Source: Candidatus Krumholzibacteriota bacterium (GTDB lineage: Bacteria > Krumholzibacteriota > Krumholzibacteriia > JAJRXK01). From it: a stretch of 34,831 bases of DNA. The first letter of the stretch is position 1; every line of letters begins with the position of its first letter. Location of the stretch: assembly GCA_024276305.1 (NCBI GenBank), contig JAJRXK010000012.1:1-34831 (forward strand). The letters run 5' to 3'. The notes below the pieces were generated by a model. It ran no database searches. It was given only the letters and a program-made list of their open reading frames with translations, and was not told the origin of the DNA. Shown here piece after piece: positions 1 to 34,831 of this stretch. Made by a program: the position numbers and the translations under genes.

Positions 1-1445
<1,445 letters not shown>

Positions 1446-1446
<1 letters not shown>

Positions 1447-2543
1447 CAGGAGTCCCTTTCTTCGAGTTGTTCCATTCGCTGCCACAACCGTGCCGCCGCT
1501 TCCTGCGCTTCAGCCACGATTCCTTCGCCGTCTTCGGATCGCAAACAACCATCTTCGACCACTCGCCGGCCGGCGACAACCACTTCGCGGCACCTCTCTC
1601 CGTCGAATCTGGCGTAGTCCTCATGCGATGGACGAGGACCGAAGCGCTCCGCGACCAACCGCTGTCCGCCCTCCCATCTGGCCCGACGGTGCTCCTGGCT
1701 CTCTCCCGGCGGCAGCGGAAGATTCCGCAGGAATTCGTATTCCTCCCGCATCACCGATGGGAAGCCGTCAGTCCCGAGCGCCACCCGGTCGGTGGCCGAA
1801 AGATGAAGGGGATGACCGACCCCGTTGTTGGCATTCGACCGGGGATTCTGCACCAGCCACAATCCCCGCCGCGCACACTCCTGCACCGCGCTGCGATCGA
1901 GACACACTCCATGGGCCAGAATGGATCCCTCGGGCAACGCGTCGAAGGAGAGGAGTCGCTCCAAGGGACTCGCCCAGCCTCGGCGCTGAGCATCTTCGAC
2001 GTCGGCCAGATCCTCGGCGAGATGCACGTGTGTCACGGCTCCCGTTTCTCGACAGATCTCCGCCGCCTCTCGCAAGGTGTCGTCGCTGACCGTGAAAGAG
2101 GCATGCAGCCCCACCGCCCCCTTCACCAGAGGACGATCGTTTTCGCGGAGGAAGCGACGGCATTCCCTCAGGCCTTCCTCAGCCTCCGGCCGGCCACGAT
2201 TGCGCTCGGTCGCGCCATAGCAGAGCAGGGCCCGTACTCCCAGCTGCTGGCAGACATCGGCCAGGAGATCGAGAGAGCCTTCGATACAGTTGGGCGATTC
2301 GTGGTGATCGACCAGAGTGGTGGTACCCGCACAGAGTGCGTCGTGCACGTAGAGGCGGGCCGCCGCGCGGAGACTTCGCTCGTCGAGAGCTCGATCGAGC
2401 CGCCACCAGAGCCTCTCGAGAATCTCCACGAAGGTCTGCGGTGAGGGGTCCGGGGCGGGAATTCCCAGTGGAGCCAGGCCGCTGTAGAGATGGGTGTGAG
2501 CGTTGACCTGACCGCGTTCCTCGATCATCCCCACGTCCTTCAT
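1446..2543 (-). CDS. SsnA-like metal-dependent aminohydrolase lacking the usual N-terminus
   Basis: This 365-aa amidohydrolase-superfamily protein probably removes an amino group from, or opens, a nitrogen heterocycle. Visible ligands are H16-x-H18 (NAHTHL), H174 and E177 (HVHLAED), H211 (LAHG) and D259 (GTDG), the pattern of mononuclear chlorohydrolase/guanine deaminase/SsnA enzymes. Relatives are about 440 aa and carry some 50-60 residues before the HxH motif, forming half of a small beta-sandwich. Here HxH begins at residue 16. The ATG overlaps the stop of the upstream hydroxylase as ATGA, and no room remains for a longer start, so the short form seems genuine. The C-terminal beta-sandwich strands ([12 protein letters not shown]) remain. 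Fused XDH followed by an SsnA-like gene matches the order xdhD/ssnA in selenium-associated purine clusters. The family is confident; the substrate is not. Confidence 0.8.
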
Positions 2544-5179
2544 TCGGACGACGAAGGTCGCGCCAGGCCCTTGATCCGCCCGACCCGCAGAGCGCGGGCC
2601 GCCGGAGAATCCTTCATCGGAAGAGTTCTCCTCCGAATGCCATCGTGGGCATGAAGGGCCGACGCCACTGCCGCCGCCGTGGGAACCAATCCGATCTCTC
2701 CCACACCCTTGGCTCCGAAGGGTCCCTCGGGTTCAGGATCCTCGATCAGAATGACTTCGACCTCGGGCATTCCAGTACTGCGGATCACGCCGAGTTCACG
2801 CATCCGATGGGTGGCGGGACGACCGTCGGGACAGGGAAGCTCTTCGGTGAGGGCATAGCCCAGTCCCATGTGCACCGCCCCTTCGACCTGCCCCTCGCAG
2901 AGCGATGGATTGATGGCTCGTCCCACATCGTGGGCGGCAATTACCCTCGACAACTCCCCCTTCTCGTCGAGCATCACGACTTGAGTCGCGAATCCATAGG
3001 AGGTGTGGGTCTTCACCTTCTCCACCACTGCTCCCGGAGCGGTGGTGTCGTCGATGAGAACCTCCCCCACGTAGACCTTCCCTGCCAGGGAGCGCAGGTC
3101 GTGGCCCGCATCGAGATCTGCCCGCAACTTGCGAGCCGCCACCTGCACCGCACGCCCCCCCAGAAGCGTGCCCCGGCTGCCGGTGGTCTGACCGACGGCC
3201 ATTTCGTGGTCGGTGGAGACTCTGGCGTCGAATCGATCGGCCCCGAGTCCGGTCTCCTCGACCGCGCACTGGATGAGCACGGTCAACAGGCCCTGTCCCA
3301 TCTCCGTGAACCCATTGAAGACCGTGATCCGTCCGTCCTCGCCAACCACCAACCGACAGCGACCCCACTCCGGGACTCCATTGCCGATGCCGCTGTTCTT
3401 GATCCCACAAGCCAGGCCCACCGCGCGGCCTTCGGCCACGGCCCGATCATAGGCCGGTTTCACCGCCTCCAGGGTTTGCACCAAACCCACCGAGTGTTCG
3501 AGGATCTGCCCGCTCGAAGTGCTGTCTCCCACGCGAAGCGCATTGCGCCAGCGAATTTCCCACCGGTCGAGCCCGCACTTCTCGGCCAGTTCATCCAGCG
3601 CGCCCTCCATGGCAAAATGAGCCTGATTCGCTCCGAAACCTCGCATGGCTCCGCAGGGAGGATTGTTCGTGTGGACGGCGATGGTCTCGATATCCACCTC
3701 CGGTACGAAGTAGGCCCCGCAGGCGTGGCCGGCGGCGCGTTCGAGCACTTTGGCTCCGACCGAGGCATAGGCTCCGGTGTCACCGATCATCCGGGCACGG
3801 ACGGCGAGCAACTTCCCCTCGCGATCACAGCCGACGGCGTAGTCCATCCGAATGGGGTGACGTTTGGGATGGAGCCGCACACTCTCCTCACGATTGAGAG
3901 TGATCTTGCCGGGTCGACCACTGAGGTGGGTGATCAAGGCGGTCTGCGCCTGAATCGACATGTCCTCTTTGCCCCCGAAGGCCCCCCCATTGGGAGCGAG
4001 CTCCACTTCGACCTTCGATTCGGGCAAGTCGAGGAAGGCGGCCACCTGACGTCGATCGTCGAAAATTCCCTGTCCCTGACTGTAGAGGCGCACCCCTCCT
4101 CCTGGTCTGGGCTCCGCCAGACAGGACTCCGGCTCGAGGTAGAGGTGCTCGATCCGCTGGGTCTGCCACCGCCCCTGCACTACGTGATCTGCCTCGGACA
4201 ACGCACGGTCTGCGTCTCCCAGCCGCAGCACCGTGCGACCGAGAAGATTGGGATGGACTGGATTCACCTGGGGCGCAGAGGGATCCAGAGCCTCTTCCGG
4301 ATCGAGAACCGGATCGAGAATCTCGTAGTCCACCTCGACCAGAGAAGCCGCATGCCGAGCCTCGGCCTCGGTCTCCGCAGCCACCACCGCAACCACGTCC
4401 CCAACGCATCGGACTTCCTCACCGACCGCCACGAATCCCGGCCAATCGGGGTAGAGCAGGCCGTACCACCGCTCTCCCGGAACATCGGCCGCCGTCAGCA
4501 CTCGCTCCACTCCTGGAGCGGCCGTCGCCGCCTCACAGTCGATCGACCGCACTCGGGCTCGTGGATGCTCGCTCAAGACCACAACCCCGTGCAGCATCTC
4601 GGGCCGACTCATGTCATCCACATATTCGTGCAGACCCAGTGTGAGCTCTTCGGCATGCCACCGATCCAATCGCGCCCCCACCCTTCCGTCGGCACAGGTC
4701 TCCGCGGTGGCATCCCCCCGTTTGACCGCGGCGTAGAGTTCGATGGCATCGAAGATCTTGATGTAACCGGTGCAACGACAGAGATGCGGATCGAGAGCCT
4801 TGACCACCGCCTCCCGAGAGGGATTCGGAGTGCGCTGGACCAGCCAATAGGCCCGCAATGCGATGGCGGGAATGCAGAAGCCGCATTGTAGACCCGCAGT
4901 GGCGGTGAAGCACCGGGCGATCTGCCGCCGATCGTCCTCGGGAATCCCCTCGAGGGTGAGAATCTCGGAACCATCCGCCTTGGCCACGGGTACGGCGCAA
5001 GTCGTCCGGGCCTTCCCATCGATCAGGGCCAAACATGCTCCACACTGTCCCTGTGGAGCGCAACCATTCTTGGTGGATCGAATATCGAAACGTTCGCGAA
5101 GAGACTCGAGCAGAGTTTCGTCCTCGCGAGCTTCGAAGGACTGGGACTGGCCGTTGAGCACAAAGCGTACGGTGGACAA
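2540..5179 (-). CDS. Fused [2Fe-2S]/molybdopterin hydroxylase, selenium-dependent XDH type
   Basis: This 879-aa protein joins the small iron-sulfur and large molybdopterin subunits of xanthine dehydrogenase-family enzymes. The plant-type cluster is ligated by C40, C46, C49 and C61, and the second cluster by C99, C102, C134 and C136 (LCRCTGY). The Mo domains follow, with SQGQG, FGGKED, GAMRGFGANQ and, near the C-terminus, GAKGVGE carrying the expected catalytic Glu. Length and fused layout match the selenium-dependent xanthine dehydrogenase/XdhD group (about 850-950 aa), which hydroxylates purines or other N-heterocycles next to a ring nitrogen. No FAD domain is present. The FAD subunit 84 bp upstream could serve it, as YgfM is thought to serve XdhD. 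The start is TTG: no in-frame ATG or GTG lies between it and the upstream gene, and a GGGG stretch precedes it. The stop overlaps the next gene (ATGA). Selenium use is inferred from family and context. Confidence 0.87.
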   Translation of the reverse strand: MSTVRFVLNGQSQSFEAREDETLLESLRERFDIRSTKNGCAPQGQCGACLALIDGKARTTCAVPVAKADGSEILTLEGIPEDDRRQIARCFTATAGLQCGFCIPAIALRAYWLVQRTPNPSREAVVKALDPHLCRCTGYIKIFDAIELYAAVKRGDATAETCADGRVGARLDRWHAEELTLGLHEYVDDMSRPEMLHGVVVLSEHPRARVRSIDCEAATAAPGVERVLTAADVPGERWYGLLYPDWPGFVAVGEEVRCVGDVVAVVAAETEAEARHAASLVEVDYEILDPVLDPEEALDPSAPQVNPVHPNLLGRTVLRLGDADRALSEADHVVQGRWQTQRIEHLYLEPESCLAEPRPGGGVRLYSQGQGIFDDRRQVAAFLDLPESKVEVELAPNGGAFGGKEDMSIQAQTALITHLSGRPGKITLNREESVRLHPKRHPIRMDYAVGCDREGKLLAVRARMIGDTGAYASVGAKVLERAAGHACGAYFVPEVDIETIAVHTNNPPCGAMRGFGANQAHFAMEGALDELAEKCGLDRWEIRWRNALRVGDSTSSGQILEHSVGLVQTLEAVKPAYDRAVAEGRAVGLACGIKNSGIGNGVPEWGRCRLVVGEDGRITVFNGFTEMGQGLLTVLIQCAVEETGLGADRFDARVSTDHEMAVGQTTGSRGTLLGGRAVQVAARKLRADLDAGHDLRSLAGKVYVGEVLIDDTTAPGAVVEKVKTHTSYGFATQVVMLDEKGELSRVIAAHDVGRAINPSLCEGQVEGAVHMGLGYALTEELPCPDGRPATHRMRELGVIRSTGMPEVEVILIEDPEPEGPFGAKGVGEIGLVPTAAAVASALHAHDGIRRRTLPMKDSPAARALRVGRIKGLARPSSSE

Positions 5180-5262
5180 ATCGCTACCCCATTCGAGTGA
5201 TCTCAGCGGAAGAGATCCAGTCTAGCCTGGGCCCGAGAAAGCGTCCAGATCGACGAATGCGC

Positions 5263-6090
5263 TCAGGACAACAACATCCGGCGCACCACTCGACCGAGCA
5301 CCCAACTCCGGTAGCGAGCAGTCGAACGAAGATCGTCGATGGGGTGGGCTTCCCCGCGCGCCGCATCCGCCGCCGCTTCGGCCGTGGCCTTCCCCACGGC
5401 AGAACCCTCGAGGACCGCTTCCGCCGCACGAAGACGGATGGGCGTCGCGGCCACGCTCCCGGCCCCGATCCGCACCGAGGCCCATCTGCCCTCTTGGTTC
5501 TCCGCGCAGATGGCGACCACGACCTTGGAGATGGCCTGCGCTTGGCGAGTACCCACCTTGCGAAAGCTCTGGAATCCGGGAGCCGGGGGAAGAATCACCG
5601 CGGTCAGGAGCTCTCCTTCGCCCAGGGCGGTACGGCGATAGGCGGTGTGGAAATCCCGGAAGGGGATGCGTCGCCGTCCCTCGAGAGATGCCACTTCCAC
5701 TTCGGCATCGAGGGCCAAGAGGACCGGAAGACTGTCCCCGGCCGGTGAGGCGTTGACCACATTCCCCCCCAGAGTCGCTCGATTCTGGATCTGACGTCCC
5801 CCGACCTCCCCGGCGGCCTGGACCAGGACGGGATAGCTCTTGCGAACGAGCTCGTCCTGCTGCAAGTCCGAGAATGTCGTGGTCGCTCCGATCCGAAGTC
5901 CGTCGCCGTCGGATCGAATTCCCCGCAGCTCTTCCACTCGGAGCAGATCGAGGAGGGGAGGGATCTCGAATCCACTCGACCTGGCCCCGATCATCCAGTC
6001 CGTGCATCCGGCGATCGGAATGCAGGCCGGATCCTCGGACAAGCGCCGGAGAGCCTCCTCCAGAGTCCGTGGCGAGGACTGGGAGGTCAT
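5263..6090 (-). CDS. FAD-binding subunit of molybdenum hydroxylase (CoxM/YgfM-like)
   Basis: This 275-aa protein carries the FAD_binding_5 fold that passes electrons from the [2Fe-2S] clusters to the acceptor. Visible motifs are the first FAD loop (IPIAGCTDWM, usually AGGTD), the second loop NRATLGGNVVNASPAGD near the middle, and a CO-dehydrogenase-flavoprotein-type C-terminal domain. The length is normal and there is no insertion for a [4Fe-4S] cluster. The ATG was chosen because it overlaps the stop of the [2Fe-2S] gene (TGATG); a GTG one codon upstream is an alternative. It completes the three-subunit enzyme with the two genes upstream. It also sits directly before the fused hydroxylase, which has no flavoprotein of its own, so it may be shared. 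After its stop there are 83 non-coding bases in which I see no clear signal. Confidence 0.88.
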   Translation of the reverse strand: MTSQSSPRTLEEALRRLSEDPACIPIAGCTDWMIGARSSGFEIPPLLDLLRVEELRGIRSDGDGLRIGATTTFSDLQQDELVRKSYPVLVQAAGEVGGRQIQNRATLGGNVVNASPAGDSLPVLLALDAEVEVASLEGRRRIPFRDFHTAYRRTALGEGELLTAVILPPAPGFQSFRKVGTRQAQAISKVVVAICAENQEGRWASVRIGAGSVAATPIRLRAAEAVLEGSAVGKATAEAAADAARGEAHPIDDLRSTARYRSWVLGRVVRRMLLS

Positions 6091-6608
6091 CACGACTCCC
6101 TCTCCTCGGTGAGTTCCGGATCGGAGGGGTGAAGTGCGAGTTGGACTCGGTCCTTTCGACCACCCTCGGCTTCGATCGCTTTCACAATGGCCTCGTATCC
6201 CGTACACCGACAGATATTCCCCGCCAGAGCCCGCCGAATCCCATTTCGGTCGACCACTGGAGTCTCGGACAAATAGCGGGCAGCACTCAGGACGATGCCC
6301 GGAGTGCAAGCCCCACACTGCGTGCCCCCTCCGGCCGCGAAGCGCTCCAGGAATTGGGAGCCCCGAGTGGTGGCTTCGAGGCCCTCCACCGTGAACAACT
6401 CTCGACCGTCCAACTGCACCAAGGGGGTGAGACAAGAAAGCACCGCAGCGCCATCCATGAGAACGGTACAGGCGCCACACTCCCCTTCCCCACAACCCTC
6501 CTTGGTTCCGGTCAAGCGGAAATGGCGACGCAACAGATCGAGGAGTCGTTCGTCTCCCTGGCCTTCGACTTCGACGGGCCGACCGTTGAGGGTGAATGCC
6601 ACCCTCAT
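6090..6608 (-). CDS. [2Fe-2S] subunit of molybdenum hydroxylase
   Basis: This 172-aa protein is the electron-transfer small subunit of a three-part xanthine dehydrogenase-family enzyme. The N-terminal ferredoxin-like cluster uses C39, C44, C47 and C59 (CGEGECGAC). The helical domain cluster uses C98, C101, C133 and C135 (ICRCTGYEA). The length is standard for XdhC/CoxS/HcrC-type subunits. The ATG overlaps the stop of the Mo subunit (ATGA). A longer open frame exists upstream but lies inside the Mo subunit gene and shows no protein-like conservation, so this start is secure. The last 20 residues or so (ALHPSDPELTEERES) are an extra charged tail beyond the normal domain end. Confidence 0.92.
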   Translation of the reverse strand: MRVAFTLNGRPVEVEGQGDERLLDLLRRHFRLTGTKEGCGEGECGACTVLMDGAAVLSCLTPLVQLDGRELFTVEGLEATTRGSQFLERFAAGGGTQCGACTPGIVLSAARYLSETPVVDRNGIRRALAGNICRCTGYEAIVKAIEAEGGRKDRVQLALHPSDPELTEERES

Positions 6609-7162
6609 GATGCCCACCCCTCGTCCGCACCGTCGAGGATGCGCTCGGGAGTCGCTGGAATCCGATCCACCGCGATTCCGACGGCATTCTCGACCGCCGC
6701 GCATACGGCCGGAGCGATGCCATCCATCGGCAGTTCTCCCACCCCCTTCGCGCCGAAGGGAGGACCCTCCCAGGGCGCCTCCATCAACTCCACCTCCATC
6801 TCGGGAGCATCGAGAATGGTCGGAACGATATAGGTCGCCATGCGATCGTTCCGATAGTGTCCGTTCTCCACCTTCATCTCCTCGAGGAGGGCCCAGCCGA
6901 GACCCTGCAAGGTGCCGCCCTCGACCTGCCCCCGACACTGCACTTCATGGATGATTCTTCCCACTTCGGCCACCACCGTGGCCCGGGTGGCCTGCACTTC
7001 GAGGGTGTCCGGATCCACTTCTGCATCGACCACCTGCGCGGCGTAGGAATAGGTCGGATAGGCGAAACCGTGGTAGTGCTCTTCGTCGAAGATCTGCCAC
7101 TTTGGCGGCTCGTGCCGCACGTGATGTTCGGCCTCCCCTCCCGCCTCCAGATAGTCGAGCAC
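6605..7162 (-). CDS. C-terminal part of molybdopterin subunit, downstream of an in-frame TAG
   Basis: This is the last quarter of a xanthine dehydrogenase-type large subunit. It contains the second half of the Mo-binding domain, including GRIIHEVQCRGQVEGG and GAKGVGELP, which carries the catalytic Glu. It is in the same frame as the preceding 568-residue segment, separated only by a TAG at 7169-7171 and two codons. The GTG at 7160-7162 is the first possible start. The GGAGG just before it is only two bases away, too close for a normal ribosome binding site, so independent translation is doubtful. The two segments together (about 756 aa) equal a normal large subunit with nothing missing. I read this as one gene with a recent nonsense change, a sequencing error, or a readthrough codon. 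Confidence 0.7.
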   Translation of the reverse strand: MLDYLEAGGEAEHHVRHEPPKWQIFDEEHYHGFAYPTYSYAAQVVDAEVDPDTLEVQATRATVVAEVGRIIHEVQCRGQVEGGTLQGLGWALLEEMKVENGHYRNDRMATYIVPTILDAPEMEVELMEAPWEGPPFGAKGVGELPMDGIAPAVCAAVENAVGIAVDRIPATPERILDGADEGWAS

Positions 7163-7168
7163 GACCTC

Positions 7169-7171
7169 CTA
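7169..7171 (-). other. In-frame amber codon inside the Mo subunit gene
   Basis: The minus-strand codons read ...VSPF-TAG-EVVLDYL..., with the family sequence resuming at once in the same frame. A single C-to-T change from CAG (Gln) or G-to-A from TGG (Trp) would explain it. Neither flank shows decay. Confidence 0.9.
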
Positions 7172-8875
7172 GAAGGGACTCACCAATTGCCCATTGCGGA
7201 AGACATTGCCCTCGAGCAGCGACCACTCCGCTCCATCCGACCCAGCCTTCCACTCCAGCACTCGCCCACAGAGTTCCGCCGCCACCCGGGCCGCGCCCCC
7301 ACCGACGATCATGCTCGTTCGCGAAGCGACCGTGGGGCCGGAATCGGGCACCTTCGCGGTGTCCGGTTCGGCCATGGACACTTGGTCGGCACGGAGACCC
7401 GATGATTCGGCCGCCAGCAGAGGAAGAGTCGAGACCGCACCCTGTCCCATTTCCGTCGCTGCACAGAGCAACTCGAGACGGCCGTCCTCGTGCCGCAGGC
7501 GCGCGCCCACCGGCGAACGCATGCGTTCTTCTCCCAGACCGGTGAATCCGGCCCCGTGGAAACTCAGGCTGATTCCCACCCCCCGGCGAGGCTTCCCGTC
7601 GTCGGGAGCCGAGGACCGATCCTTGGCGCAGGCCCGCCACCGCCGAAGGAAATCCGTGGATTCGGCGACGCGTTCGAGAACCGTCTCCGCGCTGCAGGAC
7701 TCATCCATCACCTGGCCGGTCGGAAGACGGTCTCCTGGCCGCAGGACGTTCTTCCGACGCAGAGTCAACGGGTCCATCCCCAGATGACGGGAGATCCGAT
7801 CCAGATGACGCTCCCATGCGAACTCTGCCTGCGGAGCGCCAAAGCCCCGAAAGGCGCCGTTGGGGGGGGTGTTGGTGCGCAGCACCCGTCCGCGAATGCG
7901 GACCGATCCCACCCGGTAGGGACCCGTACAGTGAAGAATCCCCCGGGAGAGCACCACCGGAGACAGGCCCTGATAGGCTCCCCCATCCAGGTCGAAGTCC
8001 ACCGCGGCCGCCAGAATCTCTCCCTCCCCACTGAGCGCGGTCCGAATCCGCGTACGCGAGGGATGGCGCTTGGTGGTGGCGATGATGTCCTCGTGGCGAT
8101 CATAGACCATGCGCACCGGATGCCCGCACTTCCGCGCCAGCAATGCACAATGCGCGGCAATCATGCTGGGATAGTCCTCCTTGCCGCCGAAGCCTCCGCC
8201 CAGGAGACAGGCCCGGACCCGCACCTTCTCGTCGGGCAGGGCGAAGGCATGCAGCATCGCCTTCTTGACATAGTAAGGACACTGCATCGAACCCTGGATC
8301 CTCAGAGTTCCGTCCGCCTCCCAATGCGCTTGCATGGCCTGACACTCGATGTAGATGTGCTCCTGGTATCCAGTGAAGTACTCACCCTCCACGAGAAGCG
8401 GTGCCGATGCGAAGTCGGCCTCCGCATCTCCTTGGTCCAGAGACAGCGTGCAGAGTGGCTCCACCTCCTCGGCCTGATCCCAGGTGAGAATGGCCTCGAG
8501 GGGCTCGTAGTCGATCTGCACCGCGGCCGCCGCTCGGCGCGCGGTCTGGGGATCGGGGCCTACCACCAGGGCGACGGCTTCGCCCACGTGGTTCACCTCA
8601 CGGTCGGCGAGCAATGGCCAAATGTCGTCGAGGGTCTGTAGACCATTGTTCCTCTCGATGTCTGCGGCGGTGACGCACTCCGTCCCCGGCGGCGCGGATT
8701 GCGCGTCGAAATACACCCCACGAACGAGAGCATGGGCGTGAGGACTTCGAACGGTGGCTCCGTACCACACGCCCGTGTCGTCCAGATCGTCGAGGTAGAG
8801 CGCCCGCCCCGCTGCCTTGTCATGACCGTCGAGACGAGGCGGGGAGGTCCCGAGGAGGGAGATGCGTTCGGACAT
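7169..8875 (-). CDS. Molybdopterin subunit of XDH-family hydroxylase, N-terminal 568 aa (ends at in-frame TAG)
   Basis: This segment holds the a/b-hammerhead domain and most of the molybdopterin-binding region of a xanthine dehydrogenase-family large subunit. Motifs include FGGKEDYP, GAFRGFGAPQAE and the ATEMGQG segment. It ends at a TAG after LVSPF, where homologues normally continue, and the continuation follows in the same frame. With the [2Fe-2S] and FAD genes immediately downstream it would form a heterotrimeric hydroxylase in the order Mo, FeS, FAD. The substrate is unknown. The start ATG at 8875 is preceded by a GGGGG stretch. Without the C-terminal part, which holds the catalytic Glu, the product would be inactive. 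The gene begins 126 bp after the Had gene; I saw no definite promoter or terminator there, only a CCCGCGGG palindrome near the Had stop. Confidence 0.85.
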   Translation of the reverse strand: MSERISLLGTSPPRLDGHDKAAGRALYLDDLDDTGVWYGATVRSPHAHALVRGVYFDAQSAPPGTECVTAADIERNNGLQTLDDIWPLLADREVNHVGEAVALVVGPDPQTARRAAAAVQIDYEPLEAILTWDQAEEVEPLCTLSLDQGDAEADFASAPLLVEGEYFTGYQEHIYIECQAMQAHWEADGTLRIQGSMQCPYYVKKAMLHAFALPDEKVRVRACLLGGGFGGKEDYPSMIAAHCALLARKCGHPVRMVYDRHEDIIATTKRHPSRTRIRTALSGEGEILAAAVDFDLDGGAYQGLSPVVLSRGILHCTGPYRVGSVRIRGRVLRTNTPPNGAFRGFGAPQAEFAWERHLDRISRHLGMDPLTLRRKNVLRPGDRLPTGQVMDESCSAETVLERVAESTDFLRRWRACAKDRSSAPDDGKPRRGVGISLSFHGAGFTGLGEERMRSPVGARLRHEDGRLELLCAATEMGQGAVSTLPLLAAESSGLRADQVSMAEPDTAKVPDSGPTVASRTSMIVGGGAARVAAELCGRVLEWKAGSDGAEWSLLEGNVFRNGQLVSPF

Positions 8876-9001
8876 GGATAACCCCCTATCCGATCAGCAT
8901 GCCCTCAGCCCGAAGTCCTCGCAAGTTCTGAGTGTGGAAGCGACGCACCGATCTGCCGCCAGAGCCAACGATATTCCCTCGAAAGCTCCCCGCGGGAAGA
9001 G

Positions 9002-10072
9002 TCAGGGCACAAGGACCACGCGTTTCTGCAACTTCCCCTGATGCGCGGCCTCGAAGACAGCATTGATGTCATCCAGGCTCCGCTTCTCGGCATATGCACT
9101 GACCCCGATCTTTCCCGCAGCCACCCACTCCAGCACCTCGGGGTAGAGGGCCGGATCACACCCCCAATTGCCGAAGGCGCGGGCATCGAAGGCCATGAAG
9201 TTGCTCAAACGCAATTCGACTTTGTCCATGGTGAAGCCCACGACGCTCAGGGTTGCGCCAAAGCTCAGCAATGCCATGGCGGTTTCCTGTCCCCTTCCGG
9301 TCCCAGAGGTTTCGTAGATCTTCCACAGGAATTTCGGCGCGCCGAGCGCCTTGGCCTCGGCGCGTACTGCATTCTTCACGTCCTTCACGGACATTCCGTC
9401 CACGTTGATCGCCGCGGCGGCTCCGGCCGACCTTGCGGCCGCCAATTTGGCGTCATCGACATCGAGAGCAATGACCTGAGCCCCTGCTGCGGCCGCGATC
9501 TGCACCCCGTGCACCCCGATCCCTCCCGCTCCGATGAAGACCGCCAGATCTCCGGATTCCAGACCCGACCGCTTCACGGCCTGGAAGGGAGTGGTTACCG
9601 CATCGGACACGATGGCCAGCTCCCAGAGAGCGGCCTTCTCGAGGACCCCTTCACCCACCGGACACACGTAGGGTGCGGGCACTACCACATGAGAGGCGAA
9701 GCCTCCGTGCCGATCGTTCCCCGGCATCACTTGGTGCCGGCAGATGCGACGTTCGCCTCGCTTGCAGAGCTCGCACTGACCGCAGGAGAGCACCGCCGGC
9801 ACGATCACCGATTGGCCCAGCAATGCGCGGTCGACCTCCGGCCCCACGGCAACCACGGTGCCCGATATCTCGTGCCCGAGCACCAAGGGGAGCTCCGCTC
9901 GAGTGGGCACTCCATGGTAGAGGAACGACAGATCCGTGTGGCAGACGCCGCATCCCGCGACCTCGACGGTGAGCTCTCCCGGGGCCGGGTCCTTCAGCGG
10001 AAGCTCTCGCTGCTCGAAGGGCGCCTCGGGCGCAGTCATCAGCCAAGCCTTCATGTTCTGCGGTACGTTCAT
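9002..10072 (-). CDS. had: 6-hydroxycyclohex-1-ene-1-carbonyl-CoA dehydrogenase-like zinc alcohol dehydrogenase
   Basis: This 356-aa medium-chain dehydrogenase has the catalytic zinc site C44-H-T-D and G-H67-E68, structural zinc cysteines C97, C100, C103 and C111, and the Rossmann motif GAGGIGVHG. From memory, its C-terminal half reads closely like Had of the anaerobic benzoyl-CoA pathway in Thauera and related bacteria, for example GATLSVVGFTMDKVELRLSN and MAFDARAFGNWGCDP. Had oxidises 6-hydroxycyclohex-1-ene-1-carbonyl-CoA to the 6-oxo compound with NAD+. The ATG overlaps the stop of the activase gene (ATGA). Its neighbours, a hadienoyl-CoA hydratase-like crotonase and a benzoyl-CoA-reductase-like protein, fit the same pathway. 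The ring-opening hydrolase Oah that normally accompanies Had is not in the window, so the true substrate may be a related cyclic CoA thioester. Confidence 0.8.
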   Translation of the reverse strand: MNVPQNMKAWLMTAPEAPFEQRELPLKDPAPGELTVEVAGCGVCHTDLSFLYHGVPTRAELPLVLGHEISGTVVAVGPEVDRALLGQSVIVPAVLSCGQCELCKRGERRICRHQVMPGNDRHGGFASHVVVPAPYVCPVGEGVLEKAALWELAIVSDAVTTPFQAVKRSGLESGDLAVFIGAGGIGVHGVQIAAAAGAQVIALDVDDAKLAAARSAGAAAAINVDGMSVKDVKNAVRAEAKALGAPKFLWKIYETSGTGRGQETAMALLSFGATLSVVGFTMDKVELRLSNFMAFDARAFGNWGCDPALYPEVLEWVAAGKIGVSAYAEKRSLDDINAVFEAAHQGKLQKRVVLVP

Positions 10073-10884
10073 GGGGTGACTTCCTCCTTGGCCACGAATG
10101 CCGTGAGTGCCGCACCATGGGCGGCGGTGTAGATGGGATCGGGCGAGACGGTGACCTCGATCGAGGCCAGAGCCTCGATTTGCGTGAGCACACCGGGGAA
10201 ATACTCGGGGACTCCCCCGGTGATCACCACCGGCGAGTGGTCGATCCCCAGTTCCAGAATGCGTTCGGCGATGGCGCGCATGCAGCCCAATGCGACGTCC
10301 TCCCGGGAGGCCCCCTCCCGGAGACGTTCGAGCAATTCATTCGACGAGAACACCGAACAGAAACTCGAAACCGACGCGGGCTCGTCCGCCTCGGCCGCGA
10401 GTTCCTGCATCCGAGTGGGATGCACATCGAGGTGACGAGCCGCGAACATGAGAAATGAACCGATCCCGGCGACGCACTTTCGCCCTCCGCGGGACCCCAC
10501 CAATTCACCAGCAGGGCCGACAGAGATCGCTCGCACCTCCCGGCCCCCGATGTCCACCACTGTCATCTGCTGGGGATGATGGAGATACGCACCCGCCGCA
10601 TGGGATCTGCTGGTCGACACCGTGCGCGTGGCCTTCGGGACGCAGCTCGCTCCGAATCCGGTGGACACGACCTCTTGCAGCTCCTCGAAGGAGCACTTGG
10701 CTTCTTCCAGAGTCGCCTTGGTCACTTCCTCGACACAGGTTTCGAAATATCCCTGGGTCGGCACACTGGTGCGGGCAACGATCTTGCGCTGATCGTCGAG
10801 CATGACCGCCTTGACGCATTCGGTCCCGACATCCACTCCCAGAACCATTCCTGGGTCATCGGAACCCTTCGATGATGAACTCAT
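10069..10884 (-). CDS. BadF/BcrA/HgdC-type ATP-dependent activase
   Basis: This 271-aa ASKHA ATPase belongs to the family that uses ATP hydrolysis to push a low-potential electron into 2-hydroxyacyl-CoA dehydratases, benzoyl-CoA reductases or double-cubane cluster proteins. It shows the nucleotide motif GVDVGT (16-21), DIGG (111-114), and the two cysteines, C137 (RKCVAGIG) and C176 (SSFCSVF), that in this family bind one [4Fe-4S] cluster bridging a homodimer. Only one activase-type subunit is present, as in HgdC/YjiL systems. The four-subunit Bcr/Bad enzymes have two. The ATG overlaps the stop of the upstream HGD-D fusion (ATGA), which identifies that protein as its likely partner. The 12-residue Ser/Asp-rich N-terminal extension is unusual but harmless in appearance. 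Confidence 0.88.
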   Translation of the reverse strand: MSSSSKGSDDPGMVLGVDVGTECVKAVMLDDQRKIVARTSVPTQGYFETCVEEVTKATLEEAKCSFEELQEVVSTGFGASCVPKATRTVSTSRSHAAGAYLHHPQQMTVVDIGGREVRAISVGPAGELVGSRGGRKCVAGIGSFLMFAARHLDVHPTRMQELAAEADEPASVSSFCSVFSSNELLERLREGASREDVALGCMRAIAERILELGIDHSPVVITGGVPEYFPGVLTQIEALASIEVTVSPDPIYTAAHGAALTAFVAKEEVTP

Positions 10885-13145
10885 GTCGCCTCACTCGAAG
10901 AGAGGATTTGGGATTCGAGAAACTCGCCCAGCTGCCTTTCGAGGTGAGAAATCGAAACCAGTCGCATGTCATGACTGTCCGCCTCGATGATCAGGGACGG
11001 CAATCCCGTCTCTCTACGCATCTGCACTGCAAGTCCTTGGCGAACATTGCTGTACTGCGGCGAGGTACGACCCTCATGGTAAATGACCGCATCCACCCCA
11101 AAGGCTTCGAATTCGGCCGCGAGGACGTGGGTCTTGTACGAGGCCGATCGATTGGGAAAGACCATGGTATAAGCGGCGGCCATGCTCTCGATGGGATTTC
11201 GGTCGTCCAACCCAGCCAGCGAGAAATTGGTGAAGAAGCTCGACGCGATGACCGCGACCTTGCGCTGGAGAAAGAGCTCCGACAACGAGCGGAGCGCACT
11301 CCAGATCGGCGGCCCTTCCCAGTAGAAACGATGACGTTCTCCCGGCACCGCGGCCTGCTGATCTGCGACCCTCTTCTCGACCTCTTCCTTGAGAATCTGA
11401 TAGTAGTCGATGGCCTCCGGTGTTCCCCGCATGAGCACCATGGGAGCAAAGTGAACCAAGAGATCAAAGACGGTCAGGGGCGAGGGCGTGGCCCTGGTCA
11501 TCTGCAGGATCTCTTCCCACAGAGTGGCGGCCCGGGCCGAGTTCGCGACCACCTCCCCCAAGAAGTCCATGTCCATGGCCTCACCGGTCAGATGCTCGAA
11601 ACGGTCCACCAAGTGCAGCATCTGTTGGGTCGCGGCATCGAGATCGACCTGGTCGATATCACCCAGCGCGGCGGGAGGATGGAGCCCGAATACCGGAACA
11701 TCGAATCGACTCCCGTAGTAGTCGAACCACTCGATGAGATTGTGACCACTATTCGTGCTGTAGACCACGAGGTCTGGCGTCGGAGGTCCAGAAATGCCGT
11801 AGGCCGAGACCAACGGGCTGTCTCCCGCGAGCATCGCACCCACATCACAGGCCATTCCCGAATGAATCGACTGCGAGAATCCCTCGGCGAGCGCGCGTTG
11901 GATGTAGCGATTCGAAGTCCGGCTCGCGCCGATCAACGCGGCGTGGTTTTCGGGGAAATAGGGCGTCATCCCGAAGGCCCGCACGATCTCCACCGGACCC
12001 ATTCCCGAACAACAGGCGACTCGTCGCCGAGGATCTCGGTCGGCCGCTTCGAGATCCAGGAAGTACCCTCGCACGAGTTCCTTGAGGCGACCTGCGCACT
12101 CCAGCGGAACGCGGCCGGAGGCCATTCCCCCTCCCTCTCCCAACTCCATCGCCTTGACTTCGGTTTCGTGGTCCTTGTCTCGCTTCGACCGCTCCACCGA
12201 TTGAGAGATTTCTCTGCGCCGGGTGATCTTCTGACGCTCGCGGGAGTGAATGAACTGAACCAGAGCGCGATTGTGCGGAGCATCGAGACCGAGGCGCTCG
12301 GCTTCCTCGACGATGGCCCCGTTGATGGCATCGATCTCCGTGCGGGTTCCCCGGGCGAGATCCTGCCACATGGAGGGACGATTCTTGTCGAGGGCGGTCA
12401 AGGATCCGATGACCGGACGGAATGGATCCTCTTCGTCCACGATCGGTACGCCGCGAGCCCGCATGACGGCAATGATCTCGCCACAGAGAGCCCGCATGAA
12501 CTCCATCATGTCCTCGTCACCAAGCAGCTCTCGGCAGTTCAAACCGGTCACTGCGGACACCGGGTTCACCACCGCATTGTGGAGCAATTTCTGCCAAGTG
12601 GAGTGGTCCACGCTCTCGACCACTTCGGTATCGAGACCCGAACGGCGAAACGTCTCCCCGATGGCCTGGACCCGATCGCTGATCTTTCCATCATATGGCG
12701 CGATCTGAATCGGTTTGATCCCGCGGCGAAAGCGGAGCCGATTGGGGCCGACATGCTGAATGCTGTGGTAAGTGATCCCGCAGAGCACCTTCTCCGGGCC
12801 GATCAGTTCGGCCATGGTGGCCGTGTTTCCGATCCCGTTCTGAAGTGAAAGCATCAGGGTGTCATCCCCCACTACCGGGAGCAATCCACGAACCGCGGCT
12901 TCGGTCTGATAACTCTTCACCGAGACAAAGATCAAGTCCATCGGCTCGAGTCCATCGACAGAGGTCACCACCCGGAGCGGGACATTGCGCTCCTCCCGGC
13001 CCTCGGTCAGAAACAGTCCGGTGTCCGATAGCAACTTGGCACGAGCGGGGTTGATCTCGATTACCGTCGTGTCCTGTCCGGCCAGACTGAGATGGGCTGC
13101 GACCATTCCGCCCAGGGCCCCTGCCCCTACCACCAGGATCTTCAT
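10881..13145 (-). CDS. Fusion of ketopantoate-reductase-like and benzoyl-CoA reductase/2-hydroxyacyl-CoA dehydratase-like domains
   Basis: One uninterrupted frame of 754 aa. Residues 1 to about 305 form a PanE/ApbA-type reductase: NAD(P) loop GAGALG (7-12), catalytic-type Lys at about 186 in WQKLLHN, and the SMWQDLARGTRTEID segment. A basic, charged linker follows (about 303-340). Residues from about 345 to 754 belong to the HGD-D family (HgdB/FldC/BcrB/BadE): VACCSGMGPVEIVRAFGMTP, VYSTNSGHN and, near the end, YHEGRTSPQYSN. The ATG at 13145 has GGAGG five bases upstream. Related HGD-D proteins bind a [4Fe-4S] or double-cubane cluster and work with the activase encoded next. Two readings are possible: reductive dearomatisation of an aryl-CoA, or reduction of a 2-oxo group by the first domain followed by radical dehydration of the 2-hydroxyacyl-CoA by the second. 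Usual partner subunits are absent. Domain calls are firm; the reaction is inference. Confidence 0.85.
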   Translation of the reverse strand: MKILVVGAGALGGMVAAHLSLAGQDTTVIEINPARAKLLSDTGLFLTEGREERNVPLRVVTSVDGLEPMDLIFVSVKSYQTEAAVRGLLPVVGDDTLMLSLQNGIGNTATMAELIGPEKVLCGITYHSIQHVGPNRLRFRRGIKPIQIAPYDGKISDRVQAIGETFRRSGLDTEVVESVDHSTWQKLLHNAVVNPVSAVTGLNCRELLGDEDMMEFMRALCGEIIAVMRARGVPIVDEEDPFRPVIGSLTALDKNRPSMWQDLARGTRTEIDAINGAIVEEAERLGLDAPHNRALVQFIHSRERQKITRRREISQSVERSKRDKDHETEVKAMELGEGGGMASGRVPLECAGRLKELVRGYFLDLEAADRDPRRRVACCSGMGPVEIVRAFGMTPYFPENHAALIGASRTSNRYIQRALAEGFSQSIHSGMACDVGAMLAGDSPLVSAYGISGPPTPDLVVYSTNSGHNLIEWFDYYGSRFDVPVFGLHPPAALGDIDQVDLDAATQQMLHLVDRFEHLTGEAMDMDFLGEVVANSARAATLWEEILQMTRATPSPLTVFDLLVHFAPMVLMRGTPEAIDYYQILKEEVEKRVADQQAAVPGERHRFYWEGPPIWSALRSLSELFLQRKVAVIASSFFTNFSLAGLDDRNPIESMAAAYTMVFPNRSASYKTHVLAAEFEAFGVDAVIYHEGRTSPQYSNVRQGLAVQMRRETGLPSLIIEADSHDMRLVSISHLERQLGEFLESQILSSSEAT

Positions 13146-13179
13146 GGCAACCTCCACGCGCGGTACTTTCGAGGGATCC

Positions 13180-13953
13180 TCAACGGTTCTTCCACTGGGG
13201 CCGGCGTTTCTCGAAGAATGAGGCAATGCCTTCCCGGACGTCTTCGGTCTGCATGAGTTCCTCGAGGAACACCGTCTCGGCCTTTTGACGCGCTTCTTCG
13301 AACGACATTCCCTCGAGTTCCTTGAGCATCCGTACGTTCATCCTCAAGACCAGCGGACTCGCCTTGCGAAAATCGTCGAGAACCCCCTCCATCGTCTCTT
13401 CGAGTCGGTCGCGATCGACAACGCGAGAGACCAGTCCCCAATCTGCGGCCTCCGATGCGGAGTAGCTTCGCCCCCCGCAGGTGATTTCCAGAGCCCGGGA
13501 TCGACCTACGAGGCGCGAGAGCCAGGCCACTCCCACCGGGGCGAAGAATCCCAGACGGATTTCGGGTTGACCGAATTTCGCGCGATCGGTCGCGATGAGC
13601 ACATCGGCCATCATCACCAGCTCGAAACCCGCCCCGAGGGCTGCGCCATCGACCGCCATCACCACCGGGATTTCGAGTGCACCGAAGGCCCGGAACATCT
13701 CGGAAAAGGCCGCGATCATCTCCGGCGCATGCTCCGGACGATGCTCCCCCACATCTGCTCCCGCCGAGAAGGCCTTTCCTTCGGCGGACAGGGCCAGGGC
13801 TTTCAGCTCTGGGTTCTCCGCCGCGGCCCCGACCGCAGCGCTGATCTCGTGCATCATCTCTCCGGTGAGGATGTTCAGCGGCGGTGCCGTCAGACGAAGG
13901 TATCCCACGTCTCCTCGAAGCTCGTAGCTCGTGAGTTCGGTCTTGGTATTCAT
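13180..13953 (-). CDS. Enoyl-CoA hydratase family protein, cyclohexa-1,5-dienecarbonyl-CoA hydratase-like
   Basis: This 257-aa crotonase has the CoA-binding FSAGADVGEH motif, the second oxyanion-hole segment GAALGAGFELV and FGQPEIRLGFFAP. The combination of ADVGEHRPE with GQPEI-LGFFAP is what I remember from dienoyl-CoA hydratases (Dch) of anaerobic aromatic degradation, which add water to the diene made by benzoyl-CoA reductase. That places it one step before Had, two genes downstream. The length fits Dch and is too short for the ring-opening Oah. The start ATG follows GGGGAAG at suitable distance. It lies 16 bp after the DUF35 gene and 34 bp before the PanE-HGD-D fusion. A generic enoyl-CoA hydratase is the alternative. 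Confidence 0.78.
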   Translation of the reverse strand: MNTKTELTSYELRGDVGYLRLTAPPLNILTGEMMHEISAAVGAAAENPELKALALSAEGKAFSAGADVGEHRPEHAPEMIAAFSEMFRAFGALEIPVVMAVDGAALGAGFELVMMADVLIATDRAKFGQPEIRLGFFAPVGVAWLSRLVGRSRALEITCGGRSYSASEAADWGLVSRVVDRDRLEETMEGVLDDFRKASPLVLRMNVRMLKELEGMSFEEARQKAETVFLEELMQTEDVREGIASFFEKRRPQWKNR

Positions 13954-13969
13954 CGATCATCTTCCCCAT

Positions 13970-14395
13970 TCATGAATCGGCCTCGACTTCGTAGTACACC
14001 CGCAACTCATCATTCACCTCCGAGCGGCAGGGATTCAACCGCACCGAAGTCCCCAGGGAGAGCTCCCCCACGTCGAGCCCGGCTCCCGCGAGGGCCAAGG
14101 CTCGTCCGCCTTCCTCCAGATCGACGAGCACCAGGGAATAGGGAACCCACTCCTCGAGTCCCACCGGCGCAGCCCGAATGGTCGTGAAGCTCGAAACCCT
14201 TCCCCGGCCGGAAATCTCGACCCATTCGAGGTCTCCGCTCCGGCACACCACGCAATCCGCACGCGGTGGAAAACTCTGTTCTCCACAACTCGCACAACGA
14301 GAGGCGAGCAGCCGACCTTCGACCAAACCGGCTACGAAAACGTCGCCAACTTTGGTGTGCGAAGTGAAGGACACCAAACCGAAGGACTCGAACAT
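13970..14395 (-). CDS. DUF35 Zn-ribbon/OB-fold protein, thiolase partner
   Basis: This 141-aa protein has a rubredoxin-like zinc ribbon with C34, C37, C48 and C51, followed by an OB fold (GRGRVSSFTTI..., VLVDLEEGGRALA). Proteins of this family form complexes with SCP2-type thiolases or HMG-CoA synthases and are thought to bind the acyl-CoA. One example is BbsA, partner of the benzoylsuccinyl-CoA thiolase BbsB in toluene degradation. The ATG at 14395 starts one base after the thiolase stop. A longer frame starting inside the thiolase gene is not needed and was not used. Confidence 0.85.
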   Translation of the reverse strand: MFESFGLVSFTSHTKVGDVFVAGLVEGRLLASRCASCGEQSFPPRADCVVCRSGDLEWVEISGRGRVSSFTTIRAAPVGLEEWVPYSLVLVDLEEGGRALALAGAGLDVGELSLGTSVRLNPCRSEVNDELRVYYEVEADS

Positions 14396-14396
14396 C

Positions 14397-15551
14397 TCAC
14401 TCCCTCCGAAACACGTTGACGAAGCAATACTGACCGATTCCCCCCACGTTGTGGGTGAGTCCCACATCCGCCCCCGACACCTGACGATCCTCGCACTCCC
14501 CGCGCAGTTGACGGACGATCTCCACTGCCATCGATACGCCCGTCGCTCCGATCGGATGACCCTTCGCTTTCAGACCTCCATCGACATTCACCGCGATGCG
14601 CCCTCCGATGCGAGTCTCTCCCGCCGCGATGAAGGGCCCGCCCTGGCCTCGGTCACAGAATCCCAGATCTTCCACCGCCAGAATCTCTGCGATGGTGAAG
14701 CAGTCGTGAACATCGGCGACTCGGACCTGCGAAGGCTCGATCCCCGCCATGGCGTAGGCCTGGCGCGCCGCCTCGACCGCAGAAGGCAGAGTGCAGAGAT
14801 CCTCTCGCCGCAGTACGGACATGGGGGCGGTGGCGACTCCCAGGCCGTCGAGCCATACCACCCGATCCGAAATCTCACGGGCCCGTCCCTCGGCGGCCAG
14901 AATCAGACAGGCCGCGCCATCGGCATTCGCACAACAGTCGAAGACTCTGAGCGGATCGGCCACGAGCTTGGAATTCTCCACCTTCTGGCGGTCGATGGTC
15001 TTCCGAAACATCGCCTTGGGATTCAATGCGCCGTAGTCATGGTTCTTCATCGCCACCGCGCTGAGATGGTCACGCGTGGTCCCGTGGCGATCCATGTGCT
15101 GACGAGCGAAGAGGGCGTAATAGCCGGGGAAGGTCGACCCGAAGACCGATTCCCACTGCACGTCTCCCACCCTCCCCATGAGACCCAGAATCGCCGCGGT
15201 TTCGAGCTCGGTCATCTTCTGACAACCCATGACCAGGACGACATCCTGCATCCCCGAGGCGACCGCGGTCCACGCGGTGTGCAGCGCCGCGGAACCCGAG
15301 GCGCAGGCGGCTTCGGTGAGCCATGTGGGCCTGGGATCGAGCCCGAGGTATTCCTGGATCACCCCCGCAACCGACCTCTGCTTATGATATTCGGGGACGC
15401 TGCCGATCCAGGTCGCTCCGATCTCCTGGGGATCGATTGCCGCGTCGGCCACCGCTTCTCGGTAGACCTCGAAGGCGAGTTCCTGCAAGGAGGCATCGTC
15501 GCGCAGGCCGAAACGCCCGTGCCCAACTCCTATGACCCCAACCCTTCTCAT
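14397..15551 (-). CDS. Thiolase (SCP2/archaeal type) paired with DUF35 protein
   Basis: This 384-aa thiolase has the nucleophilic Cys C83 in EAACASGSAAL, the GHPIGATG motif with the active-site His, and HNVGG near the C-terminus in place of the CxG motif of classical FadA/PhaA thiolases. That C-terminal form is typical of SCP-x/archaeal thiolases that work with a DUF35 protein, which is the next gene. It probably cleaves, or reversibly forms, a beta-ketoacyl-CoA. The ATG has a strong GGAGGG upstream. With the SDR before it and the crotonase after it, it makes a beta-oxidation-like set comparable with the bbs genes. Its specificity cannot be read from sequence. Confidence 0.88.
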   Translation of the reverse strand: MRRVGVIGVGHGRFGLRDDASLQELAFEVYREAVADAAIDPQEIGATWIGSVPEYHKQRSVAGVIQEYLGLDPRPTWLTEAACASGSAALHTAWTAVASGMQDVVLVMGCQKMTELETAAILGLMGRVGDVQWESVFGSTFPGYYALFARQHMDRHGTTRDHLSAVAMKNHDYGALNPKAMFRKTIDRQKVENSKLVADPLRVFDCCANADGAACLILAAEGRAREISDRVVWLDGLGVATAPMSVLRREDLCTLPSAVEAARQAYAMAGIEPSQVRVADVHDCFTIAEILAVEDLGFCDRGQGGPFIAAGETRIGGRIAVNVDGGLKAKGHPIGATGVSMAVEIVRQLRGECEDRQVSGADVGLTHNVGGIGQYCFVNVFRRE

Positions 15552-15583
15552 GGCATCCCTCCTCGCACCGCGCCCGCCGGTAC

Positions 15584-16333
15584 TCAGATGTACTGGCCCC
15601 CATCCACTCGCAGAACTTCACCGCTGATGTGCTGGGCCACCTCGGAGCAGAGGAAAGTCACGACTCCAGAGATGTCCTCCGGACGAGCGAGGCGTCCCAC
15701 TACACTCTCGGCCCGCGCCGCTTCCAAGAACTCATCGGGAATCGATCGGGCCATGTCGGTCAACACCAGACCCGGAGCCACGCAGTTCACCGTGACCTGG
15801 AAGCGACCCAACTCGCGAGCCAAGCTCTTGGAGAGGGCGATGACCCCGCCTTTGGAAGCCGCATAGTTCGCCTGCCCGAACTTGCCACGCATCCCATTGA
15901 TCGACGTGATGTTGACGATGCGTCCCCAATCCCGCTCTCGAAATCGAAGCGCTGCGGCTCGGTTGTAGTTGAACACACCTTTGAGATTCACATCGATGAC
16001 CTCGTCGAATGCCTCTTCGGACATCTTCCACGAGACGCTGTCCCTGGTGATCCCGGCACAACAAACGAGAACATCCAGCCCTCCGAACTCCTCGGTGAAT
16101 TCTGCGACCACGGCTTCGGCGGCCGAGAAGTCCCGGACATCGGTGGCGAAGACTTTCCCTCTCCCCCCACTCCGACTCAGGCTTTGGGCGACCGCAGAAG
16201 TGGCTTCGCAGGAGGGATGGTCCACCAGGCCCAGCGCGCAACCTTCCCGCGCCAAATCTCTCACGATCGCGGATCCGATTCCGCCGCCCGCCCCGGTGAC
16301 CAGAGCCGCCCTCCCCTTCAATCCCAGATCCAT
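15584..16333 (-). CDS. Short-chain dehydrogenase/reductase (FabG-like)
   Basis: This 249-aa classical SDR has the NAD(P) motif TGAGGGIG (13-20), CCAGIT, the serine region ITSINGM and the catalytic YAASK. It probably interconverts a 3-hydroxyacyl- and 3-oxoacyl-CoA ahead of the thiolase encoded next. The ATG overlaps the stop of the xdhC-like gene (TGATG). The frame is open further upstream, but that part is a low-complexity Gly/Arg/Ser shadow of xdhC. Asp/His after the second strand (VDHPS) suggests NAD rather than NADP, with low certainty. Confidence 0.9.
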   Translation of the reverse strand: MDLGLKGRAALVTGAGGGIGSAIVRDLAREGCALGLVDHPSCEATSAVAQSLSRSGGRGKVFATDVRDFSAAEAVVAEFTEEFGGLDVLVCCAGITRDSVSWKMSEEAFDEVIDVNLKGVFNYNRAAALRFRERDWGRIVNITSINGMRGKFGQANYAASKGGVIALSKSLARELGRFQVTVNCVAPGLVLTDMARSIPDEFLEAARAESVVGRLARPEDISGVVTFLCSEVAQHISGEVLRVDGGQYI

Positions 16334-17196
16334 CACGCCCCTCCCGCCATCGAGTCGGCCTCGCGGTGACGCTCCGCCACGAGCTCCGCCACGATGCTGA
16401 CCGCCACTTCGCCCGGCTCTCGGCCCCCAATGGGCAGACCGATCGGAGACCGAAGCTTTTCGAGACGCTGGATCGCAGCGTCGTCCACCCCCAGCTCGCG
16501 GCGCACCCGAGCCACCTTCGACTTGCTGCCGATCATGCCCAGATAGCACCAGGGGCGGTGCAAACACGCTCGCACTACGATCGAATCCGTGGCGTGACCG
16601 TAAGTGACAATCACCACATAGGTGTCCTCGTCGAAGGTCAGTCGATCGACCGCTTCGGCAAAAGGCATGTTCAAGATGTGGAATCGGGGGCCCAGGGTCG
16701 CCAGCGGTGCGTAGTCCTGACGATCGTCGATCACTGTGACCTCGAATCCGGCGGCGTGGGCCATGGGAGCCAGGGCGAGTCCAATGTGTCCAGCGCCGAA
16801 GAGGTGCAATCGAGGCCGTCGCGGACCCGGCTGCACGAAGAACTCACACCGCCCCACGCAGGACTTCTCGATGTTGCGCTGCGGTCCACCGGTGAAATCG
16901 AAGCGGTAGCGGCGTGGCCTCCCATCGGCAATCGCCTCTCGGGCATGATCGATCATCAGCAACTCGAGATTGCCGCCGCCCACGGTGCCGACGATGCTTC
17001 CGTCCTCTCTCACCATCATCGCCGCCCCCATCCCCCGAGGAACCGACCCTTCGGCTCCCACCACCGTGACCAAGGCCACTCCTGCGCCCTGGGTGGTCGC
17101 CGAGGCGAAGGCCCGAATGGCCTCCATGCCCGGGCTCTCCTGGGCATCTCCCAGGGCAACGAGAGGATCCGGTCCATTGCCTCTGCCTGCGTTCAT
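16333..17196 (-). CDS. xdhC: XdhC/CoxI-family molybdenum hydroxylase maturation protein
   Basis: This 287-aa protein has both XdhC parts. The N-terminal part carries GSVPRGMGAAMMV and GTVGGGNLE. The C-terminal Rossmann domain carries LFGAGHIGLALA, IDDR and YLGMIGSKSK. XdhC proteins bind molybdenum cofactor and help replace an oxo ligand with the sulfido (or selenido) ligand needed by xanthine dehydrogenase-type enzymes before insertion. The usual CGG segment after the GGG motif is changed here to KSCVGRC. The ATG overlaps the mocA-like stop (ATGA). Its position in the middle of the cluster fits service to all three hydroxylases encoded around it. Confidence 0.9.
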   Translation of the reverse strand: MNAGRGNGPDPLVALGDAQESPGMEAIRAFASATTQGAGVALVTVVGAEGSVPRGMGAAMMVREDGSIVGTVGGGNLELLMIDHAREAIADGRPRRYRFDFTGGPQRNIEKSCVGRCEFFVQPGPRRPRLHLFGAGHIGLALAPMAHAAGFEVTVIDDRQDYAPLATLGPRFHILNMPFAEAVDRLTFDEDTYVVIVTYGHATDSIVVRACLHRPWCYLGMIGSKSKVARVRRELGVDDAAIQRLEKLRSPIGLPIGGREPGEVAVSIVAELVAERHREADSMAGGA

Positions 17197-17816
17197 TGAG
17201 CCGCTTCTTTGCGTTGGAGCTGCAGTGCAGCTTCGTATTCGTCCGGGCGATTGAAGTTCATCAGAATCCCGGGATCATCGACTGCGACTTCGACCATCGA
17301 ATCCGACGACCGCGACAACAGCTCTCGCAAGTTCGAGTCGGTCGGCGCGCTCAGGATCATGGACACCATATCGGGGCTCAATAGAATGGGATGCCCGCGA
17401 CGCTCTCCGCAGACCGGCACCACGGTGCGGCGAAGCCCCTGAGCGACCCCTTCGAGCAGGGCGCGCACCGTCACCGCACTCACTGCAGGGCAGTCGACCG
17501 GCCAGAGCAACAGCGATGCTCCGGTCGAATGAGCAGCGGCACACCGCGCCGCGGCCTGGATCGAGGAAAAGCGGCCTCGCTTCCACTCGCCATTGCTGAC
17601 CGCTCGCGCACCGGCTCGAGAGGCCTCCGAGGCCACGGCCCCTCCATGGGCTCCGGTGATCACGAGGATCGGGTCGAGTCCGACCTGGCGCACCACCCGA
17701 ACAATGGTCGAGAGCACCGTGCCCTTTCCCCATGGAAGCAGAGCCTTGGGACGCCCCATCCGCTCGGAGGCGCCCGCGGCGGTGATCGCGGCTACGACAG
17801 CTCTCGGGGCGTTCAA
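17193..17816 (-). CDS. mocA: Molybdenum cofactor cytidylyltransferase-like protein (MocA/YgfJ family)
   Basis: This NTP-transferase-fold protein of about 207 aa has AAGASERMGRPKALLPWG for nucleotide binding, a central LLLWPVDCPAVS with the metal-binding Asp, and RRGHPILLS. MocA adds CMP to molybdopterin to form the MCD cofactor used by XDH-family enzymes of bacteria. YgfJ homologues occur with selenium-dependent hydroxylases. I chose TTG at 17816, one base after the tetR stop, because AAGGA lies five bases upstream. A GTG at 17852, inside tetR and without a good ribosome binding site, would add 12 residues. The stop overlaps the xdhC start (ATGA). Confidence 0.87.
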   Translation of the reverse strand: MNAPRAVVAAITAAGASERMGRPKALLPWGKGTVLSTIVRVVRQVGLDPILVITGAHGGAVASEASRAGARAVSNGEWKRGRFSSIQAAARCAAAHSTGASLLLWPVDCPAVSAVTVRALLEGVAQGLRRTVVPVCGERRGHPILLSPDMVSMILSAPTDSNLRELLSRSSDSMVEVAVDDPGILMNFNRPDEYEAALQLQRKEAAQ

Positions 17817-17817
17817 C

Positions 17818-18462
17818 TCATTCCTTTCCGCGCACCTGCGCTTCGAGCCCACCCATCACGAACTCTGCCATTTCATCGGCGAGCTGCGCCACGGGAACAT
17901 CCTTCTCCGGCTGGTACCACATGAAGACCCAATTCAACGCGCCGAAGATGAAGAGGGTCAGATGGCGAACCCGCGTCACCGACCTCCGGTCCGAAGCTCC
18001 GATTCCGAGGATCTCTGCCACCAGTCCCGCGGTGAGTCGATAGTAGCGCCGACGCAGGTCTTCGATCGCCTCGTAGGAGTCGCCCCGCAACGACTCGAGT
18101 TCGTAAGTGCAGACTTTCATTTCTCCCGCATGGGCCTGGAAGAAGGCGAGATGGGTGGCAATGACCTCCTTCAATCGCTGCCGCGGGTCGGCGATCGCAG
18201 CGGCCTGAGCTTCCTGCTCCGCAAGGAGCCTCGAGAAGGTTCCATGTTGGATCTGGTATAGAAGGTCTTCCTTGCTCTCGAAGTAGTAGTACATTCCGGC
18301 CAGACTGAAGCCCGTCTCACGAGCCACATCCCGAATCGATGTCTGGCTGTAACCTTGGCGCGCCATCAACCCAGCCGCCGCCTCGAGCAAGCGTTCGAGC
18401 TTCTGCTCCTTGGTCAAGCGGGACCCTCCGTTGGTCGTCGACTCGCGCGCCGCGTCGGTCAC
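17818..18462 (-). CDS. TetR-family transcriptional regulator
   Basis: This 214-aa protein has an N-terminal TetR helix-turn-helix at about 20-66 (SIRDVARETGFSLAGMYYYF followed by ESKEDLL) and an all-helical ligand domain, as in FadR/PaaR-type repressors that sense acyl-CoAs. The start is GTG, overlapping the stop of the fused hydroxylase as GTGA, with GGGAG upstream. The frame is open much further, but that part is a shadow. Its place inside the operon suggests autoregulation. A 22-bp inverted repeat overlapping the probable promoter upstream of the first gene is a candidate binding site. The ligand is unknown. Confidence 0.9.
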   Translation of the reverse strand: MTDAARESTTNGGSRLTKEQKLERLLEAAAGLMARQGYSQTSIRDVARETGFSLAGMYYYFESKEDLLYQIQHGTFSRLLAEQEAQAAAIADPRQRLKEVIATHLAFFQAHAGEMKVCTYELESLRGDSYEAIEDLRRRYYRLTAGLVAEILGIGASDRRSVTRVRHLTLFIFGALNWVFMWYQPEKDVPVAQLADEMAEFVMGGLEAQVRGKE

Positions 18463-21299
18463 GAGGTGCTCCCTTCCTGGGCTTCCTTGGCCTTGATTGC
18501 GGCGAGGATCTTCTCGGGAGTGATCGGCAGGGAGGTGATCCGGGCCCCGCATGCGTCGTAGATCGCGTTCGCCAGCGCCCCCATCGCGGGCAGCATCGAC
18601 CCTTCGCCGATCTCCTTGGCCCCGAAGGGTCCCCGTGGCTCGTAGCTCTCGACGACTCCGGTGTGGATCTCCGGAACATCGGCGATGGTGGGAATGAGAT
18701 AGTCGTGGAGGTTGGGATTCCTCAACCTTCCCCCCTCCGCGAAGACCGTGTCTTCGAGAAGACCTTCCCCGATGCCCATGATGATCGCACCCTCGACCTG
18801 TCCGTGGAAGGTGACTGGATTCACCACCGTTCCAGCATCGGAATAGTCGGTGAATTTCTCCACCGTCACGTAGCCGGTCTCCTTGTCGACCGTGACTTCG
18901 CAGACTGCAGTCGAAAAACTGTAGGCTGGCGAGGTCCCCACGGTGCTTCCCTTGAACCCGCCTCCGAGATTCTTGGGCGGACGATAATGGCCCGTTCCCA
19001 CCACCGGTCCATTCTTGGCGAAGGCCATGCGTCCAGCCTCGGCCCAGCTCATCTTCTTTTCCGGATACTCTCGAATGAAGATCTGGCCACCGACCGCGAC
19101 CAATCCCCCCGGATCGCAGCCCAGCCACTCACCTGCCGCCGCAAGCACCTGCTTCTTCACCTCCGCCGCCGCCATCTTGACCGCATTGCCGGCCATCAAC
19201 GTGACCCGGCTGGAATAGGATCCGAGGTCCAGAGGACTGAGAACCGTATCGCAATCCACCATCCACACTTGGTGATAGGGAATTCCCAGCTCTTCGGCAG
19301 CGATCTGTGTCAGCACGGTATCCGAGCCCTGGCCAATCTCCGAGGCCGCAATGTGCAACGAGACCCCGGTCGCATCTTCGTGGACTCGAATCACCGCGTT
19401 CGAATGGGGGAAGTCCGAACGATAGATCGGATAGCCTGCGCCGGAGACGAATCCTCCACAACCCACACCGATACCGCGCCCCTCGGGGAGATTGCCCCGG
19501 CGTTGCTTCCACTCGGATTTTTCTTCCGCCGCTTCGAGGGTGGCCATGAACTCGCACGAAGAGATGTCGAGGGCATTCACCGTCAGATAGTTCGGCTCCA
19601 TCGCATTGCGCTTGCGAATCTCGATGGGGTCGATCCCCAGTTCTTCGGCGATCATGTCCAACAGAGACTCGAAGGCAAACCGAGGGTGAGGAACTCCGTG
19701 GCCACGAAAAGCTCCCGACGCCGGCAGGTTCGTGTACACCCGAATTCCCCGATAGCGGTAGTTCTCGATCTTGTAGAGGGTCGGAACCATGGACCCGGCG
19801 TAGTAGGCGGTGATGACCCCGAAGGAAGTGTAGGCTCCCCCGTCGAGAAGAATGTCGCTCTTCACGCCCTGGATCTTCCCTTCGCGATCGACCGCGATTT
19901 CGAGATCCATGTACTGCTTGTGGCGTCCGCGGAAGTGATGGACCATTTCCTCGCGGCTGTACTCCATCTTCACCGGACGACCGGTCTCTTTGGCCAGGAT
20001 CGCGGCACACAATTCGAGGGGAGTGGTCTCCGCTTTGACTCCGAAACCGCCCCCCACCGCGGGGCGAATGACCCGGATGTCGCCCATGGGGATTTCCAGG
20101 GTGCGTGAAAGCATCTGATGGAGGTAGTGGGGAGTCTGGGTCGAACTCCAGATCGTGAGCTTGTTGCCGTGGTGCTCCCACCTCGCAATCGAGGCGTGAG
20201 TTTCGATCGGACTCTGGTAGGTGCGATTCCCCACGAAACGCTGCTTGCGCACCAGATGAGCCTCGGCGAAGGCTCGGTCCACATCACCGAAGTCCCACTC
20301 CACCTTGGTGTTGATGTTGCCGGCGTAGCGCTCTTTCTCGGGATGAATCACCGGTGCCCCGGGCGCCATTGCCGCATCGGGATCGAAGACTGCGGGCAGC
20401 TCCTCGTATTCGACTTCGATGAGGGAAATGGCCTGCTCGGCCGTGGCCTCGTCTACCGCAGCCACGGCCGCAACTTCATCGCCCACATAGCGCACGCGTT
20501 CCTTGGCCAAGATCTGCTCGTCGTAGCGCGCCGGACTCACTCCGTAGTAGTTGTCCGTGACGTCGCTCCCGGTGATCACGGCCATCACTCCCGGCAGCTC
20601 GCGGGCCTTGGATACATCGATTCTCTTGATGATCCCGTGAGCAATGGGCGAGCCCAAGATCTTCCCGTGAATCATCCCCGAGAGCTTGATGTCCGCGGTG
20701 TACTTGGCTCGGCCGGTGACTTTGTCCGGGCCGTCATAGCGGGTCACCCCGTGGCTGACGACATGATGATCCCGCTTCTGCTCGCGCTCGGCTTCTGCGG
20801 CCTTCAGCGCTTCGGTATCGAGGGGAGTGTCGGCGAAGTCCTCCCGGTGCCGGATGGCCTCGAGAATGCGGGGGTAGGTGCCGCACCGGCAGAGATGGCC
20901 CGAGAGTGCGGTCTTGATCTCTTCGTCCGAAGGATTCGGATTCTCGTCGACCAGAGCCTTCGAAGACATCAGCATTCCGGAGGTGCAATACCCGCATTGC
21001 AGCGCACCGTGCTTCACGAAGGACTTCTGCAGGGGATGCAGCTCCCCTCCCTCAGCCAGGCCCTCGACGGTGGTGATCTCCGCTCCATCGGCCTGTACCG
21101 CCAGCAGCAGACAGGAATTCACCGGTTTTCCATTGACGAGCACCGTGCAGGAACCGCAGTCCCCCATGCCGCAACCCTTCTTCGTCCCGGTCAAGTCGAG
21201 ATGCTCGCGCAAGGCATCGAGAAGAGTGGTGTTCGGAGAGATGCCCAGGGTGCGCTCGTCCCCATTCACCTTCAGCCGGATCAGGACTTCGTGGGTCAT
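18459..21299 (-). CDS. Fused [2Fe-2S]/molybdopterin hydroxylase resembling 4-hydroxybenzoyl-CoA reductase
   Basis: This 946-aa protein has the N-terminal iron-sulfur domain with C43, C48, C51 and C63, then C102, C105, C137 and C139. It is fused to the hammerhead and molybdopterin domains, including GGGFGVKAETTP, SGAFRGHGVPHPRFAF and GAKEIGEGS with the catalytic Glu. Segments such as CGGFVSGAGYPIYR, SREEM...GRHKQYMDLEI and TAYYAGSM read to me like the alpha subunit of 4-hydroxybenzoyl-CoA reductase, which removes a phenolic hydroxyl, or close hydroxylases. In that enzyme the iron-sulfur subunit is separate, so the fusion is a difference. Its FAD subunit is the gene upstream, overlapping by ATGA. 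The reaction may be reductive dehydroxylation or hydroxylation of an aromatic CoA ester or N-heterocycle. Only the family is certain. Confidence 0.87.
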   Translation of the reverse strand: MTHEVLIRLKVNGDERTLGISPNTTLLDALREHLDLTGTKKGCGMGDCGSCTVLVNGKPVNSCLLLAVQADGAEITTVEGLAEGGELHPLQKSFVKHGALQCGYCTSGMLMSSKALVDENPNPSDEEIKTALSGHLCRCGTYPRILEAIRHREDFADTPLDTEALKAAEAEREQKRDHHVVSHGVTRYDGPDKVTGRAKYTADIKLSGMIHGKILGSPIAHGIIKRIDVSKARELPGVMAVITGSDVTDNYYGVSPARYDEQILAKERVRYVGDEVAAVAAVDEATAEQAISLIEVEYEELPAVFDPDAAMAPGAPVIHPEKERYAGNINTKVEWDFGDVDRAFAEAHLVRKQRFVGNRTYQSPIETHASIARWEHHGNKLTIWSSTQTPHYLHQMLSRTLEIPMGDIRVIRPAVGGGFGVKAETTPLELCAAILAKETGRPVKMEYSREEMVHHFRGRHKQYMDLEIAVDREGKIQGVKSDILLDGGAYTSFGVITAYYAGSMVPTLYKIENYRYRGIRVYTNLPASGAFRGHGVPHPRFAFESLLDMIAEELGIDPIEIRKRNAMEPNYLTVNALDISSCEFMATLEAAEEKSEWKQRRGNLPEGRGIGVGCGGFVSGAGYPIYRSDFPHSNAVIRVHEDATGVSLHIAASEIGQGSDTVLTQIAAEELGIPYHQVWMVDCDTVLSPLDLGSYSSRVTLMAGNAVKMAAAEVKKQVLAAAGEWLGCDPGGLVAVGGQIFIREYPEKKMSWAEAGRMAFAKNGPVVGTGHYRPPKNLGGGFKGSTVGTSPAYSFSTAVCEVTVDKETGYVTVEKFTDYSDAGTVVNPVTFHGQVEGAIIMGIGEGLLEDTVFAEGGRLRNPNLHDYLIPTIADVPEIHTGVVESYEPRGPFGAKEIGEGSMLPAMGALANAIYDACGARITSLPITPEKILAAIKAKEAQEGSTS

Positions 21300-22192
21300 C
21301 GCTCTCCCCCTCCCGTCATTGCGCCTTCCCTCGCCCTCCCGAGAGCTTGGCGCAGCGCCCGCCGGGTCAATACGGTCACGATTTCGCGGCGATAGTCAAC
21401 GCTGCCTCGGAGATCGGTGATCGGCTGCGCATCGGTCGCAGCCGCCCGAGCCGCCTCCTCGAAGACTTCGTCGGTCGCGGTCGCCTTCTCCAGGACGCCA
21501 ATACTGGCCTTCGCCACGATCGGGGTTGGGCCCACGGCCCCGAGGGCGACCCGCGCCCCATTGATCCGATCTCCCTCGACCTCCAGACCCACGGCCACCG
21601 AGGCCACGGCCAGAGCCAATCCCTTCCTCAAGGTGAATCGTTGAAAGCTCGTTCCCGAATGGGCGGGCCGGGCGGGAATCCGGATGCAGCGCAGAATCTC
21701 CCCGGTGTTCAGAGCGGTGACCCGGGGCGCAGTGATGAAGGCGGCGGCATCGATCTCGCGCTCTCCCTCCCCATTGGTCACCACCGCCACCGCTCCTCCG
21801 GCGATGCTGGCGGGAGGCGTGTCGGCGCAGGGGACTCCGCCGCACCAATTGCCTCCGATCGTGGCCTGACTGCGGACCTGGTGTCCCCCAATGGAACTGG
21901 CCGCGTCGCTCAGAGCCGCCAGGTGTGTTCGGACCAGCGGGTGGACCGCAACCTCGGCGTGGGTGGTCAGAGCGCCGATTTCGATGCCGCCATCCACCTC
22001 CCGGATCCCTCGAAGTTCCTCGATCTGCGCCAGCGAGATGAGGTCGGTCGCGGGCCGGAGACGCCGCTTCAGATCCGGAACCACGTCGGTCCCCCCGGCC
22101 AGAAACAGAGCCCCTTCCCCCAATTCCCGCGAGAGGGAACAGGCCTGGGCCAAGGTGGTCGGCCGGTGGAATGCGAAATCCCCTATGTGCAT
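21296..22192 (-). CDS. FAD-binding subunit of molybdenum hydroxylase, first gene of the cluster
   Basis: This 298-aa FAD_binding_5 protein has the FAD loops LFLAGGTDVVPDLKR and QATIGGNWCGGVPCADTPP and a normal C-terminal domain. It should form a complex with the fused hydroxylase encoded next. In true 4-hydroxybenzoyl-CoA reductase, the beta subunit has an extra loop of about 40 residues holding a [4Fe-4S] cluster after the second FAD loop. That insertion is absent here, so the electron path is the ordinary one. The ATG lies downstream of a likely promoter and operator at 22263-22310, making this the first gene of the long minus-strand operon. Confidence 0.9.
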   Translation of the reverse strand: MHIGDFAFHRPTTLAQACSLSRELGEGALFLAGGTDVVPDLKRRLRPATDLISLAQIEELRGIREVDGGIEIGALTTHAEVAVHPLVRTHLAALSDAASSIGGHQVRSQATIGGNWCGGVPCADTPPASIAGGAVAVVTNGEGEREIDAAAFITAPRVTALNTGEILRCIRIPARPAHSGTSFQRFTLRKGLALAVASVAVGLEVEGDRINGARVALGAVGPTPIVAKASIGVLEKATATDEVFEEAARAAATDAQPITDLRGSVDYRREIVTVLTRRALRQALGRAREGAMTGGGER

Positions 22193-22262
22193 GTGCGATC
22201 ACCCGTTGGAAGATCGAGGGTCGTCTCGAGGAGGTCTCTGGCCGATGGAAGCCGTGGCGATT

Positions 22263-22284
22263 TCCGATCGAACGTTCGAAAGGA
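22263..22284. promoter_or_regulatory. 22-bp inverted repeat, candidate TetR operator
   Basis: The centre TCGAACGTTCGA (22268-22279) is a perfect 12-bp palindrome. Beyond a two-base mismatch on each side, TCC and GGA extend the symmetry to 22 bp. It overlaps the proposed -10 box of the operon, a position where a repressor would block transcription. The assignment to the TetR protein encoded in the operon is inference. Confidence 0.5.
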
Positions 22285-22310
22285 TACAGTCACTTCCACC
22301 ACCCGATCAA
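22281..22310 (-). promoter_or_regulatory. Possible sigma-70 promoter of the metabolic operon
   Basis: On the minus strand TTGATC (22310-22305) and TATCCT (22286-22281) are separated by 18 bases, about 90-120 bp upstream of the first gene. Each box matches four of six consensus bases, so this is only suggestive. Confidence 0.35.
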
Positions 22311-22398
22311 GGGCAGCGAGGCCCCAAGAGGCGGCCCAGGGGTCGGAGTCACAATTTCCCTACTCGCCTGGAGGCGGGCGCCGCGGTGGGAGCGGTGG

Positions 22399-24054
22399 CT
22401 AGTCCAGATAGCCCAGGGCTTCGAGTTGCGCCCGGAGATCCTCGGACATCGGAGGCGGTAGGGCATCCGTCCGGCGGGCGGAGCCCAACACCTGGATCTC
22501 CAACCCCTTCACCTTGGTCCCCGACTCCTGGTCGACTTCGATCCACGGGTCTTCGCCGATCTGGAGGAGCCAGGCCTGGTCCACGTCTCTCTCCAGAAGA
22601 AGGCGTCCTCCGGGAGGCGCCCTCCACACCAAGGTCGTCTGGCCCTCCGCCCTCTCCTGCCGGGCGGAAGTCACCCTGTCTCCGGGTTGTAGATGGGCCC
22701 CGCGGAAAGCCCCCTCGGGCCGCAGCCGTAGACTCAGGGTGTCCGACCCGGCATTGCGCAGCTCCAACCCTCGCCGGACGGATTGGTACCAAACCTTCAT
22801 TTCGGCCACGAGCTCGGGATCAGGACTCGCGAGGGGAGAGAGCTCCATGGGATCCCGGCTCAGGTCGATGGAGATCCACTTGGCCTCGGGAAACTCCTGC
22901 CAGATGAGCTTCCGATCGCCCTGCGCAATCATCATCGCCGCCCGTCCATCGAGAAGAAAACTCGCACGGCGAATCGGAGGAGCCGGCCGATCCGGAGTCG
23001 GAATCCAGTGGGCCAGCGTCTCCGGAGAGAGACCCGTCCACCGGGCGTTCTCCAAACCCAAGGGCTGCCAGTCTGGCCACTCCAAGCCGCCGATCAGGTC
23101 GGCAAGGGCGTGGACGGGAAGGGGCTCCTCCGCCAGCTGGGCCAAGCGCCGACCCATCTCGCCGTCTCGCCCACCGGGTGGATGGATGATCAACGGGACG
23201 CGGAGCAGATTCTCCCACAATCCGTTGCCATGTCCGCGAAATCCGTGCTCGCGGAACTCCTCGCCGTGGTCGGCGACCAACACCACCCAACTATTCTCGT
23301 ACCAGCCGCGGCGCACGAGCTCATCGATGAATCGCCCGAAGGCGTCGTCGTTCTGCCGGATCTCTCCATCGTAGCGATTGATGTCGATGCGAATGCTCTC
23401 GCCCACCTTGGGATCCCCCCGAAACCATCGCTGCCAGGGGACTTCGAGGCGGACGAAGGGCCGCATGTACCTGCGCGGAGCTCGGAAGGGAATGTGCGGG
23501 TCCATGGTGTGCAGATAGAGGAACTGCGGACCTTCGGATTCTTCATTCGTCCCCGGCAAGGACTTCACCCACCGGGCGTGCAGCTCCAGGCTGCTCACAT
23601 AGGCTCGGCCCTTTTCCCGTTCGAAGACATAGTCGTCGAATCCCTGCCCCAATCCATAGCGGTCCTCGAGATTCCCATTGGCGAAGCGCCCGATCGTGCG
23701 ATAACCACGGTCGCGAAGGCGCTCCGCCCAGGTTCTCAGCTCCGGCTCCGCCCAACCGTTGCGACCACGTACACCATGGATGGCCGGAGGAGCACCGGTG
23801 AAGAGCGAGGCCACCGCAGGCCGGGTCCAGGGGCTGGAAGTATAGGCCCGATCGAATCTCACCGCGTCGGCGGCGAAGGCATCGATCTGTGGAGTCGTGG
23901 GCCGGTCGTAGCCGTAGCATCCGACATGATCGGCCCGCAGGGTGTCGATGAGATAGACGAAGATGTGGGGAGTCGGCGGAGCCTGGGGTCCGCAGGCGGA
24001 GACCAACCCCAGAATTCCGATCCACAGCCATCTGCTCGCCGATCTCTTCAACAT
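22399..24054 (-). CDS. Sulfatase-fold (alkaline phosphatase superfamily) lipoprotein with Thr at the nucleophile position
   Basis: This 551-aa protein begins with a lipoprotein signal (hydrophobic WLWIGILGLV, lipobox V-S-A-C21), so it is probably anchored outside the cytoplasmic membrane. The sulfatase domain follows: YLIDTLRADHVG with the metal Asp at 37, PWTRPAVASLFTG, and ADHGEEF. Arylsulfatases have Cys or Ser (C/S-x-P-x-R), which becomes formylglycine. Here the aligned residue is Thr77 (T-R-P-A-V), as in phospho-ester-handling members such as phosphoglycerol or phosphoethanolamine transferases. Sulfatase activity is therefore doubtful. The C-terminal part (about 430-551) is a beta-rich region without a family I recognise. 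I chose the ATG at 24054 after GAGGG; a GTG six codons earlier is possible. It ends 206 bp before the metabolic operon and is probably not part of it. Confidence 0.82.
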   Translation of the reverse strand: MLKRSASRWLWIGILGLVSACGPQAPPTPHIFVYLIDTLRADHVGCYGYDRPTTPQIDAFAADAVRFDRAYTSSPWTRPAVASLFTGAPPAIHGVRGRNGWAEPELRTWAERLRDRGYRTIGRFANGNLEDRYGLGQGFDDYVFEREKGRAYVSSLELHARWVKSLPGTNEESEGPQFLYLHTMDPHIPFRAPRRYMRPFVRLEVPWQRWFRGDPKVGESIRIDINRYDGEIRQNDDAFGRFIDELVRRGWYENSWVVLVADHGEEFREHGFRGHGNGLWENLLRVPLIIHPPGGRDGEMGRRLAQLAEEPLPVHALADLIGGLEWPDWQPLGLENARWTGLSPETLAHWIPTPDRPAPPIRRASFLLDGRAAMMIAQGDRKLIWQEFPEAKWISIDLSRDPMELSPLASPDPELVAEMKVWYQSVRRGLELRNAGSDTLSLRLRPEGAFRGAHLQPGDRVTSARQERAEGQTTLVWRAPPGGRLLLERDVDQAWLLQIGEDPWIEVDQESGTKVKGLEIQVLGSARRTDALPPPMSEDLRAQLEALGYLD

Positions 24055-24174
24055 TCTTCCCTCGCTCAACACTCCGTCCAGCCCCCCGAGTCGATCCCTC
24101 GGATTCCCAGAAGAGGCCGCCCAGGGGCGACCTCTTCCTCCGTCGAAACGACATCGGCGCCAACATTCATTCGC

Positions 24175-24642
24175 TCAGCCGAGCTCCTTGGCCTTGGCCA
24201 GGAGCTCGGAAGGCTGACGCTGACCGCCGGGTCCCACCGATTCGGACCACAACACCGTGCCGTCCTTGTCGATCAGCACCGTGGCCCGATCGGAAATTCC
24301 CTTGTCCTCGAGCCACATGCCATAGGATGCGGCCACCGCGCCCTTGGGGTGGAAGTCCGAGAGCAGGGGATAATTGATCCCGTCGAATCCCTGCGCCCAA
24401 GCTTTGTGGCAGAACTTCGAGTCGATACTAAGACCCAGAACCTGAGTCTCTGCCGCGTCGAACTCTTTCAGAAGAGAGTTCAGACCCGGAATCTCGATGC
24501 TTCAAGTGGGCGTGAAGTCGAGGGGATAGGAAACGAGAAGAACCTTCTTGGAACCACGAAAATCCGACAGGGAGACTGTCGTGTCCAGATGGCTGTCCAG
24601 AGTGAAATCCGGAGCCACAGCCCCGGATGCGATGAGTGCCAT
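24175..24642 (-). CDS. Selenocysteine-containing peroxiredoxin (in-frame UGA at codon 47)
   Basis: Read through one TGA (24504-24502), this gene gives 155 residues with the complete AhpC/TSA peroxiredoxin fold: VAPDFTLDS, SYPLDFTPT-U47-SIEIPG, LGLSIDS, HKAW, YPLLSDFHPKG, YGMW, RATVLIDKDG. In peroxiredoxins the T-x-x-C motif carries the peroxidatic cysteine at about residue 47. Here the UGA occupies exactly that position (T-P-T-U). T-x-x-U peroxiredoxins are known selenoproteins of several anaerobes. A hairpin with a GGUCU loop follows at the right distance. The sequence after the UGA is fully peroxiredoxin-like, which rules out a random stop. The ATG has AGGGAAG upstream. The enzyme would reduce peroxides using a thiol donor; C78 is the only other Cys and could act in resolving. 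An automatic annotator would split or miss this gene. Confidence 0.9.
24476..24495 (-). promoter_or_regulatory. Bacterial SECIS-like hairpin after the UGA codon
   Basis: Beginning six bases after the UGA, GAG-(A)-TTC pairs with GAA-CTC. This gives a six-pair stem with one bulged A and a seven-base loop, CGGGUCU. E. coli fdhF SECIS also has a bulged base on the 5' side and a GGUCU-containing loop. The loop GU lies at bases 20-21 counted from the U of UGA, compared with 23-24 in fdhF. It would recruit SelB to insert selenocysteine. Confidence 0.78.
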
Positions 24643-24741
24643 AGAACTTCCCTTGGGGTGGGAGTGGGATCAATGTCGCGGGAAGCCCCCGCGACCGACT
24701 TTGGATGAGAGCTTCGCCGAAGAGACCGGTCAGAACAAGTT

Positions 24742-27240
24742 CTATCGCCGGTGGGATTCCGCCCGGCGCCGCAGAAGGGGCCAAATCCCCCCGGGCACGA
24801 TGGACTCGATGGTGGCGAGGGCCGCTCGGATTTCGTCGTCTCGCGGTCCCACGATCGCCTCCGACGCCTCCAGTACCCGGATGCTCGCCAATTGGAGCTC
24901 GGCGTTCTGCAACGGAAAACGGCTGCGGGTGAACACCGCTTCGGCTGCAACGAGAAGGGATTCCGAGCGGGCGATCGCCATCTCGGCGGCCCGGGTGTCG
25001 ATCCCATCCACACCGGACCAGGCGGCGGTGATCTCGGCGTCGAGGGCGTCGATCGAAGCCTGGGAGAAGGCACCCCGCTGGGGATCCCGGTAGGCCTGAA
25101 TCCGGGCCATTTTTTCGCGGGCCAAGCCTAGGTGCGCGGTCGCGGAACTGTCGGAAGAGCTCTGCCGTCCCGCCCAGAGTTCCAACCTCGCGAGAGCCAG
25201 TTCATCCAACACATGAAGATTCGACCCCGTCCCCTCGGCCCGCAGTCCGAGCGCGCGCCGGTAGCGACGTTGCGCTTCGGCCCAGTCCGAGAGGTTGCCG
25301 CTGCGCCGCCAGCGATATCTCGCAGCGTCGCCCAAATGATGCTGACCAGAAGCCAGAGCATTCCTGCGACCCATCCACAGCGTTTCGTCGTCCACCCTCT
25401 GCATGAGCGAGAAGCCCTGATTCACCGCAGCCAAGCTATCGACGGCGATTCCGTAGTCGATGAGTGCTCCTGCGTAGTCCAGGGTGGCCATGGACCGAAC
25501 CTTCTTGCCCACCGATCCGAGTCCCCAGTCCCGGTCGCTCTCGAAGAGTTCGAATGCCATGGATCTCCAGTGAACTGCGAGTCTCAGGTACTCTGCGCGA
25601 TCTTCGTAGTCGGCAATCGCTGAACAGGCCAGAGCTCGGCCCCCGACCACAATGGGAAGAACGATCTCTGCGATGTCCCCATAGAGGCTGGAAGCCTTGT
25701 CGAGTCCTTCGAGAGTCTCGACTTGGTTGTTGGTGAAGGCGGCGGCGTCCGACCACTTTCCGAATGCGAGATGGAATTCCTCGACATCTCGATTCCGGGT
25801 GCCGAGAAAGTAGTGGGCCTCTCCGGATCGCCAGTCCACGAAGCGCCGAAGCCGGTGCCAGAACGGCCTGCGTGGCATGGTGCGAAGGATCTCACGGCTG
25901 CGGTCCAAGTTGGTCAGGGCTCGACGAATCGACTCTTCGTTGCGCGTGCCGGAGAGATGAAGATCCTGGTTCACCTCTTGGAGCACGCCCCAGAGTTCGG
26001 TCAACTTGGTCTGAACCAGTCGCTCTTCCTGACGATCCTGTAAGGTCTTGGTGATGCCACCGGCGAGGAGGACGATTCCCAGAGCCACCGCCGCGATCAC
26101 CGCACTCCGCTTCGGAGCCCTGCGAATCCGATTCCAGTTCCGTCGGGCAAAGGTCTGACGGGGAGCGACGACTTTTCGCCCCTCCAAATAGGCCCGGAAA
26201 TCTGCTGCCATGGCCGCCGCATCTGCATAGCGATCCCCCGCGTTCCGCTGGAGCGCCTGGTGCAGAATCGCATCGATGTCGGGGGGCAACTCGGGGCATC
26301 GGCTCGACGCCAATGGTAGGTCCTGCCGCTCGATGGCCAAGATCACCGCAGCCTGGGTCAAAGTGCTGCGCTCCACCAGCCCCGCCGGTTCGTGGGGGTG
26401 TGTGCCGGTCAGCAGCTCATAGGCCAGGATTCCCAGGGAATAGACATCGGACGGCGGTCCCATGGCCGAGCCATCTCCGATGAGCTGCTCCGGGCTCATA
26501 TAGGACACGGTGCCGAGCACCTGCCCGGTGCTGGTGGCAAAACCCGTGGATCGCCCGTCGGGATCCACGGTCCGGGAAATCCCGAAGTCCAACACCACTG
26601 GACGCCCATCCTGGCGGATGAGTACATTCTCGGGTTTGACGTCTCGGTGGATGATCCCTCGAGCATGGGCCAGACCGACCGCATCACACACTCTCTCCAG
26701 CAATGCGATTCGATCCCTGAGATCAGGAATGTCGACTTCCCGAAGGCTTCTGCCCTCGACGAGCTCCATGGCGTAGTAGCTCAGACGACGTTCGCCATGA
26801 ACGACGGTCCCCGCCTCGAGGAGTCGAGCAATGCCCTCACCTTGCAGTCTCTGCAAGGTATGGCTCTCGAGTCGAAAGCGAGTGGCCGCCGTGCGCGAGA
26901 GCAGGTCGGAACGAAGCACCTTGAGCGCGACGAACTCCCCGCTTCGATCGTCGCGCGCCCGATAGACGACTCCCATCCCGCCCTCTCCGAGGGTCTCGTA
27001 GAGGTGGTAGTCTCCAAGTCGAGTACCGGTGAGCAGCTCGCCGTCGAATCTCGAGATCAGAGGTGACTCCAGCGCCGCATGCGCGCGCTTCTCGTAGTCG
27101 AAGAGATCGGTCAGTTCGGTGAGCAGGGCTCCGTCCTCCCCGCAGACCTCGGCCAGGAATCCCGCCCGCTCGTCGGGGGGGACGGCCAGTGCATCATGGA
27201 ACACGAGTCGGACTCGCTCGAAGAACTCCTGGTCCCGCAT
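24742..27240 (-). CDS. Membrane-bound Ser/Thr protein kinase with large C-terminal region
   Basis: This 832-aa protein has a short N-terminal helical segment (1-60) and a PknB-like kinase domain: GEGGMGVVY (85-93), the ATP-binding Lys K107 in VALK, HRD (198-200) with D200, VKPEN, DFG (218-220), SPEQ and DVYSLG. A basic stretch follows, then one membrane segment at about 379-398 (AVIAAVALGIVLLAGG) and some 430 further residues, predicted outside the cytoplasm. These are rich in Ala, Arg and Leu helices that look like TPR-type repeats but match no family I can name. All catalytic residues are present, so it should be active. The ATG lies five bases after the ECF sigma stop, forming a sigma-kinase pair. 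The usual reading is that the kinase senses a signal and phosphorylates the sigma factor or other targets. Confidence 0.88.
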   Translation of the reverse strand: MRDQEFFERVRLVFHDALAVPPDERAGFLAEVCGEDGALLTELTDLFDYEKRAHAALESPLISRFDGELLTGTRLGDYHLYETLGEGGMGVVYRARDDRSGEFVALKVLRSDLLSRTAATRFRLESHTLQRLQGEGIARLLEAGTVVHGERRLSYYAMELVEGRSLREVDIPDLRDRIALLERVCDAVGLAHARGIIHRDVKPENVLIRQDGRPVVLDFGISRTVDPDGRSTGFATSTGQVLGTVSYMSPEQLIGDGSAMGPPSDVYSLGILAYELLTGTHPHEPAGLVERSTLTQAAVILAIERQDLPLASSRCPELPPDIDAILHQALQRNAGDRYADAAAMAADFRAYLEGRKVVAPRQTFARRNWNRIRRAPKRSAVIAAVALGIVLLAGGITKTLQDRQEERLVQTKLTELWGVLQEVNQDLHLSGTRNEESIRRALTNLDRSREILRTMPRRPFWHRLRRFVDWRSGEAHYFLGTRNRDVEEFHLAFGKWSDAAAFTNNQVETLEGLDKASSLYGDIAEIVLPIVVGGRALACSAIADYEDRAEYLRLAVHWRSMAFELFESDRDWGLGSVGKKVRSMATLDYAGALIDYGIAVDSLAAVNQGFSLMQRVDDETLWMGRRNALASGQHHLGDAARYRWRRSGNLSDWAEAQRRYRRALGLRAEGTGSNLHVLDELALARLELWAGRQSSSDSSATAHLGLAREKMARIQAYRDPQRGAFSQASIDALDAEITAAWSGVDGIDTRAAEMAIARSESLLVAAEAVFTRSRFPLQNAELQLASIRVLEASEAIVGPRDDEIRAALATIESIVPGGIWPLLRRRAESHRR

Positions 27241-27245
27241 CCCCA

Positions 27246-27782
27246 CTACCCAATCGACTTTTCGGGAACGCGGACGGATTGGCGTTCCATCTCGCGCGCC
27301 AGCCACGCGCGTGCGAGCGCCCAGTCCTTGACGATCATGTCCTTCGAGCTGCCGATGTGATCGGCAATCTCGTCTTCGGTCAATCCTCCGAAGATCATCA
27401 TCTCGGCGATCAGGCCCACCTGCTCGCTCCTCGCCTCGAGCCTGGACAGGGCACGATCGATGTCCAGAATCCTCACCGCGTGGTTCGGCCCCACACGAGT
27501 CTCATCCTGAAGAAGGATTCGGGATCCCGATCCAGATTCGGAAGCTCGTTCCTCCTCCTGGACGACCGCCACCAGAGCCCTCCGCATGGCTCGTGCGACA
27601 GCCGTCGCCAGAATCTGGCGATTGCCGACTTCCAGGCTGTCCAAGAGCTTGCGAACCACATCGTTGGCGAGCACCGTCGGTTGAACCAAGCTATCGACAT
27701 CGTCACCACGCAGGTATCGTCGAGCCATGATCCGGAGCTCGTCATAAGCACGACGATGGTATTCTTCAGCGTTGGACTTCAT
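27246..27782 (-). CDS. ECF-type RNA polymerase sigma factor, kinase-linked
   Basis: This 178-aa protein resembles the ECF sigma group common in Acidobacteria and Planctomycetes that sits beside Ser/Thr kinases. Region 2 begins YDELRIMARRYL; region 4 has LTEDEIADHIGSSKDMIVKDWALARAWL. The typical region-2 stretch (TLQPTALVHEAYLRL in relatives) reads SLVQPTVLANDVVRKLL here, somewhat diverged. I chose the ATG at 27782; the open frame continues upstream but that part looks non-coding, and no strong ribosome binding site is visible. No anti-sigma factor is encoded nearby, which fits control by the kinase encoded next. The 209 bp upstream are shared with the divergent small gene and should hold both promoters; I could not pick boxes with confidence. 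Confidence 0.83.
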   Translation of the reverse strand: MKSNAEEYHRRAYDELRIMARRYLRGDDVDSLVQPTVLANDVVRKLLDSLEVGNRQILATAVARAMRRALVAVVQEEERASESGSGSRILLQDETRVGPNHAVRILDIDRALSRLEARSEQVGLIAEMMIFGGLTEDEIADHIGSSKDMIVKDWALARAWLAREMERQSVRVPEKSIG

Positions 27783-27991
27783 GACGATGCAAAGACTCCG
27801 ATCGAGTGTCACTGTGAATCCGAGAATCGAATCAATAGTACCAGTTTCGGGAACCTTCGTCAGGCAAAGGCCTTGGATATCCGACGGCCCTTCGAGAAAA
27901 CGAGACGATTCGATTTTTCTGGAATTCACTCCAAGATTCGGCACACTGGGCATCTGACTCTGCCCGACCACCCCTGGGGAGGATTCCGCCC

Positions 27992-28354
27992 GTGATCACA
28001 CCCATCGAGAAGCTTGGCCCCGCCATCGATCGTCTGTCCGAAGTCCTCGAGTCCGAGCTCGACGAAATCCACCGCGATGCCGCTCTGCACCGATTTCAAC
28101 TCTGCTTCGAATTGTGCTGGAAATCCGTTCAACAGCGATTGCAGGAGCGTGATTTGGACTGTGCATCGCCGACCGGTTGCATGCAGGCGGCGGTGCGGCA
28201 CGGTTGGTTGGAGGAGGACCCTTGGCTCGAGATGATCGCAGCCCGCAACCACCTTCCCAGCGGGACCGACGACACAGTCGTGGAGTCGATCTCCGCCGCG
28301 CTCCCCACCTACCTCCAACAGATGAGAGATCTCCACCAAGCCCTGATGGAGTAG
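27992..28354 (+). CDS. HI0074-like nucleotidyltransferase substrate-binding protein, orphan
   Basis: This 120-aa all-helical protein resembles the NTase_sub_bind/HI0074 family, which pairs with a minimal nucleotidyltransferase (MNT) in two-gene modules related to MNT-HEPN toxin-antitoxin systems. Recognisable segments are LHRFQLCFELCWKSVQQRL, SPTGCMQAAVRHGWLEED and WLEMIAARN. In relatives the last segment continues TSHTYDE; here it reads HLPSGTDD. No MNT gene lies on either side, so it is an orphan. The start is GTG with GGGGAGG about nine bases upstream. It sits alone between two sigma-kinase pairs and is followed by a stem-loop. Confidence 0.75.
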   Translation: MITPIEKLGPAIDRLSEVLESELDEIHRDAALHRFQLCFELCWKSVQQRLQERDLDCASPTGCMQAAVRHGWLEEDPWLEMIAARNHLPSGTDDTVVESISAALPTYLQQMRDLHQALME

Positions 28355-28658
28355 TGCGCGGAGCCCGGCTGGCTCCCACTGCCAGACTCCGCGCTGCGGG
28401 GGCCAGATGGCGCCCAGCGACTCTTGCCTTGTTCTTCGATCAGTGATTCAGTGCGACTCAGGAACCTCGGCTCGACGCGAAGCCACCCGTCTTCTGGAAA
28501 GCCGAAATCCCAGACCGAAAAGCATCACGCGCTCAGTACTATTTTTTGGTGCCCTGATCCTGTACAGAATCCACCATTTCGCCTAGGCTTTTTCCAGGCT
28601 CTCCGGTCCCGACCTCTCCGACTCGGATGCAGGAACGCCCTGGAAAGACTCTGTCCCG
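28355..28658. other. 304-bp non-coding stretch before the second sigma gene
   Basis: It holds a stem-loop right after the upstream stop and an AT-rich patch (ACTATTTTTTGG, around 28537-28549) that may belong to the promoter of the sigma gene at 28659. I found no convincing -35/-10 pair, no small gene with a ribosome binding site, and no RNA gene. Confidence 0.5.
28356..28394 (+). terminator. Stem-loop after the HI0074-like gene
   Basis: GCGCGGAG (28356-28363) pairs perfectly with CTCCGCGC (28387-28394). An inner TGGC/GCCA stem (28370-28373 with 28381-28384) is also present. It starts one base after the TAG stop. No T-run follows, so it may be a Rho-assisted terminator or an mRNA 3' stabiliser. 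Confidence 0.5.
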
Positions 28659-29216
28659 ATGGTCCCGCAGGAAAATAACAGTCAAGATCCGGACCTACAA
28701 GAGCCGGATCGGGCCCTCGCCCTACATTATGACGAGCTGCGCCAGCTCGCCCGCCAGCGTCTGCGAAGGATGCCCTTGGACTCGCTCCAACCCGCGGAAT
28801 TGGTCCATGAAATGTACCTCCGCATGGCGACCCGAGGGCACCTAGAGGCCCAGAATCGATACCACTACTTCTCCTTGGCGGCTCGGGCGATGCAGGACGT
28901 CCTCATCGAGCGAGCCCGCGCCGCAACGGCCCGAAAGCGCGGCGGAGGATTGACGGATATCACTCTCTCCTCGGCCATCGTGGCCGTCACCGAGGACCCC
29001 ACCGAACTCCTGGCTCTGCACGGGGCTCTCGAAACCCTTCATCGGGAAGATCCTCTGAGTGCGGACGTGGTTCGCTTGCGATTCTTCGTGGGGTTCACCG
29101 GCGACGAGACGGCAGAAGCCCTGGGGATTTCCCCTTCGACCGTCGATCGGAGATGGCTCTACGCCAGGGCCTGGCTTCACGAGGCGATCTACGGCGATGG
29201 AGATCAACCCCGTTGA
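28659..29216 (+). CDS. ECF-type RNA polymerase sigma factor, second kinase-linked copy
   Basis: This 185-aa ECF sigma factor belongs to the same group as the copy at 27246. Region 2 has YDELRQLARQRL and LQPAELVHEMYLRM, then NRYHYFSLAARAMQDVLIERARAATARKRGGG. Region 4 has LRFFVGFTGDETAEALGISPSTVDRRWLYARAWL. It keeps the family consensus better than the first copy. The ATG at 28659 lacks an obvious close ribosome binding site. The stop overlaps the start of the kinase gene (TTGA), so the pair is probably translationally coupled. Confidence 0.88.
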   Translation: MVPQENNSQDPDLQEPDRALALHYDELRQLARQRLRRMPLDSLQPAELVHEMYLRMATRGHLEAQNRYHYFSLAARAMQDVLIERARAATARKRGGGLTDITLSSAIVAVTEDPTELLALHGALETLHREDPLSADVVRLRFFVGFTGDETAEALGISPSTVDRRWLYARAWLHEAIYGDGDQPR

Positions 29217-30328
29217 GCGATCACGGCGCCATCCGTGAACTCTTCCTGCGAGCCCTCGATCTCCCGGAGCACGACCGCGAAGGGTTCCTGCGTCGGCATG
29301 CGGAGAGCGAAGAGATTCGACGCCGCATCGTCACTCTGCTCGCTCATCATCGCGAGAGTTCTCGATTCCTCGAGACTCCTGCCGCGGCCGCACTCCCTCC
29401 CGCCGCAGGCCACCTCCCCTTCGAAGAGCTGGGCGGATTCCGATTGCTTCGGGAGATCGGGAGAGGAGGGGCCGGAATCGTCTACCTCGCAGAAAACGAG
29501 TCCTTGGGCGAACTCAGTGCGCTGAAGATCCTCTTTCCGACATCCACGCGCTCCGAGAGACTGCTGAAGCGATTTCATCACGAAGCAAAAATCGCGTCTC
29601 GGCTCGACCATCCTGCGTTGTTGAGAGTCCAGAGTTACGGTAGCGAACACGGATACCACTACCTGGCTTCCCGTTTCATCGCAGGGCACGACCTCGCGAA
29701 GGACATTGCCCTGAGGCGAGAGGGGGACCTCCCTCCGCGCAGCGGCCGGGACTGCGCTGCGTTGGTCGCGCCCTTGGCCGATGGGCTGAGCCATGCTCAC
29801 GACAACCATGTGATTCACCGTGATGTAAAACCCTCGAACATCCTCATCGACGAATCAGGAGTCGCCTACCTCGGAGACTTTGGCTTGGCCGCGGATCAAC
29901 ACCGAGAGGTGCTCACGCGCACCGGTGAACTCATGGGCACGATTCACTACATGAGCCCAGAACAGGCGCGGATGCGGCCAAAGGACATCGATCGCCGGAC
30001 GGACATCTTCTCGCTGGGTGTCGTGCTCTACGAAATGATCAGTGGTCATCGACCTTTCGAAGCTACGACTGCGACCGAAGTCCTGCGCAGGATCGAGAAG
30101 GATTCTCCGAAGGCGCTTTCCCCCTCGAAATACGACATCCCTCCCGGACTCGAGGTCATCTGTGCCAAGTGCCTCGAAAAAGATCCCCAGCACCGTTACG
30201 CCACCGCCGCGGAGTTGGCCGCTGACCTCGACTTGGTTGCTCGCGCCCAGCCCATTCGGAGTCACGCTCCGGGATGGATCGAGCGCACGCAGCGGGGACT
30301 GCGTCGACTCTTCCGCCGCTCGTCCTGA
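29213..30328 (+). CDS. Soluble Ser/Thr protein kinase
   Basis: This 371-aa kinase has GRGGAGIVY (83-91), ATP-binding K105 in SALK, HRD with D204, VKPSN, DFG (222-224), SPEQ and DIFSLG, so it should be active. The N-terminal 70 residues (IRELFLRALDLPEHDREGFL...) match the helical segment seen in the other kinase of this window and in sigma-linked kinases generally. I chose the TTG at 29213 because it overlaps the sigma stop (TTGA), with GGAG about ten bases upstream. A frame starting at 29153 would lie inside the sigma gene. The protein ends with a basic tail (WIERTQRGLRRLFRRSS) exactly where relatives enter a membrane segment, so it lacks both the membrane anchor and a sensor region. Confidence 0.85.
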   Translation: MSDHGAIRELFLRALDLPEHDREGFLRRHAESEEIRRRIVTLLAHHRESSRFLETPAAAALPPAAGHLPFEELGGFRLLREIGRGGAGIVYLAENESLGELSALKILFPTSTRSERLLKRFHHEAKIASRLDHPALLRVQSYGSEHGYHYLASRFIAGHDLAKDIALRREGDLPPRSGRDCAALVAPLADGLSHAHDNHVIHRDVKPSNILIDESGVAYLGDFGLAADQHREVLTRTGELMGTIHYMSPEQARMRPKDIDRRTDIFSLGVVLYEMISGHRPFEATTATEVLRRIEKDSPKALSPSKYDIPPGLEVICAKCLEKDPQHRYATAAELAADLDLVARAQPIRSHAPGWIERTQRGLRRLFRRSS

Positions 30329-30343
30329 CCGCGGTGCGCGGTC
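30327..30343. terminator. Hairpin between convergent kinase and asparaginase genes
   Basis: GACCGCG, loop GTG, CGCGGTC: a perfect seven-pair stem that starts within the kinase stop codon and ends just before the asparaginase stop. It can serve both directions. No T-run follows, so efficiency is uncertain. Confidence 0.55.
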
Positions 30344-31417
30344 TCACTTCGGATCGAGATCTGCCGGCTCGTCGTAGAAGAGAACTTCTTCCTCCCCGGT
30401 GGATTTCAGATAACCCCGATACATCCCGGAAGTGTTGAAGGGCATGGAGATATTGCCTTCCCGGTCCATGGCGACGACTCCTCCCAGTGCACCCTGGGAG
30501 ACCAGCCGGTCGTGAATCACGAAGCGAGCCGCCTCGTCCAGGGACTCTCCCAAATACTGCATCCGGGCGGCGATGTCGTAGGCCACGACATTACGGATGA
30601 AGTATTCGCCGTGCCCAGTTGCGGACACTCCACAGGTCTCGTTGTTGGCGTAGGTTCCCGCGCCGATGATCGGCGAGTCGCCGATGCGGCCCCACATCTT
30701 CATGGTCATGCCCCCGGTGGAGGTACCCGCCGCCAGATTGCCTTCCCGGTCCAGCGCGACGCATCCCACCGTGCCGTGCTTTTCGTCGTCCGCCTCCGCC
30801 TTCTGCTCCAACGCGCGCTGCAATGCATCCCACCGGGTCTTGGTGAAGAAATATTCGGGATCCACGATGGCCAGTCCCTGCTCGGCGGCAAAGGCCTCCG
30901 CCCCTTCACGGGCCAGCATCACGTGAGGCGACTTCTCCATCACTGCCCGCGCGGCGGAGATGGGATTGCGAATGGTCTTCACTCCGGCTACCGCACCCGC
31001 GTTGAGATCACGGCCGTCCATGATCGACGAATCCATCTCGTTCACGCCTGCCTCCGTGAACACCGCTCCCTTGCCGGCGTTGAAGAGCGGAGAGTCCTCC
31101 ATCACTCGGATCGTCGCCTCGACCGCATCCACCGCGGACCCTCCTCGGTCCAGGACATCCCGACCGCGATGGAGGGCCTCGGTGATCTTGGCCCGGTATT
31201 CGGCCTCGGTCTCGGCGTCCATGTTCTCGCGCAGAATGGTCCCGGCTCCTCCGTGCACGACAAGGGCATAGGCCGGCCTCGACGCGGCCTGCGCCCCCTC
31301 CACCCAGGAAAGGGACGCCGAGAGAAGAATGGCCAGAATCACCCAGTGACGACGTCGAGAGGATCCGATGGCCCCGACGACCGCGGCCGAAGCGCATGCA
31401 AGGTGGAAGTCCGTCAT
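30344..31417 (-). CDS. Secreted isoaspartyl peptidase/L-asparaginase (Ntn hydrolase)
   Basis: This 357-aa plant-type (IaaA/EcAIII) enzyme hydrolyses isoaspartyl dipeptides or L-asparagine. The precursor self-cleaves before Thr216 (KHG-T216-VGC), which becomes the nucleophile. Other motifs are VVHGGAGT, NAGKGAVF, STGGMTMKMWGRIGDSPIIGAGTYA and SATGHGE. Residues 20-45 form a signal peptide (RRR, then WVILAILLSASLSWV, cleavage near AQA-A), so it should act outside the cytoplasm. The ATG at 31417 has AAGGAG upstream, which decides this start over the much longer open frame. It is convergent with the kinase gene and divergent from the EEP lipoprotein gene. Confidence 0.9.
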   Translation of the reverse strand: MTDFHLACASAAVVGAIGSSRRRHWVILAILLSASLSWVEGAQAASRPAYALVVHGGAGTILRENMDAETEAEYRAKITEALHRGRDVLDRGGSAVDAVEATIRVMEDSPLFNAGKGAVFTEAGVNEMDSSIMDGRDLNAGAVAGVKTIRNPISAARAVMEKSPHVMLAREGAEAFAAEQGLAIVDPEYFFTKTRWDALQRALEQKAEADDEKHGTVGCVALDREGNLAAGTSTGGMTMKMWGRIGDSPIIGAGTYANNETCGVSATGHGEYFIRNVVAYDIAARMQYLGESLDEAARFVIHDRLVSQGALGGVVAMDREGNISMPFNTSGMYRGYLKSTGEEEVLFYDEPADLDPK

Positions 31418-31471
31418 CGATTCTCCTTCGGGCTGGCGATAGACCCAGTGGCGACCCTTGTGGCCTGCAAC

Positions 31472-31500
31472 AGAGTAGGACCGGCTGAGGCTGTGCTCAA
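31472..31500 (-). promoter_or_regulatory. Possible promoter of the asparaginase gene
   Basis: On the minus strand TTGAGC (31500-31495) and TACTCT (31477-31472) are 17 bases apart, about 55 bp before the start codon. The -10 match is weak, so this is tentative. Confidence 0.28.
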
Positions 31501-31506
31501 GCATTG

Positions 31507-31527
31507 GAGGGGTTGGACCCCTCTTTT
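31507..31527 (+). terminator. Terminator-like hairpin between divergent genes
   Basis: GAGGGGT (31507-31513), loop TGG, ACCCCTC (31517-31523), then TTTT. A perfect seven-pair stem with a T-run is a typical Rho-independent terminator for plus-strand transcription. Its place between divergent genes is odd: it would stop transcripts running antisense to the asparaginase gene into the next gene. Confidence 0.45.
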
Positions 31528-31555
31528 GGCCATGGGCTGCGATCCGGGCTATCAT
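31526..31555 (+). promoter_or_regulatory. Likely promoter of the EEP lipoprotein gene
   Basis: TTGGCC (31526-31531) and TATCAT (31550-31555) are separated by 18 bases, ending 34 bp before the ATG. The -10 box matches five of six consensus bases and the -35 box four. The -35 box overlaps the T-run of the hairpin just upstream. Confidence 0.45.
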
Positions 31556-31589
31556 AATCGGTACCATTCGAGTTCCCCCCGAGGTTTCG

Positions 31590-32549
31590 ATGCATCCGAT
31601 GAACCCCATGAATCCGAGATCGAGGTCGCTGCTCTGGATCCTCGGAGCCCTGCTCACACTTTCCAGTTGCGCCTCGAAGACCGATGACGGCGGCCTCATT
31701 CCCCCGCCCGACCCTTCGGCGCCGCTCTTTCGGAGCCTCAGCTTCGGCACCCCTGCGAGTCTCGAGGTCATCACCTGGAACATTCAACAATTCCCCAAGT
31801 CGATCGATACCGTCCGCTACCTGGTCGAAGCCTTGCGGGCCATCGATGCCGACATCGTCTGCATCCAGGAGATCCGAGACCGCTCTGCTTTCCTCACGGT
31901 GGTGGACAGCCTGCGCGAGTACGAGGGATTCGCGCCTTCGTCGAACAACTACATCAACTTGGGAATCCTCTACAAGAGCAGCACCGTCACCGAGGTCAGC
32001 TTCGAAGAGCTGTTCCCCTCCCTCTGGCGCCCCTTTCCCCGATCACCATTGAAGATGACCGCCACCTTCGCCGGCAATCGCTACGTCGTGATCAACAACC
32101 ACTTCAAGTGTTGTGGAGACAATCGGATCGATCCCGTGGACGAAGGTGATGAAGAAAGACGTCGCGTCGAGGCTTCCGCCCTCCTCGACGACTACATCCG
32201 GACGAACCACCCCGACGATCGAGTGATCGTGGTGGGAGATCTGAACGATCGGCTCACCGATGCGCCGCGCGACAACGTGTTTCAGGTCTTCTTCGACCGA
32301 CCGAGCGAGTATCGATTTGCGGACTTCGCCCTGGCCACTGGACCGAGCAGTGATTTCTCGTGGATTGGCAGTTCCTCCCCCTCCCACATTGACCACATTT
32401 TGGTCACCAACGAGTTGTTCGCGGCCCTCGACGACGGCGGTGCGCGCGTGACCACACTGAAGCCCGAAGCCGATCTCATCGAAGGCATCACCGAATACCG
32501 TAGCGTGCTCAGCGACCATCGTCCTGTGGCCCTGCGCATCGCGCCCTGA
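31590..32549 (+). CDS. Endonuclease/exonuclease/phosphatase-family lipoprotein
   Basis: This 319-aa protein starts with a lipoprotein signal (LLWILGALLTL, lipobox L-S-S-C27). The EEP fold follows: ITWNIQQFP with the first catalytic Asn, DIVCIQEI with the metal-binding Glu, INNHFKCCGDN, VVGDLNDR and a C-terminal SDHRPVAL with the catalytic Asp-His. Members cleave phosphodiester or phosphate ester bonds in nucleic acids, lipids or inositides, and the fold does not tell which. The ATG is preceded by GAGG at five to six bases; ATGs at codons 4 and 7 are alternatives. The next gene, 231 bp downstream on the same strand, is an endonuclease I-type lipoprotein, suggesting a shared role in extracellular nucleic acid breakdown. 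Confidence 0.87.
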   Translation: MHPMNPMNPRSRSLLWILGALLTLSSCASKTDDGGLIPPPDPSAPLFRSLSFGTPASLEVITWNIQQFPKSIDTVRYLVEALRAIDADIVCIQEIRDRSAFLTVVDSLREYEGFAPSSNNYINLGILYKSSTVTEVSFEELFPSLWRPFPRSPLKMTATFAGNRYVVINNHFKCCGDNRIDPVDEGDEERRRVEASALLDDYIRTNHPDDRVIVVGDLNDRLTDAPRDNVFQVFFDRPSEYRFADFALATGPSSDFSWIGSSSPSHIDHILVTNELFAALDDGGARVTTLKPEADLIEGITEYRSVLSDHRPVALRIAP

Positions 32550-32780
32550 AACTCGGTGGGCGATTTCACAGCGCTCCTCCTGATCCGAAACAGAATCGAG
32601 CGACCGGATTCTCTTCATCGGAGTTTTTCTTGTCTCGACGGTTGATCTCGTTATGCTGCGGCCACGTTTCGCCACCGGTCGCCTCCCGCCCTCGGTGATC
32701 CCCCCACGCCCGAGTTCTCGGGATTCGGTGACGATATTCGAACCATACTTGGTTTTTCTCGCCACCTGTAGGAGGTCGCT

Positions 32781-34831
32781 GTGAGCGCTTCCCACCGTAC
32801 TCTCGGTGTTTGCATACTCCTGAGTCTGCTCGTGGTCTGGACCGGTTGTGGTCCCGACCGCGGAGCAGACCTCGTTTCACCCCAGTCGAACTTCACCCTC
32901 GCCAACTCTCCGGTCGCCACCCAGTACGTGATCCCCACCGGGTACTACGACAGCGCCGATCCCAGCACTTCCTCGAGTCTACGATTGACCCTTCATGCGA
33001 TCATCGATGACCACACCCGGTTCCCCTACACTTCGAGCAGCACCGATACCTGGGACATTCTCGAACAGGCGGACCAGGATCCCGGCAACGCCAACAACAT
33101 CCTCGACCTCTATCGCAATGCCAGCTATCCCAAGGCCGGTGGAGGAAACACCAATTACAACCGGGAGCACACTTGGGCCAAGAGCTACGGCTTTCCCAAT
33201 GACGGATCCACGAATTATCCGTACACCGACTGTCACCACCTATTCCTCTGCGACAGTGGCTACAATTCTTCGCGCAGCAACAAGCCCTTCCGCTACGGCG
33301 ATGCCTCGATGATCGAGAAGGTCACTGTCCTCACCAATGGCGTGGGCGGCGGAAGCGGCACCTACCCCGGTAATTCGGATTGGACCAGCGGGAGCGGCGC
33401 CTCGGGCACCTGGGAGGTGTGGCAGGATCGGCGCGGCGACGTAGCGCGTGCGCTCTTCTACATGGATGTGCGTTACGAGGGCGGAACTCATGGCGTCACC
33501 GGTGCGAGCGAACCCGATCTGATTCTGACCGACAACGAGTCGTTGATCGCCTCCTCGAACACGGGATCGAACCTGAGCGTCGCCTACATGGGAATGCTCA
33601 GCGTACTCCTGCAGTGGTCGGTCGAAGATCCCGTCGACGACAAGGAACGACAGCACAACGACGTCGTCTATTCCTACCAGGGGAATCGCAATCCCTTCGT
33701 GGACCATCCCGAGTGGATTAGCTGTATCTTCGAAAACAACTGTGCTGGAGGCGTAGGAGACACGACTCCTCCGGCGAGCCCGACCGGCCTCGTGGCCACC
33801 GGCGGTGATGGTGTGGTCGACCTCGATTGGGCCGACAACACCGAAGCCGACCTGGATGGATACCACGTCTATCGGAGCACGTCGGCGAGTGGACCCTTCA
33901 CTAGCATCGATGCGGCTCTGGTCACGGCGAGCCTCTATACCGACAGCGGTCTCACCAATGGAAGCACCTACTACTACCAGGTGACGGCCGTCGACACTTC
34001 GGCCAATGAATCACCGGCCAGTTCCACCGTGAATGCCACTCCAAGCGCCGGTGGTGGGACCAGTCCTGGAGTCGCGTGGATCAATGAATTCCACTATGAC
34101 AATGCCAGCACCGATACCGGTGAATTCGTGGAGGTCGCCGGAACTGCCGGCACCAGCCTCGTGGGCTGGAGCGTGGTCGGCTACAACGGCAACGGCGGCG
34201 GACAGTACAAGACCGTCACTCTCACGGGAACTCTCCCCGACCAGAGCTCGGGATATGGCACGCTGGGATTCACCTTCACCTCGATGCAGAACGGCGCGCC
34301 GGATGGTCTGGCTCTCGTCGACGACGCCGGAAACGTGGTCGAGTTCCTCAGCTACGAAGGATCCTTCACGGCCACCAACGGTCCGGCCAACGGAATGACC
34401 TCGACCGACGTCGGAGTCAGTGAAACTTCGAGCACTCCTGTCGGGCAGTCCCTCCAGCGCACCGGCACGGGTTCGGCGGCGGCCGATTTCAGTTGGACGG
34501 GCCCGGCCTCCAGCAGCCAAGGCTCCATCAACTCGGGGCAGAGCTTCAGCGGTGGCCCCCCTCCCGACACCACGCCTCCCGCGGCTCCGACCGCCTTGGT
34601 GGCCACCGCCGGTGATGGGGTGGTCGACCTCGATTGGGCCGACAATTCCGAGCCCGATCTGGCCGGCTACGTCGTTCTGCGCTCGACCACTTCGGGGAGC
34701 GGCTACACCGCGGTCCACGCTAATCTCCTCTCCACCAGTCTCTACTCCGACCCCAATGTCACCAATGGCACGACCTACTACTACGTGGTCCAGGCCGAGG
34801 ACAATGCGGGCAATCGCAGCGGCAACAGCAG
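32781..34831 (+). CDS. Modular endonuclease I-family lipoprotein with FN3 and lamin-tail domains (3' end cut by window edge)
   Basis: A GTG start with GGAGG five bases upstream opens a frame of at least 683 codons, still open at the right edge. Residues 1-23 are a lipoprotein signal (C23 in VWTGC). Residues about 45-320 are the EndA/NucM endonuclease I domain: NREHTW (127-132) and DCHHLF (150-155) hold the expected metal-binding residues. A fibronectin type III-like domain follows (about 330-420, starting TTPPASPTGL), then a lamin-tail domain (about 430-595, VAWINEFHYDN...EFVEVAG), then a second FN3-like domain from about 600. Such domains usually mediate attachment or spacing outside the cell. 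The enzyme would degrade extracellular DNA or RNA. In the 231 bp upstream, TTGTCT/TATGCT (32630-32657, spacing 16) is a weak promoter candidate, and CCCGAG-TT-CTCGGG (32709-32722) is a small palindrome. Confidence 0.87.
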   Translation, partial: MSASHRTLGVCILLSLLVVWTGCGPDRGADLVSPQSNFTLANSPVATQYVIPTGYYDSADPSTSSSLRLTLHAIIDDHTRFPYTSSSTDTWDILEQADQDPGNANNILDLYRNASYPKAGGGNTNYNREHTWAKSYGFPNDGSTNYPYTDCHHLFLCDSGYNSSRSNKPFRYGDASMIEKVTVLTNGVGGGSGTYPGNSDWTSGSGASGTWEVWQDRRGDVARALFYMDVRYEGGTHGVTGASEPDLILTDNESLIASSNTGSNLSVAYMGMLSVLLQWSVEDPVDDKERQHNDVVYSYQGNRNPFVDHPEWISCIFENNCAGGVGDTTPPASPTGLVATGGDGVVDLDWADNTEADLDGYHVYRSTSASGPFTSIDAALVTASLYTDSGLTNGSTYYYQVTAVDTSANESPASSTVNATPSAGGGTSPGVAWINEFHYDNASTDTGEFVEVAGTAGTSLVGWSVVGYNGNGGGQYKTVTLTGTLPDQSSGYGTLGFTFTSMQNGAPDGLALVDDAGNVVEFLSYEGSFTATNGPANGMTSTDVGVSETSSTPVGQSLQRTGTGSAAADFSWTGPASSSQGSINSGQSFSGGPPPDTTPPAAPTALVATAGDGVVDLDWADNSEPDLAGYVVLRSTTSGSGYTAVHANLLSTSLYSDPNVTNGTTYYYVVQAEDNAGNRSGNS
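33759..34831 (+). repeat. Duplicated FN3-coding repeat
   Basis: Two FN3-like units start near 33759 and 34567. A 25-base stretch is identical at 33814-33838 and 34621-34645 (offset 807 bp), and flanking bases are highly similar, encoding D-G-V-V-D-L-D-W-A-D-N in both. The high DNA identity suggests a recent internal duplication around the lamin-tail domain. Confidence 0.75.

Follow-up and report, generated by a model that had tools for sequence, protein, structure and literature searches.

What does a protein do that joins a ketopantoate-reductase-type oxidoreductase (KPR) to a domain of the benzoyl-CoA reductase/dehydratase type (HGD-D)? A gene of this kind, here called FUS, lies in the window, which is the whole stretch of 34,831 nucleotides analysed from a Candidatus Krumholzibacteriota genome (contig JAJRXK010000012.1). 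A preliminary description of the locus had suggested that the product would reduce a 2-oxo acid and then eliminate water, or alternatively that its first domain supplies or recycles a cofactor for ring reduction. The features on which our analysis is based are collected in Table 1.

Table 1. Features in and around the fusion gene, numbered from the first nucleotide of the window
Feature	Position	Strand	Evidence
6-hydroxycyclohex-1-ene-1-carbonyl-CoA dehydrogenase (Had)	9002..10072	minus	TIGR03201, 447 bits (cut-off 339)
ACT1, ATP-dependent activase, BcrAD/HgdC type	10069..10884	minus	PF01869; TIGR00241, 140 bits over cut-off
FUS, KPR + linker + HGD-D, 754 aa	10881..13145	minus	ORF and Pfam; GGAG SD-like site 5′ of ATG
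HGD-D domain without cluster ligands, residues 341-754	10884..12125	minus	PF06050, E 4e-47
S695, position of HadB Cys346/BzdO Cys380; S/A/T in fusion family	11061..11063	minus	alignment
G467, position of HadB Cys117/BzdO Cys128; always G in fusion family	11745..11747	minus	alignment
H428, position of HadB Cys84/BzdO Cys95; S/N/H in fusion family	11862..11864	minus	alignment
Linker, variable, basic/Ala-Pro-rich	12126..12239	minus	homologue comparison
KPR-type oxidoreductase domain, residues 1-302	12240..13145	minus	PF02558/PF08546; TIGR00745; residue table
Enoyl-CoA hydratase family protein, Dch-like	13180..13953	minus	profile match
OB-fold/zinc-ribbon thiolase partner, ChsH2/BbsA type; true start probably further in	13970..14467	minus	profile match
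Thiolase, PRK06064 subfamily, BbsB-like	14397..15551	minus	profile match
Short-chain dehydrogenase, FabG-like; true start about 16320	15584..16567	minus	profile match
TetR-family regulator, conserved in operon	17818..18426	minus	
Molybdenum hydroxylase, FeS subunit fused	18459..21299	minus	best match 4-hydroxybenzoyl-CoA reductase alpha, 931 bits (cut-off 994.6)
FAD subunit of the 18459..21299 molybdenum enzyme	21296..22192	minus	

The fusion gene and its two domains

The frame of FUS runs unbroken on the minus strand from an ATG at 13145 to a stop codon at 10881-10883. A GGAG-type ribosome site is present directly 5′ of this ATG, and the equivalent ATG in relatives is likewise preceded by one; a longer reading of 781 residues, starting with TTG, is the alternative. 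In the 781-residue reading the Pfam matches are located at residues 30-179 (ApbA, E 5e-33), 207-329 (ApbA_C, 1e-33) and 410-772 (HGD-D, 4e-47), each close to full length. The three domains named in the preliminary description for an architecture search (PF02558/PF08546 with PF06050) are thus all matched in FUS, and the view that two domains are fused in one unbroken frame is borne out by the ORF, by Pfam and by full-length homologues without an internal stop. The linker had been described as basic, which it is; its length, counted from the FIHS motif to the HGD-D methionine, varies from 42 to 62 residues across homologues and stays in frame throughout. The methionine with which the HGD-D domain opens is conserved across most fusion homologues and is probably the relic of a former start codon. 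An internal translation start at this point was considered and rejected: the ribosome-site-like stretch upstream is not conserved, though the methionine mostly is.

The KPR half scores 245.6 bits with TIGR00745 (cut-off 141, precisely 141.35). Its GxGxxG motif and residues N103, K186, N190, N194, S258 and E270 are invariant in all homologues covering them, and the catalytic Asn, Lys, Ser and Glu are presumably those known in general from E. coli PanE. E30, the acidic residue with which beta-2 ends, is also invariant. In Rossmann enzymes an acidic residue ending the second strand goes with NAD(H), and E30 suggests this cofactor for FUS. The domain is apparently a working NADH-type keto-acid reductase. 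Database entries for its solved relatives call them 2-dehydropantoate 2-reductases or ketopantoate reductases; among them is 3WFI, which we take to be a D-mandelate dehydrogenase. FUS shares with the ketopantoate reductase family (PanE/ApbA) both Pfam domains and the catalytic Asn/Lys/Ser/Glu, and differs from it in the C-terminal HGD-D extension, in being acidic at the site where NADPH enzymes are basic, and in an operon context of aromatic catabolism.

The HGD-D half, recognized by PF06050 with 161.9 bits (cut-off 28.4), has a different history at its active site. Cysteines 84, 117 and 346 of HadB, numbered by their place in the aligned 3O3M chain, are presumably [4Fe-4S] ligands, as we judge from general knowledge and from their match to BzdO. 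In BzdO itself, Cys95, Cys128 and Cys380 bind the active-site [4Fe-4S] cluster (PMC11971306). Cysteine was found at these three columns in none of 12 fusion homologues (one of which is truncated before the first position), and the domain has no invariant cysteine anywhere. All three are kept in 13 of 13 sequences of the separate HGD-D protein PAR and in every BcrB copy. Since the ligands are lost in every homologue, the sequence implies that the HGD-D domain of FUS cannot by itself be the catalytic subunit of a dehydratase or reductase. The earlier statement that both domains are complete thus holds for coverage of the fold but not for the metal site. The equivalent of the BzdO acid Glu65 is retained in the fusion family, and the motifs PENHAAL and RFYWEGPPIW are conserved. 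Scores of FUS are below the cut-offs of the HadB equivalog (134.9 bits, cut-off 750) and of the class I benzoyl-CoA reductase equivalogs (TIGR02260, 109.5 against 486.55; TIGR03191, 63.3 against 448.6). An annotation made from the HGD-D profile alone would wrongly name FUS a dehydratase or a benzoyl-CoA reductase.

A putative partner protein, two activases and an aromatic operon

The closest relative of the FUS HGD-D domain is PAR, which is 38% identical to it and has the three cysteines intact. In the same genome PAR is encoded on contig C47, together with a second activase (ACT2), an ADP-forming acyl-CoA ligase and a sodium/solute symporter. In a quick tree of 58 HGD-D sequences, with some long branches elsewhere, the FUS HGD-D domains and the PAR proteins each group among themselves and are sisters with 100% SH-aLRT; alpha subunits of the HadB kind are close to them (82%), and BcrB and BcrC stand apart. 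The nearest solved structure to PAR is the alpha subunit of 2-hydroxyisocaproyl-CoA dehydratase (E 6e-47), with MbdO and BzdO behind; among solved proteins the FUS HGD-D domain, too, is closest to HadB. PAR, encoded on another contig than FUS, is our candidate for the intact catalytic subunit.

Several arrangements connect the two proteins. The gene order Had-ACT2-PAR-ACT1-fusion is contiguous in genomes G085 and G146 (in G146 the contig stops within the fusion), and in G029 and G075 the FUS and PAR operons are about 7 kb apart. Both activase-cluster cysteines are kept in ACT1 and in ACT2. The start of ACT1 overlaps the end of FUS, and a dedicated activase in this place is as expected of an (R)-2-hydroxyacyl-CoA dehydratase. 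FUS probably works with PAR in one pathway, and the two may form a complex.

In four genomes, all without the fusion (G012, G015, G022 and G026), no HGD-D gene other than PAR was found, so that PAR seems able to function without a second type of subunit and would be a homodimer there. This observation counts against the dehydratase model proposed below. A standalone KPR gene near the PAR island of G026 was considered as an unfused ancestor and rejected; it is only 25% identical and lies beside an acetoacetate-CoA ligase.

Because successive genes overlap (FUS with ACT1, ACT1 with Had), FUS, ACT1 and Had look like one operon. The short-chain dehydrogenase, thiolase, OB protein, hydratase, TetR regulator and molybdenum enzyme are conserved alongside FUS in relatives, and all 11 fusion genomes of the class have Oah, which in several lies directly upstream of the FUS operon. 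Judged from its gene content, this is an operon for the anaerobic breakdown of aromatic compounds. Of all proteins in the genome, the operon hydratase matches cyclohexa-1,5-diene-carbonyl-CoA hydratase best, with a score below the family cut-off. It is thereby also the best candidate for the dienoyl-CoA hydratase of the ring pathway and the side-chain hydratase is not uniquely identified, which again counts against the dehydratase model, as does the position of FUS between the ring-cleavage genes Had and Oah, which would fit a role in ring reduction too. A search of PMC9765128 yielded nothing usable on side-chain enzymes.

Proposed function and its alternatives

Tentatively, and at somewhat less than an even chance, we propose that PAR and FUS make up a two-part, two-activase 2-hydroxyacyl-CoA dehydratase for aryl-2-oxo or 2-hydroxy acids that feed the benzoyl-CoA pathway. 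Its substrates could be, for example, arylpyruvate and aryllactate derived from aromatic amino acids or phenylpropanoids. The KPR domain would use NADH to turn the 2-oxo acid into its (R)-2-hydroxy counterpart. As far as is known, the substrates of KPR enzymes are free acids and those of HGD-D proteins CoA esters, a point against the model in that a ligation step has to come between the two. The ADP-forming ligase encoded beside PAR may provide it; in another possible order, ligation would come first and the 2-oxoacyl-CoA would then be reduced. The ACT1/ACT2 pair would inject one high-energy electron, upon which PAR, with its three-cysteine [4Fe-4S] site, would eliminate water while the HGD-D domain of FUS acts as a structural and CoA-binding second subunit. 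The hydratase, the short-chain dehydrogenase and the thiolase with its OB protein could then shorten the side chain to give an aryl-CoA, to be dehydroxylated by the 4-hydroxybenzoyl-CoA-reductase-like enzyme and passed on to a separate benzoyl-CoA reductase. The original idea of reduction followed by elimination of water is in agreement with this neighbourhood (ADP-forming CoA ligase, second HGD-D protein, two activases, hydratase, dehydrogenase, thiolase) and with the conserved KPR residues, but the fused HGD-D domain, its ligands gone, could not dehydrate alone.

The same order of reduction, dehydration and beta-oxidation to benzoyl-CoA appears in a hypothetical route for an anaerobic benzene degrader, in which 2-oxo-3-phenylpropanoate passes by way of its CoA ester, 2-hydroxy-3-phenylpropanoyl-CoA and cinnamoyl-CoA to benzoyl-CoA and the dehydratase is unassigned; no fusion is described in the portion of the source on which we draw (PMC13416013). 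We favour a PAR-FUS dehydratase with a built-in reductase because the enzymes present spell out steps that match this route. The FUS system would in turn offer a candidate for the steps from arylpyruvate to cinnamoyl-CoA in anaerobic aromatic degradation. HadBC (PDB 3O3M) and the phenyllactyl-CoA dehydratase FldBC likewise combine the HGD-D fold with an ATP-dependent activase, and in fermentations they follow a 2-oxo acid reductase and CoA activation, an order similar to the one proposed here. They differ in that their reductase is a separate gene, here fused, and in that both alpha and beta subunits hold a cluster, whereas here there are two alpha-like paralogues, one of them without ligands.

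Both component families were already known. As far as this can be tested, the new elements are the joining of KPR to HGD-D, an HGD-D domain stripped of every ligand, and the pairing of two alpha-type proteins. The preliminary description knew of no such architecture, and in the literature that we searched no paper was found that names the two families together. The system may, though we regard this as doubtful, represent a new organization of the BCR/HAD radical enzymes: a heterodimer of two alpha-type paralogues, one of which has turned into a pseudo-subunit that lacks metal and brings along an NADH-dependent 2-hydroxyacid dehydrogenase of its own, with 2-oxo acid reduction and radical dehydration physically coupled, a mixed ACT1/ACT2 activase, and a PAR-only enzyme without a beta subunit as the ancestor. 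To our knowledge, each half of the catalytic HGD-D dimers of solved structure holds a metal cluster. A subunit without a cluster and with an apparently working reductase would help to show what the second cluster is for.

The retained features of the HGD-D half could also be explained if FUS worked without PAR, the degenerate domain being a holder or docking module for CoA esters and KPR the only catalyst, reducing or oxidizing a CoA-bound 2-oxo- or 2-hydroxy-acyl group. Conservation of both motifs and of the Glu65 equivalent despite ligand loss would agree with this, as would the invariant catalytic residues of KPR. We consider it improbable, since the adjacent ACT1 keeps its cluster cysteines and overlaps FUS, and so points to a partner that accepts electrons.

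Equally, FUS, PAR, ACT1 and ACT2 could form a further ATP-dependent aryl-CoA reductase for substituted or hetero-aromatic acyl-CoA, with KPR acting on the dearomatized product. Two HGD-D proteins with two activases among ring-cleavage enzymes are also what class I benzoyl-CoA reductases have (BcrCBAD, BzdNOPQ, MbdO), and the set lies between the Dch-like hydratase and Had, with Oah upstream, which is typical of ring-reduction genes. This is unlikely for several reasons. FUS is far under the equivalog cut-offs (109.5 against 486.6) and has no cluster ligands; PAR groups with HadB and not with BcrB (82% support), and it occurs in G015, where Oah was not found. The second subunit of BzdNO has an electron-storing double-cubane cluster (PMC11971306), which is absent here. 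In a dehydratase a single electron is recycled and serves many turnovers, while a benzoyl-CoA reductase needs a continuous supply (PMC11971306), and the loss of one cluster would for that reason be better tolerated in a dehydratase.

Moreover, nearly all fusion genomes have a recognizable benzoyl-CoA reductase that belongs to a different type (Bcr, Bzd or BamB). Contig C47 of the genome studied carries bcrCBAD, with bcrC, bcrB and bcrD above curated cut-offs and bcrA a strong match over the fragment analysed. BzdO is matched with 654 bits in G085, an HGD-D pair of G072 groups with the G085 Bzd in the tree and is probably Bzd, and BamB is present in G029; G075 has only an HGD-D fragment as a candidate. 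G012, with PAR and without the fusion, has BamB beside PAR. Ring reduction is therefore an unlikely task for FUS. Identity of FUS as a benzoyl-CoA reductase was rejected on these grounds, together with its scores and missing ligands.

The KPR domain might instead be the ketopantoate reductase that the cell uses to make CoA, attached only by accident to what remains of an HGD-D protein. A second KPR gene was indeed not found in the same genome. Nevertheless, 57 of 78 genomes of the class have no KPR match, so that pantoate seems to be made by another route in the class; FUS is located in an aromatic operon, and E30 suggests NAD over NADP. We consider a housekeeping role very improbable, and reject it on the first of these grounds.

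Distribution of the fusion

Full-length matches to FUS in other genomes are 57-64% identical over the whole protein. A single frame spans the KPR/HGD-D junction in 11 genomes of 10 genera (G000, G007, G017, G024, G029, G038, G068, G072, G075, G078 and G085); the copies in G011, G146 and L034 are interrupted by contig ends. The chance that a stop was lost or a frameshift arose between two genes in sequencing or assembly, a possibility raised in the preliminary description, is practically nil: KPR and HGD-D do exist elsewhere as separate families and the methionine at the HGD-D start is mostly conserved, but the homologues are fused across 10 genera, with linker lengths that differ by multiples of three.

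At the search threshold used, FUS is present in 11 of 80 genomes of the class. No fusion was found in plasmid and phage collections, where the matches listed were KPR-type or distant HGD-D only, nor among viral contigs; a search of the phylum around G103 (three genomes) found nothing. G085 is not a member of the phylum-level group to which the window's genome belongs, and one scan of genome contigs gave a single named relative, an Acidobacteria MAG.

The PAR module and the two activases

The separate HGD-D protein PAR, sister of the HGD-D domain of the fusion, is the sole HGD-D gene found in four of the relatives' genomes (G012, G015, G022 and G026; loci L042-L045). It lies there in a compact four-gene module composed of PAR, its neighbouring activase ACT2, an ADP-forming ligase and a symporter. 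PAR is apparently an HGD-D enzyme without a beta subunit in these genomes. The activases differ within the conserved DIGG motif: GGRE or GGRD is present in most ACT1 proteins, whose gene (10069-10884 in the window) overlaps the end of the fusion gene, whereas ACT2 and BcrA have GGQD. ACT1 may have specialised as one half of a mixed dimer of activases.

Fusion junction and contig ends

The HGD-D domain of the fusion starts with a methionine (window 12123-12125) that is kept in most fusion homologues and is probably a relic of the pre-fusion start codon. The left ends of the window (1-565) and of contig C47, which carries PAR and bcrCBAD (L024 1-565), share 565 bp in inverted orientation with 96% identity. 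Because the same repeat is found at the end of both, the two contigs may be adjacent in the genome.

Molybdenum-type enzymes and in-frame TAG codons

Features at the left side of the window
Feature	Position	Strand
In-frame TAG stop interrupting molybdenum-hydroxylase subunit	7169-7171	minus
Se-dependent xanthine-dehydrogenase-type protein, FAD subunit and SsnA-like aminohydrolase	1446-6723	

The Se-dependent protein scored 890 bits against a curated profile cut-off of 830, and the three genes, which adjoin the aromatic operon, probably form a purine or N-heterocycle module of their own. Beside the catabolic region, genes for two Ser/Thr protein kinases are clustered with a pair encoding ECF-type (PF07638) sigma factors (24742-30328).

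The split subunit consists of pieces of 568 aa and about 187 aa in one frame; the gene is decayed, or the TAG is a sequencing error, or it is read through. Single in-frame TAG codons were also observed in the KPR genes of G040, G050, G054 and G060 and in the ring-cleavage gene Oah of G072:C460, all with otherwise open frames. These lone codons in KPR and Oah raise TAG read-through or pyrrolysine in the lineage as a question worth checking.
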